DNA from: Thermococcus thioreducens
GTDB taxonomy: Archaea; Methanobacteriota_B; Thermococci; Thermococcales; Thermococcaceae
NCBI RefSeq assembly: GCF_002214545.1
Contig: NZ_CP015105.1
Location: 1,922,001 to 1,986,000 of the forward strand
Reading direction: 5' to 3'
Length of the DNA: 64,000 bases
Position numbers and translations under genes: made by a program. The notes beneath the pieces were generated by a model, which was given only the letters and a program-made list of their open reading frames with translations, ran no database searches and had not been told where the DNA came from. Positions within the stretch are counted from its first letter, which is position 1, and the number at the start of each line of letters is the position of its first letter. Below, in pieces: positions 1 to 64,000 of the stretch.

Positions 1-102
1 TGGCTCGTAAAACGGGGCGCCAAGGTGCTTTCGGTCGAGAAAATGGAGCCGACCCTGGAGGACGTCTTCATAAAGCTCACCGGAAGGGGGCTGAGGGATT
101 GA
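1..102 (+). CDS. ABC transporter ATP-binding protein, C-terminal end only
   Basis: Only the last 33 codons are inside the window; the gene starts upstream. The tail reads EPTLEDVFIKLTGRG, the usual ending of ATPase subunits of ABC-2 type exporters. The stop overlaps the TTG start of the first permease gene by four bases, so ATPase and two permeases form one translationally coupled operon. The fragment is too short to assign a substrate. Confidence 0.8.
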   Translation, partial: WLVKRGAKVLSVEKMEPTLEDVFIKLTGRGLRD

Positions 103-899
103 TACTGGCTGTTGTGGAGAAGGAATTCCAGATGTTCTTCCGCTACCCCCTAAGGGTCATAAGCTCGATCCTCGTGGGGATAGTCTTCCTCCTCCAGTTC
201 GTCTACTTCGGGCAGGCCGTTCTCGGAGGCAGATACTCGGCCCTTCTTGAGACCTCCACAGGAATGGGGGACTATCCAACCTACGCCCTCATAGGCTACG
301 TCCTCTGGTGGGTCTCCGTCTCGCCAATGGAGGCTTACGTCTGGGGCGTCAGGAGGGAGCTCCAGAGGGGGACATTTGAAACCAACGTCCTGTCTCCGGC
401 GAGGCTTATCAGCCTGCTCTTCGGGCTCTCTCTGAGCTGGCTCCTCATGGATTCAATCCTCATGGCGATAGTCTTTGTCATGGGGGTGATAATCTTCAAA
501 ATCCCCATAACCGCGGCCATCGTTCTGAAGTCCCTGCCGGCTGTAGCGGCGTCTCTCCTGGCGTTTTTGGGCTTCGGCTTTGTATTTGCCGGCTTAGTTA
601 TGCTCCTGAAGAACATCGGGCCCTTCGCCCAGATATTCGAGTTCGCAATGCTGTTCCTGTCCGGGATATTCTTTCCCCTCACTGTAATGCCAGCGACCAT
701 CCGGACTCTATCCAGTCTGTTCCCGCTGACCCATTCGGCACGAATCGTCAGGACGCTCTTTGCAGGCGAGGGGTACTCCACAGTCTCGGGCTCCGTGGCG
801 TGGCTGCTGCTCCTGATACCCGCTTACTGGGCCATCGGCTACCTGCTCTTCCGGTGGGCGGAGAGAACGACGAGAGTGATAGGGTATGGCGGCTACTGA
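99..899 (+). CDS. ABC-2 type transporter permease
   Basis: A 266-residue membrane protein with about six hydrophobic segments and the layout of ABC-2 permeases: an N-terminal membrane helix, a cytoplasmic stretch with RRELQRGTFE near residue 90, then a cluster of helices. It probably forms the membrane channel with the ATPase ending at 102 and the paralogous permease that follows. The start is TTG at 99, inside the ATPase stop. The neighbours suggest export of a lipid, peptide or drug, but nothing in the sequence identifies the substrate. Confidence 0.85.
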   Translation: MILAVVEKEFQMFFRYPLRVISSILVGIVFLLQFVYFGQAVLGGRYSALLETSTGMGDYPTYALIGYVLWWVSVSPMEAYVWGVRRELQRGTFETNVLSPARLISLLFGLSLSWLLMDSILMAIVFVMGVIIFKIPITAAIVLKSLPAVAASLLAFLGFGFVFAGLVMLLKNIGPFAQIFEFAMLFLSGIFFPLTVMPATIRTLSSLFPLTHSARIVRTLFAGEGYSTVSGSVAWLLLLIPAYWAIGYLLFRWAERTTRVIGYGGY

Positions 900-1704
900 G
901 CTCAGGGCCCTCTGGGGGGTGGCCGTTAAAAGCTGGCGCATCTTCCTGAGCTACAAGCTCTGGTTCGTCAGCGATATAGCCCTCGGCTTCTTCTTCGTTG
1001 GACAGGCCCTCCTCATAGGGATAGGCCTCACAGGGGAGAGAAACTCCGAGGCTCTCCGCGAGCTGACCGGCTACTCAGACTACGTGACATTCGCCGTCCT
1101 CGGCTTCATGGTTCTGGGGTTCGGGTTGACGTTTCTCAGCGGTTTCGTCTGGAGCGTTGTGGATGAGCTCTACGCCGGAACCCTTGAGTACTCCTTCGCC
1201 GCCCCGATGAGGAGAATAACCTTCTTCCTCGGCAACGTCCTCACGAGACTGCTCCTTTCATTCGCGTACATGGCGGTTTACGTCCCCCTGTTCGTACTCC
1301 TGTTCGGGCTGAACTTCGACATAGTAGCGTTCTCAAGGGCCATCCCGGTGCTCCTGATCGGCGCCGTCGGGATGGTGGGCATGGGAATGGCCACAGCCGG
1401 GATAGTGCTCTATCTGCGGGATCCGGGGCCGTTCATAAGCATACTGGAGATGCTGGTGTTCGCGTTGAGCGGTGCGATGTACCCCATCTCGGTACTCCCC
1501 GGCGGACTTCAGTTCCTGGCCAGAATACTGCCCTACGCACCCACAACTGAGGCCGTGAGAAGCGTCGTCGCCTACGGTTATGGGGCAGCGGCGGGGGAAA
1601 TAGCGTATCTTCTAGTTCTCTCAACAGCATACGGCCTTCTCGGCTACTTGGCATATAAATGGAGTGAAAAGCAGGCAAAAACCGTCGGTCTCAAGGCCTA
1701 CTGA
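886..1704 (+). CDS. ABC-2 type transporter permease (paralogue of the preceding gene)
   Basis: A 272-residue six-helix membrane protein with the same architecture as its upstream neighbour, including the motif [13 protein letters not shown] at the position where the neighbour has RRELQRGTFE. It overlaps the upstream gene by 14 bases and starts at ATG 886. The two permeases probably form a heterodimer. Its 3' end overlaps the stop of the convergent sugar kinase gene by 14 bases, so no separate terminator fits between them. Confidence 0.85.
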
Positions 1705-2587
1705 AGGGAAGCGCGATGCCCGTCTCTTTCGCGACTTCTATGACCCTCTCCAGTGGCACCACAGCGCTCCTCGCACCGACCTTCTGAACGGTGAGATACG
1801 CCAGCACCATGCCCAGCCTTGCGGCTTCCTCCAGCGACCAGCCGTTGAGGACTCCGTAGATAACACCCGCATCAAAGGAATCTCCAGCTCCGGTCGAGTC
1901 CACAACCCGGGCGCTCAGCCCCCTTACCTCGTGCACATTTCCGTCCTCGTCCCTCACCAGGGCCCCGCCACCGTTTAGGGTTACTACGAGGTTTTTAGCT
2001 GAGCAGAGCGATAGGTCGAGGGAACCGAACTTCCGCCTGTACTCGTCCTCGTTCATCATGAGGTAGTCCACCTTCTCCTCTATCTCCGGAGAGAGTTCCG
2101 CCTCCCCTATATCAAGGGAGACCGTTATGCCATCCTCGCTTGCGAAGTTCACGACCTCAACTATAGTCTCCAGAGGGTTCGAGGAGAGGTGAACGTGTCT
2201 AGTCATAGAGAGGTACTCGAAATCCACCTCCTTCATCAGGTTCGCACCTGGATATTTCACTATCCTCTTGTCCTCGCCGCGTATCATAGCCACTGCAACA
2301 CCCGAGGGAACGTCGACAACCTTTATGCCACCGGTGTCCACGCCGAGCTTTTCGAAGTATGCCAGATGAGCCTCGCCAATCTCGTCCCTTCCAACGGCCC
2401 CTATGTAGCCCGTCTTCAATCCAAAGGTGGCCAGCCAGCTTATTGTGTTTGCCGCGGCACCGCCCAGGCCGAAAAAGGCCTCCCTGGCATTGACCTTCTC
2501 GTGAAACTCCGGGAAACGATCCATCAGCATTATGATGTCATAGTTGAGGTTTCCAATTCCCACCACATCGAATCTGACCACGGACAT
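1691..2587 (-). CDS. PfkB/ribokinase-family carbohydrate kinase
   Basis: A 298-residue soluble kinase of the ribokinase fold. The N-terminal glycine pair ([15 protein letters not shown], near residues 40-54) and the C-terminal signature [13 protein letters not shown], with the catalytic Asp in GAGD, are both intact. The family phosphorylates sugars or nucleosides with ATP or ADP; the substrate cannot be read here. ATG 2587 sits directly on the ribosome binding site AGGGGGTGAT, so GTG 2581 (VVRFDVV) is a good alternative start. It is divergent from the ACT-domain regulator and convergent with the ABC permease. Confidence 0.85.
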
Positions 2588-2647
2588 CACCCCCTGAGTG
2601 ATGTGATATGTGGGATTTCGTTAATAATCTTGCGGAAAGCCGAAAGG

Positions 2648-2662
2648 GAAAGATTTAAATAT
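2648..2662 (+). promoter_or_regulatory. Promoter of the ACT-domain regulator gene
   Basis: A BRE/TATA-like stretch, AAAGATTTAAATATC, lies about 40 bases before ATG 2700. A GAGGTGA ribosome binding site follows at about 2689. The spacing fits archaeal transcription starting near 2680. Confidence 0.6.
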
Positions 2663-2699
2663 CCATTCCTACCCACATATGAGTAAGAGGTGAACAAAA

Positions 2700-3293
2700 A
2701 TGATGCTTGTACTGGAGGCCTACTTCAAGAACTACCCCGCCAGAAGGAAGGTAGCCGAGTTTCTCTTTGAAAACGGCCTCAGCGTAAAGAACGGCAAGAT
2801 ATACCTCCGGAACGTGGAGGTTCCCATAAGCGAGCTCGCTAGGGTCATAGGCGTTAACAGGAAGATAGTCTATCACACCATAGAGTACATCGAGAAGACC
2901 TATCCCCTCAAGCTGATATTCGAGCGCCTCAACCCGCTTCCGAGCCTGATAGAGGTCGCTCCTCTGATGGGGTGGGAGGTTCTGGAGATAGAGCTGGACA
3001 AAGGGGGCTATCTTCGGGGCTTTTCCGAGGTTCTCGCCCTGCTCTCAGACAACGGCGTTTCGGTAATGGAGGTGTTCAGCAGAAACCTCCGGGAAGAGCC
3101 CACAAAGCTCTACATAGTTATAGACGGAACCCTGCCGGTTGAGGTCTTCATGAGAGTCAAGGAGATGGAAGGATTCAGGAAGCTAATCCTCCACACGCCG
3201 GAGAAGGACAAGGAGCGCTTCGTCTGCAACTACTGCGAGGTTAAATACTGCCCGAGAAGGGTTTTAATAGAGAGGTTTGAGGCTATCCCGTGA
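2700..3293 (+). CDS. Predicted regulator of amino acid metabolism, HTH plus ACT domain (COG2150-like)
   Basis: A 197-residue protein. The N-terminal 75 residues contain a helix-turn-helix candidate ([22 protein letters not shown]). The middle part, about 80-165, has an ACT-like alternation suited to binding a small ligand. The C-terminus ends with a cysteine cluster, CNYCEVKYC, that could bind metal. The layout matches the archaeal family described as regulators of amino acid metabolism with an ACT domain; the ligand is unknown. It has its own promoter and ends 11 bases inside the convergent acylphosphatase gene. Confidence 0.7.
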
Positions 3294-3558
3294 CCCTAAA
3301 ACCATCCAGCCCCTCCGGTTCTTCCCATTTTACCTCGACGCGCGTTACCCGCGCCAGCGGCGGCCCCTGGTGGGCCCAGCCAATGAGTGTCTCAACCCTT
3401 TCCGGGTCTCCCTCAACGACGGCCTCAACCGTTCCGTCTGGCAAATTCCTCACCCATCCGCTGAGGCCGAGCTTTCTCGCTTCCCTCTGCATGCTCCACC
3501 TGAAGCCAACACCCTGAACGCGTCCGTAGATTCTAAGGTGAGCCCTCACCCGCTCCAT
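3283..3558 (-). CDS. acyP: Acylphosphatase
   Basis: A 91-residue protein of normal family length. It carries both catalytic signatures: the phosphate loop [10 protein letters not shown] with the active-site Arg near residue 20, and [17 protein letters not shown] with the active-site Asn near residue 38. It hydrolyses the carboxyl-phosphate bond of acyl phosphates in the cytoplasm. It overlaps the 3' end of the convergent regulator gene. Confidence 0.95.
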
Positions 3559-3630
3559 ACCTCATCCCGTTGAGTGTAGCCCCACAACCGATTTAAGCTT
3601 ATCCGTCGACTCCAGAACCTGGTGAGGGGC

Positions 3631-3942
3631 ATGGAGATGATATTCGTCTACACGACCTTCCCGGACTGGGAGAGCGCCGAGAAGATAGTGAAGACCCTCC
3701 TTGAGAAAAAGCTCATCGCCTGCGCCAACCTCAGGGAGCACAAGGCATTCTACTGGTGGCAGGGAAAGATCGAGGAGGACACCGAAGTCGGCGCCATACT
3801 CAAGACGAGCGTCGATAAGTGGAAAGAACTAAGGGAGGCCATAAAGGAGATGCATCCCTACACCGTTCCGATAATAGCCCGCATCGAGGTCGACAGGGTG
3901 AACAGTGAGTACGCGGAGTGGCTTGAGAAGGTGCTGCTATGA
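3631..3942 (+). CDS. cutA: CutA1 divalent-cation tolerance protein
   Basis: About 103 residues matching the small trimeric CutA1 family: an opening strand [15 protein letters not shown], the LIACAN motif and the W-rich [10 protein letters not shown] stretch. The family is associated with copper and other divalent-metal tolerance. Two starts are plausible, ATG 3631 and ATG 3637; GGTGAGG at 3621 favours the first. The stop overlaps the DUF99 start (ATGA), so the two genes are coupled. Confidence 0.92.
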
Positions 3943-4526
3943 TAAGAAAGGTCAAGCCCCAGATCAGGGTTGTGGGTTTTGACGACGGGACATTCTCTTT
4001 TTCTTCCAAACTCAAAGGAGAGAAGACAGTCCTAGTGGGAGTCGTCATGAAAGGCTCCCAGGAAGTCGTTGGTGTCCTCTCGCGCTGGATAACCGTTGAT
4101 GGGAGCGATGCGACCGATGCGATGATAGATGCTATCAACTCCTCCAGGTTCAAGGATTTGAGGCTGATTCTCCTCAGGGGCATAACCTACGCGGGCTTCA
4201 ACGTCGTTGACCTGGAGAGGCTCCACTCAGAGACTGGCCTGCCCCTGATAGTCGTCATCAGAAAACGGCCGGATATGGAGGCGATGGTGAAGGCGCTGAG
4301 GAAGCACTTCAGAGATGCCGAGGAGAGGATAGCCCTCCTGAAGAAAGCGCCTCCCCTTCTGGAGCTCGTCCCGGAGAAGCTCTACATCCAGGCCGTGGGG
4401 ATCGATGGGGACAAGGCTTCCGAAGTTATCAGGGTTACGACCCGGACTGGACTCATCCCGGAGCCCCTCAGACTGGCACACATGATAGCGAGCGCGGTCA
4501 TGACGGGAGAGAGCACACGGGGGTAG
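3939..4526 (+). CDS. DUF99 family protein (endonuclease V-like fold)
   Basis: A 195-residue archaeal DUF99 protein. The N-terminal [12 protein letters not shown] supplies the conserved acidic pair, followed by [20 protein letters not shown] and a C-terminal [14 protein letters not shown]. The family is related to endonuclease V but has no settled function. It overlaps cutA by four bases. Confidence 0.85.
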
Positions 4527-4529
4527 GTT

Positions 4530-4538
4530 TATAAGAGG
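4530..4538 (+). promoter_or_regulatory. TATA box of the candidate C/D sRNA
   Basis: GTTTATAAG begins four bases after the DUF99 stop. It has no protein gene ahead of it in this orientation, and lies the usual distance of about 25 bases upstream of the predicted sRNA 5' end near 4556. Confidence 0.5.
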
Positions 4539-4555
4539 GGCCGAAAAGAAAGAAA

Positions 4556-4618
4556 CGGCCGATGATGGCAACAGGGTAGCTACCGAATCTTGATGTGGAA
4601 GCCGTTCCAGTCTGAGGC
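4556..4618 (+). ncRNA. Candidate box C/D guide sRNA
   Basis: A region of about 60 bases between the ends of two convergent genes has the archaeal C/D sRNA layout. A short terminal stem (GCC near 4558, GGC at 4616) encloses a C box ATGATGG (4562-4568), a D' box CCGA (4583-4586, one change from CUGA), a C' box TTGATGT (4590-4596) and a D box CTGA (4612-4615). The possible guides are the bases before D' and before D. A TATA box sits about 25 bases upstream. C' and D' are degenerate, as is common; the rRNA or tRNA target was not determined. Confidence 0.55.
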
Positions 4619-5454
4619 TAATCGCACGGCACCAGCAGCACAGGGGCTTTTGAGTCCCTCATGACCCTTTCCGCGGTGCTTCCAAGGAGCAGATCCTTCA
4701 GAAAGTTTCTGCCCTTCTTGCCTATGACTATCAGTGTGGCGTTCTTTGCCAAGGCAGTCCCTATTATCGCCTGACTTGCACTGCCCACGAGAACTTCAAC
4801 GTCAAACTGGGCCTTTACGCCTTTGGCGGACTTTCTGAGGTTTATCTTCGCCACCTCGATGTTGTGCTCAAGCTCGTCAATCCTGCCGTAGTCCACGGAG
4901 TGAAGCAGGATTCCGCGCTCTATGAGCTCCTCAAACTCCCTGACGGTCTTGACTATCTTTATCGAGCACTTCGAGAAGTCCAGCGCTACCAGAGGGCGCT
5001 TGAATATGGTCGAGCAGTCCATGGAGGGCTCAAAGCCGTCGTCCTTCTTCTGGTACTTGAGGAGAAGAACCGGCCGCTTTGTCGCCCTGGCCAGGTTGGA
5101 GGCGGTGCTGCCCATGAACATGGTCCTCCAGATGTTCTCGCCGACGCTTGGGATAACCACGAGGTCTATGCTTTTCTCCTCCGCCACCTCGGCTATCTCT
5201 ATCGATGGAATACCTATCCTAACTACCGCGTTCACATTTACCCCCTCAGCCCGGAGCTCCTCGGCGAGATCCTCAAGCTTCTCGCGGTAGATATCCTCAA
5301 GCTCAAAGGCCTCGAACTCCGCTATGGTTATGTCAATGACGTGGATGAGGTAGAGCTCCTTAACCCCCATGGAGATGAGCCTCGGGATGCAGGTGCGCAG
5401 GGCGTGCAGGGAAACGTCCGAAAAGTCGGTCGGGTACAAAACCTTCTCAAACAT
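4618..5454 (-). CDS. Tandem universal stress protein (two UspA domains)
   Basis: A 278-residue protein with two Usp domains, about 1-140 and 150-278. The C-terminal domain keeps the nucleotide-binding pattern G-2x-G-9x-G-S in [16 protein letters not shown] followed by APVLLVP. The N-terminal copy has a weaker version ([13 protein letters not shown]). ATG 5454 is chosen over GTG 5463 because the GAGGTGT ribosome binding site then has normal spacing. The family binds ATP or AMP and responds to stress; the specific role is unknown. Confidence 0.9.
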
Positions 5455-5556
5455 CTTGGACACCTCAGTATTAATTTGGACGTTGGTGCTTATTATCGTT
5501 GCCCATGTATTGGAAAGTGTTATAACGCTCAGAGCGAACTCTCAACGGTGATAGCT

Positions 5557-6753
5557 ATGGTCAAGAGGGTTCACATCTTTGACTGGCACAAGGAAAACGC
5601 GAAGAAGGTTGAAGTTTTTGCCGGCTGGGAGATGCCCATCTGGTACTCCAGCATAAAGGAGGAGCACCTAGCTGTAAGGAACGGCGTGGCAATCTTCGAC
5701 GTCTCCCACATGGGAGAGTTCATCTTCCGCGGTAAAGATGCTTTGGAGTTCCTTCAGTACGTGACCACCAACGACATAAGCAGGCCCCCTGCGATAAGCG
5801 GGACTTACACCCTCGTCCTCAACGAGCGCGGAGCGGTAAAGGACGAGACCCTCGTCTTCAACATGGGGGACGACACCTACATGATGGTCTGCGACAGCGA
5901 TGCCTTTGAGAAGCTCGACGCCTGGTTTAACGCCATAAAGAGAGGAATCGAGAAGTTCGGCCAGCTCGATCTCGAAATCGAGAACAAGACCTACGACATG
6001 GCCATGTTCTCGATACAGGGTCCAAGGGCGAGGGACCTGGCGAAAGACCTCTTCGGCATCGACATCAACGAGCTCTGGTGGTTCCAGGCAAAGGAAGTCG
6101 AGCTCGACGGGATAAAGATGCTCCTCTCAAGGAGCGGCTACACCGGGGAGAACGGCTTTGAGGTCTACTTCGAGGACGCCAACCCTTACCACCCTGACGA
6201 GAGCAAGCGCGGAGAGCCGGAGAAAGCTTTACACGTCTGGAAGACCATCCTTGAGGCCGGAGAGAAGTACGGTATAAAACCCGCCGGACTCGGGGCCAGG
6301 GACACGCTTCGCCTTGAGGCCGGCTACACGCTCTACGGCAACGAGACGAAGGAAATGCAGCTCCTCAGCACGGACATAGACGAGGTCACCCCGCTCCAGG
6401 CCAACCTCGACTTCGCCATCTTCTGGGACAAGGAGTTCATTGGCAAAGATGCCCTCCTCAAGCAGAAAGAGCGCGGCCTCAGCAGGAAGATGGTGCACTT
6501 CAAGATGGTGGACAGGGGAATCCCGAGGGAGGGCTACAGGGTTCTCGTTAACGGCGAACCCATAGGCGAGGTCACCAGTGGAACGTCTTCACCTCTCCTC
6601 GGAATAGGCATTGGAATAGCCTTCGTGAAGGAAGAATACGCCAAGCCCGGCGTCGAGCTGGAGATAGAGATAAGGGGCAAACCCAAGAAGGCCGTAACCG
6701 TTGCTCCGCCCTTCTACGACCCCAAGAAGTACGGGGCCTTCAGGGAGGAGTGA
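5557..6753 (+). CDS. gcvT: Aminomethyltransferase, glycine cleavage T protein
   Basis: A 398-residue folate-dependent enzyme that transfers the aminomethyl carbon of glycine from the H protein to tetrahydrofolate. Family features are [21 protein letters not shown], the FDVSHMGEF motif, [16 protein letters not shown] and a C-terminal [13 protein letters not shown] barrel segment. ATG 5557 has the ribosome binding site GGTGAT. The open frame extends far upstream only because the antisense of the stress-protein gene lacks stops. No other glycine cleavage gene is adjacent. Confidence 0.95.
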
Positions 6754-6784
6754 TTCCTCCTCTTCTTTTCTCCAAAAACCTTTT

Positions 6785-6810
6785 AGGTAATGGGGGCGTT
6801 ACCTGGTAAC
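6785..6810. promoter_or_regulatory. Palindromic operator candidate upstream of the EamA permease
   Basis: AGGTAA at 6785-6790 is followed by the perfect inverted repeat GTTACC-T-GGTAAC at 6798-6810, giving three related half sites about 45 bases upstream of the TATA box. The position suits an activator, or a repressor acting at a distance. The binding protein is unknown. Confidence 0.45.
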
Positions 6811-6851
6811 GGGAGCAGAACCAAATTTTATTCGGAAAGCCAAAATCGCTG

Positions 6852-6861
6852 AATTTATATT
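6852..6861 (+). promoter_or_regulatory. TATA box of the EamA permease gene
   Basis: ATTTATATTC lies only about 22-30 bases upstream of ATG 6883, and no ribosome binding site precedes that ATG. The mRNA is therefore probably leaderless. Confidence 0.55.
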
Positions 6862-6882
6862 CCCAAAAAATGAGTTTGGGTC

Positions 6883-7722
6883 ATGTCCCGCAGGCATGCG
6901 ATCGGAGCCGTTCTCCTCTGGTCAACCGTCGCAAGTGCCTTCAAGCTCTCACTCCGCTACATGAGTCCTCTCCAGCTCCTCTTCTACGCGTCCCTAACCT
7001 CGCTCGTGCTCTTTGGAATTCTTCACGCGAGAGAGTTCACCCCCAGAAGGGAAAACCTCCGCTCGGCCTACCTCGGCCTTATAAACCCCCTCCTCTACTA
7101 CACCGTCCTCTTCTCGGCCTACGACAGACTGCCGGCCCAGGAAGCGCAGGCACTCAACTACACCTGGCCGCTGATCCTCGTCCTTCTCTCTATTCCCCTC
7201 CTCGGAAAGAGACCCGGGGCGGGGACAGCCTTCGGCCTGTTACTAGGGTTCTTTGGAGCATTAGTCGTTGCCACGAAGGGAGACGTTGCGGGTTTGAACT
7301 TCAGGGACCCAATAGGTGTGGCCCTCGGACTTGGAAGCGCGGTTGTCTGGGCGTCTTACTGGCTCCTCAACCTGCGCGATGGGAGAAAGTTAGTCGAAAA
7401 GATGTTCTGGAACTTCCTCTTCGGCTTCATCTACATCTCCATTACGATGGCCCTAATGGGTGAGCTCGCCGTCCCTCCCGCTGAAGGGCTCGCCGGAGCG
7501 ATCTACGTCGGCCTGTTCGAGATGGGAGTTACTTTCCTCCTCTGGTACCAGGCAGTGGAGGGGGACATGGCGTTTGCATCAAACCTTGCCTACCTGGTGC
7601 CATTCCTCAGCCTGTTCTTCATCTCCCTCCTCGTCGGGGAGAGCATAGCTCCGGCAACGGTGGTGGGGCTGGCGATGATAGTGACCGGTATAATCATCGG
7701 GAAGGGACAGCAAAACTTATAA
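6883..7722 (+). CDS. EamA/DMT superfamily permease
   Basis: A 279-residue membrane protein with ten hydrophobic segments arranged as two EamA halves. The first half opens with AIGAVLLWSTVASAFKLSLR and the second with GVALGLGSAVVWASYWLL, the typical repeated start of drug/metabolite transporters. It probably exports an amino acid or metabolite; the substrate is not deducible. A palindromic operator candidate lies upstream, and the gene ends 28 bases before the tRNA-Trp gene. Confidence 0.88.
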   Translation: MSRRHAIGAVLLWSTVASAFKLSLRYMSPLQLLFYASLTSLVLFGILHAREFTPRRENLRSAYLGLINPLLYYTVLFSAYDRLPAQEAQALNYTWPLILVLLSIPLLGKRPGAGTAFGLLLGFFGALVVATKGDVAGLNFRDPIGVALGLGSAVVWASYWLLNLRDGRKLVEKMFWNFLFGFIYISITMALMGELAVPPAEGLAGAIYVGLFEMGVTFLLWYQAVEGDMAFASNLAYLVPFLSLFFISLLVGESIAPATVVGLAMIVTGIIIGKGQQNL

Positions 7723-7749
7723 ACTCGGCTTGGGTAGGTTAAGCCGGAT

Positions 7750-7890
7750 GGGGGCGTGGTGTAGCCTGGTCCATCATCGCGGGCTCCAGAGGTATGAGGA
7801 CTTGCGGGTTTGCTGATTTGGGGATGAGCCTTTGGAGCTCTGACCCGGAGAAACCCGCGGACCGGGGTTCAAATCCCCGCGCCCCCACCA
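7750..7890 (+). tRNA. tRNA-Trp (CCA) with a 63-base intron carrying a box C/D RNA
   Basis: The acceptor stem GGGGGCG pairs with CGCCCCC and a CCA end is encoded. The anticodon CCA is at 7786-7788. The intron, 7790-7852, follows position 37, the canonical archaeal site; the second exon resumes with the stem CCCGC at 7854-7858. Inside the intron are a C-like box near 7793-7800, CTGA at 7813-7816 (D'), GGATGAG near 7822 (C') and CTGA at 7840-7843 (D). This matches the known euryarchaeal tRNA-Trp intron that guides 2'-O-methylation of its own precursor. A TATA-like CTTATAAAC lies at about 7716. Confidence 0.95.
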
Positions 7891-7894
7891 GTAC

Positions 7895-8191
7895 AAACTT
7901 TTCTGGCGAAAAGTTTGATCAAAAGCTTGTGATTCTCTATTGAACGGCTACTTTTGGAGTGGATTTTCTTCAATGGCTGTTTTTTGATATGAGGATTTGC
8001 TCCAAATGCGCTTCTTAAGGGGTTCAAGTTTTTAGCGCTCCCTTGGAGCGCGGTTATGGTAGAACCCGCGTGAAAAAGCCTGTTTGGAGAATCCAACTTT
8101 CCAATGACTGATTTTGAAACGAATCCATCTCTAAAGGCACCTCAAAAAGAATCACGAACTTTTGGTGAAGCTTTTTCCAAAAGCCTCAGCG
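7895..8191. repeat. 297-bp imperfect palindrome, MITE-like or long-hairpin element
   Basis: This 353-base gap between tRNA-Trp and the next gene holds no credible gene, but nearly all of it is one imperfect palindrome centred near 8043. Matching pairs are 7920-7936 with 8148-8164 (15 of 17 bases complementary), 7993-8013 with 8076-8094, and a perfect apex GCGCTCC-CTT-GGAGCGC at 8035-8051. A smaller perfect hairpin, AAACTTTTC-TGGC-GAAAAGTTT, opens the left arm at 7895-7916. It could be a transposon-derived repeat or a structured RNA. Confidence 0.65.
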
Positions 8192-8243
8192 CCGGCGGAA
8201 GTTTTATTAACTTTGACTCATAAAAAGTTTACGAGGTGGTATC

Positions 8244-8480
8244 ATGGAGGAGCCCATAAAGATAGGCCACGACAAGTTCTACATCGGCGAAGGAGAAACG
8301 GCCAGAAGGGAACTCCGCGTGGTTAAGGTCAGCGACGACGTGATCCAGGTGCAGGAAGAGGTCCACGGCATCATAGCCCTCGTTGGCGCAAGCTCAAGCG
8401 TCAACATAAAGAAGGAAGAACTCAGGAACCTGATCAAGGTTGTCAAAGAGGAGTTCGGATGGACCGACATCTGCGAGTGA
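8244..8480 (+). CDS. Small conserved-looking protein of unknown function
   Basis: A 78-residue acidic soluble protein with no family I recognise. It has a good ribosome binding site (GAGGTGGT), a TATA-like TTTTATTAAC upstream and thermococcal codon use. The predicted structure is a few strands (IKIGHDKFYIGEGE, LRVVKVSDDVIQVQEEV) followed by a C-terminal helix. A short hairpin, GCCGAA-T-TTCGGC at 8497-8509, follows the stop. Confidence 0.7.
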   Translation: MEEPIKIGHDKFYIGEGETARRELRVVKVSDDVIQVQEEVHGIIALVGASSSVNIKKEELRNLIKVVKEEFGWTDICE

Positions 8481-8526
8481 ACCTCTCCTTTTTTCCGCCG
8501 AATTTCGGCTTTGCCGCCTTTATGGG

Positions 8527-8543
8527 TATCATCGGCGGTGATA
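8527..8543. promoter_or_regulatory. Thermococcales Glycolytic Motif upstream of fbp
   Basis: TATCAT-CGGCG-GTGATA matches the consensus TATCAC-N5-GTGATA with one change. It lies just upstream of the fbp TATA box. In this order the regulator Tgr (TrmBL1) is known to activate gluconeogenic promoters upstream of TATA and to repress when bound downstream. Confidence 0.8.
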
Positions 8544-8548
8544 TTAAC

Positions 8549-8565
8549 GTTTTATAAGTATAAAA
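8549..8565 (+). promoter_or_regulatory. TATA box of fbp
   Basis: The AT-rich GTTTTATAAGTATAAAA directly follows the glycolytic motif and lies about 30-45 bases before ATG 8594. Confidence 0.65.
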
Positions 8566-8593
8566 GTGCTTAAAAGCCATCGAGGTGATTGCC

Positions 8594-9721
8594 ATGGCAG
8601 TTGGAGAGAAGATAACGATCAGCGTTATAAAGGCCGACATCGGCGGCTGGCCGGGACATTCAAGGGTTCATCCCCAGCTCGTTGAGACTGCGGAGGAGGT
8701 TCTTGCGAAGGCTCAGGAGGAGGGCACGATAATCGACTTCTACGTCGCCACCTGCGGCGATGACCTTCAGCTCATCATGACTCACAAGAAAGGTGTCGAC
8801 AGCTCCGAGATCCACGGCCTGGCCTGGAAGACCTTTGAGGAGGCCACGAAGGTCGCCAAGGGGCTCGGGCTCTATGGGGCTGGCCAGGACCTTCTGAAAG
8901 ACGCATTCAGCGGCAACATAAGGGGAATGGGGCCGGGGATAGCCGAGATGGAGATCACCCTGAGGAAGAGCGAGCCGATAGTGACCTTCCACATGGACAA
9001 GACCGAGCCCGGGGCTTTTAACCTTCCGATATTCAGGATGTTCGCGGATCCCTTCAACACCGCTGGACTGGTTATTGACCCCAACATGCACATGGGCTTC
9101 CGCTTTGAGGTCTGGGACATAAAGGAGCACAAGCGCGTTATCCTCAGCACTCCCGAGGAGCTCTACGACCTCCTCGCCCTCATCGGAGCCAAGAGTCGCT
9201 ACGTCATCAAGAGGGTCTTCCCCAAAGAGGGACACAAAATCCCGAAGGACGAGCCGGTCGCCGTCATAAGCACCGAGAAGCTCTACGAGATAGCCGGCGA
9301 GTACGTTGGAAAGGACGACCCTGTGGCCATCGTCAGGGCCCAGAGCGGTCTCCCGGCCCTCGGAGAGGTTCTTGAGCCCTTCGCATTCCCGCACCTTGTA
9401 AGCGGCTGGATGAGGGGTTCACACAACGGCCCGGTGATGCCTGTTCCGATGCACATGGCCAACCCGACCCGTTTTGATGGCCCGCCAAGGGTCGTTGCCC
9501 TCGGCTGGCAGATAAGCCCCGAAGGAAAGCTCGTCGGCCCGGTTGACCTCTTCGATGACCCTGCCTTTGACGGGGCCAGGCAGAAGGCTCTGGAAATAGC
9601 GGAGTACATTCGCAGGCACGGCCCGTTCGAGCCCCACAGGCTCCCGATGGAGGACATGGAGTACACCACCCTCCCTGGAGTCCTGGAGAAGCTCAAGGAC
9701 AGGTTCGAGCCCGTCGAGTGA
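8594..9721 (+). CDS. fbp: Fructose-1,6-bisphosphate aldolase/phosphatase
   Basis: A 375-residue bifunctional gluconeogenic enzyme that condenses triose phosphates to fructose-1,6-bisphosphate and then dephosphorylates it. Family features are the N-terminal ISVIKADIGGWPGHSRVHP, the metal-binding CGDDLQLIMTH, and the C-terminal RGSHNGPVMPVP and FDGPPRVVALGWQ. ATG 8594 has the ribosome binding site GAGGTGAT; the eight codons before it in the open frame are not used. A glycolytic motif sits upstream of its TATA box, consistent with activation under gluconeogenic conditions. Confidence 0.96.
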   Translation: MAVGEKITISVIKADIGGWPGHSRVHPQLVETAEEVLAKAQEEGTIIDFYVATCGDDLQLIMTHKKGVDSSEIHGLAWKTFEEATKVAKGLGLYGAGQDLLKDAFSGNIRGMGPGIAEMEITLRKSEPIVTFHMDKTEPGAFNLPIFRMFADPFNTAGLVIDPNMHMGFRFEVWDIKEHKRVILSTPEELYDLLALIGAKSRYVIKRVFPKEGHKIPKDEPVAVISTEKLYEIAGEYVGKDDPVAIVRAQSGLPALGEVLEPFAFPHLVSGWMRGSHNGPVMPVPMHMANPTRFDGPPRVVALGWQISPEGKLVGPVDLFDDPAFDGARQKALEIAEYIRRHGPFEPHRLPMEDMEYTTLPGVLEKLKDRFEPVE

Positions 9722-9738
9722 TTTTCTTTTTCTTTCTG
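9722..9738 (+). terminator. T-rich terminator after fbp
   Basis: A run of T-rich blocks (ATTTTCTTTTTCTTTCT) begins directly after the fbp stop codon. Archaeal RNA polymerase commonly terminates at such oligo-T stretches. Confidence 0.5.
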
Positions 9739-9844
9739 TACTCCACGGCCATTCTGTCCACAAAATCTTATAACTTCCAAATGCCATAGCCATCAATGTA
9801 CACAATCAAGAGGGGAAGAATAGAAATATACACCGGTGGTTGGA

Positions 9845-11332
9845 ATGAGTGGAGAAAAGTTCATCCTTTCTCTCGACGAGGGGACAACCTCCGCGAGGGC
9901 AATAATTTTTGACAGGGAAGGGGACATCAAGGGGATCGGCCAGTACGAGTTTCCACAGCACTATCCAAAACCGGGCTGGGTCGAGCACGACCCGGAAGAG
10001 ATATGGAGCGCTCAAATAAGGGCAATAAAAACTGCTCTGGAAAGGGAAAACGTGGAACCAAGCCAGATCGCTGCCATAGGAGTTACGAACCAACGCGAGA
10101 CAACCATAGTATGGGACAAAACAGGCAAACCTCTGTACAACGCCATAGTCTGGCAGTGCAGAAGGACTGCAGAGATGGTGGAAGAGATAAAACGCGAATA
10201 CGGCGACGTTATCAAGGAAAAGACCGGTCTCGTGCCAGATGCATACTTTTCAGCGTCAAAGCTGAAGTGGCTCCTCGACAACGTTCCTGGACTTAGGGAA
10301 AAAGCCGAGAGGGGCGAGGTGCTCTTTGGAACGGTCGATACGTTCCTCATCTACCGCCTTACCGGAGAGCACGTGACCGATTATTCAAACGCCTCAAGAA
10401 CGATGCTCTTCAACATCAAAAAACTGGACTGGGACGATGAGCTGCTTGAGATGTTTGATGTTCCATCGGAGGTTTTGCCCGAAGTCAGGGAATCGAGCGA
10501 GATTTACGGGTACACAAAGAGGGAACTCCTTGGAAGAGAAATACCCGTCAGCGGCGATGCAGGCGACCAGCAGGCCGCTTTATTTGGTCAGGCAGGCTTT
10601 GAGACCGGAATGGTTAAGGCCACCTACGGGACGGGAAGCTTCATCTTAGCCAACACCGGCAAAACCGTCCGCTATTCCAGTAACCTGCTAACAACCATCG
10701 CCTGGGGACTCGATGGAAGGGTTACCTACGCCCTCGAAGGGAGCGTATTCGTAACCGGCGCCGCTGTCCATTGGCTCCGTGATGGAATCAGGATAATTAA
10801 GCATGCCTCTGAAACGGAAGAACTCGCAAGAAGGCTTGAGAGCAACGAGGGGCTCTACTTCGTTCCAGCATTTGTGGGCCTTGGAGCGCCTTACTGGGAT
10901 CAGTTCGCGAGGGGATTAATAATCGGGATAACGCGCGGAACGGGCAGGGAACACCTCGCGAGGGCAACGCTTGAGGCAATAGCATACCTAACACGCGATG
11001 TTATTGAGGAGATGGAGAAGCTGGTCGGCATAAAGGAGCTGAGGGTTGATGGAGGGGCAACTGCCAACGACTTCCTGATGCAGTTCCAGGCTGACATATT
11101 GGACAGACGTGTCGTAAGACCGGTGGTGAAAGAGACCACCGCGTTGGGGGCGGCATATCTGGCCGGTTTGGCCGTTGATTACTGGGAGAGCCTCAAGGAG
11201 ATACAGAACCTCTGGAAGGCGGAGAAGATATTCGAGCCAACTATGGATAAAGAAACAAGGGAGAAACTCTACCACGGATGGAAAGAGGCAGTAAAGAGAG
11301 CACTTGGGTGGGCAAAGGTAGTGGAAGCCTGA
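9845..11332 (+). CDS. glpK: Glycerol kinase
   Basis: A 495-residue FGGY-family kinase that phosphorylates glycerol to sn-glycerol 3-phosphate. Diagnostic motifs are [13 protein letters not shown] (phosphate loop), TNQRETT, the second ATP-binding loop [13 protein letters not shown] and [18 protein letters not shown] 9845 fits the family N-terminus better than GTG 9836. The gene opens a glycerol block with the three-gene dehydrogenase cluster beginning at 11513. That block has its own promoter, so coregulation is likely but not strictly operonic. Confidence 0.96.
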
Positions 11333-11459
11333 CTGTGAATCACAAAAACGACGCACCATATGAACACATCAGCACATTCAAATGCTGTTCATCCCTGCCC
11401 TTTTTCCTGATGCCCAGAACTGTTCTTTCCTCCCTTTTTGGCCAAACTTAAGGTTTAAG

Positions 11460-11510
11460 AAAGCTTTAAAACGGGAAAAACCCTTTTTTAAGTTAATTAG
11501 GAGGGAAAAA
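11460..11510 (+). promoter_or_regulatory. Promoter and ribosome binding site of the glycerol-3-phosphate dehydrogenase operon
   Basis: A TATA-like GCTTTAAAAC at about 11463-11472 is followed by a strong ribosome binding site, TTAGGAGGG, ahead of ATG 11513. The rest of the 180-base gap after glpK shows no gene. Confidence 0.5.
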
Positions 11511-11512
11511 GG

Positions 11513-13012
11513 ATGAAGACACGGATCGCAATAATCGGTGCCGGCGTCGTAGGGGCGTCGATAGCGCGCGTTCTCAGCCAGTACGAGGGAGTTGAGGTCC
11601 ATCTAATCGAGAGAAACGTCGACGCGGGGATGGGAGTCAGCAAGGCGAACACGGGCATAATCCATCCCGGACACGAGGACGATCCCGAAAAGCACCCACT
11701 GAGGGCAAAGCTCTGCGTCGAGGGAAACAGGCTCTGGTACCAGTGGACGAAAGAGCTGAGAATTCCAGCGAAGTGGCCGGGCGAGCTCATGGTCGCACTC
11801 AAAGAGGAAGACATGAAGGTCGCCGAGTACTACCTGGAGCTTGCGCAGAAAAACGGCGTTCCGGGCGTCAGGCTCGTTGATAGGGAGGAGCTTCTGAAAC
11901 TTGAGCCCAACGTCAACCCAAACGCCGCAGGGGCGCTGTGGGCACCGACAGCTGGAGTGATGTCCTCCCCGATGGCGGCCGTGGCACTCACCGAGAACGC
12001 GGTCGACAACGGAGTTAGGTTCCACCCCGAAACCGAGGTGCGCGGGATAAAGGTTGAGAACGGGGAGATAAAGGGCGTTGAGACTAACCGGGGGTTCATC
12101 GAGGCCGACCTCGTCATAAACGCGGCAGGTTTATACGCGGACAGAATCTCGGCCATGGCGGGCATAGATTACTTCACAATACGTCCCAGGAAGGGAGAGT
12201 ACTACATCTTCGACGACGATGCCGGGCCGAAGGTCAGGAGGATAGTCCACCAGACGCCGACCCCGACCACAAAAGGGGTTTACGTCATCACCGAGATGAA
12301 CGACGGGGTGATGATAGGACCCACCGCCGAGGATCTGCCCGAGGAAGCTAAGGACGACACCTCCACAACCCGGGAGGGGCTGGAGTTCGTCTGGGAGATG
12401 GCGAAGAAGCTCGTCAAGGGACTGCCCCCCAAGAGCAGGGTGATAAGAACCTTCGCGGGTCTGAGGCCAGAGCCCCCGGACGGCAGGTGGATAATAGAGG
12501 CCTACGATGACCCCTGGGGCTTCATAAACGTTGCAGGGATAAGGTCGCCCGGACTCACAGCCGCGCCTGCAATAGCACACTACGTTACTGAAGAGCTGAT
12601 TGAAGGCAAGCTGGACGTAAAGCTAACCAAAAAGTCCCGCTGGAACCCCCACAGGAACGCCTTCTGGTTCAAGGCCCTCCCAAGGGAAAAGCAGGCAGAG
12701 CTCGTGAAGGAGAACCCCTCACACGGCAGGGTAATCTGCATGTGCCGCACGATAACGGAGGGGGATATACTCGACGCAATAGCCAGGATGAAGAAGATGG
12801 GCGTCAGGACGATAACCCTCGACGGCGTTAAGCTCAGGACAGGTGTCACTGGCGGAACCTGTCAGGGTTCCTTCTGCAGGGTGAGGATAACCAACATCAT
12901 CGCCAGGGAAACCGGAGTCCCGCTCTGGGAGGTCAGCATCAAGGGAGAAGGCACCGAATACGGCATCGGTGACATAAAGGTTCTCCTGAGGGGTGAGGAG
13001 AATGAGGAGTGA
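11513..13012 (+). CDS. glpA: FAD-dependent glycerol-3-phosphate dehydrogenase with C-terminal [2Fe-2S] domain
   Basis: A 499-residue flavoprotein that oxidises glycerol 3-phosphate to dihydroxyacetone phosphate. The N-terminal FAD site IIGAGVVGASIARVL and the DAO-type fold are followed by a BFD-like [2Fe-2S] domain (about 405-490) with VICMCRTITEGDI and GTCQGSFC. This is the archaeal and anaerobic-bacterial architecture. Its 3' end overlaps the next gene, and the three downstream products are expected to form one complex that passes electrons to an unidentified acceptor. Confidence 0.92.
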   Translation: MKTRIAIIGAGVVGASIARVLSQYEGVEVHLIERNVDAGMGVSKANTGIIHPGHEDDPEKHPLRAKLCVEGNRLWYQWTKELRIPAKWPGELMVALKEEDMKVAEYYLELAQKNGVPGVRLVDREELLKLEPNVNPNAAGALWAPTAGVMSSPMAAVALTENAVDNGVRFHPETEVRGIKVENGEIKGVETNRGFIEADLVINAAGLYADRISAMAGIDYFTIRPRKGEYYIFDDDAGPKVRRIVHQTPTPTTKGVYVITEMNDGVMIGPTAEDLPEEAKDDTSTTREGLEFVWEMAKKLVKGLPPKSRVIRTFAGLRPEPPDGRWIIEAYDDPWGFINVAGIRSPGLTAAPAIAHYVTEELIEGKLDVKLTKKSRWNPHRNAFWFKALPREKQAELVKENPSHGRVICMCRTITEGDILDAIARMKKMGVRTITLDGVKLRTGVTGGTCQGSFCRVRITNIIARETGVPLWEVSIKGEGTEYGIGDIKVLLRGEENEE

Positions 13013-14252
13013 GTACGACGTCATTGTCATTGGAGGGGGGCCGGCTGGCCTTGCCGCTGCAATAAAGGCGAAGGAGCTCGGCCTTAACGTCCTCCTCATC
13101 GAGAACAGGGAGTTCCTGGGGGGGATACCCCTCCAGTGCGTTCATCCGGGCTTCGGAATTCACTACTTCAAAGAGGATCTGACAGGAACGGAGTTCATAC
13201 ACCGCATAATCGAACGGTTCAGGGCGCTGGACGTCGAATACTACACGAACGCCCACGTCCTTGAGGTGGTGCCGTACTCTTACAGGCACAAGATTCTGAG
13301 GATAGTCACGGAGGAGGGGCTCTTTGAGGTGGCGGCAAGGACCGTTGTCTACGCCGCCGGTGCAAGGGAGAGGCACATGTTCGAGATAGGAATAACCGGC
13401 CACAGGGTCGCAGGGATTTACACAGCCGGGGAAGCCCAAACCATGATGGACATCTACGGAGTGATGCCCGGAAAGGAGATAGTCATAGTCGGTTCGGGCG
13501 ACGTCGGCCTCATAATGGCGAGAAGGTTTACCCTTGAGGGGGCAAAGGTAAAGGCCGTCATAGAGCTGATGCCCTATCCAGGCGGACTAACAAGAAACGT
13601 CGTCCAGTGCCTTGAGGACTTTGGAATCCCCCTCTACCTGAGCCATGCAGTAACAAGGGTCGAAGGAAAGAAGAGGGTCGAGAGGGTCATCGTGACGAAG
13701 GTGGACGAGAAGCTTAGGCCCATTCCTGGAACGGAGGAGAGCATAGAGTGCGATACCGTCGTTCTGGCGGCCGGTCTTGTTCCGTACCTCAAAGTCATAG
13801 AAAAGGCAGGGGTGGAGATAGATCCCGCCACCAGAGGGCCGGTCGTCAACAGCTACCTCGAAACCAGCGTTCCGGGGATATTTGTGGCCGGAAACGCCCT
13901 AGTCATAAACGACCTCGTTGACTACGTCGTCGAGCAGGGCGAGGAGGCCGCCATGGGGGCGTACGAGTTCGTCAAAAACGGCGGCCTGCCGGCCCTCAAA
14001 TGGAGGAAGCTCGTGAAGGGGAGGAACATCAGGCTCGCCGTGCCGCACTACTTAGCTGACACCAAGGACGTCACAATCTACGCGAGGGTTGGGGAGCCGG
14101 AGGAGAACGTCAGGCTCCGCTTCCCGGAGATTGGAAAGGAGATAAGACTCCCATTCGTGAGGCCCTCTGAGATGATAAGGGTGAAGCTGAAGAAGGAGGA
14201 GATAGCCCGGGCCAAAGACAGAATCACCATGGAGGTCGTCCGGGATGAGTGA
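13002..14252 (+). CDS. NAD(P)/FAD-dependent oxidoreductase subunit of the glycerol-3-phosphate dehydrogenase cluster
   Basis: A 416-residue pyridine-nucleotide-disulfide-type flavoprotein with two dinucleotide folds: VIVIGGGPAGLAAAIKA near the N-terminus and IVIVGSGDVGLIMARR near residue 160. It lies between glpA and a DUF1667 gene, overlapping both, an arrangement also known in Thermotoga and Clostridium. It probably channels electrons from the G3P dehydrogenase flavin to a soluble carrier. ATG 13002 follows the ribosome binding site GGGGTGAGGAG. Confidence 0.88.
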   Translation: MRSEYDVIVIGGGPAGLAAAIKAKELGLNVLLIENREFLGGIPLQCVHPGFGIHYFKEDLTGTEFIHRIIERFRALDVEYYTNAHVLEVVPYSYRHKILRIVTEEGLFEVAARTVVYAAGARERHMFEIGITGHRVAGIYTAGEAQTMMDIYGVMPGKEIVIVGSGDVGLIMARRFTLEGAKVKAVIELMPYPGGLTRNVVQCLEDFGIPLYLSHAVTRVEGKKRVERVIVTKVDEKLRPIPGTEESIECDTVVLAAGLVPYLKVIEKAGVEIDPATRGPVVNSYLETSVPGIFVAGNALVINDLVDYVVEQGEEAAMGAYEFVKNGGLPALKWRKLVKGRNIRLAVPHYLADTKDVTIYARVGEPEENVRLRFPEIGKEIRLPFVRPSEMIRVKLKKEEIARAKDRITMEVVRDE

Positions 14253-14610
14253 GATCAAGAAGTTCAGGCTGACCTGCATCGTCTGCCCCCTTGGCTGTAC
14301 AGTGGAGGTGACCATGGAGGGCGACAGGATAACCGGAGTTGAGGGCTTCACATGCCCCCGGGGAAAGGACTACGCGATACAGGAAATCAGGGAGCCGAAG
14401 CGCATCGTCATGAGCGTCGTGAAGGTTAGGGGGGGAAGGTTTCCGACGGTGGCAGTTAAAAGCGACAGGCCCGTTCCCAAGGAGCTCATACCCGCGATAA
14501 TGAAAAAGCTCGCGGAAGTTGAGGTCGAAGCGCCGGTCAGCGTAGGACAGGTCATCGTTGAGAACGTACTGGGAACCGGGGCGAACATCGTTGCCACGAG
14601 GGAGGCGTAG
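14245..14610 (+). CDS. DUF1667 cysteine-rich protein
   Basis: A 121-residue small protein with the N-terminal pair CIVCPLGC and a third cysteine motif, FTCPRGKDYA, typical of DUF1667 proteins that accompany flavoprotein dehydrogenases. The cysteines probably hold an iron-sulfur cluster or zinc. It overlaps the preceding oxidoreductase by eight bases and completes the glycerol-3-phosphate dehydrogenase trio. Confidence 0.88.
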   Translation: MSEIKKFRLTCIVCPLGCTVEVTMEGDRITGVEGFTCPRGKDYAIQEIREPKRIVMSVVKVRGGRFPTVAVKSDRPVPKELIPAIMKKLAEVEVEAPVSVGQVIVENVLGTGANIVATREA

Positions 14611-14682
14611 TACGGCAAAGCCTCCGCTTGATTCGCTATTTTATTTCCTCCGGCGGCAGGACATAACGCAGCCTCTCAAAAC

Positions 14683-14693
14683 TCTTAAATACA
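14683..14693 (+). promoter_or_regulatory. TATA box of the GAPOR gene
   Basis: TCTTAAATACA lies upstream of the glycolytic motif and about 45 bases before the start codon. Confidence 0.6.
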
Positions 14694-14704
14694 TTAATTG
14701 TAAA

Positions 14705-14721
14705 TAACACTGGGAGTGATA
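14705..14721. promoter_or_regulatory. Thermococcales Glycolytic Motif downstream of the GAPOR TATA box
   Basis: TAACAC-TGGGA-GTGATA matches TATCAC-N5-GTGATA with one change. It lies downstream of the TATA box, around the expected transcription start. In Thermococcus this position is known to mean repression of glycolytic genes by Tgr when maltooligosaccharides are absent. Confidence 0.8.
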
Positions 14722-14734
14722 CGGGGTGAGGGAT

Positions 14735-16693
14735 ATGAGGTTCACGGTTCTCAGGATCAACCTGAACGAAGGAAAGGTCGAAAGCGAGGAGCTGGAGAGG
14801 GATGGAATATACGGGGTTATAGACTACGGAATAGAAGTTCACGAGAGCCTGGAAACCCACAGCCTTGAACCATACGACCCCCAGAACGTCATGGTAATGG
14901 GAATGGGGCCGTTTTCAGGCTCAACCCTGCCCGGGGCGCACAGGCTCATGTTCTTCTTCCGTTCCCCCCTCTACGGGACTCTCTTTCCATCTGCAATGGG
15001 AGGGGCGGCATACACCTTCAAAAACGTTGGCATAGACTTCGTGGCCTTCGAGGGCAAGGCCGAGAAGCCCGTCGTTGTTTTACTCTACAACGACGGCGAA
15101 AACGTAAGGGTGGAGCTCCACGCTATAGAGCTTGAGAGGGTCGTTGAAATCTGGAGGGGCTACAAGGGAGAGGAGGGAGTCTATGCCCTCACACAGTACC
15201 TCATAGATACCTTTGGCGGCAGGTTTGACTTCGAGTACCGCATAGCCGTCGTTGGGCCGGCTTCGCTGAACACCAACTACGGAGCGATATTCTCCCAGGC
15301 GCTCAGAAAGGGAGAAAGGCTTGTTGGAAGCGAGGACTGGGCGGCAAGGGGAGGTCCGGGTTCTGTTCTTCTCAGGGCCCACAACGTCGTCGGAATAGTC
15401 TTCGGCGGAAAGCCGGGGAGGAGAAGCTTCCCGGGGGAGGACATCGGCAGCTTCAAGACCTCCAAGAGTATCGTCGAGGGCGTGCACAAAAAGCCGTACA
15501 ACGAGATAATAGCCGAGAAGACGACCAAGTACCGCTTCAACCCCAAGCTCAACACTGGCGGAACCTTCGGCGGCAACTACCCGGCCGAAGGCGACTTCGT
15601 GCCCATCCTTAACTGGCAGATGCCGTACATCGAAAAGGAAGAGCGCATAAAAATCCACGAGAACATAATGAAGCACTACTGGGAACCCTTCAATGAGGAG
15701 GCCATAAAGCCCAAGAACTGGACGACCTGCGGCGAGCCCTGTCCGGTCGTGTGTAAGAAGCACCGCAGGGGGCACCACGTCGAGTACGAGCCCTACGAGG
15801 CCAACGGGCCGCTCAGCGGAAGCATCTCGCTCAGGGCAAGCGACATAAGCGTCCACGCGGCAGATGCCATGGGCTTCGACGCCATAGAGTTCGGCGGAAC
15901 CGCCGCATGGGTTTTGGAATTAATCCACCGCGGTCTGCTCAAGCCGGAGGAAGTTGGGTTAAGCGGAAAGCCGGAGTTCACCAAAGAGGCCCTTCTTGAG
16001 AGGCCGGTCGAGGCGAGTGAAATCAACGCCAAGCTCGTCGCCGAGCTGGCCCACCGCGTTGCCTTCGCCGAGAACGAGATAGCGAGGATAATCGGCCTCG
16101 GAAAGAGGAAGGCCAGCGTTATACTCGACGAGAGGTTCAAGGACAGGCTGAAGTACGGCGAGAGCTTCAAGGACTACGGCGTCTTCGTTCCGCTCGGCGA
16201 GAACGGAGAGATGACGCCGACGATGTACTGGGCGATAGGAAACTACATCCCGCTCCCGATTCAGGGTCGCTACTGGACGTTCTACCAGTTCGGCGTCTTC
16301 CTTGAGCCTGAGGAGCTCGCTCAAAAGATAATCGCGAGCGCCCTCTGGGAGTTCTGGTACGACAACGTCGGCTGGTGCAGATTTCATAGAGGCTGGATGA
16401 AGCCCGTCCTCAAGGCGCTCTTCATGGACGCCTACGGCGAGAACGTTGACATGGAGGAGCACGCGAAGAAGCAGATTAAGAGGCTGATAGAGTACGCCAG
16501 AAAGGCCGGCTACACCCCCGTCTTCTGGGACAGCATGCGCGTTATAGACCTTGTCTCCGCTGGCAGCGAGGAGTTCGGAAACGAGCGCTGGGCCGAGAAG
16601 TTCAGGATTGACAAGGTCGGCACGGCGAAGGAGTACCTTGAGAAGGTTTTAGAAGCTTACAGCGAGGCCCTCGGTGTGGACTGGAGGCTCTGA
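14735..16693 (+). CDS. gor: Glyceraldehyde-3-phosphate:ferredoxin oxidoreductase (GAPOR)
   Basis: A 652-residue tungstopterin enzyme of the aldehyde:ferredoxin oxidoreductase family. It oxidises glyceraldehyde 3-phosphate to 3-phosphoglycerate in the modified Embden-Meyerhof pathway. The length and the cysteine cluster CGEPCPVVCKKHRRG, with a late C in DNVGWCRF, fit GAPOR rather than AOR or FOR. ATG 14735 is preferred over GTG 14726. In T. kodakarensis, as I recall, the GAPOR and fbp genes are neighbours; here the glycerol block lies between them. Confidence 0.92.
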   Translation: MRFTVLRINLNEGKVESEELERDGIYGVIDYGIEVHESLETHSLEPYDPQNVMVMGMGPFSGSTLPGAHRLMFFFRSPLYGTLFPSAMGGAAYTFKNVGIDFVAFEGKAEKPVVVLLYNDGENVRVELHAIELERVVEIWRGYKGEEGVYALTQYLIDTFGGRFDFEYRIAVVGPASLNTNYGAIFSQALRKGERLVGSEDWAARGGPGSVLLRAHNVVGIVFGGKPGRRSFPGEDIGSFKTSKSIVEGVHKKPYNEIIAEKTTKYRFNPKLNTGGTFGGNYPAEGDFVPILNWQMPYIEKEERIKIHENIMKHYWEPFNEEAIKPKNWTTCGEPCPVVCKKHRRGHHVEYEPYEANGPLSGSISLRASDISVHAADAMGFDAIEFGGTAAWVLELIHRGLLKPEEVGLSGKPEFTKEALLERPVEASEINAKLVAELAHRVAFAENEIARIIGLGKRKASVILDERFKDRLKYGESFKDYGVFVPLGENGEMTPTMYWAIGNYIPLPIQGRYWTFYQFGVFLEPEELAQKIIASALWEFWYDNVGWCRFHRGWMKPVLKALFMDAYGENVDMEEHAKKQIKRLIEYARKAGYTPVFWDSMRVIDLVSAGSEEFGNERWAEKFRIDKVGTAKEYLEKVLEAYSEALGVDWRL

Positions 16694-16694
16694 G

Positions 16695-16712
16695 TTTTCG
16701 TTTTTCTATCTA
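16695..16712 (+). terminator. T-rich terminator after GAPOR
   Basis: TTTTCGTTTTTCTATCTA follows the GAPOR stop in the short convergent gap. It is a typical archaeal oligo-T terminator. Confidence 0.45.
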
Positions 16713-16744
16713 TTTGCGGGAAGAACGATTGTCGGTTTTCTACC

Positions 16745-18484
16745 CTATGACTGGCTCAAATCTAAAAATGTAAAAAATGCGGCTGGCTGATGATAACCAA
16801 GAAGCCTGAGTATATCGAGCGCCAAAAACGTTGGTATCGGTCCTCCCTGCTCGGGGTGCTCGCAGGGGGCGTAGGAGAAGAAGCCATAAGGGCACTTCCT
16901 CAACTCAAGCGCCTTTACTACCTCTTCTTTCCCGTCAATCTTGGCCCCCATTGAACTTAGAGCCAGCAAAGCGTACCTGGTTATTGGTAAAGACCACCAC
17001 AGGGCACCGTTTCTGCTGGACTTGATGAACTCCACTGTCTTTTCGTCCCTATATTCGTACCCAAGCTCGTTGAGGATCAGGACAGAGTAAAGAGTTATTT
17101 CAAGCCGGTTAATTTTTATCTTTGATATTTTGCTCCCAAATCCTCCATCACTATCTTTCAGACCCAAAACAAAGGAGGTCACGTTTTCCTTCCATTGTTT
17201 ATCGATCTCAATGCCCAGTTCCCTGCTCGTTACAAGGAGATAGTATATATCCTTCAGCAGGTAGTGGTTTTGATAGACCTCTGAGAGGTTCAGGTTGGCG
17301 ATGAAGCTTTTCAGACGGGGTTCTACTCTCGTTTTAAGATCACTGTTGGACACACCAAGCTCCTTTAGTGCCCTGTATTCAACCCATATCAGGCTCGGTT
17401 TACTCTCCCGTGAGATTTCGGTGAGCAGGTAGTTCCTGACTGCCGTCTCATTGGGCACCGTTGAGTTCAAAAGCTTAAGGGTCATCACGGAGAAGGCAGT
17501 GCCCACGGGATTCGGCACTATGTAGTCTGGGATGTCTATGAAACCTCCCAGGGGCCCTTCAAGGGACCGCAGGTAGCTTATAGTATCCTCCCCAACTTCT
17601 CCCCCCGCATAGGTTATCGTTTCCACAGCCCAATGGGTGGTCTCGAGGTGTCCCTTTTTAGCGCCTCTTGTATCGGAGTATGAGCCGTCAGGGCACTTGT
17701 ATTTCTGAATACTCGTTAGTATTCTTCTCCTTAACGTCTCGTTTTTGATGTGCTCTTCCCGCATGAATCTCGCTATGGTTTTGAGGTCAAAGAAACCGAG
17801 GTTCTCTATTCTGCCAGACGCCTCATCAAACACGGCCCTCGCGGTGTCATACATCACAGTGTAGCCGGGTATTTCATCGGGGGAGTATCCGGATTCAATG
17901 AGAAGCCCCCTGAGCTGAAGGAAGTCCCATAAGAACTCCAGTGAGTGCTCCGGCCTCAGCTCGAGCCAGAGGGACATGGAAACGTTCTTCGCCAGGGTGG
18001 AGTTAAGCAGAATGAGAGTTTTTGCATGCAGAAATGTGTAATTTGACCTCTCCATGTCCTCAATGATGAAGTTTTCGAAGGCCCCCCTGTTTCTGGGGCT
18101 TATATTGAACTCTTTAAAGAGTGTCAGCAGATAATAGGCGTCAAGAACCGAAGGATAATTCCGACCGCTGTAAAAATTCTCCTCTTCTTCCCTCAGGAAC
18201 TCTATGGTTTTTTCGGGATGTTTTGGGCTCAAGTTCAGAAGGGTCAGCGTCATCACGCCGTGATATGTATGATAAAGGCTGGGAAGTATTGTAAATGAGA
18301 CATCGCCGTTCCAGCCACCTGTAAACGGATTCTGAGCGAGGTAAAGGCGCCTTACCGTCCAGTTTGTCCATGAGGGAGTTGTTATATTGAGTGCAGTGGC
18401 GTTTTCAGTGTGCGTTTTCGTTATTGAGATGACGGCCGTGATGCTCAATAAAATCAAAAGGGTAGCTAGGATTTTTTCCCTCAT
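16745..18484 (-). CDS. Exported alpha/alpha-toroid protein (prenyltransferase/squalene-oxidase repeat-like)
   Basis: A 579-residue protein with an N-terminal signal or anchor (LATLLILLSITAVISI) and many N-glycosylation sequons. Repeats resemble the prenyltransferase and squalene-oxidase fold, for example CPDGSYSDTRGAKKGHLETTHWAVETI and DSDGGFGSKISK separated by helical pairs, so the body is probably an alpha/alpha barrel outside the cell. No catalytic DxDD or zinc site is obvious, so it may be a binding or structural protein. ATG 18484 has the ribosome binding site GAGGTGGG. Confidence 0.65.
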   Translation of the reverse strand: MREKILATLLILLSITAVISITKTHTENATALNITTPSWTNWTVRRLYLAQNPFTGGWNGDVSFTILPSLYHTYHGVMTLTLLNLSPKHPEKTIEFLREEEENFYSGRNYPSVLDAYYLLTLFKEFNISPRNRGAFENFIIEDMERSNYTFLHAKTLILLNSTLAKNVSMSLWLELRPEHSLEFLWDFLQLRGLLIESGYSPDEIPGYTVMYDTARAVFDEASGRIENLGFFDLKTIARFMREEHIKNETLRRRILTSIQKYKCPDGSYSDTRGAKKGHLETTHWAVETITYAGGEVGEDTISYLRSLEGPLGGFIDIPDYIVPNPVGTAFSVMTLKLLNSTVPNETAVRNYLLTEISRESKPSLIWVEYRALKELGVSNSDLKTRVEPRLKSFIANLNLSEVYQNHYLLKDIYYLLVTSRELGIEIDKQWKENVTSFVLGLKDSDGGFGSKISKIKINRLEITLYSVLILNELGYEYRDEKTVEFIKSSRNGALWWSLPITRYALLALSSMGAKIDGKEEVVKALELRKCPYGFFSYAPCEHPEQGGPIPTFLALDILRLLGYHQPAAFFTFLDLSQS

Positions 18485-18550
18485 CGTCCCACCTCAAAAC
18501 GCGGATGAATCAATTGCCACGTACGTGCTCGCGGAGAGGCTTTCGTTTTT

Positions 18551-18580
18551 GCAATATATAATTCACTGGCCTTTATAAGC
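18551..18580 (-). promoter_or_regulatory. Promoter region of the exported toroid protein gene
   Basis: Read on the minus strand, CTTATAAAGG and TTATATATTG lie about 70-95 bases ahead of the start at 18484. Either could be the TATA box. The rest of this divergent intergenic region shows no gene. Confidence 0.4.
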
Positions 18581-18686
18581 TTTTCATTTACTATGGGTAA
18601 ACTTTCTTCGTTTTTTTCTGGTACAAATTTTTTTCGGAGTTAAGGTTTCCCAGTGGGATCGACGAAAATACGCCTGAGTAAAGGAC

Positions 18687-18702
18687 TTGCATAGCCATGC
18701 AA
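18687..18702. promoter_or_regulatory. Inverted repeat upstream of the phytoene-desaturase-like gene
   Basis: TTGCAT-AGCC-ATGCAA is a perfect 6+6 inverted repeat ending about 10 bases upstream of the TATA box CTTATATTC (18712-18720). The position suits a regulator binding next to the BRE. Confidence 0.4.
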
Positions 18703-18752
18703 TAGCTAAACCCTTATATTCTCCGCCTCCCCCAGGTTTTCAGGTGAGAAAA

Positions 18753-20015
18753 ATGAGGGCAGTTGTAATAGGCTCCGGAATCGGCGGTCTTCTAACCGCG
18801 TCGTTTCTAGCCAAAAATGGTTACGATGTCACCGTCATTGAAAAGGCTCCTTACATCGGCGGCCGCTTCACAAATTTAAACTACAAATGTTTTGGCCTCT
18901 CCACTGGCGCCTTCCACATGCTTCCCCACGGGGAGGACGGGCCTCTGGCTCACCTCCTCGGGCTCCTCAACGCGGACGTCCAAATAGTGAACTCCAACCC
19001 CAAGGGCATGATTTTCTACGACGGAAAGACCTTCCACTACCGCGATGGCTGGAAGTACCTGAGCTTCACCGAGAAGGCAAGGGCTACAAAGCTCCTGCTC
19101 GACATCAAGAGGAACAGGCTCCCAACCGAAGAAGAGGCCGAGATGAGCGGGAGAGAATGGATAAGGGAAAGGATAGGCGACAACGAGTTTGCTGACCTCT
19201 TCATCAAGAGCTTCCTCGGCTGGGCCGACAGCGTCCTGGACGTTCCTGCTGGTGAGCTAGCGAGGGAGATAAAGGCTGCCCTGAGGTGGGGCGGGCCGGG
19301 CCTGGTCAAGGGCGGGTGTAGGGCAATAACCGGAGAGCTGGCAAGGATAACGGAAGCCAACGGCGGAAAAATCCTCACTAGGAAAAGGGCCGTCGAAGTT
19401 GACCCCGAGGCAAGGAGGGTTATCACCTCCGACGGCGACGAGCTTTCATACGACGTTCTCATCTCCAACATCGGGATAAAGGAGACCGTCGAGCTGATCG
19501 GAAGGGAGAACTTTGACCGCGAGTACTTAAGAAGAGTGGATTCGCTGAAGCCGAGCGAGGGGATAAAGTACAACGTGGCCCTGAAGGGTGGGCCGAGGAT
19601 AGGAAACACCGTCGTCTTCACCCTCGACACCGAGAGGATAAACGGCTACAACGAGCCTTCAAGCATTTCCCCGGAGCTGGCTAAAGAGGGCTATACCTTG
19701 ATAATGCTCCACCACGCTTTGCAGGGCAGGAACGTCAAGGCAGAGCAGAGAAAGGGCATCGAAGACATCTACAGAATCTTCCCGAACCTCGATAGCGAGG
19801 GAGAAATCCTGCTGGTACAGACCTACCTCGATGGGAATCCCGTTAACAGGGTCGCCAGCGGCCAGACCGTTGAGGACTTCCCGGTGGAGGACGTTTACAT
19901 CGTGGGCGATGCATACAAGCCGCCTGGGGGAATAGAGGTTGAGGGCATAGCCCTGGGGGTCATGAAAACCCTTGAGAGGCTCGGCCTTGGGGACTTCCGG
20001 GAATGGTATCTCTGA
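18753..20015 (+). CDS. FAD-dependent oxidoreductase, phytoene-desaturase-like (COG1233)
   Basis: A 420-residue flavoprotein. The N-terminal FAD fold VVIGSGIGGLLTASFLAKNG and VIEKAPYIGGRF, and the C-terminal VYIVGDAYKPPGGIEVEGIALGV, are typical of the CrtI-like amine oxidase group. Members desaturate or saturate isoprenoids; Thermococcales are not known for carotenoids, so a lipid isoprenoid or another hydrophobic substrate is possible. ATG 18753 is preceded by CAGGTGAG. The upstream part of the open frame contains the promoter and is not coding. Confidence 0.8.
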   Translation: MRAVVIGSGIGGLLTASFLAKNGYDVTVIEKAPYIGGRFTNLNYKCFGLSTGAFHMLPHGEDGPLAHLLGLLNADVQIVNSNPKGMIFYDGKTFHYRDGWKYLSFTEKARATKLLLDIKRNRLPTEEEAEMSGREWIRERIGDNEFADLFIKSFLGWADSVLDVPAGELAREIKAALRWGGPGLVKGGCRAITGELARITEANGGKILTRKRAVEVDPEARRVITSDGDELSYDVLISNIGIKETVELIGRENFDREYLRRVDSLKPSEGIKYNVALKGGPRIGNTVVFTLDTERINGYNEPSSISPELAKEGYTLIMLHHALQGRNVKAEQRKGIEDIYRIFPNLDSEGEILLVQTYLDGNPVNRVASGQTVEDFPVEDVYIVGDAYKPPGGIEVEGIALGVMKTLERLGLGDFREWYL

Positions 20016-20154
20016 GGCAGTCCTTGCCCGTCCTTTCTTTACCTTTGCCAACTTATTTTTCCTTCCCCCGAACCTTTTTTCGGTGAACAGTCCTGGCTCC
20101 TAACGAACGTTTTTATCCTCCTGCGCTGAGTTATCCATCCAGGAGGTGATGCTC

Positions 20155-21102
20155 ATGAAGAGGGTTGTCATCGCTCTTGGCGGTAACGCTATTCTCCAGC
20201 GAGGTCAGAGGGGAACCTACGAGGAGCAGATGGCCAACGTCATGAAGACGGCCAAGCAGATAGTGGATATAATCCTTGACGGTGACTACGAGGTTGTAAT
20301 CACCCACGGAAACGGCCCCCAGGTCGGTGCTTTGCTCCTCCACATGGACGCGGGTCAGGCCACCCACGGCATCCCGGCCCAGCCCATGGACGTGGCCGGA
20401 GCAATGACGCAGGGCCAGATAGGGTACATGATACAGCAGGCGATAAGGAACGAGCTGAAGAGACGCGGGATAGATAAGCCCGTGGCGACTATAGTAACCC
20501 AGACCATCGTTGACAAGGACGATCCAGCATTCCAGCACCCGAGCAAGCCGGTTGGGCCCTTCTACGACGAGGAGACGGCCAAAAAGCTCGCAGAGGAAAA
20601 GGGCTGGGTCGTCATAGAGGACTCCGGCAGGGGCTGGAGAAGAGTAGTGCCGAGTCCCGATCCAAAGGGCCACGTCGAGGCGGAAATCATCCGGGACCTC
20701 GTTGAGAAGGGGTTCATAGTCATCGCCAGCGGGGGCGGCGGAGTTCCCGTCATCGAGGAGGACGGCCAGCTCAAGGGCGTCGAGGCGGTCATAGACAAGG
20801 ATCTGGCCGGTGAGAAGCTTGCGGAAGAGGTTAACGCCGACATCTTCATGATACTCACCGACGTGAACGGTGCCGCCCTGAACTTCGGAAAACCCGACGA
20901 GAGGTGGCTCGGAAAGGTCACCGCCGAGGAGCTCAGGAGGTACTACGAGGAGGGGCACTTCAAGAAAGGCAGCATGGGACCGAAGGTTTTGGCCGCGATA
21001 AGATTCGTCGAGTGGGGCGGCGAGAGGGCCGTCATAGCCCACCTGGAAAAGGCCGTTGATGCCCTGGAAGGAAAGACCGGAACGCAGGTCATAAAAGGCT
21101 GA
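20155..21102 (+). CDS. arcC: Carbamate kinase
   Basis: A 315-residue amino-acid-kinase-family enzyme starting [22 protein letters not shown]. It retains the HGNGPQVG loop, [15 protein letters not shown] and [13 protein letters not shown]. It interconverts carbamoyl phosphate plus ADP with carbamate plus ATP; the Pyrococcus homologue was found to make carbamoyl phosphate. ATG 20155 fits both the ribosome binding site GGAGGTGAT and the usual family length. Confidence 0.95.
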
Positions 21103-21150
21103 ACCAAATCCTATAAATACCTCTCTTCCCAAATTTTATCCGGTGATGAC

Positions 21151-21993
21151 ATGGCGGACGCGACGACCGGGTTCTTTGGCTCCCTGCTGTGGTGGCTGTT
21201 CTTCATGTACATCCTCCTGTGGCCCCAGATGCAGTACAGGAGCCTGCAGCTAGCCAGGGCAAAGATACTGAAGAGGCTCTCGGAAAAGCGGGGCTCAACC
21301 GTGATAACGATGATCCACAGGCAGGAGAGCGTCGGGCTCTTTGGAATACCCTTCTACAAGTTCATAAGCATCGAGGACAGCGAGGAGGTGCTCAGAGCTA
21401 TTAGAGCCGCCCCCAAGGACAAGCCGATAGACCTCATAATACACACCCCCGGAGGGTTGGTTCTCGCGGCAACTCAGATAGCAAAGGCACTGCACGACCA
21501 CCCGGCTGAAACACGTGTCATAGTTCCCCACTACGCCATGAGCGGCGGAACGCTCATCGCCCTCGCCGCGGACAGGATAATAATGGACCCCCACGCGGTT
21601 TTGGGGCCGGTTGACCCCCAGCTCGGCCAGTACCCCGGGCCGAGCATAGTGAGAGCCGTCGAGAGGAAGGGCGTTGACAAGGTGGACGACCAGACACTCA
21701 TCCTGGCGGACGTGGCAGAAAAGGCCATCAAACAGGTTAGGGAGTTCGTTTACGGCCTCCTGAAGGACAGGTACGGGGAGGAGAAAGCCAGAGAGCTGGC
21801 CCAGATACTCACCGAGGGCCGGTGGACCCATGACTATCCCATTACATACGAGCACGCCAAGGAGCTCGGCCTTCACGTTGAAACGGAGGTTCCAGATGAA
21901 GTTTATGCCCTTATGGAGCTCTACAGGCAGCCAACAAAGCAGAGGGGCACGGTGGAGTTCATGCCTTACACCCAGAAGGGCGAGAGCTCCTGA
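21151..21993 (+). CDS. Membrane-anchored ClpP-fold serine protease, SDH proteinase family (DUF114)
   Basis: A 280-residue protein with one N-terminal membrane helix (about 9-26) and a Clp/crotonase-like catalytic domain. The motif HTPGGLVLAATQIAKAL is the substrate loop, and the probable nucleophile is the Ser in HYAMSGGTLIALAAD near residue 130. It continues with MDPHAVLGPVDPQLG. The family is thought to degrade membrane-associated proteins. It has its own TATA box, CTATAAATAC, near 21110. Confidence 0.88.
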   Translation: MADATTGFFGSLLWWLFFMYILLWPQMQYRSLQLARAKILKRLSEKRGSTVITMIHRQESVGLFGIPFYKFISIEDSEEVLRAIRAAPKDKPIDLIIHTPGGLVLAATQIAKALHDHPAETRVIVPHYAMSGGTLIALAADRIIMDPHAVLGPVDPQLGQYPGPSIVRAVERKGVDKVDDQTLILADVAEKAIKQVREFVYGLLKDRYGEEKARELAQILTEGRWTHDYPITYEHAKELGLHVETEVPDEVYALMELYRQPTKQRGTVEFMPYTQKGESS

Positions 21994-22138
21994 AGTGCCG
22001 GGTTTTCTATTACTTTAACCTTTTTCGAATTGTTCTCAAAATTTCAGCCAAAAAGTTTTTATTTACTCTCACCGTTTTCAGTCCAGATGTTTGGAGTAAG
22101 CTCACGGGCTGTTCTAAAAATAGGGAAGGGGAAGAGAG

Positions 22139-23041
22139 ATGCAAGTGAAAGTGGATCCAGAGGAAATTAAGAGGATCAAGAGGGAGATAGAGGCCCTTGA
22201 AAAGGAGAGAAACGAGATAAGGGCCAAACTAGATGAGCTGGAGAAGGAGCTTCAAATCTGGGTTCAGAAGAGGGACGAAAAGAACAACGAGGTCAAGCAG
22301 CTCCGCCAGAAGGGGCGTGAGTATAAAGCCAAGAGGGATGAAATCAACCAACAGATACAGGAGCTCAAGAAGAACCGCGAGGAGATAAACGCCAAGCTCG
22401 ACCTCCTCTACCAGGAGATACTAGAGTACAGGACGAAGAGGGACGAGTACAACCAGCTCCGCAGGCTCAAGATGCCGCCTGAGAAAATACAGGAGCGCAT
22501 AGAGAAGCTGGAGTGGGAGCTCCAGACCAACCCGAACATAACCCCAGACAGGGAGAAGCAGATAGTCGACCAGATCCAGGTTCTTGCAACTGAGCTTGAG
22601 ATAATCCAGCAGGCCCAGAGGTTCCACAACAAGCTCATTGAAACGAGAAAGAAGGTGAACCAGCTCAAGAAGGCCAGGAGAGGCATAAGCATGGAGATAC
22701 AGAAGCTCGCCAACCAGAGCCAGCAGTTCCACGAGCAGATGATAAAGGCCTTCAACCAGGCCGACGAGGTCAAGAAGGAGGCCGACGAGTACCACGCTAA
22801 GGTCGTCGAACTCAGGGAGAAGATCAAGGAAGTCAGGAAGGAGCTCCGCGAGATCGAGAAGAAGATACGGGAGTACGACGAGAGGCACAAGGAGCTCATA
22901 GCCTACAGGCTCGTCGCCAGGATGCGTTCGAAGAAGGACGCCAGCTTCGAGAAGGCCGTTGAGGCCCTTGAGAAGTTCAAGCGCGGCGAGAAGCTAACAC
23001 TCGACGAACTGCTCCTCCTCCAGAGGTACAACCTCGTCTGA
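22139..23041 (+). CDS. Long coiled-coil protein (COG1340-like)
   Basis: A 300-residue highly charged protein that is almost entirely predicted coiled coil (about residues 5-230), with heptads such as EIKRIKREIEALEKERNEIR, and a short non-coiled tail containing EKFKRGEKLTLDELLLLQRY. Similar proteins are conserved in archaea without a firm function; the name phosphoserine phosphatase sometimes attached to them is not supported by any motif here. It ends nine bases before arcS. Confidence 0.8.
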   Translation: MQVKVDPEEIKRIKREIEALEKERNEIRAKLDELEKELQIWVQKRDEKNNEVKQLRQKGREYKAKRDEINQQIQELKKNREEINAKLDLLYQEILEYRTKRDEYNQLRRLKMPPEKIQERIEKLEWELQTNPNITPDREKQIVDQIQVLATELEIIQQAQRFHNKLIETRKKVNQLKKARRGISMEIQKLANQSQQFHEQMIKAFNQADEVKKEADEYHAKVVELREKIKEVRKELREIEKKIREYDERHKELIAYRLVARMRSKKDASFEKAVEALEKFKRGEKLTLDELLLLQRYNLV

Positions 23042-23050
23042 GGCCTGGCT

Positions 23051-24757
23051 ATGGAAGTCATCAGGCACGAAGGGCCTGGAAGGCTGGGCCTCGTAAGGCT
23101 CGGGGAGCACACCTTCAGAACTCCTGCCCTAATGGGGGTAGACTTCACACTATCCCCGTTCAACTCCTTCTTCCACCCATCCGAACCGGGGGATTATGAC
23201 TTCAACCTGGCCCCATCCATACCCCTCGGCTTCTACACGCCGGGCGATGTGATAGAGAAGGCCCTCGGGAGGCTCTGGAGCGTAAACTACGACGGCTTCA
23301 ACGCCTTCTACCTGCCGGCTTTGAGGAGGACGGAATACCTTCCCGAGTTCTTCAAGATAATCGAGCGCTATAACTTCGATGCCGTCTACCTCGGCAACTC
23401 AAAGATTCTGGTGAGGGAGTACCGCTACTTCGTGAGAATCCTGCGCGAGCTCCGCGAGAGGTTTCCCAACGTTATGATAATAGCCGACCTAGAGCCCTTC
23501 TTTTACCCCCTGGCAGTTTACCTCGGTGTCGATGCCTTCGACACCCGCTCGCTCAAGCTCTACGACTTCGAGGGCAAAGGTTTCACCGGGTATAGCCCCT
23601 TCCTGTGGGGAAATGGGCCCAATTCCATTGACTTCGCCAGGGAGACGATACTCCTCGTGAGAAAAGCCCTGGAAGAAGGAAAGCTCCGCTACCTCGTTGA
23701 GAACTTCTTTAACACACAGTACCACGCGGGAATACTGCGGATAGCCGACCTTGAGCACGGGGACTACCTTGAGAGGTACACCCCCATCCAGAAGGAGACG
23801 GTTTATTTCATAAGCGACGCCTCGATTAGGAGGCCAGAGGTTAGAAGATGGCACGAACGCGTTGCCGAGCGCTTCGTCCCACCTAAGAACACTGAACTGG
23901 TTCTCCTCTTCCCCTGCTCTGCCAAGAAGCCCTACTCCTTCTCCCGCTCCCACACCCTCTACCGGAAGGCGGTTAAGGAGGCCCTTGGCTCAGGAATAGC
24001 CAGAGCCCACGAGCTGATTCTGACTTCGCCCTTCGGCGTCGTTCCACGGGAGTGGGAGTGGTTAGCAAAGTACGACATAGTCGTTACCGGCCACTGGAGC
24101 GAGGAGGAGATTAAACCTGCGGCCGAACTCCTGGCGAAGACCCTTGAGAAGTACCCGGAGAGCGTTCCAATAATAGCGCACCTGGATGAAGCCTACGTTG
24201 AGATAGCGAAGCTTGCAAGCGAGCTTTCTGGAAGGGAAATAATCTTTACGGAAGTTAGGAACGGCACCACCAGCAGGGAAAGCCTCAGCTCACTCAGGGA
24301 AACTCTGAGGGAGTTTGAGCTTGAGGGCACCAAAGAGGACAGGACGTACCGCTACTTCGAGGGCATAAGGAAGGTCTTTGACTTCTACTTCGGCGTTGGT
24401 GCCGGAGAGGCCGTTCTGCCGGAGGACGGCAAAGTCAAGGGCTCCAAGATGCTCCGCCTCTTCGTTGACAACCAGCAGACCGGAACCTTCAGGGACGGCG
24501 TGATAAGCGTGACACCCTTTGGAATGCAGAGGATATACGATAAACTGAAGGCTTACTGGGTAAAGGTTGACTTTGAACTGCGCGGCGACGTCTTCGCTGT
24601 CGGCGTTGATGAGGCTGACCCAGCGATAAGGCCGGACGACATAGTCGGCATAGTCCGGGATGAGAAAGTTGTCGGTGTCGGAAAGGCCGTTCTGGCCGGA
24701 GAAGAGATGGTTCGCTCAAAGAAGGGCGTCGCGGTTAAGGTTAGGAAGAGGGCGTAA
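23051..24757 (+). CDS. arcS: Archaeosine synthase ArcS (TGT-like domain plus PUA)
   Basis: A 568-residue tRNA modification enzyme acting on preQ0 at position 15 of archaeal tRNA. The N-terminal half resembles tRNA-guanine transglycosylase. The ArcS-specific motif PCSAKKPYSFSRSH is at about 288-301, and a PUA RNA-binding domain occupies the last 80 residues (GVISVTPFGMQRI onward). In Thermococcus the ArcS protein links lysine to preQ0 and works with a radical SAM partner, which is not in this window. Confidence 0.93.
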   Translation: MEVIRHEGPGRLGLVRLGEHTFRTPALMGVDFTLSPFNSFFHPSEPGDYDFNLAPSIPLGFYTPGDVIEKALGRLWSVNYDGFNAFYLPALRRTEYLPEFFKIIERYNFDAVYLGNSKILVREYRYFVRILRELRERFPNVMIIADLEPFFYPLAVYLGVDAFDTRSLKLYDFEGKGFTGYSPFLWGNGPNSIDFARETILLVRKALEEGKLRYLVENFFNTQYHAGILRIADLEHGDYLERYTPIQKETVYFISDASIRRPEVRRWHERVAERFVPPKNTELVLLFPCSAKKPYSFSRSHTLYRKAVKEALGSGIARAHELILTSPFGVVPREWEWLAKYDIVVTGHWSEEEIKPAAELLAKTLEKYPESVPIIAHLDEAYVEIAKLASELSGREIIFTEVRNGTTSRESLSSLRETLREFELEGTKEDRTYRYFEGIRKVFDFYFGVGAGEAVLPEDGKVKGSKMLRLFVDNQQTGTFRDGVISVTPFGMQRIYDKLKAYWVKVDFELRGDVFAVGVDEADPAIRPDDIVGIVRDEKVVGVGKAVLAGEEMVRSKKGVAVKVRKRA

Positions 24758-24788
24758 CTCCTAAAAACCCGCTTTTCTATCTTCCCAC

Positions 24789-25085
24789 ATGCCGAAGCAC
24801 TTCAAAAGGGGCGTCAAGAGGGAGCACCACTTTCTCAAGGGTATTGAGCGGCCGCTCGAAGAGATAGCCCGGATCCCAGGGGTTAAGAAGGTAATCCCCG
24901 GCAGGATATACGCGAGCGATTCCAGGGGCTTCGAGATAAAGGTCTCTAGGGAAACGACCACAGGGCTGAAGCTGATAGCGAAGAGCGATGGGAGCGTTCA
25001 GGACGTTTTTCTCGTCGTTGATAAGGCCAACAGGGAGAGGGTTTGGAGGGAGATAGAAAAGAAGATGAGGGGTGGGAAAGGCTAA
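24789..25085 (+). CDS. DUF2103 family protein, predicted metal-binding
   Basis: A 98-residue basic protein matching the small archaeal DUF2103 family: KRGVKREHHFLKGIERPLEEIA, a short strand segment VKKVIPGRIYA, and TGLKLIAKSDGSVQDVFLV. The paired histidines near residue 13 could bind metal. It lies just after arcS and overlaps the stop of the convergent ABC ATPase gene by four bases. Confidence 0.75.
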   Translation: MPKHFKRGVKREHHFLKGIERPLEEIARIPGVKKVIPGRIYASDSRGFEIKVSRETTTGLKLIAKSDGSVQDVFLVVDKANRERVWREIEKKMRGGKG

Positions 25086-25744
25086 ATCTCCTCAATTTTC
25101 GGAACCACCTCTTCTGGGGTTCCCGTCATCACAACCTTTCCTGCGGCTATCACGACGATTCTGTCAGCGAACTCAACCAGCGGGCGCCAGATGTGGGAGA
25201 CCACGACCATGTTGGCCCCCTTTTCCGCCTGCTCGCCTATGACTTCCGCTACTTCCCTGATTCCCTCCAGGTCGAGGTTCGCCAGTGGCTCGTCCAGGAA
25301 CACCAGCTCCGGCTTTCCGAGGAATGCCTGGGTCAGACTGATCCTCTTGAGCATTCCAGCAGAGTACTCTCCCATCTTTCTGTCGAGGTAATTCACCGCG
25401 GAGAACAGCTCCGCGGCGTTGGTTACCTCTTCCTCCCTCAGACCCTTGACCTCCGCTATGTAACCGAGCCATTCCCTGGCCGTCCTGTGCCTCGGAAGAG
25501 CCGGCGGGTCGAAGGAGACGCCTATCCTTTTCCTCAGCCCGTCGTTGCTCCATGGATTTTCCCCGAGAACCTTGATTTCCCCGTTGCTTGGCCTGTAGAG
25601 GCCGGCGCAGAGGTTCAGGAAGGTGCTCTTTCCTCCGCCGTTGGGACCGAGTATAAGCGTTAATCCCTCATCGATTTCAAGGTTTATCGAATCCAGGGCA
25701 ACCAGCCTCCCGAACCGCTTGGTGAGGTTTCTCGCGGTTATCAT
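25082..25744 (-). CDS. ABC transporter ATP-binding protein
   Basis: A 220-residue ATPase with Walker A GPNGGGKST, Walker B LVFLDEPLANLD and H-loop VVVSHIW. The signature loop reads YSAGMLKR instead of LSGGQ, a divergence seen in export-type ATPases. It is the last gene of a six-gene minus-strand operon (29941 to 25082) with a permease, two exported anchored proteins and a small secreted protein, which suggests export of, or protection from, an extracellular product. Confidence 0.92.
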   Translation of the reverse strand: MITARNLTKRFGRLVALDSINLEIDEGLTLILGPNGGGKSTFLNLCAGLYRPSNGEIKVLGENPWSNDGLRKRIGVSFDPPALPRHRTAREWLGYIAEVKGLREEEVTNAAELFSAVNYLDRKMGEYSAGMLKRISLTQAFLGKPELVFLDEPLANLDLEGIREVAEVIGEQAEKGANMVVVSHIWRPLVEFADRIVVIAAGKVVMTGTPEEVVPKIEEI

Positions 25745-26178
25745 TTCTTAATCCCCTCCACCAGCAGGATTGCCGCCAGAAGCAGGGCGCTCACTCCACC
25801 CAGGCCGTACCTGATGTTGAGCACCGTTACCGAGGGATACCTGTTTATGATCCTGACCGCCATCGTCACCGGTGTCATGGTCTGAACCGAGAAGTAGTAG
25901 GGGCCGGAATGCTCCAGCATAACCCTGCCCCTGAAGCTTCCGCTCACGTTCCTCTCAAGGACTGCCCTTCCGCTTTCCGGATCGAAGACCTTGACGTCGT
26001 ATTCGGTTCCCTCGTCGGCGCTGGAACTCAGCATGACCATTCCCGAGGAGGGCACGATGATCCCCTGCCCCACGAGGACGACCTCAGAAATTGGCTGGGT
26101 CAGCACATTCTTCTCTATCGGGAACACGAGGAGGGTCATGATGACCACCGACAGCAGTACCGCCTTCAGGAGCCTCAT
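25741..26178 (-). CDS. Small membrane protein of the exporter operon
   Basis: A 145-residue protein with a hydrophobic helix at each end (about 6-20 and 120-138) and an extracellular beta-rich middle (GMVMLSSSADEGTEYDVKVFDPESGRAVLERNVSGSF would span part of it). It is presumably exposed outside and anchored twice. ATG 26178 overlaps the permease stop, and its own stop overlaps the ATPase start, so it is tightly coupled to the transporter. No family recognised. Confidence 0.75.
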   Translation of the reverse strand: MRLLKAVLLSVVIMTLLVFPIEKNVLTQPISEVVLVGQGIIVPSSGMVMLSSSADEGTEYDVKVFDPESGRAVLERNVSGSFRGRVMLEHSGPYYFSVQTMTPVTMAVRIINRYPSVTVLNIRYGLGGVSALLLAAILLVEGIKK

Positions 26179-26945
26179 GAGACGTCCCTCCACTCGCTGA
26201 GTATAAGAGCTATCCCCAGCATCACCACCGGAAGGAGAAGCCCCACGTAGAAGGAACCGTCAAGGAACGCCGCTATCCTGTCGGAGGGGTAAAACTGAGT
26301 CGTGTAGGCCTTGAAGAACGCATCGTCAATTATCGCAGGGGGAAGGCTCCTCAGTTTGAGCACGAGGGGGACGTAGAGGAGTGTGATGCTCCCGAGGAGG
26401 GAGGCGAAGGTGTTTGGTGAGAGCATCGCCACCAGGGCTGAGAGGGACACCACGTAGAGCACCATCATCGCCCAGTAGAGGAGATAGCCCGCTAAAAAGC
26501 CCTCTCCAAAGAGTGCCCTACTCATCAGCCCGGGAACGTCCCCGTGGATGTAGATGAAGGCAAGGAACGCCGGCAGGATTGAAGCGAGGAAGAGCAGCAC
26601 CATCGCCGAGAATGCCTTCGAAAGGACCACCGAGTGGTTCCTGACGGGCAGGCTGTAGATGCTTTTGGCGACCCTCGTGTCCCGGTCATATCTTAGCATC
26701 AGCGAGACCAGCAACGCTCCGGTGAGGGCGAATATCGTGTACTCCTCGATCCCCAGCCTTGGCAGGGTGAGGCCAATGTTCTTAGCCGATTCGGAAACTA
26801 TTACGCTGTCAGGTCCGGCTATCATGAACACGGTATCGTTTCTCGTCAGGCCGGAGAAGAATGTGATGCCGAGCATGATGAAGCCAAAGATGAAGACGAT
26901 GAGGTTGTATGGGTCTTCAAGCTCCCACCTTATCTGGGCCCTCAT
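26175..26945 (-). CDS. ABC transporter permease
   Basis: A 256-residue membrane protein with about six helices and a large extracellular loop between helices one and two. The segment LMLRYDRDTRVAKSIYSLPVRN before the third helix resembles the coupling region of ABC-2 type permeases. It pairs with the ATPase at 25082-25744. It starts five bases after the PEGA-domain gene ends. Confidence 0.85.
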   Translation of the reverse strand: MRAQIRWELEDPYNLIVFIFGFIMLGITFFSGLTRNDTVFMIAGPDSVIVSESAKNIGLTLPRLGIEEYTIFALTGALLVSLMLRYDRDTRVAKSIYSLPVRNHSVVLSKAFSAMVLLFLASILPAFLAFIYIHGDVPGLMSRALFGEGFLAGYLLYWAMMVLYVVSLSALVAMLSPNTFASLLGSITLLYVPLVLKLRSLPPAIIDDAFFKAYTTQFYPSDRIAAFLDGSFYVGLLLPVVMLGIALILSEWRDVS

Positions 26946-26949
26946 TGCC

Positions 26950-28539
26950 TCACCTCCTCACTTTCAGGATCAGATAGACGACCGCAACAACTCCGGCCAG
27001 GGTAGCCAGCTTGATCCACAGGGGACGGTTTTCCTTCTCTTCACGGCTTGGAACGTTATCGGTGGGGGGCAACGAGTGGGTTTGGTTTTTACCGAGAACG
27101 TCGTTCTCGTCGGTCTCTGTCATCTCCTCAGATTTTACGTCGTCCGATCCACTCGAAGGCGGCGAGATGACGATTTTCGGATCCTCATCTGCTGGCTTTT
27201 TCTCCAGGCTTATCTCAACGGTCTTTGACTCGTTCGGGGCCAGGATTACCTCCACGCTCTTCATGAGGTAGCCCGGGGCCTTCACGGTGAGGTTGTAGCG
27301 TCCGGGGCTGAGGGTGAGGTTTCTTGCCACGACCTCCTTACTGTTCAAGAGCACCGTCGCGTTGCCTGGATGGGTCACGACCGTGAGGGTTGCGCTGGCC
27401 GGGGAGAGCTTCAGGAAGACGCTTGAGCTCTCGACCAGAACCACCGATTCCCGGGCGGAGAGGTTGCCTCTGGAGGCTATGACCGTGTAGTTCCCGGGTG
27501 GAAGGAACAGCGTGGTGGGCGTGACGGCGAAGGCCCTTAGAACCCCATCGGTAACCACTATGGAAGCGTTGCCGGGCTCTGAATTGACTTCAATGGGGAC
27601 CGTTCTCACAGCCTTCCTTTCCACCGTCAGCGCGGACTTCACCTTTTCCATGTCCACGTTGATGTGGTGAGTCTCATTGGGAACAACCCTGACGACGCTT
27701 TCGATGAGATAGTGGTTCTCCGCTATCCCAACGACGTGGGTGTCGATCCTGTGAATTACCGGAATCCGTATCGTTCCGTAGTAACCGATGGCGGTGGCGT
27801 TGTGGACATCGTGGGGGATTGCGGGAACGTAGAGGCCCATGGGTGTATAGAAGACGTACCTGTTGTGACCCCCGTTGATGTAGAACGTTAGGCCTTCGGG
27901 AACCGAGGTTATTTCCAGCCGCGCCCAGGGGACGAGGTAGGTGGCGTTCCTGACGCTCTCCTGTCGTTCGCTTCCCCCGGGATACACTTCGACATAGAAA
28001 ATACAGGGATTTCTGTCATCGTCTCCAATGTGCATGAAGGTTCCATTGAGGGTTATGTACACCTCGTCCCTTCCCCGCACTGCGAGGCCCATTGGGTAAG
28101 GGTTTGATATGTTAAGATACCCGGAGTTGCTTCCACACCCACCCGGGAACGCAAACGGATTGAAGGGCGGGTTGAGCTTTTCCCGGCTGTAGTTGGCGCT
28201 CTCGTTGAAGATTGCCCTTACCGACGCGATTCCCTCCCCTGAAACTGCCTCTTTAATCTCCTCGGGGTTCACGCGAATTATTGTAGCCGTCTCGGCCACC
28301 ACCGAAACCCGGGCAATCACCGTGACGTTTCCGGTTATCCTGACGGTGTAGTTTCCTGGAGGGAGCGCCAGACCTACGGGAGTAGCGTAAGAGCCTACCC
28401 CTACTATCTCAGCCACCAGGCCACTGGGTGCCTCAACGAACAGGTAGCCGGGCTTCTCCATAGCTTCTCCAGTTGAATACACAGGAGGAATGAGCAAACC
28501 GGCCATCAAAAATACCAGGAAAAACGCTTTCCACGTCAC
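26950..28539 (-). CDS. Exported PEGA-domain protein with C-terminal membrane anchor
   Basis: About 529 residues: an N-terminal signal sequence (FFLVFLMAGLLIPPVYS), an extracellular region, and a C-terminal helix (LATLAGVVAVVYLILKVRR). PEGA-like beta repeats are marked by LPPGNYTVRITGN, LPPGNYTVIASRG and LSPGRYNLTVKAPGY. A charged, threonine-rich linker precedes the anchor. GTG 28539 is chosen because it has the ribosome binding site GGAGGTGG and overlaps the upstream stop. It may act as a surface receptor or immunity-like protein for the exporter operon. Confidence 0.8.
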   Translation of the reverse strand: MTWKAFFLVFLMAGLLIPPVYSTGEAMEKPGYLFVEAPSGLVAEIVGVGSYATPVGLALPPGNYTVRITGNVTVIARVSVVAETATIIRVNPEEIKEAVSGEGIASVRAIFNESANYSREKLNPPFNPFAFPGGCGSNSGYLNISNPYPMGLAVRGRDEVYITLNGTFMHIGDDDRNPCIFYVEVYPGGSERQESVRNATYLVPWARLEITSVPEGLTFYINGGHNRYVFYTPMGLYVPAIPHDVHNATAIGYYGTIRIPVIHRIDTHVVGIAENHYLIESVVRVVPNETHHINVDMEKVKSALTVERKAVRTVPIEVNSEPGNASIVVTDGVLRAFAVTPTTLFLPPGNYTVIASRGNLSARESVVLVESSSVFLKLSPASATLTVVTHPGNATVLLNSKEVVARNLTLSPGRYNLTVKAPGYLMKSVEVILAPNESKTVEISLEKKPADEDPKIVISPPSSGSDDVKSEEMTETDENDVLGKNQTHSLPPTDNVPSREEKENRPLWIKLATLAGVVAVVYLILKVRR

Positions 28540-29561
28540 CTCTTCCACCTCCTTTCCGTCCACAGGAAGACCACAGCGAGAATGACGAGCGAGAGGGCGA
28601 AGAAGTACTTAGCCAGCGTCGAAGGTGAACGCCCGCTCCCGTAGTCCGGGAGCTTGACGTTGGTGTCGTAGAGGTTGAACCCCTGAGCCCACCACTCCTT
28701 ATCTGCCTTTCCCTCATCGATGAGCTTGTACAATTTCCTGGAGTTCACCCTGTCAAGGGCAATTACTTTAACGATGCCCAGACTAACAAGCTCAGGAGTG
28801 ATATCACAGAGTCCGGTCGTTATTAAAATGCCGGTATCTATGTCATAAACTAACTGAGTTACAATATCAAAGCTTCCTCCTGTTTGTCGATTGTACACAA
28901 GATACAGTCCCCTGCCCTCAACGTAGAGGTACGGTGGCATGAAATCTTTGTAGTGTGTGTGGAGTACCCTGTTCTCCATCCATGTATATGAGACGTTCTT
29001 TATCGTTATCCTGTCCGAGATGAGGCCATACTTCTTTAGAAAGGCTGGAACAACGATATAGTCATCCTCTTTTGGCAAATGGAGTGGATTCACAAAAAAC
29101 ATGGGTCTGCCAATTGGTGTACCATCTTCTTCATAGTAAAGCATCTCTGTTAGGTTAAGAAGGAGTGTTTTCTTCAAGCTTAATCTGGGAATGATAATTC
29201 CCTGTTTAGCACTCACATTATTTAACTCAAGCTCGATCTGAACATACGCAGTATCGCTGGTCGTATTCACGATCTTAATGGTTAGATACATGTCCCCAGA
29301 AACCAGGAGGGTCACGGTTGAACTATTGTCCAAATCCTCGATAATGCTCTTGGGGATACCCTGAGGGGGAAGTAACCTAGGCCATACCTCAATAACATTT
29401 ACCTCTCCTTTTTTTGGATTCGTTGGCATCATCATTGTGTACACCAAATACGTTCCATCTCTGAACCACGAGGGCGTCTTTGGCTTTTCGATGCTTTGTG
29501 CTCCTGAGAAGGGTGAAACAACCAGAAAAAGAATTAGAAAAAACAAAACTGCTCTTCTCAC
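28536..29561 (-). CDS. Exported protein with C-terminal membrane anchor, unknown function
   Basis: A 341-residue protein with a signal peptide (AVLFFLILFLVVSPFSGAQS), a beta-rich extracellular body with several N-glycosylation sequons, and a C-terminal helix (YFFALSLVILAVVFLW) followed by WTERRWKR. GTG 29561 is preferred to ATG 29582 because CGGAGGG then has proper spacing. It follows the small secreted protein gene and overlaps the PEGA gene. Base composition is more AT-rich than in neighbouring housekeeping genes. No family recognised. Confidence 0.75.
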   Translation of the reverse strand: MRRAVLFFLILFLVVSPFSGAQSIEKPKTPSWFRDGTYLVYTMMMPTNPKKGEVNVIEVWPRLLPPQGIPKSIIEDLDNSSTVTLLVSGDMYLTIKIVNTTSDTAYVQIELELNNVSAKQGIIIPRLSLKKTLLLNLTEMLYYEEDGTPIGRPMFFVNPLHLPKEDDYIVVPAFLKKYGLISDRITIKNVSYTWMENRVLHTHYKDFMPPYLYVEGRGLYLVYNRQTGGSFDIVTQLVYDIDTGILITTGLCDITPELVSLGIVKVIALDRVNSRKLYKLIDEGKADKEWWAQGFNLYDTNVKLPDYGSGRSPSTLAKYFFALSLVILAVVFLWTERRWKR

Positions 29562-29578
29562 GCTGTTTCCCTCCGAAA

Positions 29579-29941
29579 TCATCCGAAATAATTAGGAATG
29601 TCTGCAAAGGCAGTTTCTATCGAGCCATATCGGGTGTATGTAACGTAGGCATACGATCTTTTTGAGTCTATCTTAAGCCCCTTGCTTATCACTTCGACTC
29701 CTTTTGCTGTGGCTGTTCCGTAAACTGTGTCTGTGAGAACCATCTTGAACTGGCCGTTGCATACGAGGACTTGCCCGTGTATGCCTGTCCATACCCATTC
29801 GTTGTCGCTCCACTGCCTAACGTCGCTGTTGTGGTCCCAGGGCGTCCAGCAGCTCTGGGTGGAAACGCTACCTGCCGCATTCACGAGGCCGATCAACAGT
29901 CCTCCAAGGAGGAGGACTCCGAGTAATATCCTACGCTTCAT
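29579..29941 (-). CDS. Small secreted protein, candidate exported peptide or archaeocin
   Basis: A 120-residue protein with a clear signal peptide (ILLGVLLLGGLLIGLVNA) and a mature part of about 97 residues rich in Trp, Tyr and Gly. Two cysteines (SQSC-type and LVCNG) could form a disulfide. It ends with ADIPNYFG. It heads an operon with two anchored exported proteins and an ABC transporter, an arrangement reminiscent of lactococcin-972-type bacteriocin loci, though I see no convincing sequence similarity. It has its own promoter (CTTATAAGG on the minus strand) and ribosome binding site GGAGGCGAT. Confidence 0.75.
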   Translation of the reverse strand: MKRRILLGVLLLGGLLIGLVNAAGSVSTQSCWTPWDHNSDVRQWSDNEWVWTGIHGQVLVCNGQFKMVLTDTVYGTATAKGVEVISKGLKIDSKRSYAYVTYTRYGSIETAFADIPNYFG

Positions 29942-29981
29942 GGTATCGCCTCCATAGAAGGCGTTAGTAATAACTTATTGA

Positions 29982-29995
29982 GCCTTATAAGTCTT
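29982..29995 (-). promoter_or_regulatory. Promoter of the small-secreted-protein/ABC operon
   Basis: On the minus strand, GACTTATAAGGCTC lies about 45 bases upstream of ATG 29941. It is the only convincing TATA box for the six-gene operon. Confidence 0.55.
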
Positions 29996-30152
29996 ACGTT
30001 TTAAGGTTGTGTTTAGCACACTGGATTTGATAGGTCTAAAAACAGTTAACGCCTGTCGTATGGGAATAAATCTCTAACTGGATAATCGTATGCCGTCCTA
30101 GAGAATGTACCTGTAGAAACCCAACGGATCCGAAAGGATTTGGGGGATTCGA

Positions 30153-30788
30153 TTAAAGTTCCCCCTTCCCCTCAAAGAACGCCTCAAGCTCCTCGTCGCT
30201 TACCTCATCGTCAGCCTGGGTATATCCAAGCTCCCTCTTCTGAAGTTCTATGAGGCCGGGCGTGAGGAGGAGCTTTCCGTTCAGCTTTGGCACCGCGTAG
30301 TGGAGCGTTATCTCGCTGAACTCGTCCAGCTTTATCGTGGGATTAAGCTCGTACTCAATCTCGTCCAGCCGCTTCCCTTCGGCAATGAGCTTTGCCACTA
30401 TCGCCGAGCCGTCTATGGAGAACTGGACGCTCCCTATGTGCCTGGCCTTCGCTCCTTCGATCTTTTCTGTTATGAACTTCTTGGTCTTTCCGGTGAACTC
30501 GAAGTCCCCGAGGATTCCACCCACGACGATTATGCTGTCCTCCCCAATATCCTCAGGTTTCAGCTCCTCCTCAGCGAAGGGGTCGAGGATTATGAGCTTC
30601 GACCTGTCGAAGGGGAACTCGGTAACGCTCTGGCTCAAAACGCTCCCCAGCTTCGCGAGTTCTTCCCTTTCATGGGGTTCTACGTTGGTGAATATCAGCT
30701 TCTCCCCCCACCACTCGCTCGCGTGCCTGTACTCCAGCAGTACCCAGTCGCGTAGCTCCTCCAGGTGTTCTATGAGCAGGTAAGGCAT
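30153..30788 (-). CDS. SPOUT-type methyltransferase (DUF431/Sfm1-like)
   Basis: A 211-residue protein matching the archaeal COG2428 family: an opening LIEHLEELRDWVLLEYRHAS, then SKLIILDPFAEEELKPED and IIVVGGILGD, which in SPOUT enzymes form the knotted AdoMet site. The yeast relative Sfm1 methylates an arginine of ribosomal protein S3; the archaeal substrate is not known. The start at 30788 gives the normal family N-terminus; the longer open frame is antisense to the next gene. Confidence 0.78.
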   Translation of the reverse strand: MPYLLIEHLEELRDWVLLEYRHASEWWGEKLIFTNVEPHEREELAKLGSVLSQSVTEFPFDRSKLIILDPFAEEELKPEDIGEDSIIVVGGILGDFEFTGKTKKFITEKIEGAKARHIGSVQFSIDGSAIVAKLIAEGKRLDEIEYELNPTIKLDEFSEITLHYAVPKLNGKLLLTPGLIELQKRELGYTQADDEVSDEELEAFFEGKGEL

Positions 30789-30887
30789 GAGCACCACCAC
30801 GCCCGCTTTGCCCTTTGGTCTTAAAAGCCTGCCGACTTCCCGGAACTGCCCAGTTAGAGTTTTAATCCGGAAGGCGAACTTCATAGC

Positions 30888-31490
30888 ATGAGCTTCAGGG
30901 AAAAGTATTCGAGGCTGGGCGAGAGGTACGAGCGCATAGACGGGCCGCTTGAGAGGTTCTTCGACCCCCTGAGGAGGAAGGCGGCCGCCTTTGTTTCCGG
31001 GAAGATCTTGGAGGTCGGTGTGGGGACGGGCTTGATGCTCCCCTACTATCCAAAGGACATAGAACTCCACGCAATAGATGCCGTCCCGGAGATGCTGAGA
31101 GTGGCGGAGAAGAAGGCCAAGGAACTCGGCCTGAATGCCAGCTTTTACGTCATGGACGCCGAGAACCTTGAATTCCCGGACGGGAGCTTTGACACCGTGG
31201 TCTCGACCTTCGTGTTCTGCACTGTCCCGAACCCGGAGAAGGCGATGAAAGAAATCCATCGCGTCCTGAGGCCGGGCGGGAGGGCGGTATTCCTCGAACA
31301 CACAAAAAGCGACTGCAGGCTGATCAACTGGCTCTTCCTCAAGCCCCTTGACATTCTCCTCGGGTGGCTAATAGAGGACAACACCCTCCGGGAAACCCAC
31401 AGACTGGTGGGAGAGTACTTCAAGGTCGAGCACGAGGAGAGCCACTATGGCGGGATTGTGAGGATTATTGTGGGGAGAAAGGAGGGATAA
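30888..31490 (+). CDS. Class I SAM-dependent methyltransferase (UbiE-like)
   Basis: A 200-residue methyltransferase with motif I ILEVGVGTGLMLPYYP, an acidic motif II (LHAIDAVPEML), MDAENLEFPDGSFDTVVSTFVFC, and the post-motif VLRPGGRAVFLEH. The substrate is unknown. A TATA-like GTTTTAAT sits about 25 bases before ATG 30888 and no ribosome binding site is visible, so the mRNA is probably leaderless. Confidence 0.88.
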   Translation: MSFREKYSRLGERYERIDGPLERFFDPLRRKAAAFVSGKILEVGVGTGLMLPYYPKDIELHAIDAVPEMLRVAEKKAKELGLNASFYVMDAENLEFPDGSFDTVVSTFVFCTVPNPEKAMKEIHRVLRPGGRAVFLEHTKSDCRLINWLFLKPLDILLGWLIEDNTLRETHRLVGEYFKVEHEESHYGGIVRIIVGRKEG

Positions 31491-31534
31491 AACTTTTAAA
31501 GTCCGGGGATGCCTTATATTACGGGCTGAACAGT

Positions 31535-31612
31535 GCGGTGGTAGTCTAGCCTGGTCTAGGACACCGGCCTTCCAAGCCGGTGACCCGGGTTCAAATCCCG
31601 GCCACCGCACCA
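31535..31612 (+). tRNA. tRNA-Gly (UCC)
   Basis: A complete cloverleaf: acceptor GCGGTGG pairs with CCACCGC, anticodon stem CCGGC/GCCGG encloses the loop CTTCCAA with anticodon TCC, and the T arm is CCGGGTTCAAATCCCGG. The CCA end is encoded. A TATA-like CTTTTAAAG lies about 40 bases upstream. Confidence 0.97.
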
Positions 31613-31736
31613 TAATATTCTGGTGGGCGCATCTTTTCTAGACCCAACGGTTTTGGGACGACGTCCTCCTAAAAACAATCTATGGAAATATCACCCATAA
31701 AGGATAAAAACCGTGAAAATCCAAAAAGAGAAAAGC

Positions 31737-32162
31737 TCACTTCAGCTTTTCGAGAATTATGGCAGGGCAGACCTTTGTAACGCCCTCGATTTTGCCTATC
31801 CTGTTGGAGATTATGTCGGAGAGATCCTCCCCGTCCTTGGCCCATACCTCGGCCATTATCATGTGGTCACCGCTCGTGAGGTAGACGCTCCTGACAAACT
31901 CAAACTCCTTGAGCTTGCTCGCAACGTCGAATATCTTCTCCGGCAGTGTGTCAACGCCAGTGAGGCTGACGAGGTTGTAGCCGAGCTTCGATGGGTCAAC
32001 GACAACGGTGTACTGCTTGATAACTCCTGCCTCCTCAAGGGCCTTAACCCTCTTCCTGACGGCTGTCTCGCTGATGCCCAGAACCTTGGCTATCTCCGTG
32101 AAAGGAGTACGGGCATCCTTAGTGAGCATGTCGATTATAATCCTGTCCCTTTCATCAAGCAT
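31737..32162 (-). CDS. lrpA: Lrp/AsnC-family transcriptional regulator LrpA
   Basis: A 141-residue protein very close to P. furiosus LrpA as remembered. The helix-turn-helix [19 protein letters not shown] lies near residues 28-46, followed by the ligand-binding RAM domain with [18 protein letters not shown] and the ending [15 protein letters not shown]. The P. furiosus protein represses its own gene. ATG 32162 has the ribosome binding site GAGGTGAT. An inverted repeat sits upstream of its TATA box. Confidence 0.93.
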
Positions 32163-32192
32163 TTTTTCATCACCTCTGTTCAATGTTATGCA

Positions 32193-32227
32193 GACTAAGT
32201 ATATTAAGTTTTTGAACCTATTGGTTC
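32193..32227 (-). promoter_or_regulatory. lrpA promoter with inverted repeat
   Basis: On the minus strand, TATA-like ACTTAATATAC (32193-32208) is preceded by GAACC-AATA-GGTTC (32214-32227), a perfect 5+5 inverted repeat. It could serve autoregulation or another regulator. Confidence 0.5.
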
Positions 32228-32232
32228 TAAAG

Positions 32233-33486
32233 TTAAACCTTGAGTTTAAGTTTGACAACCGTCTCCACGTGAGGCGTGTGCGGGAACATGTCGAGTCCAA
32301 CGGCACTCTCCACGGTGTACCTCTCGGAGAGGGCATTTAGATTGTCTTTGAGCGTCTTTGGATTGCAGGAGACGTAAACGATGCTTTGCGGTCCCTCTTT
32401 TAAGAATTTTCTTACCAATCTCGGATGCAACCCTGCCCTCGGCGGATCCACGATTACCGTGTCGTATTTCGAAAGATTTTCGACATCTTTGTCCTCTCCA
32501 ACCTTGAAGGTTGCCTCAACGCCGTTCAGCTGGGCGTTTTTATTGGCCATCTCCACGGCAAAGGGGTTAATCTCAATCCCCTCTACGCTAAAGCCCCTCT
32601 TGGCGAGGTATATCCCAAAGGTTCCAACGCCAGAGTACAGGTCGAGCACCCTCTCCCCATCAATGAGTTTGGCCACTTCCCTGACGAGGTGAACCGCCCC
32701 ATAGCTGTTGGTCTGGAAAAAGCTGTTGGGATGTATGAGGTAGGTAGTGTCGTCGAGCCTTTCCCGTATAAACTCGGAGCCCCAGAACTTTTCCACATCG
32801 CCGTGGGAGACATCGCTCTTGGTCCTGTTAACGCTCCAGTAGACCGAGGTGGCGTAGTCGAAGTATTCCGGGAACTCCGCGGGAAGCTCGCCCTCCGAGG
32901 TGACGAGGTTCACCATAAGCTCTCCCGTGAACTTGCCCTCCCTGATGACTATGTACCTCAAAAATCCCTCGTTCCTGCGGATCTCATACAGGCTCGGTTT
33001 GAAGTCCTCTATGAAGTCCCTCAGGGAGTGGAGGACCTTCCGGCTGGAGTCGCCGAAGACGGGACACCCCTCAATATCGACAGCGTCCCACCACGTACCG
33101 CGCCGCCTGAAGCCGATGCCGTTTGTCGAAATAACAACATCAATGCGATTTCTGTGACCATATATCACCGGTGATGGGATAACATTGACATCAAAACCCA
33201 GAATTTGGGACAACTTGTCAGATTTGAACCTGCCCTGTTCATCGTAGGGAATGTGCTGGAGCAGGCAACCGCCGCATGTCCCGAAGTGGGGGCACCTCGG
33301 CTCAATCCGCATCGAAGAAGGCTTTATCACCTCAAAATCGGTCGCCACGAGGGTTCTCTTCTTCTTTCGCCATCTCCGTACTTCCACCTCGTCGCCAGGT
33401 GCCGTGAAGGGAACATGGACATCCCTCTTTCCAAGCCTCACAACTCCCAGTCCCTCGTTGTCAAGCCTCTCAACGACCCCGCGCAT
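32233..33486 (-). CDS. TrmA/RlmD-family RNA m5U methyltransferase with [4Fe-4S] cluster
   Basis: A 417-residue enzyme with an N-terminal TRAM domain ([15 protein letters not shown]), the iron-sulfur cysteines [10 protein letters not shown] plus a later C in EGCPVF, the AdoMet site [24 protein letters not shown] and the catalytic VSCNPKTL. Thermococcales encode paralogues acting on tRNA U54 or on 23S rRNA; which this is cannot be decided here. ATG 33486 fits the TRAM start; the longer frame is not needed. Confidence 0.9.
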
Positions 33487-33594
33487 GATTCCCTCTTCAG
33501 CAGTCGCTTTATAAACCTGCCCTTGTACATGTGCCAATCATGTCCACAGAAGGTTTATGTAGGTGGTATGAGTAACTGAATATTGGTGCCCCTG

Positions 33595-33810
33595 ATGTTC
33601 GGCAGGCGTAAGGACGTTGTTTATAAGGTTCTTGCCACCAAAAAGAGGGCCGTGGCGCTCCAGGCCCTGAGTGCCGAGCTTGAAACACCAATGCCCGCGG
33701 TTCTCAAGACCGTCAAACAGCTTGAATCCGACGGTCTGGTGGAGGTCTTCTACGGCCAGAACAAGGCTTCAATAATGGTCAGGGCAAAGACCATAGAGGA
33801 TTTTATATAA
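33595..33810 (+). CDS. Small winged-helix DNA-binding protein
   Basis: A 71-residue protein with one winged helix-turn-helix: YKVLATKKRAVALQALSAEL, the recognition helix PMPAVLKTVKQLESDGL, and a wing VEVFYGQNKASI. It lies 47 bases upstream of a MinD-like ATPase gene on the same strand, which suggests a two-gene unit. A TATA-like GTTTATGTA is near 33553. Not assigned to a named family. Confidence 0.75.
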   Translation: MFGRRKDVVYKVLATKKRAVALQALSAELETPMPAVLKTVKQLESDGLVEVFYGQNKASIMVRAKTIEDFI

Positions 33811-33857
33811 TTCCTCCAAGTCAATTTTTAAATAATGCACGGACGGAGGTTCAAACA

Positions 33858-34694
33858 GTGGTATCCGTGGTGATAACCGGCAGAGGCGGCGCTGGAAAGA
33901 CGACGATGACCGCCAACCTAAGCACGTACTTCTCCAAGAGCGGGTACAGAACGCTCGTCATAGACGGCGACCTTTACCTGCCCAAACTTGCTTTCCATTT
34001 TGGAATATACAACCCGGTCTACAACCTCCACACCCTTCTGAAGAACCCAGACATGCGCGTTCTCAACGCCGTTTACCACGACATCAACACAGGAGTTGAC
34101 GTGCTTCCGGGTAGCTCAAGGCTGTGCGATGTCATCGACCTCGACAGCAAGAGACTCAGGGACATCGTGAGGGAGATTTCGACGAGATACCAGCTGACGA
34201 TAATAGACTCCCCAGTTGGCATACCATTCGACACCATATCTACCTTCAGACTGGCACAGTATCAGATTATTGTGCTGGAAATAGAGAGATCCCCCATACG
34301 CTCGGTTCATAAAATGATAGAAAATGAGGTAATCAAGCTCAAGGCTCTGGGTGAGGCCTACGGGCTGAGAGTGGGAGTGATAATAAACAAGGTCAGGGAG
34401 TCGTCCCGCAACATCGACGACGTTGTGGACTTCCTTGAGTACAGCGTTGATGTTCCGGTCGTTGGGATCATCCCCTACGACCCCAAGGTCCCAGAGGCGA
34501 CGAATGTAGGGCGCCCGGTTCTGGAGTACGCGCCCCATGCGCCAGCATCAAAGGCAATCAGAGAAGCCGGTGATGTTCTGAACGGATGGATATTTGGAAA
34601 AGAGACGAAAAAGGACGGAGTGCTCCACAGACTTTATGAAGCCATAGTGTCATTTCTTCATTTCGGCAGAGTCCCTGCGGGCAAAAAGCTCTGA
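33858..34694 (+). CDS. MinD/ParA-family ATPase
   Basis: A 278-residue P-loop ATPase with the deviant Walker [15 protein letters not shown] (two Lys-type context), switch I-like [12 protein letters not shown], and Walker [11 protein letters not shown]. In place of the usual membrane-targeting tail it ends with [15 protein letters not shown], a possible amphipathic helix. The family positions proteins or DNA at membranes. The GTG 33858 start has the ribosome binding site GGAGG. Its 3' end overlaps pyrE by 45 bases. Confidence 0.85.
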
Positions 34695-35210
34695 GACCGT
34701 GACAAGGGATATGAATCTGTACCTCTCTTCTATTCTCTCGCCTGCCCCCTCTTCCCTGTCAACGACCACGCTTATAGCGACTATCTCAGCTCCGGCCCTC
34801 TCCAGAACTTCAGCGGCTTTCAGGACACTCCCACCGGTCGTTGTGACGTCCTCGACGAGGAGTATCCTCTCGCCGGGCTTCACCTCTCCCTCGATCTGGC
34901 TCCCTGTGCCGTGTCCCTTGGGTTTTTTGCGGACTACGACTAGGGGCTTTCCGGTTTCAAGTGAAAGAGCGGTCGCTATCGGCACTGCCCCCAGCTCCGG
35001 GCCCGCAATCCTGTCGAACTCAATGCCAAGCTCTTTAACCTTTTTCGCCATCAGCCTCGCGATGAGTCTTAATGCTTTCGGATTCGTGGACAGTTTCTTG
35101 ACGTTGATGTAGTAGTCGCTCTCTTTTCCGGAGGTCAGCACGAAGCGGCCGAAGAGTATCGCCCCCTCGGAGAAGAACGTATCAATGAGCTGATCCTTCA
35201 TATCCTCCAT
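34650..35210 (-). CDS. pyrE: Orotate phosphoribosyltransferase
   Basis: A 186-residue pyrimidine synthesis enzyme that joins orotate to PRPP. It has the PRPP-binding motif [13 protein letters not shown], the N-terminal [18 protein letters not shown] and the Lys-rich loop [16 protein letters not shown] 35210 has an AGGTG ribosome binding site at normal spacing. It is convergent with the MinD-like gene and divergent from the PrsW-like gene. Confidence 0.95.
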
Positions 35211-35250
35211 TTTGAACACCTTGGTGTAAATTTCTTGGCAGTTCCAGGAG

Positions 35251-35296
35251 AAAATATACACTGGATTTAAAAAAGTTGACGTCAACGTTAATAAGG
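35251..35296. promoter_or_regulatory. Divergent pyrE / PrsW-like promoter region with a perfect palindrome
   Basis: The 12-base palindrome GTTGACGTCAAC (35275-35286) lies between a minus-strand TATA element (35251-35261, for pyrE) and a plus-strand GTTAATAAG (35287-35295). One regulator could control both genes. Confidence 0.5.
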
Positions 35297-35316
35297 GAAA
35301 TGGTGGAAAAAATACC

Positions 35317-36054
35317 ATGCTCACGCCGGAGAAGGTCATCGAGTACTACTTCGGAATCATAACCGCAGTTGGCGGCCTTTCCGTTCTGCTGGCAGTCAAG
35401 TACACCCTCCAGAGGTGGCGCTCCTTCCCCGAGAGCGGCTGGAAGGTTCAATCCTTCGCCATCGGGGTGCTCGGCCTTATCTTGGCTTCAATCCTTGAGG
35501 CACCGTTTCTGTTTCTCGGTACGTGGATTGCACTGGCCTTTGCTGCCGGCATAATCGAGGAGTCTGTGAAGCTCCTGCCCCTGAAGTTCTTCGAGCGCTC
35601 TCAGGAGTGGGAGAGATGGAAGCTCGTCATTGGTACCGGACTGTTCCTGGGAGTTGTGGAGGGAATAATGTACACCGCCGGAATCTTCACCCTTAACCAG
35701 CCGGCTTATCTCGTCGGGGTCAGAATAGTCCTTATGGGACTGCACACCATCTGGGCAGCCATAACCGCCGGTTTCCTTCTCGGCGAAAGGGGATGGAAAC
35801 GCTTCGCCGGATTACTGTTCTCAATGATCGCCCACACATTCTACGACCTCCCACCCCTGGCCATGGTGGACGGCTATTCCGGAACCGTTGTGGCTTATCT
35901 TGCCGGACTGTCGGCAGGTTTCCTCATCGTGACACCGCTAATGGCAAAAAGGGCCGCCGAGCTGGCAGGGAGGCTTGCTCCAAGGGAGGATGAAGGAAGG
36001 GGTGGAGTGCCGGAGAACATTGAAGAAACGGAGGAAATCAGCGCTTCGCCTTGA
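35317..36054 (+). CDS. PrsW-like intramembrane protease family protein
   Basis: A 245-residue membrane protein with seven or eight helices. It holds the family motifs [12 protein letters not shown] (paired glutamates), [14 protein letters not shown] and AHTFYDLPP, which in PrsW/CPBP proteases form the catalytic Glu/His site. The C-terminal tail is charged and cytoplasmic. The substrate is unknown. It ends 17 bases inside the convergent DNA ligase gene. Confidence 0.82.
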
Positions 36055-37717
36055 ACCTCTCCTGGAACTCGTAGAGCTGGGCTATGCGCTCGATAGTGTC
36101 GGCCTCCTCGGGACTCTTGTCCTCCCTCAAAGCCACGTAGCGCGGGAAGCGGAGGGCAAAGCCGCTCTCGTACTTCGGACTCTTCTGTATCTCCTGGTAG
36201 GTGACCTGGATAACGACCTTCGGCTCTATCTCGACGAGCTTTCCTTCTTCACGGACTATGAGAGGCCTGAGCATCCTGGTGAACTCGGCCAGATCCTCGT
36301 CGGTGAAGCCACTCCCGACCTTTCCGACCGGGACGAACTCGCCGCTGTGCGGGTCGAAGGCCGCAACCAGGAAGGAGCCGAGGAGGTGTGCGCGCCTGCC
36401 TTCACCCCATTCGGCGCCGATTATGACGAGGTCAAGGTCCTCCATCGTGGGCTTTATCTTGAGCCACTTCTTGCCCCTGTTTCCGGGCTCGTAAACCGAA
36501 TCCAGGCGCTTCGCCATCAGCCCCTCGTGGCCGAGCTCAAGGGCACGCTGATAGAACTCCTCCGCCTCGTCGGCGCTGGTGGTTACCAGCTGCTCCGCCA
36601 GCCTTATCCGCTCCCCCGGGGAAATTATCTCCTCCAGCTTCTTCCTGCGCTCGGAGAAGGGCGTGTCTATCAGCCCCTCACCGTCAACGTAGAGGACGTC
36701 GAAGAGGTTCAGCTCCAGCGGGATTTTCTCTATCATCTCCTCGATGTTGTACTTTCTCCTGAAGCGCCTAAGCACGTACTGGAAGGGCCTGGGCTTCCCG
36801 CCCTCGCCCACGGCAACGAGCTCGCCCTCCACGATGGCCCTTTCAGCTTTTACGCTCCCCAGGACAGCGTCAACGACCTCGGGGATGGATCTTGTCACGT
36901 TCTCCAGCCGGCGGGAGTAGATAACAACCCTGTCGCCGTCCTTGTGAACCTGGACGCGCGCGCCGTCGTACTTAATCTCAAACGCCGCCTTCCCACCCAT
37001 TTCCACCAGGGCTTCCTTCACGCTCGCCGCGTTCTGGGCAAGCATCGGTCTTATGGGCTTGCCCACCTGAATCCTGACCTTTGAGAGGCCATCGTTGCCC
37101 TCAAGCTTGGCCACCTTCGCCACATATCCGAAGTCACTGGTGAGCATGTAGGCCCTCTCGACGAGCTCGGCCTTGACGCCGAAGGCGCTCGCTATGGCGT
37201 CCCTCATGAGTCCCTCGGCAACGCCGGTTCTCATCGTTCCAAGAACCGTTCTGGCGAGGTATTTGCCCTCCTCTGGTTGAGCATCCATGAAGAGGTTGGC
37301 TAGGTACTTCAGCTTTCTGTCCTGACTCCCCTGCCCGCTCGCCTCCGCTATCTTAACGAACGTGCCGTAAACGCGCTTTATCGTGAGGGGCTGGGAAAAG
37401 AAGCTCTTCTGCTTTTTCTTCTTCAGGGCTAAAGCGACGCTCTCTCCCAAATCACCGGTGTCCCTCACCGAGTTCTCTATCTCGCGCTCTGGAACGCCGG
37501 TTGCCATGGAGACGGCCTTTATGAGGAGCTTCTCGCCAACGCCGAGTTCTCTCTCATCCCAGTCTGGGAAGACCTTTCCGAGAATGAGGTAGGGGACTAT
37601 CTCCAGGAGATCATCGGGGGTTCTCTTCAGAAAATCGGAGACGAACCTCGTCTTAAGGGTCTTGAGGGTCGTTTTTTCCAGGCGTCTGTAAAGGTCAGCG
37701 AGTTCGGCGTATTTCAT
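36038..37717 (-). CDS. lig: ATP-dependent DNA ligase
   Basis: A 559-residue archaeal replicative ligase with an N-terminal DNA-binding domain, the catalytic motif [15 protein letters not shown] with adenylated Lys near 249, [26 protein letters not shown] and KWLKIKP. The C-terminal OB domain ends with [18 protein letters not shown]. It closely matches the T. kodakarensis ligase as remembered. ATG 37717 is preferred to the GTG nine bases upstream. The pantoate kinase gene lies immediately upstream, as in T. kodakarensis. Confidence 0.96.
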
Positions 37718-37762
37718 CCTCACCACCTAGAAGGGAGTTATGGAACAGGGAGATAAAAGGGT

Positions 37763-38665
37763 TTAGCCGACCCACCTTCCCACCACGGGCCGGCCCTCAT
37801 GGATTCCTGTCACATCGTAGGGCAGGTTGAGATCTGAGACCAAGCTTATGGCCTTCTCCACCTCGTCCTCCCGGAGAAGGGCAAAGAGCCCCCTTCCGAG
37901 CATTATCATGGAGCTGGGATTTCTAAGTACTCTGTCAAGCTCCCCCGCCAGCTCAAGGAGCTCACCGCTCAGGAGGCCGGTTCTCTCCGCGAACCCTCTC
38001 GCGAGGGACATCATTCTCTCAGGCCTTGGTTCCATGAGGAGCTTCTCAAGGGCTTTCCTTCCCTCGCGCTCTATGGTTCTCACGACATCGCCGTCTAGGA
38101 CTTCCCTAGTTGAGAGCCTTCCAAGAGGCACCACGAGAACTTTGTATCCCTCAAAGAACAGGTTGTCAACGACGCCGACGCCAGGGCCGCCTGCCTTAAC
38201 GCGAACCTCCATCCCGCCGGCGAGCTGGGCTATCACATCCCCAAGGCCGCCCCTGTTGAGAACCTCATACCTGTGCGCTGTCTGAGCGGCCCTAAGCCAC
38301 GTCCCGCCGAAGGTGTAGCTTAACGTTAAGGCCGTTCCCAGAGCGCCGCCGGCGCTGTTGCCGAAGCCGTACCCGTTCGGAAAATCGAAGTACTGCCATA
38401 TTTCAACATCTCCACGGAAATCCTCTGGAACGAGTTCATCCGCGACGGAGTAGCTTATGACTGCCCTTTTCTTCCCAACCGGCTCGCCGTTGAAGGCTAT
38501 GTGTACGTGCCTCTCAAGGGAGCCCTCCTCGACGCTCGCGAAGACGTTGACACCCTTGTCGAGGTTCACGCCCGCCCCAAGGGAGCCGGCCTTGAGCGGG
38601 TCATCGTGAAAGGCTGGGACGAAGAAGGCCGTTATGTGAGCCGGAACGAAAGCCCTTACGAGCAC
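37763..38665 (-). CDS. Pantoate kinase (GHMP family)
   Basis: A 300-residue GHMP kinase making 4-phosphopantoate in the archaeal coenzyme A route. Features are the N-terminal FVPAHITAFFVP, the phosphate loop YGFGNSAGGALGTAL, and GGPGVGVVD near the C-terminal half. In T. kodakarensis the pantoate kinase gene adjoins the DNA ligase gene, as here. The start is GTG 38665 with the ribosome binding site GGAGGTGAG, and CTTTTAAAAG upstream is a good TATA box. Confidence 0.92.
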   Translation of the reverse strand: MLVRAFVPAHITAFFVPAFHDDPLKAGSLGAGVNLDKGVNVFASVEEGSLERHVHIAFNGEPVGKKRAVISYSVADELVPEDFRGDVEIWQYFDFPNGYGFGNSAGGALGTALTLSYTFGGTWLRAAQTAHRYEVLNRGGLGDVIAQLAGGMEVRVKAGGPGVGVVDNLFFEGYKVLVVPLGRLSTREVLDGDVVRTIEREGRKALEKLLMEPRPERMMSLARGFAERTGLLSGELLELAGELDRVLRNPSSMIMLGRGLFALLREDEVEKAISLVSDLNLPYDVTGIHEGRPVVGRWVG

Positions 38666-38731
38666 TCTCTCACCTCCGAGAAAAGATGGGACTTTGCCTT
38701 TTAAAAGTGGCGAGAAAAGGAAGGGGAAAGC

Positions 38732-40390
38732 TCACTCTTCAACCACGTAGATTGGCACCTTTCCGTGCGGTATGCCGTACCTCTTGCCGTACCACTCGCT
38801 GAGGACGTACCATGCTCCAATGAGAAGCACTATTCCCGCGGGCAGGAGTATGATCCAGCTCCTGACTCCAAGACCAAAGAGGAGATAGAGCACGACGCCT
38901 ATCGACGCAACGGTAAAGGCGTAGGGTATCTGCGTTGTTACGTGGTCTATGTGGTCGCTTCCGGAGAACATGGAACTCATAATCGTCGTATCGCTGATCG
39001 GGGAGCAGTGGTCACCGAATATCGAGCCGGTAAAAGTGGCTCCAATGGTTGCAAAGACTATCTCGTTGACGTGGCCGTTGGTTAGGGCAAGGCTGAGCTG
39101 AACTCCGAGCGGGACCATTATGGCAAAGGTTCCCCAGCTGGTTCCGGTCGTGAAGGCAACGAACATCGCCGCGAGGAACATTATGAGCGGCATCCAGGGG
39201 CCGAGGTTAGCTCCAGAACCCGTTGCGAGGTTGATGATGTAGGTGCCGGTTCCGACCGCATCTGCGGCCGTACCAAGGCTCCATGCAAGGACAAGGATGG
39301 TGTTGGCAAAGAGCATCTGCTTCATTCCCCTGACGACGGTGTCCTCCCACTCCTCAATGCTCATCTTCTTCCTTCCCAGGAGCATTATACTCGCCACGAG
39401 AACCATTGTAAAGCTTCCCCAGAGGAGAGCCGTTGCAGCGTCAGCCTCGCGGAAGGACTCGACGAAGCTGTAGTTGAGGAAGTTCACGCCAAATGGGTTC
39501 TCAAGCTCGGTCCACCATCCGAGGTCCTGGCTGTAGGCTTCGAGGTTCGCCGCCCCGGTATACCATAGGCCCATCATGGAGACGAAGACCAGCACGAGGA
39601 TGGGTATCACGAAATCCCAGAGGCTGCCGCCTTCCTTGGGCATTCCGAGGTCTATCTCCGTCGTCATGAGCGGCTTCGCACCATCGCGGAGAACCTTTCC
39701 TTCCGTCCTTGCACGCATCTCCGCTTTGAGCATCGCCCCATAGTGCCTGTGGGTGTAGGCCACTATCAGAACCAGGAGAATCGCGAGTATCGAGTAGAAC
39801 CTGAAGGGGACGCTTGAAAGCCAGGCATCGTAGGAGTTATACGCCACTTTCGCGGCATCGAATCCCTTTCCTATCATCGCCAGCTCGTAGCCTATCCACG
39901 TTGAGATTAGGGCAAGGCCCGCCACAGGTGCAGCTGTTGAGTCATCTATGTAGGCGAGCATCTCCCTCGAAACCCTCGTCCTGTCGGTTATTGGCCTCAT
40001 GGTGTTGCCGACTATTATCGTGTTTGTGTAATCGTCGAAGAACACCAGCACACCCATAAGCCATCCTAAGACAGAAGCACCCCTGCTCGTCTTTACCTTC
40101 TTTGAGAGCGCCTTTGCGAGTGCGTGCACTCCTCCGGACTTGTATATCAGACCGACACCAGCTCCAATCAGGAAGTCGAAGATGAGTATCCTGGCGTTCC
40201 AGTCATCGGTGACGCTGCCCACTATCCACTCTAGGCTCTGAGTGGTTCCGGTCACTGGATTCCAGCCCGCAACCATGAGCCCACCAATCCAGACACCCGC
40301 AAACAGCGCCAAGACAACCCTCTTCGTCCATATCGCCAGTATAATAGCCACCAGTGGCGGCAGCAGAGACAGTATTCCGAAATCTGACAT
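38732..40390 (-). CDS. nhaC: NhaC-family Na+/H+ antiporter
   Basis: A 552-residue membrane protein with about 12-13 helices. Family features are the FFDDYTNTIIVGNTMRPITDR loop (written here in part), IDDSTAAPVAG, the mid-membrane WGTFAIMVPLGVQL and the conserved FGDHCSPISDTTI. It exchanges sodium or an amino acid salt for protons at the cytoplasmic membrane. ATG 40390 follows the ribosome binding site GGAGGTGG; the minus-strand TATA is ATTTATATTG near 40440. Confidence 0.93.
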   Translation of the reverse strand: MSDFGILSLLPPLVAIILAIWTKRVVLALFAGVWIGGLMVAGWNPVTGTTQSLEWIVGSVTDDWNARILIFDFLIGAGVGLIYKSGGVHALAKALSKKVKTSRGASVLGWLMGVLVFFDDYTNTIIVGNTMRPITDRTRVSREMLAYIDDSTAAPVAGLALISTWIGYELAMIGKGFDAAKVAYNSYDAWLSSVPFRFYSILAILLVLIVAYTHRHYGAMLKAEMRARTEGKVLRDGAKPLMTTEIDLGMPKEGGSLWDFVIPILVLVFVSMMGLWYTGAANLEAYSQDLGWWTELENPFGVNFLNYSFVESFREADAATALLWGSFTMVLVASIMLLGRKKMSIEEWEDTVVRGMKQMLFANTILVLAWSLGTAADAVGTGTYIINLATGSGANLGPWMPLIMFLAAMFVAFTTGTSWGTFAIMVPLGVQLSLALTNGHVNEIVFATIGATFTGSIFGDHCSPISDTTIMSSMFSGSDHIDHVTTQIPYAFTVASIGVVLYLLFGLGVRSWIILLPAGIVLLIGAWYVLSEWYGKRYGIPHGKVPIYVVEE

Positions 40391-40701
40391 TTGCCCACCT
40401 CCAAAGGTATTTCACCAGGGAAACCTCGGGTTTCAATATAAATCTTCCGGAATGTCTTTTGCCATAATGACATTATTTTTGAAAATTCTGTTAGACATTT
40501 CCATACATTTGAACCAAATTTCCTGTGCCCTAGTGAATACTGGCGTACTCCTGCATTAATGAATACTCTCAAGTACAATAGTGCACACTAATCCCATAAA
40601 AATCTTTCCCAGAAAAAGCTTCAGAGCAGAGGCATTTGGGCTTGAAAAACACCAAGCAGGGATAGATTACTTGGAAGAGTAATTGAAAAGTGGGGGTAGT
40701 T
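40391..40701. promoter_or_regulatory. Long nhaC upstream region with short repeats
   Basis: A 311-base gap with no credible gene. Beyond the nhaC TATA box it holds a direct repeat TAGTGAATACT (40531-40541) and TAATGAATACT (40557-40567), 26 bases apart, and the dyad TAGTG-CA-CACTA (40579-40590). These could be operator sites for nhaC. The remaining part, 40591-40701, shows nothing clear. Confidence 0.4.
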
Positions 40702-41289
40702 TCATGGAGAACCGCCGATGAGTTCCATCAGTTTCTGGAAATCCTTCCTCAGCTCCTCCTTCAGAGGGGGACGGTATAGGGCCACTGCCGGATGATACAT
40801 CGGCATTATGACGAATCTCCCGAAAAGGGTGTGTGTCTCGAAAGTTTTTCCGTGTATCTTGCTTATCGGCGCGGCTTCGAAGCCGAACTTCTCAAGGATA
40901 TAGCGCATCGAGTGCCTGCCGAGCGGGACTATGACCTTCGGCCTGATGATGTCAATCTGTCTGTCAAGGTAGGGGGAGCAGGCCCTGATTTCCTCATCTG
41001 TGGGGTCGCGGTTTTCCGGGGGACGGCACTTCACGATGTTGGTGATGTAGACCTCGTCCCTGGTGAGGCCTATCTCAGCCAGAAGCTCATCGAGGACTTT
41101 ACCGGCTCTCCCAACGAAGGGAAGGCCCTTTTGATCCTCCCAGTACCCCGGTGCCTCCCCAACGAACATGATTTTTGCATCGTAGCTTCCCGAACCGGGC
41201 ACGGCGTTCGTTCTGAGCTGGCCGAGCGGGCACTTCTGGCACGCCCTAATCCGCTCTTCAAGCTTTCTCATTGCCTCTTCCCTGCCCAT
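40702..41289 (-). CDS. Uracil-DNA glycosylase, family 4 (iron-sulfur type)
   Basis: A 195-residue DNA repair enzyme. Cysteines in IRACQKCPLG near 17 and 20, with later cysteines in VKCRPPENRDP and IRACSPYL, bind a [4Fe-4S] cluster. The catalytic motif is FVGEAPGYWEDQKGLPFVG and the second motif MYHPAVAL. It removes uracil from DNA, important for a hyperthermophile with fast cytosine deamination. ATG 41289 has a GAGGTG ribosome binding site. Confidence 0.95.
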   Translation of the reverse strand: MGREEAMRKLEERIRACQKCPLGQLRTNAVPGSGSYDAKIMFVGEAPGYWEDQKGLPFVGRAGKVLDELLAEIGLTRDEVYITNIVKCRPPENRDPTDEEIRACSPYLDRQIDIIRPKVIVPLGRHSMRYILEKFGFEAAPISKIHGKTFETHTLFGRFVIMPMYHPAVALYRPPLKEELRKDFQKLMELIGGSP

Positions 41290-41298
41290 GAAAACACC

Positions 41299-41658
41299 TC
41301 ATCTCTCGAGTGCGAGGGTCTTCTGGCTCAGGTAGGCTTTGAGGAACTCGACCCATGCCGTATAGTAGCCCTTCTCGTACTCGTCCCTGAACTCGTGTTC
41401 AAGGATGGATTCAAAGTGCCCAAGGAGCTTCTCGGCCTTTTCCCGGTCGTGCTCGTTTATCAGCTGGACTATGAGTGCATCCGTGTCGTTGTCCTTCAGG
41501 GCGCTCATGAACCCGTTTATTGCCTTCCCGTAGCCCCTGCCCCACTCATCGGAGCCGGCCATCTTCTGGAGCTTCTCCAGGTGCGCCTTTGCCTTTGTGA
41601 AGTCCCTCCTCAGCAGGGCGCGGAGGAACATTTCCATCCTCATTTCCCTCGCAGGCAT
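41299..41658 (-). CDS. Small helical protein of unknown function
   Basis: A 119-residue all-helical acidic/basic protein (RALLRRDFTKAKAHLEKLQK, HDREKAEKLLGHFESIL). It lies nine bases upstream of the uracil-DNA glycosylase gene on the same strand, so the two are probably cotranscribed. ATG 41658 follows GGTGGTGAG; ATG 41643 is possible. I do not recognise the family; its organisation suggests a small helical-repeat fold. Confidence 0.75.
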   Translation of the reverse strand: MPAREMRMEMFLRALLRRDFTKAKAHLEKLQKMAGSDEWGRGYGKAINGFMSALKDNDTDALIVQLINEHDREKAEKLLGHFESILEHEFRDEYEKGYYTAWVEFLKAYLSQKTLALER

Positions 41659-41798
41659 CTCACCACCGCACTAAGTTTGAGGGTCTGTTTTTAACCTTAC
41701 CTTTTTCCTCTCGGAAGCCCACACCCCATGGCATGTCAGCTCTCTACCCAAGTATGGGGCATAGATATGCAGGAAAATCTTCATATTTACGCAAAAGT

Positions 41799-41812
41799 TT
41801 TTATATCCTAAA
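41799..41812 (+). promoter_or_regulatory. TATA box of the Tes-like gene
   Basis: TTTTTATATCCTAA lies about 45-55 bases upstream of ATG 41854. The rest of the 195-base gap holds an inverted pair CCCCAT/ATGGGG (about 41732 and 41754) of unclear meaning. Confidence 0.5.
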
Positions 41813-41853
41813 GCGAAATAAAACCCAGCAAAAGGAGTGGAAATGAGGGGTGA

Positions 41854-43632
41854 ATGGATATGGCAGAGAGCGTTGGTGAAGTGCCCAGCGGCGAAAAGGA
41901 ATTCGACCAGCTAACGAGGAGGATCAGGGACATAGTCGAGTTTCCGGAGATCAGCGAGGAGGAGTTCGAGGAGATGCTTAAGAAGGCCAGCAGGGCTTAC
42001 GGTGGACATCTGCCCCACAGGACGTACTCCCTCTGTCCGGAAACCAGAAGGGTCGTTCCGGCACTCGTCTGGGAGAAGGACGGTATGGTGTGGATAACGA
42101 AGCGCTGTCCGGAAGGTATGATAACCGACCTCTACTATGAGGATGTTGAACAGTACTATCGGTTCCAGCGGTGGAAGTTCGATTTCAAACTCATGAGTGC
42201 CAACGTTGACGCCTCGGGCGTCAACTGCCCCCTCGACTGCGGCCTCTGCGCTAGGCACCGCTCCCACACCAGCCTGCTCAACATAGTCCTCACCAACCGC
42301 TGCAACCTGAGCTGCTGGTACTGCTTCTTCTACGCCAAGGAGGGCCAGCCGATATACGAGCCGACCCTTGAGCAGATAAGGATGATGCTCAGGAACGCCA
42401 AGAAGGAGCACCCGATAGGTGCCAACGCCGTTCAGCTCACCGGAGGCGAGCCGACCCTCCGCGAGGACCTCATAGAAATAATCAGGATCGCCAAAGAGGA
42501 GGGCTACGACCACGTCCAGCTCAACACGGACGGAATAAAGCTCGCCTTCGAGCCGGAGCTTGTCAGAGAGATACGCAAGGCAGGGGTCAACGTGCTGTAC
42601 CTCAGCTACGACGGAATGACCCCCCAGACCAACTGGAAGAACCACTGGGAGATACCGCTCATATTTGAGAACGTGAGGAAGGCCAGCGGGCCGGGCATAG
42701 TCCTCGTGCCGACCACGATAAGGAACGTCAACGACCACGAGCTTGGCGCGATAATCAACTTCGGCCTCAACCACCTCGACATCGTCCGCGGTGTAAACTT
42801 CCAGCCGATTTCCCTCGTAGGGAGGGTTCCGAAGAAGGAGCGCCAGAGGTTCAGAATAACCATACCGGGCGCGATAAAGAGGATAGAGGAGCAGACTAAC
42901 GGGGCAATAGCCAGGGAGGACTGGTATCCGATTCCTATAGCGGGGCATATAGCCAGGTTCTTTGAGGCGTTCTCGGGCAGTAAGTACTACATGACCAGCC
43001 ACTACGGTTGCGGTGCCGCCACCTACGTCTTCCTGGACAGGGAGAAGAAGAGGGTCGTCCCGATTGGAAGGTTCCTTGATGTGGAAGGCTTCGTTGAGTA
43101 CCTAGAGAGCAAGGCGGAGGAGATAGAGGGCTGGAAGAGCATGGGCAAGCTCCACAAACTCAAGCTCGGCGCCGAGATATTCATGAAGTTCAAGAGCTTC
43201 TACGACGAGAAGTACGCCCCCGAGGGGCTCGGTGTCCTCGACCTCATAAAGAACGCCTTTGTCCACGGCAACTACGACGCCCTCGGAAAGTTCCACATAA
43301 ACTCCCTCTTCCTGGGAATGATGCACTTCATGGACGAGTACAACTACGACGTCGAGAGGGTTGAGCGCTGCGTCATCCACTACGCCATGCCGGACGGAAG
43401 AATAGTGCCCTTCTGTACCTTCAACGTGATCCCGGAGCTCTACAGGGACAAGGTGCAGGCCCAGTTCAGCTACACCTGGGAGGAGTGGAAGGCCATGCAC
43501 CCTGACTGGGAGTACCGGAAGGACAAGTACATCAGAACGAAGGAGTTCGTTGAGCGGATGAAGAACAGCGAGCTCTACAGGAAGACCTACGTCGACATCG
43601 AGGACTACCTTGGAGTCATGGAAAAGGCGTGA
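41854..43632 (+). CDS. tes: Radical SAM enzyme, probable tetraether lipid synthase (Tes/GDGT-MAS family)
   Basis: A 592-residue radical SAM protein. The cluster motif NRCNLSCWYCFF places C150, C154 and C157 around the AdoMet [4Fe-4S]. The N-terminal region has further cysteine pairs: SLCPETRRV and KRCPEGMITDLY (rubredoxin-like) and NCPLDCGLCARH. This layout matches the MJ0619/MA_1486 family that joins two archaeol chains into membrane-spanning tetraethers. The glycine-rich AdoMet motif is LTGGEPTLRED. The name rests on recognition, not alignment. Confidence 0.78.
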   Translation: MDMAESVGEVPSGEKEFDQLTRRIRDIVEFPEISEEEFEEMLKKASRAYGGHLPHRTYSLCPETRRVVPALVWEKDGMVWITKRCPEGMITDLYYEDVEQYYRFQRWKFDFKLMSANVDASGVNCPLDCGLCARHRSHTSLLNIVLTNRCNLSCWYCFFYAKEGQPIYEPTLEQIRMMLRNAKKEHPIGANAVQLTGGEPTLREDLIEIIRIAKEEGYDHVQLNTDGIKLAFEPELVREIRKAGVNVLYLSYDGMTPQTNWKNHWEIPLIFENVRKASGPGIVLVPTTIRNVNDHELGAIINFGLNHLDIVRGVNFQPISLVGRVPKKERQRFRITIPGAIKRIEEQTNGAIAREDWYPIPIAGHIARFFEAFSGSKYYMTSHYGCGAATYVFLDREKKRVVPIGRFLDVEGFVEYLESKAEEIEGWKSMGKLHKLKLGAEIFMKFKSFYDEKYAPEGLGVLDLIKNAFVHGNYDALGKFHINSLFLGMMHFMDEYNYDVERVERCVIHYAMPDGRIVPFCTFNVIPELYRDKVQAQFSYTWEEWKAMHPDWEYRKDKYIRTKEFVERMKNSELYRKTYVDIEDYLGVMEKA

Positions 43633-43642
43633 GGTGGTCGAG

Positions 43643-43948
43643 ATGAGCGTCAGTCCGGACAAGATGCTCACGGTGCTCAGCCTCAGGTTCGGGAATATAG
43701 ACTGGGAGAAGGCCACCGCAAAGCAGTACGAGCTCCTGAAGGACGAAAGGATATGGAGGGCGTTCCTCAACGGCTACGCCAAAAACGGCTTCGTGGTATT
43801 CGATGAGGATGCACTTCCCAGGGAGGAGCTCCTGGAGGCCCTGAAAGAGCTGGAACCGGAGATAATCGGAGAGGAGCGCATAGCTGTGAAGGAGCTCGTG
43901 GAATCCAGCTACTCCTGGAACAACATCCTGGGAAGCATGGAATCATAA
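43643..43948 (+). CDS. Small acidic protein downstream of the Tes-like gene
   Basis: A 101-residue acidic soluble protein (NIDWEKATAKQYELLKDERIWRAF) with a GAGGTGG ribosome binding site. It begins ten bases after the Tes-like gene and is probably cotranscribed. No recognised family; it could be a small partner of the radical SAM enzyme, which is only inference from position. Confidence 0.7.
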   Translation: MSVSPDKMLTVLSLRFGNIDWEKATAKQYELLKDERIWRAFLNGYAKNGFVVFDEDALPREELLEALKELEPEIIGEERIAVKELVESSYSWNNILGSMES

Positions 43949-43960
43949 AAAAGAAAAGGC

Positions 43961-45418
43961 TCAGCGGAGCTCTATTCTTGCTTTTCCTTTCATGTCCTCT
44001 TTCTCCAGCTCGAAACTCACAATCCCGCTGAAAGAGTCCAGCTCAAGGATGTTCTTGCCCGCCTTGACATCGAAGGTTTCCGCAACGGCTTCCCCCGCTG
44101 GAAGCGAGAGGTCGTACTCATAGACGGTCAGCCTGTTGTCGTTGCTCAGGTAGAGAACCATCCTTGGCTCGCGGTAGCCGTCGAGGGGGATTCCGCCGAA
44201 GGTTCCACCGCCCAGCTTCCTCGCCATTCCCGGCAGTGCAAGGGGCAGTGAGAAGCTCACCGCCGGCGGCCTCTCCTGAATTATCTTCTCGTCGAGAACC
44301 ACCACATCCCTGCTCCCCGTATCAAAGGGCGTCGCCTCGGTTGAGCCGGTGTTCGGGGTGGTGTTGGTGGCAATAAGGAGCTTTCCGTCCACCTTTTCGA
44401 TGCCCGTAATCCTCGCCCCGAAGGCTCCCACTATCTTTACCATCGGCGGTGCGATGTAGAGAAGAACGCTGGGCCCAGTTATCGTGTTGGTCGTCGCCCA
44501 CGTCAGACTCCCATCCGGCCGGTAGAGGACGTCGTGGTGGGCGTTGTAGGCGGTTAGGATGCCTCCTCCGACGTTTATCGCGTTCACCCTGAAGGGGGCG
44601 TAAAAGGTGTAAAACTCGAAGAGGCGGAAGAACCTGAAGTCCTCGCCCATGAGGGGGTTGCCCGCTATTATACCCCCGCGGACGAAGGCAAAGGCCCTGT
44701 TGTAGGCGCTCGCCAGCGGTCCGTATTCCGGCCTTATGTACGGTCTTCCATCGACGCTGTCCCCGGGTTTAAATGCCTCCCATTTTCCGGTTATCAGGTC
44801 GAGGGCCCTTATCTCCCTCAGCCCCGCGGTAAAGTTGCTCCCGACCCCAAAGAAGGCCGCATCGTGAACTATCGTTCCCTTGAGGGAAGGCTCGTGAATC
44901 AAAGGTTCAGCCTTCCCGGTTCTCCTGTCGAGGGCATAGACACCGAGGTTCGCGTGCCCGTCTTCCCTCGCGAGAAGAAGCCTGTCGTTGTAGGGGTCGT
45001 AGAGTATATCGCTTACCTCCCCTGCCCAGTCGGTCTCGTGGTGGATGGAATCCTTCCAGAGGAGCTTTACCGTTCCCTCCTCGGTGTCGTAGACGTGGAC
45101 GTGGGAGTACTTGTTGTGGAAGAGTATCCTCCGGTCTTCCCTGTAGACGGCAGGGGCGTGAACCCAGCCGCCGAAGTATATGAACTCGTCAACGGTCTCG
45201 ACCGCGTTGTAGGTGTCGCCGCCGCTCGTCGGGGCACCGCCGAGAAGGGTGAAGTCGTAGGTCTTTTCCTCGCCGCTCTTCACGTCTATGAAGTGCGCCT
45301 CGGCTTCGAAGGCCAGCGTGAAGTAAAGCGTCCCGTTGTGGTATTTCAGCCCGAATATGCCGCCGCTGCCCCACTCCGGGCCGTACCTTGGGGGGAACCT
45401 GTAGTCCCTGAGGAGCAT
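43961..45418 (-). CDS. DUF2139 beta-propeller-like protein
   Basis: A 485-residue protein with repeated beta segments and many Trp/Tyr-rich turns (YGPEWGSGGIFGLKYHNGTLYF, HNKYSHVHVYDTEEGTV, HANLGVYALDRRTGKAE), suggesting a propeller. It matches the archaeal DUF2139 family, function unknown. There is no signal peptide, so it is probably cytoplasmic. ATG 45418 has the ribosome binding site GGTGAT; the longer frame upstream is antisense to intergenic DNA and the next gene. Confidence 0.8.
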   Translation of the reverse strand: MLLRDYRFPPRYGPEWGSGGIFGLKYHNGTLYFTLAFEAEAHFIDVKSGEEKTYDFTLLGGAPTSGGDTYNAVETVDEFIYFGGWVHAPAVYREDRRILFHNKYSHVHVYDTEEGTVKLLWKDSIHHETDWAGEVSDILYDPYNDRLLLAREDGHANLGVYALDRRTGKAEPLIHEPSLKGTIVHDAAFFGVGSNFTAGLREIRALDLITGKWEAFKPGDSVDGRPYIRPEYGPLASAYNRAFAFVRGGIIAGNPLMGEDFRFFRLFEFYTFYAPFRVNAINVGGGILTAYNAHHDVLYRPDGSLTWATTNTITGPSVLLYIAPPMVKIVGAFGARITGIEKVDGKLLIATNTTPNTGSTEATPFDTGSRDVVVLDEKIIQERPPAVSFSLPLALPGMARKLGGGTFGGIPLDGYREPRMVLYLSNDNRLTVYEYDLSLPAGEAVAETFDVKAGKNILELDSFSGIVSFELEKEDMKGKARIELR

Positions 45419-45507
45419 GGTATCACCAGTAGTGTTACGCTGTGATGGCTTATTGGTCTTTCGCATTGGCCGGGACGCTTTTATATCCCCCCGCCGTAGG
45501 TTGAGAC

Positions 45508-45855
45508 ATGAAGGCCTACCGCGGACTGGCGATAATATTCGGCTTCTACGCACTGGGCGAGCTGGCAACATACATCCTCAACCTGACGGTTCCCGGGAGC
45601 GTCCTGGGGATGCTCTTTCTCCTGGGGTCTCTGCTCACGGGTCTCATCAAACTGGAGTGGGTGGAGGGGGAGGCAGAGCTGTTGGTCAGAAACATGAGCG
45701 TCATGTTCATCCCTCCGGGCGTGGGGATAGTGGCCTACCTCGGCCTAATAAAGAGCCAGGCCGTTCCGATATTCGTCGCCCTGGTTCTGAGCTTCCTGGT
45801 TACGCTCGTCGTAACGGCGAAGACCGTCGAGTTCCTCCGGAGGGGTGTGGAATGA
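45508..45855 (+). CDS. CidA/LrgA-family membrane protein
   Basis: A 115-residue protein with four membrane helices and the family core TVPGSVLGMLFLLGSLLTG. It pairs with the LrgB-like gene that overlaps it by four bases, the usual two-gene arrangement. Bacterial homologues act in holin-like cell-envelope control or in export of short-chain organic acids; the archaeal role is unknown. Confidence 0.9.
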   Translation: MKAYRGLAIIFGFYALGELATYILNLTVPGSVLGMLFLLGSLLTGLIKLEWVEGEAELLVRNMSVMFIPPGVGIVAYLGLIKSQAVPIFVALVLSFLVTLVVTAKTVEFLRRGVE

Positions 45856-46526
45856 ACCCGCTCGGGATAACGCTCACCCTAATTATTTTCTACCTGTTCT
45901 CGGAGCTCCACTCCAGAAGGAGGGCCTTCTACACCAACCCGGTTCTCCTGTCCATAATCACGATAGCGGCGGTTCTCAAGGGATTCGGAATCCCCTACGA
46001 GAGCTACATGGACAGTGCAGTTATACTCAAGTTCCTGCTCGGGCCGGCGGTGGTGAGCCTGGCCGTCCCGGTCTACAAGGGCAGAGAAACCATAAAGACC
46101 TACGCAGGGGAGATAGCGCTCGGAATAGCCGCCGGAGGGACGGTCGCAATCCTGAGCGCGTTCTACATCGCCAGACTCCTTGGCGGGAGCGAGGAGGTTC
46201 TCCTGAGCATAGCCCCCAAGAGCGTTACCACCGCCATAGCGATCGGCATAAGCGAAAAGATAGGCGGCATTCCAGCCTTGACCGCGGTTCTCGTGATACT
46301 CACCGGGCTCCTCGGCAACGCCTTCGCACCTGAGCTGCTGGGCCTCATCAGGGTCAGGGACAGAATAGCGAGGGGCCTCGCAACTGGGGTCAGCTCCCAC
46401 GGCCTCGGAACCGCAAGGATAATCCTGGAGGACGAACTCGCCGGGGCTGTCAGCGGTCTGGCCATGGCCCTGAACGGGGTATTCACTTCCCTACTGCTTC
46501 CCCACCTCATCGAACTCCTCAAGTAG
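45852..46526 (+). CDS. LrgB-family membrane protein
   Basis: A 224-residue protein with six or seven helices and the LrgB signatures YNPV-type FYTNPVLLSI, LKFLLGPAVVSLAVPVY, SIAPKSVTTAIAI and SSHGLGTARI. It is coupled to the CidA/LrgA gene by a four-base overlap. Its 3' end overlaps the convergent Tfx-type regulator by 36 bases. Confidence 0.92.
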   Translation: MNPLGITLTLIIFYLFSELHSRRRAFYTNPVLLSIITIAAVLKGFGIPYESYMDSAVILKFLLGPAVVSLAVPVYKGRETIKTYAGEIALGIAAGGTVAILSAFYIARLLGGSEEVLLSIAPKSVTTAIAIGISEKIGGIPALTAVLVILTGLLGNAFAPELLGLIRVRDRIARGLATGVSSHGLGTARIILEDELAGAVSGLAMALNGVFTSLLLPHLIELLK

Positions 46527-46931
46527 GCACTCGCTTATCCTGAGCCTGTCCCGGGCGTCAAGGAAGAGCGTGAAGTCCCTCTTGGCTATTCGATCCTCTA
46601 TGGGCGCGTGCTCCACGAGAAAGGCTATTATCTCCGCCGTGCTGTAGGGGACCTTGATCTTCAGCTCGTCGGCCTTCTTGAACAGCCTCTCGGGAACTGA
46701 GAATATGTCCTCCCCCTTCCGCACCTCAACGCTTATCTTCGAGTTTATCTGCTCCCATATGAGGAGAGTGTTCCTGGCCTTCTCGACCTTTTCAAGGGCC
46801 CGTCTCTCAAGGATGCTTATGTTGGCCCTGCTCGTGCCGAGAAGCTCCGCTATCTCGCTCTGCTTCAGCCCCTTAGCCCGAAGACGGAGGATCCTAATCT
46901 GCTGCTCGGTGAGGAAGCTCTTCGAGGGCAT
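46491..46931 (-). CDS. Tfx-family transcriptional regulator
   Basis: A 146-residue protein with an N-terminal helix-turn-helix, FLTEQQIRILRLRAKGLKQSEIAELLGTS, continuing ISILERRALEKV (written in separate parts), and a C-terminal domain typical of Tfx proteins. The founding member in Methanothermobacter binds downstream of the fmdECB promoter; target genes here are unknown, with the LrgAB-like pair a positional candidate. ATG 46931 is the likely start. Confidence 0.8.
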   Translation of the reverse strand: MPSKSFLTEQQIRILRLRAKGLKQSEIAELLGTSRANISILERRALEKVEKARNTLLIWEQINSKISVEVRKGEDIFSVPERLFKKADELKIKVPYSTAEIIAFLVEHAPIEDRIAKRDFTLFLDARDRLRISECLLEEFDEVGKQ

Positions 46932-47089
46932 TTTAAACACCAAAGTTTAACACGGTGCTGAAGATTAAAAAGTTTTTCTCAAAATGCCGGCCAGAACGCT
47001 GAAGCGCCCGGGAGGCGCGCAGGAGGTAGAGCTCCAACGAAGAGGAACCCACAGGTTCAAAGCTCTCAGAAAAGTCCGCAGAATTCTGG
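46932..47089. other. Non-coding gap before the integrated element
   Basis: I see no gene in this stretch. It holds the Tfx promoter on the minus strand and chromosomal flank of the tRNA-Tyr att site. Open frames here are short and lack ribosome binding sites. Confidence 0.4.
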
Positions 47090-47134
47090 TGGTCCCGCGG
47101 CCCGGATTTGAACCGGGGACCTGCGGATCTACAG
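47090..47134 (-). other. att site: 3' half of a tRNA-Tyr (GUA) gene
   Basis: Read on the minus strand this is CTGTAGA (anticodon loop, anticodon GTA), stem TCCGC, variable AGGTC, T arm CCCGGTTCAAATCCGGG, acceptor strand CCGCGGG, discriminator A and CCA. The five bases before the loop are ACTCC..., which cannot pair with TCCGC, so the 5' half is absent and homology stops at the anticodon loop. That is the expected core of an SSV-type integration; the intact gene should be at the far end of the element. Confidence 0.85.
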
Positions 47135-47962
47135 GGGAGTAAAACGCTAAACGAACTGTGGGCACGCTATAAAGGCGAGTTTGAGGAATGGCTCTCAATC
47201 TCAAGAAAAGTGAGCGAAAAAACAAGGAAAGACTACATGAAAGCGCTCAGTTACTTCTTTGTCCGCTACACCATAAAGACGGGCCCGGACATAAAGAAAT
47301 TCTTGGATAAGGAGGGCAACAAGAGGAACATAGCAAATGGTCTGAGGGTCTTTTTGACATTCCTTGCGGAGAGAGATTACCTCGACTATGACATTGCAAT
47401 GATAATCAAAAAGCGCTTCATCAAGGCGAGGCAGGTTGGCGTTAAGAGGATTTATATCACGGATCAGGAGCTCAAAGAGGCTTATGAGGAGGTCAAAAAG
47501 CGTGGGTTCAAAAAGCAGCTACTCTTTGAGCTCTTGGTTTTCACGGGACTGAGGCTCACACACGTGGTCGAGCTCATGAACACCTACGAGCCCGATAATC
47601 TTTACATCGTGAATGACAAAATTGCCCGCTATCCTCTCATGATTGTTGATAGGGGCAACAAGAAGGCGTATTGGGCTTACATGCCTCTTGAGCTGGCAAA
47701 GAAGCTCACGAGGATGAAAGTCAACTATAAGAGTGCTCAAGACTGGCCGCAGTATAAGAAAGTCTCCGCAGCCACGATAAGGAAGTGGTTCACGACTTTT
47801 CTCGCAAGACGGGGTGTGAGTGCTGAGGTCATCGACTTCATTCAAGGCCGTGCTCCTCGCTCCGTGCTCGAAAGGCATTATCTCAATCTAACTGTTCTTG
47901 CAGACGAGGCGTATTCTCGGGTGGTTGATGAGTTGAAGAAGGTGCTGGAGGGTGAGCTATGA
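47108..47962 (+). CDS. SSV-type integrase, C-terminal fragment (int-C)
   Basis: A tyrosine recombinase of 284 residues as read from TTG 47108. Its first nine residues are translated from the tRNA att sequence, in frame, as in partitioned archaeal integrases where attP lies inside int. Catalytic candidates are R149 (FTGLRLTHVV), R225 (ATIRKW), R248 (QGRAP) and nucleophile Y258 (RHYLNL). The N-terminal fragment should remain at the other end. In the circular form the two halves would be one gene. The 3' end overlaps the next small gene (ATGA). Confidence 0.88.
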   Translation: MNRGPADLQGSKTLNELWARYKGEFEEWLSISRKVSEKTRKDYMKALSYFFVRYTIKTGPDIKKFLDKEGNKRNIANGLRVFLTFLAERDYLDYDIAMIIKKRFIKARQVGVKRIYITDQELKEAYEEVKKRGFKKQLLFELLVFTGLRLTHVVELMNTYEPDNLYIVNDKIARYPLMIVDRGNKKAYWAYMPLELAKKLTRMKVNYKSAQDWPQYKKVSAATIRKWFTTFLARRGVSAEVIDFIQGRAPRSVLERHYLNLTVLADEAYSRVVDELKKVLEGEL

Positions 47963-48048
47963 GCAGGGTGGAGAAGGCTATCGCGGGCCTTGATTTTGTC
48001 CTGATGCTCGCCCTCTTTGTTTTTATGATAATGCTGTTTGGGAGGTGA
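47959..48048 (+). CDS. 29-residue membrane peptide
   Basis: ATG 47959 overlaps the int-C stop. The product has a short charged start (MSRVEKAIAG) and a single hydrophobic helix (LDFVLMLALFVFMIMLF). Its stop lies within the ribosome binding site of the next gene, so it is tightly packed. Function unknown; tiny membrane proteins are common in this element. Confidence 0.5.
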   Translation: MSRVEKAIAGLDFVLMLALFVFMIMLFGR

Positions 48049-48052
48049 GAGG

Positions 48053-48262
48053 GTGGAGAGGGTGAAGATTGTCTCGATTCGGGCGATTGCGAGGAAGAAC
48101 AACCTGAACCTTGTCACGGTCTGGAAAAAGTTTGACTGGTACGCGTCGATATACGGCGATGACCCTAACTATGTTATCCGTGGCCCTGATGGAAGAAGAT
48201 ACCCAACTGAGCGCTTTGTTGAGTTTTTGGAGCGCGTATTGGGGCGGAAAATCGCCCTCTAA
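48053..48262 (+). CDS. Small HTH-like protein, candidate excisionase
   Basis: A 69-residue basic protein. IRAIARKNNLNLVTVWKKF resembles a helix-turn-helix, and the region GPDGRRYPTERFVEFLER resembles the wing and helix of MerR/excisionase-type proteins. It lies two genes after int. GTG 48053 follows GGAGGTGA at 48041-48048. A role in excision is inference from position and size. Confidence 0.6.
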   Translation: MERVKIVSIRAIARKNNLNLVTVWKKFDWYASIYGDDPNYVIRGPDGRRYPTERFVEFLERVLGRKIAL

Positions 48263-48269
48263 ACCTTTC

Positions 48270-48295
48270 TTTTGCAAACGGTGTTATATTAAGTC
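48270..48295 (+). promoter_or_regulatory. Element promoter A (shared motif)
   Basis: A 26-base block containing AAACGGTGTTATATTAA is identical at 24 positions to the block at 62085-62110. The TTATATTA part is the TATA box; the conserved AAACGGTG before it could be a BRE or an operator. It drives the LamG gene and probably the following genes. Confidence 0.7.
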
Positions 48296-48367
48296 CCTGG
48301 TGCGTAATGACTCATTAGGGAACCGCGTTAGCTCAAATCAGTTCTCTCAACTCAGGTTCATGGTGGA

Positions 48368-48431
48368 GGGCTGAGCCGGCAGGGCGGGCACGCCCGCGGC
48401 GATGAGGCCCGGCTGAAAACCTCCGCGGAGG
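48368..48431 (+). promoter_or_regulatory. Structured leader before the LamG gene
   Basis: Between promoter and start codon are about 150 untranslated bases. GGGC (48368) can pair with GCCC (48407), flanking UGA/GAUGA, which looks like a box C/D-type kink turn, then GCCG with CGGC and GGGCG with CGCCC around the loop GGCA. Next, the palindrome CCTCCGCGGAGG (48420-48431) contains the ribosome binding site GGAGG, which could be hidden in a hairpin. The function is inferred. Confidence 0.45.
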
Positions 48432-48440
48432 GATGTGGAT

Positions 48441-50216
48441 GTGATCCGGAAGAAAGCACTCGGCGTTTTGGTAGTGGCTCTTTTCCTCGCCAGCATAGCG
48501 GGAGCGGCGAGCGCTGCAACTCTGGATTTGCCGAAGTGGGTCATCGTGCCTGAGGACAGCACTTTCAGCGACGTGACGTTGTTCTGCGGGCTGGACGCGT
48601 ATGATGCAAGCACGAACACGACGCCATGTTTTTTGAGAGGCAATGCTACATCTGCGAGTATCGTGAATGCTTTAGGCGCCACGTTGGTGGTGGGTAGGAT
48701 AGGAAACGCAATTGAACTCACAGGGACATCAGCAACCGCATCGGCGCTAACATCTCCGACAATTGACGTGGCGATTTCTGAAACATACACAAGCTCGATA
48801 TCCTTCGCAGTCTGGTTGAAGATTCTCGATAGAACTGACCTGAGATCCATAATGCAGTTGAAAACTGCGAATGGAGTGGTGAAGATTTATTGGCCTGCTG
48901 GAAGTGAATTTTCAATAGGGTACACTGACGTCGCAAGGAATTGGAGGAGTATACCTGTTCAATCGCAAATCGACGATGGAAATTGGCATTTCATTGTTGT
49001 GAATTTTATCATGGATGGTGTCAGAAACACGACGAGGATACAGGTATATATTGATGCAAGTGTTGCACTTGATGTTGAGAAAATAGGTGTGCCAGTCAAC
49101 GACTTTACAGTTTTTGAGTTATTCCAGAACAACAACGTTGGCAGAGTCGTCTATGATGAGGTGCGAGTGAAAATCGACGGAGTATTTACCCAAGACGAAA
49201 TCAAGCTCCTCTACCTCGCCGGTCGCAAGAAGCTCTCCGAGCCCGCGAACTTCCGCCAGATTTTCAGCCCGCTCATAGACCTCACTCGCGATCGTGCGAC
49301 CTTCTATGCTGGCCTGGAGGTCAGCACGAGCAACCCCTCGGGCTACGTGCCCGTGCCGGAAAGCGCCGTGAACATGAGCATCACCAGCGCCCCACGCCTG
49401 AAGTCCGACTACACCAATGCAGACTTCTACTACCAGGGGCACTACTGGTATCAGGCGCAGAAAATCCAGTTCAACCTGCCGATCCAGTTCGAGACCGTCC
49501 GCGAGCAAGGCGGCTTCTCGAAGGAAATCCTTCTCGACGAGGACAAGAAGACGTTCGTCTATGAAAAAGAGTTCAAGGTCACGAACCCCACCGCCGCCCG
49601 CCTGAACGTCATCTATTCTGTCGACCCCACCGCGCTCGGCTTCTCCGTGCTCCAGTTCCCGCAGTTCGAGCTGGACGGCATCAACATGGTCAGCTGGCAG
49701 CCGCAGAACTCGACATCATTGTATCTCATCCGCACGGACACGCTTGAGCCCGGCGAAATCAGCATGCACTGGATCAAGAGCATCTGGACAATCTCAAAAG
49801 AAGAGCTGGAGTTCCCGGCGAAGCTGGAAGACTTCCGCAACATCCTCGACTGGCAGACAGCGCAGAAGCTCGCCGAGAACGCCGCAAAGGGCAAGAGCGA
49901 CACGTACGTGAGGGTCATCAAGATTGACAGCAACGCCGACGTGAGCAATGTCACTGTTCTCGTCCCGCTCAAGGACGTCGAGGACGAGAGCGACGTGGTT
50001 GAAGCCGTCGCCCTGACCGGCTCAAGAGAAACATTGCAGGTCGAGAAGCTCGAAGACGGCAAGATAGTCGTCAAGGTGCCCGCTGATGCATTCGTAAGCG
50101 GGCATGCGGAGATCAAAGTATTCTACAACAAGGAAACGTCCTGGTGGAAGTCGATTCTCGACAAGATCCGCTCGCTCATGGCGAAGATCAAGGCGATGTT
50201 TTTCGGGGGTGGCTGA
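48441..50216 (+). CDS. Exported LamG/concanavalin-A-like domain protein
   Basis: About 591 residues. A signal peptide (LGVVALFLASIAGAASA-like, residues 5-26) is followed by a LamG-type jelly roll, about 30-265, with the hallmark DDGNWHFIVVNF and a C-terminal DEVRVKIDGVFTQDEI. A second beta domain follows (about 270-480), then a threonine/valine-rich segment, and an amphipathic end (WWKSILDKIRSLMAKIKAMFF). GTG 48441 is preferred over GTG 48435 for spacing to GGAGG. LamG proteins are known from Pyrococcus virus PAV1, where they may be surface or attachment proteins. Confidence 0.82.
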   Translation: MIRKKALGVLVVALFLASIAGAASAATLDLPKWVIVPEDSTFSDVTLFCGLDAYDASTNTTPCFLRGNATSASIVNALGATLVVGRIGNAIELTGTSATASALTSPTIDVAISETYTSSISFAVWLKILDRTDLRSIMQLKTANGVVKIYWPAGSEFSIGYTDVARNWRSIPVQSQIDDGNWHFIVVNFIMDGVRNTTRIQVYIDASVALDVEKIGVPVNDFTVFELFQNNNVGRVVYDEVRVKIDGVFTQDEIKLLYLAGRKKLSEPANFRQIFSPLIDLTRDRATFYAGLEVSTSNPSGYVPVPESAVNMSITSAPRLKSDYTNADFYYQGHYWYQAQKIQFNLPIQFETVREQGGFSKEILLDEDKKTFVYEKEFKVTNPTAARLNVIYSVDPTALGFSVLQFPQFELDGINMVSWQPQNSTSLYLIRTDTLEPGEISMHWIKSIWTISKEELEFPAKLEDFRNILDWQTAQKLAENAAKGKSDTYVRVIKIDSNADVSNVTVLVPLKDVEDESDVVEAVALTGSRETLQVEKLEDGKIVVKVPADAFVSGHAEIKVFYNKETSWWKSILDKIRSLMAKIKAMFFGGG

Positions 50217-50267
50217 CTTGGTTGTTTGCGCCACCGTAAAAACTCACGCGCATGAGGTGATTGAGAA

Positions 50268-51599
50268 ATGAGGTGGAAAAAGCCCCTTGGGCTGTTTGTA
50301 GCCCTGGTTTTGGTCTTTTCCGTCTTTGCCGTAGTGAGGGCAGCGACCATTACCAACGTGACGTGGGAGAATGCCATCACCGATCCAGGAATTGAGCTGA
50401 TAGCCGGAACAAACGCCACCCTCAACGTTACAATACTAACCAGCTCCGGAGACCCATTTGCCCTTAGCAGCTACACGAACGCCGACCTGCTTGAGGTAAC
50501 AGCGAAGTTCGTCGATGAGTATGGAAACGCTTTGGACATGAATGGTGACAACAACGCCGACATCTACACCCTCACCAACACCAGCACTCCGGGCCTATGG
50601 ACGGGAACAATCTCAATTGGCAATGTTACTCCTGGAGAGTACACCCTCAAAATCGAAGCCCTCGCCAAGAACAGCACTACCAATACAATAGTAGATAACG
50701 CCACCATGGAGCTTTCCGTCTGGATTGCCGGTGGGCCCTATTGGGTCAGCGTGGCTGATGTCAAGGATGGCGATACTATCGAAATCGGAAACCTGCAGTT
50801 TACCATAAGAGGGCTCTCCGAGCTTGGCGCAATACTCGACCTTGGAAACCTGACTACACAAACAATAACTGACTCTGACAGGGATGGTTTCTTCACTTGG
50901 CAGTATGATGTTACAAATGATGGGGCTAATGACTGGATAGTCTTCACAAAGAGCAATGATGACAGTGATAGGTACATCTTGATGATCTATTCAAGCGATG
51001 CGAACCTCCTTGACAGCTTCAATCTGACTGGTGATTTCGAAGTAAGGAGCTCTGACGGAAGAATCACGTTCAGAAACAAGGTTTTCAAGAACTACAACAC
51101 GTACAAGGCTTATGTTGTTTGGGACGAGTCATGGTTGGCAAAGCTTGGAATCAAAGCAGTTGACTATTACATCATTCCACTGAGAGGAAGAGAGCACTGG
51201 AGAGAGGGTATGGGAAACGTTGAAAGAACAGATATCAAAGTGATTAAGAGAACCACATACGCGTGGGGTCTTTTTGGTAGTGAAGAGGAAGTCTACAGTG
51301 GTAACATCTTCAACAAGAAAGTAAACGTCGACAATGTTCTCACTGTATTTGGAAAGTGGGTCGGAAATTGGGCGTACTTTGCAAGAGGGCTATGGGAGAT
51401 CAGGACTGGCCTTGGTGACATTACAATTCCAAACACATACAGCTTGAGAGAAAGAAACCTGAACGAGCTTAGCGTTTCAAGTGAAGACTTCAGAGGATTC
51501 AATCCAGTCTTACAACCAGAAGGAAGAGGGTTCTTCAAGCCAAACCTCGATTGGGCTAACCTCCTCGGCCTTGAAGACGAGGAGTCCAGCAGCTCTTAA
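50268..51599 (+). CDS. Exported beta-sandwich protein, paralogue 1
   Basis: A 443-residue exported protein with signal peptide (LFVALVLVFSVFAVVRA). Domain 1 (about 25-155) is Ig-like and carries GNALDMNGDNNADIYT and STPGLWTGTISIGNV. Domain 2 contains DSDRDGFFTW and TNDGANDW, which look like calcium-binding loops. A C-terminal region holds LAKLGIKAVDYYIIP. It aligns along its whole length with the protein at 62196-63518. The middle part of the gene is more AT-rich than its surroundings. ATG 50268 has a GAGGTGA ribosome binding site. No database family recognised. Confidence 0.78.
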   Translation: MRWKKPLGLFVALVLVFSVFAVVRAATITNVTWENAITDPGIELIAGTNATLNVTILTSSGDPFALSSYTNADLLEVTAKFVDEYGNALDMNGDNNADIYTLTNTSTPGLWTGTISIGNVTPGEYTLKIEALAKNSTTNTIVDNATMELSVWIAGGPYWVSVADVKDGDTIEIGNLQFTIRGLSELGAILDLGNLTTQTITDSDRDGFFTWQYDVTNDGANDWIVFTKSNDDSDRYILMIYSSDANLLDSFNLTGDFEVRSSDGRITFRNKVFKNYNTYKAYVVWDESWLAKLGIKAVDYYIIPLRGREHWREGMGNVERTDIKVIKRTTYAWGLFGSEEEVYSGNIFNKKVNVDNVLTVFGKWVGNWAYFARGLWEIRTGLGDITIPNTYSLRERNLNELSVSSEDFRGFNPVLQPEGRGFFKPNLDWANLLGLEDEESSSS

Positions 51600-51612
51600 G
51601 GGGGCTGATTGA

Positions 51613-53187
51613 ATGAGGCCCCTTCCAGCGATTTCCATTATCTTCATTGCACTCTTTTCGACGCTCAGCGTTGCAGTAGCTGACAGTAGCCTTCCAGAGC
51701 TGAACGAGACCACGCAGGTTAAGTTTGATGTCCCTTCCCTCACTCTCTCCGACTACGTGAATAAAATCCTAATCAAGTTCAAGGAGTGGCGTTTCGACAG
51801 CACCGGGCTAACGAGGACGAATACAGGGATTTACGTCGACGAGAGGTTTTGGAATTGGGTCACGGGCTCGATTGAGGCCTCGGCCAACCTCACTGACATG
51901 GCCCTGGAATGGCTGAACACCTTCAAGCAGAAAGTCCAGAACGACGAACCCGTCCAGTGGATTATCATCACCTGGCTGAAGCCAAACGACCGGCTCAAGG
52001 AGGCCCTGGAAGCAGTTGGAGCGAAAGTGCTCTATATCGATGAAGGCATCAACGCGATAGCCATCGAGGCCCGCCCGAGCCTCATCAAGAACCTCGTCTA
52101 TTCCAAGGCCTTCGACTTTGACTACCGCTTCTACATCCGCGAGGTCTGGCCGAACCTCTACGTCGCCAACAGTCCAGCGACGGTCGAGAACGTCAACGCG
52201 GCCTTCCTCCAGGGCAACATCACTCCCGAGCAGGTCGCAAACGCGAATTGGAACATCAAACTGATAAAAGCGGATTTGGCCTGGAGCAAGAAGGGCATTA
52301 CCGGAAAGGGCGTCACAATAGCGGTCGTCGACACGGGCGTGGATTGCAACCACGTCATGCTCCAGGGCGCCTGTGTCGGCGTGGCCAACTTCGTGAGCAA
52401 CGAACCGAGCGACGATTTGAACGGTCATGGAACCCACGTCGCTTCCATTGCCGCCGGACGGCCAGTCAAGGCGAACGTGGACGGGAAAATCGTCTACGTG
52501 AGCGGTGTCGCTCCAGAAGCGAATGTTTTGGCAGTGAAAGTGCTCGGCAAGGACGGCGGAGGCACGATGACGCAGATTCTCCAGGGCCTTGACTACATCG
52601 TCGAGTGGCACAAGAAGCATCCTGACGAGCCCCTCGTGGTTTCAATGAGCCTCGGAAGCCCGTTCGGAAGTCCAAGAGACCCGATGGTCCAGAAGGTGGA
52701 GCAGCTCATTAGAGAGGAGCACATTCCGGTCGTCATCGCGGCTGGAAACGAGTTCGTCGTCATAGACAGTCCCGGCATCGCGACCGGTGCCATCACCGTC
52801 GCGGCTGTGGATAGAGACATGAAGGTGGCAGAGTTCTCAGGCAAAGGGCCCGGCCTGAACATCTACGACGTGAAGCCCGACATCAGCGCGCCCGGCGTTA
52901 AGATAGTTGCCGCCCGTGCGGGAACACCGAACCAGCTTATAGCGATGTCAGGAACCAGCATGGCCACCCCGCACGTCAGCGGTGTTGTCGCGCTGATTCT
53001 ACAGGAGCACGGCACGCTGACGCCAGAGACCGTCAAGATGATTCTCCAGAAGACTGCCTATCCGCTCGACGGTATCAACGCTTTGCCCACGTGGTCAGGA
53101 GCCGGCATAGTAGATGCCTACGCTGCCGTGACAGCACAGGTGCCGAAAGACAGCATTTGGGACTGGCTCGGGAGGCTGATGCCATGA
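51613..53187 (+). CDS. Exported subtilisin-like serine protease (S8)
   Basis: A 524-residue protease with a signal peptide (IIFIALFSTLSVAVA), a long propeptide (about 20-215) and a complete catalytic domain. The triad is D240 (VVDTGVD), H272 (GHGTHVASIAAG) and S449 (SGTSMATPHVSG), with oxyanion N379 (AAGNEF). The domain ends near 510 with a short amphipathic tail. It lies between an exported beta-sandwich protein and tiny membrane proteins; it may mature virion or surface proteins or cut the host S-layer. The start is ATG 51613 with a weak ribosome binding site. Confidence 0.93.
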   Translation: MRPLPAISIIFIALFSTLSVAVADSSLPELNETTQVKFDVPSLTLSDYVNKILIKFKEWRFDSTGLTRTNTGIYVDERFWNWVTGSIEASANLTDMALEWLNTFKQKVQNDEPVQWIIITWLKPNDRLKEALEAVGAKVLYIDEGINAIAIEARPSLIKNLVYSKAFDFDYRFYIREVWPNLYVANSPATVENVNAAFLQGNITPEQVANANWNIKLIKADLAWSKKGITGKGVTIAVVDTGVDCNHVMLQGACVGVANFVSNEPSDDLNGHGTHVASIAAGRPVKANVDGKIVYVSGVAPEANVLAVKVLGKDGGGTMTQILQGLDYIVEWHKKHPDEPLVVSMSLGSPFGSPRDPMVQKVEQLIREEHIPVVIAAGNEFVVIDSPGIATGAITVAAVDRDMKVAEFSGKGPGLNIYDVKPDISAPGVKIVAARAGTPNQLIAMSGTSMATPHVSGVVALILQEHGTLTPETVKMILQKTAYPLDGINALPTWSGAGIVDAYAAVTAQVPKDSIWDWLGRLMP

Positions 53188-53327
53188 AGAAGTTCATCAT
53201 CTTCCTGCTCCTTATCCTCCTCTTTACGCTGTTCCTCGTCGGCTTTCAGAAGTTCCTTGAGAACGTGAGCCTCGCAATAGCAATCGCTCTCGTGCTGAGA
53301 ATTGTTGATGAGTATGTAGAAGATTAG
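53184..53327 (+). CDS. 47-residue membrane protein
   Basis: ATG 53184 overlaps the protease stop (ATGA). The product has one or two hydrophobic helices (FIIFLLLILLFTLFLVGF, then VSLAIAIALVLRIV) and an acidic end, DEYVED. It is tightly coupled to the protease and could anchor or regulate it. Function unknown. Confidence 0.7.
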   Translation: MKKFIIFLLLILLFTLFLVGFQKFLENVSLAIAIALVLRIVDEYVED

Positions 53328-53340
53328 GAGGTGTTTGTCC

Positions 53341-53598
53341 GTGTGGGGACTTGAAGATAAGCCCCTTCCTCTCCGTCTTGGGATTGCGATCATCGCTGAC
53401 GTCATCGACGCTCTGAACTTCGTTCCAGGAGTCAGCGACATCATCGAGGCCCCACTGAATGCCTTTGTAGCGTATGCACTAACTGACAACGTAAAAGCCC
53501 TCGCGGTCGGCGCGGCCGACGGCATCCTTCCAGCGCCGATTGACTGGTTCCCGAGCGCCACGGTGATGGTGCTCGCAGATGAGTTTGGCTGGATCTGA
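53341..53598 (+). CDS. 85-residue hydrophobic protein
   Basis: GTG 53341 follows the ribosome binding site GGAGGTG. The product is mostly hydrophobic helices: LPLRLGIAIIADVIDALNFV, IIEAPLNAFVAYALTD and ALAVGAADGILPAPIDWF. The size and two-helix character resemble capsid proteins of spindle-shaped archaeal viruses, but no sequence match is claimed. It is followed by an oligo-T terminator-like block. Confidence 0.7.
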   Translation: MWGLEDKPLPLRLGIAIIADVIDALNFVPGVSDIIEAPLNAFVAYALTDNVKALAVGAADGILPAPIDWFPSATVMVLADEFGWI

Positions 53599-53599
53599 G

Positions 53600-53611
53600 C
53601 TTTCGTTTTTC
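53600..53611 (+). terminator. Terminator-like block, copy 1
   Basis: CTTTCGTTTTTC follows a stop codon by one base. The identical 12-mer recurs after the stop at 56876, supporting a shared termination signal. Confidence 0.5.
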
Positions 53612-53636
53612 CCCTTCCTGAGAGGTGGTGAGAAAA

Positions 53637-54023
53637 ATGTCAGGAATGCTCGCGATCATCTTCCTCGTATTCATCATCACGTTCGCGCTGGCTACAATGT
53701 GGTATTCCAGCGGTGAGGCAGCCTTCTTCATCACGCTCGGGATAGTGGGCCTCGTCTTCTTTTGGGACCTTTCCTCCAACGGCGGCCAGTTCCTTGCCAC
53801 GCCGATCATCATGATAGGGGATTGGCTCGGCATCAGGCTCTGGACAGCCCTCTTCATCTTCCTGACGACCCTTGGCGGCTATGTCTTCGGGAATTGGGGA
53901 AAAGCCATCGTCTTCCTCGTGCTCGTGCTCATCATCCTCTACGCCCTCGGCCTCCTCGGCCCAATAGCAAGCGGTGACCTTAGTGCGGTGAAAGAGGCCA
54001 TCCAGATCGGAGGTGGGAGCTGA
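53637..54023 (+). CDS. 128-residue polytopic membrane protein
   Basis: A protein with about four membrane helices, starting LAIIFLVFIITFALATMWY, a Trp-rich second helix and a long hydrophobic stretch VFLVLVLIILYALGLLGP, ending IQIGGGS. ATG 53637 has a GAGGTGG ribosome binding site. Its stop overlaps the start of the next gene. Some spacing and helix layout recall conjugation VirB2/VirB3-like small membrane proteins, but no match can be claimed. Confidence 0.7.
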   Translation: MSGMLAIIFLVFIITFALATMWYSSGEAAFFITLGIVGLVFFWDLSSNGGQFLATPIIMIGDWLGIRLWTALFIFLTTLGGYVFGNWGKAIVFLVLVLIILYALGLLGPIASGDLSAVKEAIQIGGGS

Positions 54024-54730
54024 TGTACTCCACAGCCCTCGCCACAGCGAGCTACCAGGGCATCATGGTGAGCGCTCTCGCGGTAGCAGTGGCCCTCGGA
54101 GCATACTTCATGCTCTCCCACCGCGCGGACATCCTCGGCGCAACAGTCCTCGTCACCCTCACGGCATTCGTGGCAAAAGACTACTACCACATCGTCTACG
54201 TGGCAGGCACTTTTCTCGGTATTGCCCTGCTCATGCAGTTGACAGACTTCGACGAAGGGACATTCCGAGGGGCGATTTTCTACGCCGGAGTAGGGCTCTT
54301 CGCTGCGACAATCCTTTACTACCTCGCCCCCAATACAATCCGAATGAACATAGACTACTCCTTCATCCTCGTCCTTGCAATTGCTGCCTTCTTCGTGCTC
54401 ATCGAGGGGCTGAGAACTGGCTTCGAGTACGACAGCGAGGCCCTGCTGGCAATCCTCGGGGCCCTGGCAATTGTCTTCATTGTGTACAGCATCGCAGGAG
54501 CCCACCACGCCACGTGGGGCCTCGGCCTCATGGCGTTCGGCGTGCTCATGAAACTCATCCTCGGCGGGTTCATCTCCGTCACGAGCTTTGTAGCAGGGTT
54601 CATGATATGGCTGGACGACGTGACCGGCCACGCTCTTTACGGTGGAAGCAGTGAGCAGAGTTCAACACTCTTCCTCGCTGTGGGAGCCCTCCTGATACTT
54701 GTATACGCGTACCTGCAATGGAGGGATTGA
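54023..54730 (+). CDS. 235-residue polytopic membrane protein
   Basis: A membrane protein with about seven hydrophobic helices and few charged loops. It begins MYSTALATASYQGIMVSAL and ends LILVYAYLQWRD. It overlaps the preceding gene (TGATG). No family recognised; the order of genes suggests it belongs to a membrane assembly with the neighbouring small proteins and the ATPase. Confidence 0.72.
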   Translation: MYSTALATASYQGIMVSALAVAVALGAYFMLSHRADILGATVLVTLTAFVAKDYYHIVYVAGTFLGIALLMQLTDFDEGTFRGAIFYAGVGLFAATILYYLAPNTIRMNIDYSFILVLAIAAFFVLIEGLRTGFEYDSEALLAILGALAIVFIVYSIAGAHHATWGLGLMAFGVLMKLILGGFISVTSFVAGFMIWLDDVTGHALYGGSSEQSSTLFLAVGALLILVYAYLQWRD

Positions 54731-54732
54731 AA

Positions 54733-55389
54733 ATGGGAAAGAAAGCACTCGCACTTGTAGTTTTGATTCTCGTCCTCGCGGCCGGGCCGGTCGGCGCCTG
54801 GTCGCTGAAAGACCTCCTCAAGGGCACGGCCAGCCACGCCCTCGACCTCTTCAAGCGCGAAGTCATGCCAGTTGACGGCTACAAAGCACTCAAAGTCGGC
54901 GAGGGGTTCTGGATCGAAGGCGAACACTTCTGGAACCCGGACTACTACGTCCAGCTCAACGAGAGCAAACTCTACTGGAGCTACCTCGTGCCAACCGACG
55001 TGGACGTGAAAGTACAGGTTTGGAAAGTCTACTTCGGCCTATTCGCCTTTCCGGTCGAGAACAGCAAATATAACGACATCTGGTGGAAGAAGGCGCCAGT
55101 TGGTGACGGCTGGATTGGAGCCTTCTTCGTGTGGGACTTCAGCTGGAGGCCTGGTCATGGCTGGAGGCCCGCAAAGAAAGCGTACATCGCCTACAACCTG
55201 CCGAGCGCGCAGGACCTCAATGTGCAAAACGTCACAATCCTCCAGAACGGCTCGGTCAGGATTCTCTTCGACGACAACAGCACGAGAATACTGAGCTTTG
55301 AGGATTTTGAGGGCTTTGGGAATGTTACCGTGGAGAACGTGACGTTTCGGCATGTTGTGGGCTCGCTCTATCTGGTCAGGAGGGGGTGA
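54733..55389 (+). CDS. 218-residue secreted protein
   Basis: A protein with a signal peptide (ALALVVLILVLAAGPVGAW) and a Trp/Tyr-rich soluble domain (EGEHFWNPDYYVQLNESKLY, FFVWDFSWRPGHGWRPAKKA). It has several N-glycosylation sequons and no further membrane helix, so it is probably released or bound to other surface components. ATG 54733 follows GGAGGG. No family recognised. Confidence 0.75.
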   Translation: MGKKALALVVLILVLAAGPVGAWSLKDLLKGTASHALDLFKREVMPVDGYKALKVGEGFWIEGEHFWNPDYYVQLNESKLYWSYLVPTDVDVKVQVWKVYFGLFAFPVENSKYNDIWWKKAPVGDGWIGAFFVWDFSWRPGHGWRPAKKAYIAYNLPSAQDLNVQNVTILQNGSVRILFDDNSTRILSFEDFEGFGNVTVENVTFRHVVGSLYLVRRG

Positions 55390-55393
55390 AAGA

Positions 55394-55522
55394 ATGTTTG
55401 GACTGGAGTTCCTGAACCTGAGCCCGGAGATGGCCTTTGGGGTTGGAGTGCTCTTCGGCCTGCTCCTGGCGTGGGGAATCTACGAGGACCTTGTAGCAGA
55501 CAGGAGGGGCGTGCATGGTTGA
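55394..55522 (+). CDS. 42-residue membrane peptide
   Basis: A short gene, not obvious from length alone, with ATG 55394 just after GGGGGTGA and a stop overlapping the next gene's start region. The product has one helix (AFGVGVLFGLLLAWGIY) and a charged end, DLVADRRGVHG. The tight packing between neighbours supports it. Confidence 0.6.
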   Translation: MFGLEFLNLSPEMAFGVGVLFGLLLAWGIYEDLVADRRGVHG

Positions 55523-55835
55523 CCTCAAGACAGGAGCAATCCTCGCGGCAGTGTACCTCGTTCCATTCCTCATCCTGATGCCGCCGGACAGCACAAACTC
55601 TCCGGGTGCAGTGTTCCTGTGGTTCCTCTATCCAGTAGTCGCGGGAATCCTGCTCCTCGTGACTGCCATCGTCGCATGGAAGGTCTTCGACATAGACTTC
55701 CTTCCATGGGGCCTCGCCCTCATCGTCGGCGCTCCACTGCTCACGATGCTCCTCAGCCCAATCTTCAGCCTCATGTGGGGCTTCTACATTGTCCCGACCA
55801 TGGTCGTCTTCCTCGTAGGTGCCACGCAGGGGTGA
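55515..55835 (+). CDS. 106-residue membrane protein
   Basis: A protein with three or four membrane helices (GAILAAVYLVPFLILMPP, GAVFLWFLYPVVAGILLLV, LALIVGAPLLTMLLSPIF). It overlaps the 42-residue gene by eight bases and has the ribosome binding site AGGAGGGG. Function unknown. Confidence 0.72.
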   Translation: MVDLKTGAILAAVYLVPFLILMPPDSTNSPGAVFLWFLYPVVAGILLLVTAIVAWKVFDIDFLPWGLALIVGAPLLTMLLSPIFSLMWGFYIVPTMVVFLVGATQG

Positions 55836-55840
55836 GGAGG

Positions 55841-55981
55841 ATGGTCAGCCGGAAAGTGTACCTCAAACGGAAGCGGGAGATACTGCACAGAGTGCTCACG
55901 AACATCCAGAAAGAGCTCGCGCGGGTGAACCGCGAGCTGAAACAGCTTGAGAGAGGTGATGAGCGTGGAACCCGCTCCTGA
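55841..55981 (+). CDS. 46-residue basic coiled-coil peptide
   Basis: A charged helical peptide (VYLKRKREILHRVLTNIQKE, then ARVNRELKQLERG) with GGTGAGGAGG five bases upstream of ATG 55841. It overlaps the start of the next gene. Probably a cytoplasmic partner of the membrane proteins around it. Confidence 0.6.
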   Translation: MVSRKVYLKRKREILHRVLTNIQKELARVNRELKQLERGDERGTRS

Positions 55982-56876
55982 ACCTGAGATTCGCGAGGAT
56001 ATCCGCGCCGAGCTCGCGGCAAAGGTCGAGAATAAGAACGAGAACAGGCAGAGGTTCTGGAGGTTGGCCATCACCTTCATCGGCAGCCTGCTCGGCTTCG
56101 GCCTCGTGGCCTACGCCGCGCCAGGATTCTACGACACCCTGCTCTCCATTCACGAGAGCCTCGCCACGCCCCGCTACAGCTTCTACGTCCTGGTGGGCTC
56201 GATTGCCTTCGTCGAGTTCATGAGGATGACATGGGTCGAGTCAGCCAAGGCCAGGAGCAAGAGGCTCATCCCTCTGACCTCGCCAGAGACGGAGATTTGG
56301 GTCAAGGAGAAGCCGCTCATTGGGCTCAAGCTTCCGTTCACGAACCGCGAGATCAAGAACAAGAGGATAAAGCCCCACATCGTCGAGACGGAGTTAGGTT
56401 GGAGAGTCTATCCAAACAGGTCCCTCCTCTCGCCGCAGTGGAACGGCGAGATATACTTCATCCCCTACGATTCCATCCACGGCTACGGCAACACGAGGAT
56501 CATCAGCGCCAGGAAGCCAAGCCAACCGACCTACTACGAGACCGATCCAATCACAGGCGAGGCAATTCCCGTCTACGTGTGGGAGCCGATCGACCTCGGT
56601 GAGGAGAAATACATGAGAGCGCAGAAGGAAATCGCCTACCTCCAGGCAGAGAACCGCATCCTCCAGGAGTACGCCGCCAGGGGCTACGAGCTGGCCAAGA
56701 CAATCAGCCAGATCCCGCAGGAGTTCTTCGAGGAGCTCTCCAACAGAGGCTTCGAGAAGGCAAAGCAGATCCTCGACATCATGGGCAAGGGCTTCTTCAG
56801 CGAGGTCGGGAAGATCAAGAAGGAGGAAATCTCCGCGATTTTGGAGGCAATCAAGAAAGACCGCGAGGCCTGGTGA
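55965..56876 (+). CDS. 303-residue membrane protein with cytoplasmic domain
   Basis: A protein with two N-terminal membrane helices (about 30-55 and 78-95) and a long hydrophilic remainder containing VKEKPLIGLKLPFTNREIKN and a C-terminal helical region from about 215 (AQKEIAYLQAENRILQEYAA). The start is GTG 55965 or ATG 55959; the former is better spaced from GAGGTG. It may be the membrane platform that contacts the ATPase encoded at 57610. No family recognised. Confidence 0.72.
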   Translation: MEPAPEPEIREDIRAELAAKVENKNENRQRFWRLAITFIGSLLGFGLVAYAAPGFYDTLLSIHESLATPRYSFYVLVGSIAFVEFMRMTWVESAKARSKRLIPLTSPETEIWVKEKPLIGLKLPFTNREIKNKRIKPHIVETELGWRVYPNRSLLSPQWNGEIYFIPYDSIHGYGNTRIISARKPSQPTYYETDPITGEAIPVYVWEPIDLGEEKYMRAQKEIAYLQAENRILQEYAARGYELAKTISQIPQEFFEELSNRGFEKAKQILDIMGKGFFSEVGKIKKEEISAILEAIKKDREAW

Positions 56877-56878
56877 TC

Positions 56879-56890
56879 CTTTCGTTTTTC
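56879..56890 (+). terminator. Terminator-like block, copy 2
   Basis: CTTTCGTTTTTC three bases after the stop codon, identical to 53600-53611. Confidence 0.5.
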
Positions 56891-56904
56891 AATTTCGCCC
56901 ATAA

Positions 56905-57012
56905 GGGGGATCGAGCCGCGAGTAGGGGTTCCGAAAGCGGTTCGTCCCCGTGGAGCCGGCCCGTGTGGGCCGAAAAAGGCCGCGAGGTGATCAAGTCAAG
57001 ACGTGACTTGAT
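56905..57012 (+). ncRNA. Structured intergenic region (candidate RNA, operator or origin)
   Basis: A gap of 191 bases is full of dyads. GGGG..CCCC with inner CGAA/UUCG spans 56924-56948; CGGCCC-GTGT-GGGCCG spans about 56957-56972; ATCAAGTCA-AGACG-TGACTTGAT is a perfect 9+9 inverted repeat at 56990-57012; the octamer GCCGCGAG occurs twice (about 56914 and 56979). It could be a structured 5' leader, a small RNA, the operator of the downstream winged-helix gene or a replication origin. No TATA box is convincing. Confidence 0.5.
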
Positions 57013-57067
57013 GGCTTGAAGGACGCGTATCGGGAAAATCACACATTCCGAAACAGGAGGTGGAAAG

Positions 57068-57613
57068 GTGGCGAACGGGTTAGCTTTGGGTAGATTTGAA
57101 TATATTTCGCGTTTGAAGGCCGAAGCGGCCGAGGATGGCGAAGCCAAGTATCTCGACCTTGCCCTTTCTCTCATGGAAAAAGCGGCGCAGCTCGAGGAGG
57201 AGATGGAAAAGGTCCCCGGCATCTACAAGGAGAAAAAGCTCGAAATTGCACTTTCAGCGATAGAGCAGTACAAGCAGGCGAACGAGCTCCTCATCAAGGC
57301 GATTCTTGTCGGCGAGAGCGCCGAGATGGCGCTGAGGAAGCTCGAAAGAATGCTGAGCGCGAGGGCAACGCTGAGGACGAAAATCATCGCGGCCCTCTAC
57401 GGCGAGACTGAGCCGGTCGGCCCCTCTGAGCTCGCCGAGAGGTTTGGCATTTCAACGCAGGCCGTCCACCAGGCTTTGCAAGAGCTCGACAAGCTCAAAG
57501 TCGTGGAGAAAGACGAAAAAGGCCGGTACTCCCTCCGGCCCGGCGTGATGGACGAGGTGTTTCGGCTTCTCTGGCAGAGCGTGGCTGAGCTGAAAGCGAG
57601 GGGAGCGATATGA
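57068..57613 (+). CDS. Winged-helix DNA-binding protein with helical N-terminal domain
   Basis: A 181-residue protein. Residues 1-110 are helical and charged (EEEMEKVPGIYKEKKLEIAL). Residues 115-175 form a MarR/IclR-like winged helix with PSELAERFGISTQAVHQALQ and a wing KVVEKDEKGRYSL. GTG 57068 follows GGAGGTGG. It overlaps the ATPase gene and sits downstream of a perfect 9+9 inverted repeat that could be its operator. Confidence 0.8.
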   Translation: MANGLALGRFEYISRLKAEAAEDGEAKYLDLALSLMEKAAQLEEEMEKVPGIYKEKKLEIALSAIEQYKQANELLIKAILVGESAEMALRKLERMLSARATLRTKIIAALYGETEPVGPSELAERFGISTQAVHQALQELDKLKVVEKDEKGRYSLRPGVMDEVFRLLWQSVAELKARGAI

Positions 57614-58863
57614 TGTCTGCTTATCTCGACCGCTTCGTCGTCCAGCCCAAAGAATTCCAGATCGACCAGCCACGGACCCACGCCGTGGGCCTCACCCGCG
57701 GGAAAAACTTCGTCTATGTCTCTGCCGACATGGTACACCGGTATATTTCTGGACAGACCAACGCGGGAAAAACAACCCTCGCGCAGACTCTCATGGAGGT
57801 GGACTTCCTCCGCGGACGGAAAATCGTCGAGATAGAACCTGCGCTAGAGGCTAAAAACGAGAGGGCATTCATGAACCTGCCGAACGATGACGACGGCATG
57901 CTTGAGGTTCTCAACAAATACTTCCACCTTGAGCCGAGGCCCTTCAAGGCCATCGTGTACTCGCCAGCGACGCGGAAGTACCGTGCTTTCATGAAGAACG
58001 ATGAGGGAATCCGCTCAAAGTTCTACAAGTCGCTCAAGATCACCGAGCCCGACGTGGTGGACCTCATCCTTGCGATTTTTCCAGGTGGGTCCATCGAGAG
58101 ACTCATCATCAACAAGGCATACAAGAAATACACCGAAGAGATCAGACCAAAGAGGAAAGAGCGCTCTATATCCGAGTTCCTGGAGGTCTTTGAGGAAGTT
58201 GGAAAAGAGGCAAACTTCAGCAGTTTCACCCTCCTCAAGCTCGAGTATATAGCAAGCGTTCTTCACAGCGACGGCAAGCACAAGATAGATGAGATTCTCA
58301 AAAAGAAAGACGAGATAAGCGTCTTCACATTCACATTCATCAGAGATCCCCTCGAAAGGTACCTGTGGGCCATGGCCATTCTCAACATTATCTATGACAG
58401 GTGGGAGTACCTCAAGCGGAAAGAAGATATTCTGAGCTTCTATGTAGCAGATGCTCATCTATTAGCCCCAAAGAAGAAGAAAGACATGATCGACACACTC
58501 GCAAGATACCAGGAACGCATGAAGCAGAACTTACAGGTCTACTCGAGAATCTCGCGAGGAAAAGGACTATTGTGGACATTTGATAGTCAGGAATTTGACG
58601 ACCTGGATGACGTTGTAGTGGCACAGTGTCAGGAGCGCTTCATCAAGCGCATGAGGAACCGCGACGTCGCCGAGAAGCTGAAGATTGACTACACAGAACT
58701 GAGACGCCTGGACAAGAAGTTCGCCTTCTTCGATGACGGCTATATGGTGAAGAAAATCCTCGTCAGGCCACCCATGTCGAGAAAAGCCCGCTCCGGAGAA
58801 TTCCTCCCGATTCATTTCGTCAAGGAGTACAAAAGGTGGGAGAATGAGGAGGCGAATTATTAG
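57610..58863 (+). CDS. HerA/FtsK-like P-loop ATPase
   Basis: A 417-residue ATPase. Walker A is GQTNAGKTT (K54), followed by VDFLRGRKIVEIEP as in HerA/FtsK/VirB4-type enzymes. The Walker B region is LSFYVADAHLL near 278, with Asp then Ala-His instead of the usual Glu. A sensor-like LWTFDSQEFDDL follows. It may pump DNA into particles or power a membrane assembly. It overlaps its neighbours on both sides. Confidence 0.78.
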   Translation: MMSAYLDRFVVQPKEFQIDQPRTHAVGLTRGKNFVYVSADMVHRYISGQTNAGKTTLAQTLMEVDFLRGRKIVEIEPALEAKNERAFMNLPNDDDGMLEVLNKYFHLEPRPFKAIVYSPATRKYRAFMKNDEGIRSKFYKSLKITEPDVVDLILAIFPGGSIERLIINKAYKKYTEEIRPKRKERSISEFLEVFEEVGKEANFSSFTLLKLEYIASVLHSDGKHKIDEILKKKDEISVFTFTFIRDPLERYLWAMAILNIIYDRWEYLKRKEDILSFYVADAHLLAPKKKKDMIDTLARYQERMKQNLQVYSRISRGKGLLWTFDSQEFDDLDDVVVAQCQERFIKRMRNRDVAEKLKIDYTELRRLDKKFAFFDDGYMVKKILVRPPMSRKARSGEFLPIHFVKEYKRWENEEANY

Positions 58864-60043
58864 CGTCTTACTCATTATATTATATATGAATATAGTGCTT
58901 CATACCTATGTAGCTGCATTTACATGGCAACGAGAGATCCACCTTGGCGAGCCAATTCTCGTGTATCACAACGATACCCTGCTCTACAACATCACCCTCG
59001 ACATCAACATCAACAGCGGGCAAGTATACGCAATCATCACAGAAGTGCCGTCCGGACGGCTCTTCCTGAAGAACATAGACTGGAATACAATCGAGCTCGG
59101 CAATACAAACATCACCATGACCTCTACATGGAAAAACCCGCAGAACCGCACCGCCAGGGTCATCATCACCGGGCCCGACACCTACACCGTGCTCCTCCAG
59201 AGCGAGCTGGCCCAAAACGAGACCGAGCAGGGGAACCTGACGGCTGCCAACGTCACGAACCAGACGAACCAGACCAACACCACCCCGGCGAACCTGACAG
59301 TGAACCTCACACCCATCAACCTCACTCCAGTCGTGGTTCCCCAAAACCTGACATGCGACAGCGTCCAGGAGTGTCAGCAGATAATCGACAACCTCACAGC
59401 GCAGCTCGAACAGCTGAAAGAAGAGCGCGACGAACTGGCCAAACAGCTCCAGTACCTCCAGCAACAGCTCAACATGACAATGACAGAAAACGAGCAGTTG
59501 AGAAAGCAGATAGAGATACTCCAACAGGCCCTCGAAGAGAGAAACAAGAGAATCCGAGAGCTTGAAGAGGAAATCGAACGACTGAAGGCCGAACAGTGGT
59601 CATGGGAGACGGCAAGAGAAAAGGCCGAAGAGCAATACATCCTCTGGACGCCCTATCTCTTCCCAATAGTCCTCGCGAGCCTCACGATCTACTACAGACG
59701 CTACAAGAGAATCAAGAAATACGCAGACGTCCAGATCGACCTCAAGGCGAAAGAACTGAAAGAAGAGCTCCTAAGCGAGTACCTCAAGAAGGACCTGCTG
59801 AGGGCAAAGATCGAAACAATAGTTGACGACCCGAACCTGCTCGTGATTCTGAGAACCATCATCCCGCAGATAACCGGCTCGACAGAAATCACAAAGGGCG
59901 ACATCCTTCAGCTCGACATCGACCAGGTCGCCAAGCTCGCGAGGAAGCGCTTCTTACTGAAAGAAAACAGAGTTGAATACCTCAAGAAGAAACTGCTTGA
60001 GCTGAAGGAAAGAATCAAAGAGGAGGCTGGCAAAGATGTTTGA
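58844..60043 (+). CDS. Membrane protein with ectodomain, coiled coil and cytoplasmic tail
   Basis: A 399-residue protein with an N-terminal signal (VLLIILYMNIVLHTYVAA), a beta-rich ectodomain (about 25-120), an Asn/Thr-rich linker (TNQTNQTNTTPANLTVNLTP), a long coiled coil (about 180-265), a membrane helix near 270-290 (FPIVLASLTIYY) and a basic cytoplasmic tail of about 110 residues. It overlaps the ATPase gene by 20 bases. The layout suits a stalk bridging the surface layer. Confidence 0.75.
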   Translation: MRRRIISVLLIILYMNIVLHTYVAAFTWQREIHLGEPILVYHNDTLLYNITLDININSGQVYAIITEVPSGRLFLKNIDWNTIELGNTNITMTSTWKNPQNRTARVIITGPDTYTVLLQSELAQNETEQGNLTAANVTNQTNQTNTTPANLTVNLTPINLTPVVVPQNLTCDSVQECQQIIDNLTAQLEQLKEERDELAKQLQYLQQQLNMTMTENEQLRKQIEILQQALEERNKRIRELEEEIERLKAEQWSWETAREKAEEQYILWTPYLFPIVLASLTIYYRRYKRIKKYADVQIDLKAKELKEELLSEYLKKDLLRAKIETIVDDPNLLVILRTIIPQITGSTEITKGDILQLDIDQVAKLARKRFLLKENRVEYLKKKLLELKERIKEEAGKDV

Positions 60044-60323
60044 GAGCCTCTTTGCTATTTCCTTCGTCGGGGCAATTCTACTGTACATTGCAGACCTCTT
60101 CATCCGGCCATGGAAGTACTCACAGGACAGGATCAAAGAGCTTGAAAGGAGACTCAACATCGCGAGAGAAGGAGGGCTAAAGGCAAAACTCCTGGCCTGG
60201 CTGAACGCACCCAAACTCCGCGGAAACCTTCAGTTATATCAAAAGCTCCTCGAAGTCGAACTTGAAGCTGAGAAACGCAGATACGAGATATACTCTCTGC
60301 TGAGGAGGGGTGACCATGTTTGA
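60036..60323 (+). CDS. 95-residue membrane-anchored helical protein
   Basis: A protein with one N-terminal membrane helix (LFAISFVGAILLYIADLFI) and a charged helical tail (DRIKELERRLNIAREGG, LLEVELEAEKRRYEI). It overlaps the previous gene by eight bases and the next by eight. Function unknown. Confidence 0.7.
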   Translation: MFESLFAISFVGAILLYIADLFIRPWKYSQDRIKELERRLNIAREGGLKAKLLAWLNAPKLRGNLQLYQKLLEVELEAEKRRYEIYSLLRRGDHV

Positions 60324-60579
60324 GTGGTTCTTCATCATCTCCATCCTCTTGGGCGGCTGGCTGGTCTATGAAATTTTCCAGGATAAGATCCACGGCCCTG
60401 GAAGGTACTGGATCACCATCAACGTCGAGGGCGACGCTGACAGGGTCGAGTACCTCATCAGACAGCTGGCAAAGGACCAGAAAATCAAAATCAGGAGCTA
60501 CAAAGTCACGGCTGAAAAACCAACACTCAAAAAGAAAGCAAAAACACCCAAAGCCCTAAAAGGAATTCCAGAACTATAA
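60316..60579 (+). CDS. 87-residue membrane-anchored protein
   Basis: A protein with one N-terminal helix (FFIISILLGGWLVYEIF) and a small domain, YWITINVEGDADRVEYLI, that could fold as a ferredoxin-like sheet, then a Lys-rich end. ATG 60316 follows AGGAGGGGTGA. Function unknown. Confidence 0.7.
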   Translation: MFEWFFIISILLGGWLVYEIFQDKIHGPGRYWITINVEGDADRVEYLIRQLAKDQKIKIRSYKVTAEKPTLKKKAKTPKALKGIPEL

Positions 60580-60598
60580 TAAATTGATGGTGGTGCCC

Positions 60599-62008
60599 AT
60601 GAGGAAGATTGCCGCCTTTCTCATCTTTCTCCTTGCCGGCGCGATGGTGCCGGCCGGGATAGTGAAAGCCGAAGTGACGCCTGTAGCAACGTTTCAGGTC
60701 GTGGCTGGACAGCCCTGGACCAAAGAGATTCCAGGGGCCATCGTGAACTGGACAGGGGAATTCGACTGGAACGGCAAAGGGTGGGAAGCGACCTTCTCCG
60801 TGTACTTCACAGAAACCGGTTATCAGCACGGTGTTAGCGCAACAGAAAACGGCTTCGTGGACTCCGACGGAAAATACATCTGGATTATAACCAACCTTCA
60901 AACACAGGACAATCCCGAGACCAAAGAGCTCGGCCTCATGGAAAGCTGGCACGACCTCACAGTGAAATTCATCGATCCCCTGACAGGAAAAGTCATAATC
61001 GACAACGACTTCAACGGAGAAACATACACCCTGCGCGTTGGAGACAATATTGACGTTTCTGGAGAACTTCCAGACAGCAATGGTTATGAGAAGACCGTCC
61101 TCGAGCTCAAAGATATTAAAACCGGCCTTTTTGGGTCAAAAGCCGTGCTTGTGTTACATCATATCACCGCCGTGAGCGGGACGGTAGAGGTGTATCCAAA
61201 TCCTGGCTATCCTCCAGGAACAGAGCTCGGCCCCGGTTCAGAAAACCAGACGAACGAAGAGCCAAAAATCCCGCCCCTTAACCTCAGCACCCCAACAGCC
61301 ATGATCGTCGTGGGTGAGAATGCTGCAGGGACCGACGTGGCCGCGGGGGCAAAAGTCGGGATAGCCGTGCAGAAGTGGATAGACATCATCAAAGAAAAGA
61401 CTGGAGATGTCGTTATCCCCGGCCTCGGCGGACTCGGAGCAAAACTGGCAACACTCCCATCAAAGAACCTAAATGCGGATGCAATGCTTGACACAGAAGT
61501 CTCTGATCCAGGGAAAATAGGGATGATAGTTTACAGCGTAGGAGGGCCAGCAGCGAACCAGTATTCTGCAATGCTCAACAACAGGACTGATCTTCCAGTG
61601 CGCTTTGTCAAGGAGAACGACAGGTGGTACCTCGTGAGCAAATACGGCGACAGATGGAGCGGAAGCTACGGAGTCATTATGATCATTCCCGCAATAAGAA
61701 ACGTTGATGAGTTCAAAGAAAGCCTCATGAAAGGCAACATCAAAATCGCAGACGTGCTCGTTGCGGGGCTTGACAGGTGGGGGACTTACGCTGCTTGCGA
61801 TCTCCTAAAGGGTGAATTCCTGAAACCCGTGAAGGGCATTCAGCCGGATAAAGACCTTATGAGCATTGTGCAGCTCCAAGCGCAAGTTCTGGCAATGTTT
61901 GCGGACCCATTCAGCATCTTTGAGATAGGATTTGACCCAACGAAAGTGCCAATAACTGCTATTATAGTGGACAAGGACGAGAGAATAGTGAAAGTATTCG
62001 TCGGCTAA
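60599..62008 (+). CDS. Exported protein with S-layer-like domain
   Basis: A 469-residue protein with a signal peptide (AAFLIFLLAGAMVPAGIVKA), an N-terminal beta domain (about 25-210), a Pro/Asn-rich linker and a C-terminal half with TAMIVVGENAAGTDVAAGAK (near 232), VGGPAANQYSAML (near 310) and VAGLDRWGTYAACDLL (near 390). Those three motifs recall the archaeal S-layer protein family of methanogens and Thermococcales. It could join the virus or element to the host surface. ATG 60599 follows GGTGGTG. Confidence 0.75.
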   Translation: MRKIAAFLIFLLAGAMVPAGIVKAEVTPVATFQVVAGQPWTKEIPGAIVNWTGEFDWNGKGWEATFSVYFTETGYQHGVSATENGFVDSDGKYIWIITNLQTQDNPETKELGLMESWHDLTVKFIDPLTGKVIIDNDFNGETYTLRVGDNIDVSGELPDSNGYEKTVLELKDIKTGLFGSKAVLVLHHITAVSGTVEVYPNPGYPPGTELGPGSENQTNEEPKIPPLNLSTPTAMIVVGENAAGTDVAAGAKVGIAVQKWIDIIKEKTGDVVIPGLGGLGAKLATLPSKNLNADAMLDTEVSDPGKIGMIVYSVGGPAANQYSAMLNNRTDLPVRFVKENDRWYLVSKYGDRWSGSYGVIMIIPAIRNVDEFKESLMKGNIKIADVLVAGLDRWGTYAACDLLKGEFLKPVKGIQPDKDLMSIVQLQAQVLAMFADPFSIFEIGFDPTKVPITAIIVDKDERIVKVFVG

Positions 62009-62009
62009 T

Positions 62010-62029
62010 TCTTCTTTTTTCCGTTTTTA
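62010..62029 (+). terminator. T-rich terminator after the S-layer-like gene
   Basis: TTCTTCTTTTTTCCGTTTTT begins directly after the stop codon and ends the unit started at 57068. Confidence 0.55.
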
Positions 62030-62084
62030 TCGCTTTATCGTGCTTCTTTTTGAGACAGTGTATTTAAAGCATCCTCCGGTCTTA

Positions 62085-62110
62085 TTTTGTAAACGGTGTT
62101 ATATTAAATC
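62085..62110 (+). promoter_or_regulatory. Element promoter B (shared motif)
   Basis: The block containing AAACGGTGTTATATTAA is identical at 24 of 26 positions to 48270-48295. It precedes the second paralogue of the exported beta-sandwich protein by about 90 bases. The rest of this 187-base gap shows no gene. Confidence 0.7.
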
Positions 62111-62195
62111 TACACGCCAAAAGAGCATATTGGAACCTTACCTGCTCTAATAATGACCCTTCTAAAATCAACAGAACAAGTCGGAGGCCACACCG

Positions 62196-63518
62196 ATGAA
62201 AGCGGCGGCCCGGGCCATTGTAGTTTTGTTTTTGACATTAAGTTTAATTATTCCAAAAGTGACGACAGCGGCCACCATAGACATCAGAGATACCAGTGAG
62301 GACAACGGCGGCCTAGTCCTTATCTCTAACGAGACATGGGAAAGCATTGTCCGCATCCTCACCTCCAACGGAGAACCATTCAGCCTCTCCAACATTCCAG
62401 GTGCTACATCAATCAACGTGAGCGCCCGCTTTGTGGATGACACTGGAAACACTCTAGACATGACCGGCGATGGAATATCAGATGTTTGGATGTACTCTGA
62501 GGACAGCTCAACGCCAGGACTCTGGAGGGCTAACATCACTCTCGGCAATGTAGAACCAGGTATTTACACCCTAAAAATAACCGCAGTTGCCAAAGATAAT
62601 ACCAGCCAGATACTCGATCAGGCAGAATTAACTGAAGAAGTATTTGTACTTGGTGGTCCATATGTAATACAGTTCTTTAATGTGAAAGACAATGAACACC
62701 TTGAGTTAGGGAATCTTGAGATCAGAATTGGAGCTCTAAGTGACCTCGGAAGCATCATCAGCATTGGGAATCTCACCAACACCTTGACCATAAAAGACAA
62801 TAACCACGATGGAATTTGGGGACAGAGGATCGATTTAAACAATGACGGGACTTTTGATGGATGGATAACATTCCTCAAAAACGAAAACAGTTATGATATG
62901 GTGTTTTTCTCGAACAATGCAACACTTCTGGAGGCGTTAATGCCACAGGAGTCTTTTAAAATCTCCGGAGACACTATAACATTTACTAACCGCATCCTGC
63001 GGGAAACCAGGGATTATAGAAACTTCAACTATTATACCCAAATATTATGGGATACAAGTCTGCTTGCAAAACTCGGTATAAAGGCAGTTGACTATTACAT
63101 CATACCATACTCCACTAACGACAACTGGAAAATTACACAATTCTGGAACGGCCGTATCCTGGCTGCGGTGATGAAGGTCAAAATTATCAAGAGAACATCA
63201 TACCTCGGGCTCTTCAGCGGAGAGGAGGTCATTCTCGATGGAAATATCTGGACTCCAACCACGAAAAACGTCGATGAATTAACCCTCAAACCAAAGGCAA
63301 TATTGTGGTCCTGGTACAGGAATAGAGGCGAAGGCGTCATCTGGAAGGCTGCAGTTGATATCACTGCCCCAAGCCACTATGCCATAAAGTCCAGACAGGG
63401 CTGGTCAGCAACGGAATTCCGTGGAGACAATCCGCTTGACGGCCTTAACTGGCTGAGCCGCCAGTTAAGTAAAGATAAGATAGACTGGTGGAAACTCCTC
63501 GGAGGTGATGGAGAATGA
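62196..63518 (+). CDS. Exported beta-sandwich protein, paralogue 2
   Basis: A 440-residue paralogue of 50268-51599 with a signal peptide (VLFLTLSLIIPKVTTAA). Shared blocks are GNTLDMTGDGISDVWM, STPGLWRANITLGNV, PGIYTLKITAVAKD, a calcium-loop-like KDNNHDGIWGQRIDLNNDG (two DxNxDG motifs), and LAKLGIKAVDYYIIP. The identity over these blocks is high, the rest moderate. It is more AT-rich than its paralogue. ATG 62196 has the ribosome binding site CGGAGG. Confidence 0.78.
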   Translation: MKAAARAIVVLFLTLSLIIPKVTTAATIDIRDTSEDNGGLVLISNETWESIVRILTSNGEPFSLSNIPGATSINVSARFVDDTGNTLDMTGDGISDVWMYSEDSSTPGLWRANITLGNVEPGIYTLKITAVAKDNTSQILDQAELTEEVFVLGGPYVIQFFNVKDNEHLELGNLEIRIGALSDLGSIISIGNLTNTLTIKDNNHDGIWGQRIDLNNDGTFDGWITFLKNENSYDMVFFSNNATLLEALMPQESFKISGDTITFTNRILRETRDYRNFNYYTQILWDTSLLAKLGIKAVDYYIIPYSTNDNWKITQFWNGRILAAVMKVKIIKRTSYLGLFSGEEVILDGNIWTPTTKNVDELTLKPKAILWSWYRNRGEGVIWKAAVDITAPSHYAIKSRQGWSATEFRGDNPLDGLNWLSRQLSKDKIDWWKLLGGDGE

Positions 63519-63955
63519 TCATGATAAATCCTTCCGACTTAACTCAACTCCAAAACATAGATTTTCCCTCCTTTTTCCAGCTCCAGAAACTCGTAATATC
63601 CGGGACTGTACAAAGTGGCCTTGGCCTTCTGTTATTCATTGGAGCCTTACTATGGCTCGTCATTAGCATAGTTGGTGGCATATACATCATCATAAAATAC
63701 GACGCTGACCTCCACAGTATCTTTTGGTACTGGATTAACAGTAATATAGCCTTTTGGGGCATAAATACACTATTCTCTCTCCCTGCAATTGTTGGTATCT
63801 TCCTATGGCCACTGTTCCTCGCACTAACAATAATACTCGTTGTCATTTGGGTCAAAAGGGCAGGCATAATGGTGCCATTACTTGGCGCCCTCGGTCTCAT
63901 TGGGTGGGCTTATGGAAGTGCATTTGGCTATGAAAGCGATGGTTTCCTGAGCTGA
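63515..63955 (+). CDS. 146-residue membrane protein
   Basis: A protein with a short N-terminal soluble part (NPSDLTQLQNIDFPSFFQLQ) and four membrane helices (LGLLLFIGALLWLVISIVGG, IFWYWINSNIAFWGI, LPAIVGIFLWPLFLALTIIL, GIMVPLLGALGLIGWAYG). It overlaps paralogue 2 by four bases, so the two are coupled, much as paralogue 1 is followed by the protease and a small membrane protein. Confidence 0.72.
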   Translation: MIMINPSDLTQLQNIDFPSFFQLQKLVISGTVQSGLGLLLFIGALLWLVISIVGGIYIIIKYDADLHSIFWYWINSNIAFWGINTLFSLPAIVGIFLWPLFLALTIILVVIWVKRAGIMVPLLGALGLIGWAYGSAFGYESDGFLS

Positions 63956-63965
63956 GGTGGAAACC

Positions 63966-64000
63966 GTGAACGTCAAGAACACTTTACGACATTGGGCTCT
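63966..64000 (+). CDS. Start of a further element gene (partial)
   Basis: GTG 63966 follows a GAGGTGG ribosome binding site and opens a frame reading NVKNTLRHWA that continues past the window edge. It indicates that the same operon goes on; nothing can be said about the product. Confidence 0.5.
   Translation, partial: MNVKNTLRHWA

Follow-up and report, generated by a model that had tools for sequence, protein, structure and literature searches.

A split SSV-type integrase gene with a tRNA-Tyr half at the edge of a predicted integrated element of the pAMT11/TKV1 type in Thermococcus thioreducens

In the genome of Thermococcus thioreducens (2,065,932 bases, a single contig), the 3' half of a tRNA-Tyr gene is fused in frame to the C-terminal fragment of an SSV-type integrase gene. 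The fusion lies in the stretch of 64,000 nucleotides that we analysed (hereafter the window; genome positions 1922001-1986000). The locus is almost certainly the edge of an integrated pAMT11/TKV1-type plasmid with an SSV-type (type I, or 'suicidal') integrase that carries attP inside its own gene. This explanation is supported by a second copy of the core, a full tRNA-Tyr gene, an in-frame N-terminal half of the integrase gene, the PF16795 domain, conserved catalytic residues, a dN/dS of about 0.05, empty sites, homologues and published precedents.

The att core and the two halves of the integrase gene

The tRNA-Tyr 3' half is located at 47090-47134 of the window on the minus strand. The 45-bp match, which occurs once in the window (0 expected by chance), runs from the encoded CCA end (TGG on the plus strand) to the anticodon loop (anticodon GTA), and ARAGORN found no complete tRNA at 47090-47134. 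The initial annotation had described the tRNA homology in this way, with the 5' half absent, and had taken the 45 bases as the core; base-by-base comparison bore out the match, but the exact direct repeat proved longer, 55 bp, comprising the tRNA half and 10 bp of its 3' flank (47080-47134). Its partner, predicted to lie downstream, was recovered in a genome search for the core at 1998573-1998622, and the exact repeat was then extended to 1998568-1998622. The two copies are spaced 29,488 bp, the downstream one being beyond the window, and delimit an integrated element of that length from window position 47080 to genome position 1998567, with 47080-64000 (plus strand) inside the window. A complete tRNA-Tyr(GTA) gene, also predicted past position 64,000, contains the downstream copy (genome 1998578-1998655, minus strand; L010:13579-13656). 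As expected for a type I integrase, the att core overlies the 3' end of the tRNA gene, and the tRNA is left whole at the end of the element that carries the N-terminal half of the integrase gene.

The C-terminal fragment (int-C) is an open frame at 47108-47962 on the plus strand that begins at TTG within the tRNA half; its coding sequence proper (47135-47962) encodes 275 amino acids with the PF16795 catalytic domain. The frame passes through the tRNA half without a stop, as had been claimed. This openness alone is weak evidence, because two of the three plus-strand frames are open there, and on that ground the tRNA half could be viewed as a chance match or a decayed pseudogene beside an integrase, with no role as an attachment site. 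The frame through the core is nevertheless significant, because the missing portion of the gene (int-N) accompanies the second copy and is in frame with int-C, and because nearly all relatives have an in-frame tRNA 3' half at this place. int-N, located at genome 1998362-1998622 on the plus strand (L010:13363-13623), comprises 87 codons and ends in the second core copy; its frame through the downstream core matches that of int-C on exit from the left copy. When the two halves were joined in silico, they gave 362 codons with no stop, with att inside the coding sequence as in other type I integrases. Both the int-N frame past 64,000 and a single int gene on rejoining had thus been correctly foreseen, the circle itself being predicted. 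Three observations argue against a pseudogene: the exact repetition of all 55 bp beside the in-frame remainder of the gene, the same arrangement with other tRNAs in relatives, and the empty sites in other genomes described below. The first and last of these leave that explanation with practically no chance of being right.

Another complete integrase in the element, which the initial annotation had named as evidence against its own reading, was not present: every other tyrosine- or serine-recombinase gene of the genome (PF16795, PF00589 and resolvase) maps outside the element. Outside the window, the same genome carries a further split integrase of the SSV type (C1:1025672-1033912; L088, L089). 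It belongs to an element of 8,190 bp whose direct repeat, of 51 bp, lies at a gene for tRNA-Val(TAC), and its int-C is located at genome 1033034-1033816 on the minus strand.

Relatives of the integrase and empty sites

int-C matched PF16795 (Phage_integr_3) with an E-value of 6.7e-56 (189 bits; cut-off 27). In a sequence search, its only relatives among solved structures were 3uxu, 3vcf and 4dks ('probable integrase'), which we take to be SSV1 integrase catalytic domains. The SSV1 integrase is alike in its split-gene strategy and catalytic-domain homology, but identity is about 28%, and SSV1 is a crenarchaeal virus with an unrelated body. Among named plasmids, int-C is closest to the contiguous integrases of the free plasmids pT26-2 and pGE2 (44-45% identity), whose reading frames likewise run through a tRNA half; the integrase described here, in contrast, sits on a pAMT11/TKV1-type body. 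Viral contigs, when searched for contiguous integrases, yielded only one distant relative. By these sequence comparisons, int-C is an SSV-type (PF16795) integrase closest to the pT26-2 group.

An integrase homologue was present in 32 of the 61 genomes of the genus. Nearly every homologue locus that was read has the 3' half of a tRNA gene in frame at the corresponding position, and the tRNAs differ. The left host flanking gene, encoding an HTH protein (46491-46943, minus strand), adjoins an uninterrupted tRNA-Tyr gene in relatives and marks the empty site; DNA similarity searches matched it in 32 further genomes. In ten other Thermococcus genomes (L052, L053, L059, L062, L066, L069, L072, L073, L074 and L076), the same HTH gene on the left and the same gene on the right flank an uninterrupted tRNA-Tyr with an identical core; others show one flank.

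Published work on the pT26-2 integrase group already covers the type I strategy, an overlap with the tRNA that reaches as far as the anticodon, the length of the core, preservation of the tRNA and the use of tRNA-Tyr as target (PMC6972569, PMC8371274). Our locus shares with that group attP in the gene, the tRNA 3'-half overlap to the anticodon loop, the regenerated tRNA, the int-N/int-C split and PF16795. Its core is 55 bp, compared with a mean of 58 bp in the group, and tRNA-Tyr is a listed target (TbaCH5_IP2) (PMC6972569, PMC8371274). The locus is a further example of the published 'suicidal integrase' arrangement, clean but ordinary, and adds a fully delimited tRNA-Tyr case on a pAMT11/TKV1-type element. 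Judging from studied relatives, strand exchange would take place at the anticodon loop, integration would keep the tRNA gene whole while disabling the integrase, and excision would need a complete related integrase in trans. The joined integrase is predicted to recombine at the tRNA-Tyr att site.

The split integrase in the integrated state

The element might be permanently trapped, with a dead split integrase and int-C as a fossil. int-C has neither a start nor the promoter-proximal part of the gene, in-frame stops are present in some relatives' loci, and split integrases are probably inactive (PMC8371274). However, int-C of T. thioreducens is intact, and at least 90% of 29 sequences share its catalytic residues R140, K176, R216 and Y249. 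Compared with the 87%-identical integrase of the Thermococcus MAG contig L016, dN was 0.087 and dS 1.61, a dN/dS of about 0.05, which may nonetheless reflect selection in free phases. Moreover, excision of TKV4 by a related integrase in trans has been reported (PMC8371274). On balance, we consider permanent trapping plausible but the lesser probability.

The N-terminus of SSV integrases has a role in multimerisation (PMC8371274). An alignment of int-N halves from 18 family members centres on a basic strand and on a helix start rich in N and S, both typical of ribbon-helix-helix (RHH) proteins. The RHH antitoxin family CcdA was matched singly by 13 of the 18 (best E-value 3.9e-5) and BrnA by 8 of the 18, whereas the element's own int-N scored below the curated cut-off against RHH families. 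In the PDB, the int-N profile first matched two RHH proteins, NikR (E-value 0.04) and CopG (E-value 0.09). Reversed int-N sequences, used as a control, gave no CcdA, BrnA, NikR or CopG match. From these sub-threshold matches we propose, with moderate confidence, that the int-N halves of the family are RHH-like domains. The term ribbon-helix-helix is not used in PMC8371274, and we did not find this reading of int-N in the literature on the integrase group (PMC6972569, PMC8371274). The split would then fall between a dimerising RHH-like int-N domain and int-C, which comprises the core-binding and catalytic part, and the residues encoded by the tRNA would link the two. If true, this would offer a testable picture of integrase multimerisation and of why the split falls there. 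A more speculative proposal, which we consider unlikely, is that the int-N left by integration acts in the integrated state as a stand-alone RHH protein, its C-terminal residues read antisense through the tRNA; it might repress the integrase promoter, block re-integration at the same tRNA or assemble with int-C.

The body of the element and exchange of the integrase

Most left-half genes of the element matched, gene by gene and in order, those of pAMT11, TKV1 (G012) and the elements in G036 and G017, in a syntenic block of LamG protein, secreted protein, subtilase, membrane proteins and ATPase. The block common to pAMT11/TKV1 elements spans 48435-62008 of the window. All its matched genes are on the plus strand, encoding a LamG protein (48435-50216), a subtilase (51613-53187), an HTH protein (57068-57613) and an ATPase-like protein (57610-58863), together with the body genes 50268-51599, 54023-54730, 54718-55389, 55947-56876, 58844-60043 and 60584-62008. 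The subtilase (PF00082, E-value 3.7e-54) showed 66-88% identity in all related elements and pAMT11.

The element differs from the pAMT11 family in size (29.5 kb, compared with 18-20 kb), and most of its right-half genes have no match in that family or TKV1. pAMT11 itself has no such integrase, whereas TKV1 uses a different tRNA and has an integrase 51% identical to that of the element. Phage records gave no match to the element by DNA, nor to its LamG protein, ATPase or int-proximal regulator, and a viral origin was rejected.

The affinity of the integrase to those of pT26-2 and pGE2 might suggest that the element belongs to the pT26-2 plasmid family itself. BLASTP, however, detected only int, t26-20 and t26-28 of the pT26-2 core genes, with weak phmmer scores for t26-6 and t26-13, and most genes of the left half have their matches in pAMT11 and TKV1 instead. 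Membership of the pT26-2 family was rejected on these core genes and is very improbable. Judged by the syntenic block, the body is most probably that of the pAMT11/TKV1 family. Plasmid families are defined by replication proteins; right-half genes gave no match to pAMT11 at the Rep position and, among the genes scanned, no replication domain from Pfam.

The closest relatives of the integrase and of the pAMT11/TKV1-type body are found in different elements. The closest integrase, that of L016 (87% identical), shares both the tRNA-Tyr core and the host locus of our element, and the genes downstream of it match t26-2, t26-4 and t26-5 of pT26-2, a pT26-2-type body. The closest body is that in G036 (ATPase 94% identical), with an integrase only 43% identical and a tRNA-Arg(CCG) at the int-N end. 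Repeats of related integrated elements are 48 bp at tRNA-Val (TKV1), 40 bp at tRNA-Arg (G036) and 52 bp at tRNA-Gly (G017). A like integrase on a pT26-2 body and a like body with another integrase indicate that the integrase and att site move between plasmid families as one cassette. Such movement has already been proposed: the integrase group occurs in both the pT26-2 and pAMT11 families, and a compact module could favour exchange (PMC8371274). The element provides a clear two-way case of it.

For most genes in the right half of the element (L010:1724-13313), pAMT11, TKV1 and related elements contained no counterpart, nor was any replication protein identified. One gene (L010:11662-12444) encodes a DpdA-like protein (PF23859, E-value 9.8e-21; phrog 'queuine tRNA-ribosyltransferase'), which suggests 7-deazaguanine modification of the element DNA. 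At L010:4951-5816, a TumE-like toxin gene (PF20126, E-value 1.1e-6) directly follows a small gene of 118 amino acids, and the two possibly form a toxin-antitoxin pair.

Follow-up and report, generated by a model that had tools for sequence, protein, structure and literature searches.

The window, as we call the whole 64,000-nucleotide stretch of DNA analyzed here, is part of a single-contig genome (G000) of 2,065,932 bases and includes part of a provirus-like element of ~29.5 kb. The element is of the TKV1/pAMT11 type, and the Thermococcales genome carries it integrated at tRNA-Tyr. Its ends are marked by two copies of a 55-bp direct repeat, at 47080 and at 76568 (in coordinates that run on beyond the end of the window), the second of which overlaps a tRNA-Tyr gene. 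The C-terminal part of the integrase is encoded at 47108-47962 (PF16795); from an open reading frame (ORF) and a match to TKV1, we infer that the N-terminal part is located at the opposite end of the element. The core of the element, from 48435 to ~63955, is largely collinear with the plasmid pAMT11 and with TKV1 of genome G024, which we take to be T. kodakarensis KOD1. TKV1 is reported to extend from TK0073 to TK0105 (PMC8155482). A paralogous gene pair in the element (50268-51599 and 62196-63518) matches one and the same pAMT11 gene and has two counterparts in TKV1. The C/D RNA sR22 is also found within the window.

We focus on the gap that separates a gene for a membrane protein from a downstream pair of genes, winged-helix and ATPase, all on the + strand. 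The upstream gene (55947..56876) encodes a conserved protein that appears by eye to be membrane-anchored and has no Pfam match; it was found in 7 of the 94 family genomes and 7 of the 115 phylum genomes. In genome G001, the copy of this core gene (L052, G001:C9:164404-165315) contains one in-frame TGA and thus may be decaying, with the pairing of the adjacent RNA intact. Downstream, 57068..57613 encodes a winged-helix protein of 181 aa (Pfam HTH_11 and MarR_2, both above the cut-off), with a Shine-Dalgarno sequence read at 57055..57062. Solved winged-helix regulators match its sequence over this domain, which also weakly matches a PHROG named 'replication protein' (E 1.2e-5, 66 residues) as well as one named transcriptional regulator. 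A low-confidence structural model (mean pLDDT 68) yields weak MarR/ArsR-like fold matches, none of which reaches E 0.001 against PDB folds. The pAMT11 homologue (L040:8941-9692) is split over two overlapping annotated ORFs, likely a frameshift or an annotation fault; in the same record, ORF 8540-8944 overlaps its neighbour. The second gene of the pair (57610..58863) encodes a P-loop ATPase in which the Walker A motif GQTNAGKTT is seen in the sequence; it has no Pfam match, and a profile search against PDB gave one uninformative match (E 0.0077).

Structure and conservation of the intergenic RNA

The gap is an outlier in predicted folding among the 12 non-coding gaps marked in the element, with a z of -4.09 (60 shuffles), the other 11 gaps ranging from -2.24 to +0.27 (two gaps longer than 320 bases were represented by their first 320). 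A first-pass annotation had noted dense secondary structure here, with at least three hairpins, and this is borne out: none of 200 dinucleotide shuffles folds as well as the gap itself (z -3.81), and the two perfect hairpins singled out at the time, CGGCCC-GTGT-GGGCCG and the 9+9 hairpin ATCAAGTCA-AGACG-TGACTTGAT, are present at 56957-56972 and 56990-57012, respectively. The octamer GCCGCGAG does occur twice, as had been reported, at 56915-56922 and 56979-56986; this repeat is probably a coincidence because it is not conserved in the aligned copies: none of them keeps the first octamer, and the second persists in G048 and G001 alone. The largest structural piece, P1, had gone unnamed.

The putative RNA spans 119 nt of the + strand (56897..57015) in the arrangement P1-P2-linker-P3. 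P1 (56899..56953) is a long bulged stem that can be drawn in all seven available copies, with compensatory changes. It consists of P1a (56899-56902/56950-56953), a bulge of 3 nt in the 5' strand (AAG, 56903-56905; across the seven copies AAG, AAA, AAA, AAT, AAA, AAA and GAA), P1b (56906-56910/56945-56949), a 1-nt bulge (56911; 1-2 nt among the copies) and P1c (56912-56918/56938-56944). The stem is capped by AGTA-GG-GGTT-CC-GAA (56921..56935; consensus AGTAGGGRTYCCGAA), which reads AGTA-GG-GRTY-CC-GAA in the seven copies and is invariant except at the R and Y positions. The sarcin-ricin or bulged-G motif is defined by AGUA opposite GAA, in an internal loop between helices, and by sequence the cap resembles it in every copy. 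P2 (GGCCC-GTGT-GGGCC, 56958..56971) keeps 5 of 5 pairs in all seven copies; its arms and the 2-bp stem of the cap never vary, so that covariation neither supports nor contradicts P2. Between P2 and P3 is a segment complementary to the 3' tail of the host 16S rRNA (GAGGTGATC, 56984..56992), which includes GAGGTGA, at a distance of 59-65 bases from the cap across the copies. In P3 (56990..57012), the sequence of the arm varies (ATCAAGTCA, ATTAGGG, TTGGCGT, TTCGGG) and pairing is kept in seven of seven copies, with both-side changes in five of the seven modelled pairs. Between the upstream gene and P1 lies a terminator-like T5 tract (56885..56889); the longest T run at this place is 4-6 in all seven copies and 3 in pAMT11.

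Three further features were considered and rejected. A kink-turn, the site bound by L7Ae, requires a bulge of 3 nt and, directly after it, tandem sheared G.A pairs; by eye, neither at the P1 bulge nor around P3 is there a tandem G.A, and the P1 bulge is followed by Watson-Crick pairs in all copies. Also by eye, the cap loop (GRUUC) could form a pseudoknot with a GAAUC farther downstream in some copies, but not consistently. An outer stem around P3 (P4; GGCC/GGCC in G001, GGUC/GGCC in G093) appears only in some single folds, in a different register in the window copy and G090, and is not claimed.

Seven elements, that of the window included, carry the RNA at the same place, and the others of the 115 genomes gave no match. 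DNA and winged-helix protein searches of the 94 family genomes led to the region in G048, G001, G090 and G093 (72-84% DNA identity to the window over the matched part), and the regions of G024 (TKV1) and G029 were reached through the winged-helix protein match. An eighth, weak protein match (G044, E 7e-4) has no adjoining RNA match. The covariance model R1, made from the window and the four nearest copies, assigns 123.9 bits to the window copy, itself one of the five model sequences, and finds the RNA of TKV1 (G024 72611-72725) and of G029, neither of which is in the model, at 48.6 and 50.8 bits, respectively (E 7e-11 and 2e-11). Across the 94 genomes, R1 gives 17 matches at E<=1, 7 of them at E <1e-8 and 10 at E 0.2-0.96; six of these ten share a score of 15.0 bits and the same model span, two of the six being 23S rRNA by Rfam and the other four near-identical in sequence. 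The model R2, made from all seven copies and run with stricter filters, detects 7 of the 115 phylum genomes at E<=0.1. The RNA, the upstream gene and the ATPase (found in 7 of 94 genomes) occur in exactly the same seven genomes (the ATPase was sought in 94 and the others in 115).

Searches of wider collections returned little. Rfam at the gathering score has nothing at the site in the window, the other six copies or pAMT11, and one weak match nearby (12.1 bits, 57085-57144). IMG/VR protein scans found no relative. A 16-base pattern occurred in nine IMG/VR contigs, in eight of which the model match is confined to 16-32 positions within the P1 hairpin, with a best score of 17.5 bits (E 0.0087, in L044 and L045); in contig L041, no P2 or P3 follows the P1-like hairpin. 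A search of genome contigs retrieved two loci, both already among the known copies, and protein searches of phage and plasmid collections retrieved pAMT11 only. The plasmid DNA search returned 35 records, none covering 80% of the query, and the 20 listed are short matches with E 0.6-7. Gene order around the site is largely the same in pAMT11 and TKV1, but TKV1 has the whole RNA whereas pAMT11 shows, by eye, only P2, GGAGGTGA and a hairpin, with no AGTA cap and no significant score against the model (7.2 bits on the + strand, 7.4 on the -). No description of the RNA was found in the literature searched, and it is apparently undescribed.

The covariation expected of homologous elements, if the structure is real, was found in P1 and P3. 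In alignment A7 (seven copies fitted to R1), 17 of 29 pairs have both-side changes, in 38 cells compared with 10.8 in shuffles, 99.5% of 203 cells are paired (80.9% in shuffles) and the covariation score is 0.631 versus 0.211; none of 500 shuffles is as high on any of the five measures. A3 is an unfitted, plain MAFFT alignment of five copies. There, 145 of 145 cells are paired, both-side changes occur in 11 of 29 pairs, and 0 of 500 shuffles are as high on four of the five measures; on the fifth, further pair types, the value is 16 against 14.6, and 136 of 500 shuffles are as high. When partners are slid, pairing falls to 32-52% in both alignments, and swapping arms between copies leaves 49-75% for P1a, P1b, P1c and P3 (own-arm pairing being complete by construction). 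RNAalifold applied to A7 predicts 33 pairs, 19 with both-side changes, and a covariation term of -7.65; applied to A2, a plain seven-row alignment whose outer stem seems misaligned for TKV1 and G029, it predicts 35 pairs, 10 with both-side changes, and a slightly unfavourable term of +2.23.

Single-copy folds recover the inner P1 stem in all seven copies (the base differs in G001), P2 in five (not in TKV1 and G029) and P3 in six (not in G090). Both strands fold unusually well, with z of -2.8 to -6.6 for the + strand and -1.9 to -5.8 for the complement, which is the lower of the two in two of the seven copies (G001 and G029). The stems in the fitted alignment A7 contain 10 G.U cells and 0 A.C cells, a bias that favours an RNA of the + strand over DNA or the other strand. 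All three + frames contain stops in all seven copies, and no minus frame is open in all seven; the RNA thus appears as non-coding. We consider it very probable that 56897-57015 is a real conserved RNA. Of the three proposals made in the first-pass annotation, the undescribed structured RNA is upheld by the compensatory changes and the lack of an Rfam match at the gathering score, whereas the replication origin and the operator fare poorly, as discussed below.

Segments resembling ribosomal RNA

An exact match of 8-9 nt to the 3' tail of 16S rRNA (CTCGATCACCTCCT in the host) is found in eight of eight copies, pAMT11 included. Taken alone, this match is modest, as 8 nt is attained by 38 of 2000 shuffled versions of the window copy. 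The motif GAGGUGA is near-fixed in its place between P2 and P3; by eye, a start codon at the proper distance is not a feature of all copies. The predicted mean pairing of GAGGTGA is 0.35-0.99 at 37 C and 0.26-0.63 at 85 C across the seven copies (0.75 and 0.43, respectively, in the window), and the prediction clearly masks it only in G029, leaving its openness uncertain.

The cap also resembles a hairpin of the host 23S rRNA, presumably H13, in which AGUA again lies opposite GAA (UGCCGUGAGUAGGGGCGACCGAAAGCGGCA, compared with GCCGCGAGUAGGGGUUCCGAAAGCGGU in the RNA described here), although the loop is CGA in the 23S hairpin and UU in the cap. The 23S hairpin is the third-best R1 match in its own genome. 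Because its score is only 15.0 bits (E 0.99), below that of a chance R1 match inside a coding gene (15.5 bits), we regard this resemblance as a lead and not as evidence of descent.

Candidate functions

In agreement with the first-pass annotation, there is no clear TATA box: the best match to the TTTAWATA 8-mer is 6/8 in each of the seven copies (5/8 in pAMT11), and a score of at least 6 is found for 180 of 400 stretches of 230 bases taken at random from the window. Because there is no TATA box above this background and no T run after P3, and because the winged-helix gene starts 55 nt 3' of P3 with its own Shine-Dalgarno sequence, an intercistronic leader is the simplest reading. We give roughly an even chance to the RNA being a cis-acting leader of the winged-helix/ATPase mRNA that exerts post-transcriptional control. 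With no promoter or terminator of its own in evidence, it would be transcribed with the operon, belonging to the stretch of mRNA that links the upstream gene to the winged-helix/ATPase genes, and would act in cis. P1 with its sarcin-ricin-like cap could then be the recognition module for a protein of the host or of the element, and GAGGUGA the output, either accessible to 16S rRNA or hidden by base pairs around P3, its state setting the translation or the stability of the winged-helix/ATPase message.

The RNA lies directly upstream of the winged-helix gene in seven of seven elements, the fixed position that a cis-acting leader calls for. However, synteny does not distinguish a cis leader from a separate RNA, because the core of these elements is largely collinear. 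The Shine-Dalgarno sequence of the winged-helix gene itself, ~70 nt downstream of GAGGTGA, also weighs against a leader, and transcription may stop short of the RNA at the conserved T tract immediately 5' of P1. Among the closest known systems are the archaeal mRNA leaders with L7Ae-bound kink-turns; these are likewise structured RNAs before a coding region that are proposed to act on translation and, like the RNA described here, contain an rRNA-type motif (PMC5539422, PMC6298567). That motif is a kink-turn, whereas here it is a sarcin-ricin-like cap with no kink-turn seen.

The main rival to the leader reading is that the RNA acts in trans as a small RNA of its own, either cut out of the operon transcript or initiated at a promoter that escaped recognition. 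The compact, stable fold of the + strand would suit such an RNA, the T tract on its 5' side would isolate it from the upstream message, and the downstream gene has a Shine-Dalgarno sequence of its own; against it stand the missing TATA box and 3' T run, as well as the invariable place next to the winged-helix gene, and we consider it rather unlikely. An attenuator working through a leader peptide is improbable. The GTG in GAGGTGA (56987) would start an ORF that runs through P3 and stops after 10 codons in the five near copies, 14 in TKV1 and G029 and, by eye, 11 in pAMT11, but this GTG overlaps the sole Shine-Dalgarno-like segment there, the peptide is conserved no further than the near copies, and such short ORFs are common by chance.

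The other readings are less probable still. That the site functions as DNA, as a replication origin or another single-stranded hairpin site, is suggested by the occurrence of hairpins within a mobile element, by the weak match of the winged-helix domain to a PHROG named replication protein and by the precedent of the haloarchaeal virus SNJ2, whose Rep-Arvir origin is also a hairpin beside an inverted repeat (PMC13107129). The SNJ2 hairpin, however, is a DNA origin downstream of rep (same source), whereas here the pairing is RNA-like and no rep gene is recognised beside the gap; the origin of pAMT11 is placed upstream of its rep gene by earlier work cited in that paper (PMC13107129), and the pAMT11 Rep has no match in the element. 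The 10 G.T cells in the stems would be mismatches in DNA, the AGTA/GAA cap is conserved, and the gap lies near the maximum (57615), not the minimum (70933), of the detrended cumulative GC skew, so we hold this reading to be quite improbable. An operator for the winged-helix regulator, with the 9+9 inverted repeat of P3 as its binding site, seems at least as improbable: the perfect repeat does adjoin the winged-helix gene, but its sequence changes freely with the pairing kept, the opposite of what is expected of a protein-DNA operator, and no promoter is seen on which it could act. By analogy with the packaging RNA of phages, the RNA might be a structural cofactor of a machine driven by the ATPase encoded just downstream, a far-fetched option that the strict co-occurrence of the two in the same seven genomes would fit, but the upstream gene co-occurs equally strictly, and neither PDB nor Pfam gives an informative match for the ATPase.

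To our knowledge, hardly any structured regulatory RNA is known from the viruses and plasmids of archaea. The RNA has strong comparative support and is present in TKV1 of a tractable model, Thermococcus kodakarensis; should it prove to be a leader sensing the ribosome or a protein, it would demonstrate that an archaeal mobile element is controlled post-transcriptionally.

A probable second leader and accessory genes of the element

A second, likely structured leader (48369-48431) precedes the lectin-like gene of the element core (48435-50216; concanavalin-like lectin domain, PF13385). It contains GGCYGAG ... CGATGAGGCC, which by the kink-turn rule are the sequence elements of a kink-turn (48369-48408). 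These elements are found before the lectin-like gene in five of seven elements (the window, TKV1, G029, G048 and G001) and are absent from G093 and G090; in G029, the kink-turn is doubtful because the helix between the elements would have only about two pairs. The gap as a whole has a folding z of just -1.41 in the window, and three weak Rfam matches, two of them to C/D-box RNAs. A palindrome, CCTCCG(CG)GAGG (CCTCCGCGGAGG, 48420-48431), lies over the Shine-Dalgarno sequence of the lectin-like gene and can, as predicted from its pairing, mask it; this palindrome is perfect in seven of eight records, pAMT11 included, and imperfect in G093.

L7Ae binds kink-turns in archaeal mRNAs and regulates in this way the translation of its own message (PMC5539422). 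Together with this precedent, the second leader renders translation control plausible as a theme of this element and adds slightly to the case for a leader at 56897-57015. A bolder proposal, which we regard as a long shot, is that the leaders of the element imitate rRNA, one with the H13-like hairpin and the 9-nt anti-Shine-Dalgarno complement (56897-57015) and the other with the kink-turn (48369-48408), and gauge the state of the host from its free ribosomes or ribosomal proteins, thereby timing the structural genes. Lectin proteins are reported to be core genes of the spindle-shaped viruses of Thermococcales (PMC12934983), and therefore a virion for this element is worth checking.

Toward the far end, beyond the window, the element encodes a DpdA-like protein (L083:12662-13441, 74661-75443 in continued window coordinates; PF23859, E 1e-20), of a family linked to 7-deazaguanine in DNA. 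Near it lies a gene for a Cas4-like/PD-(D/E)XK nuclease (L083:11445-12104).
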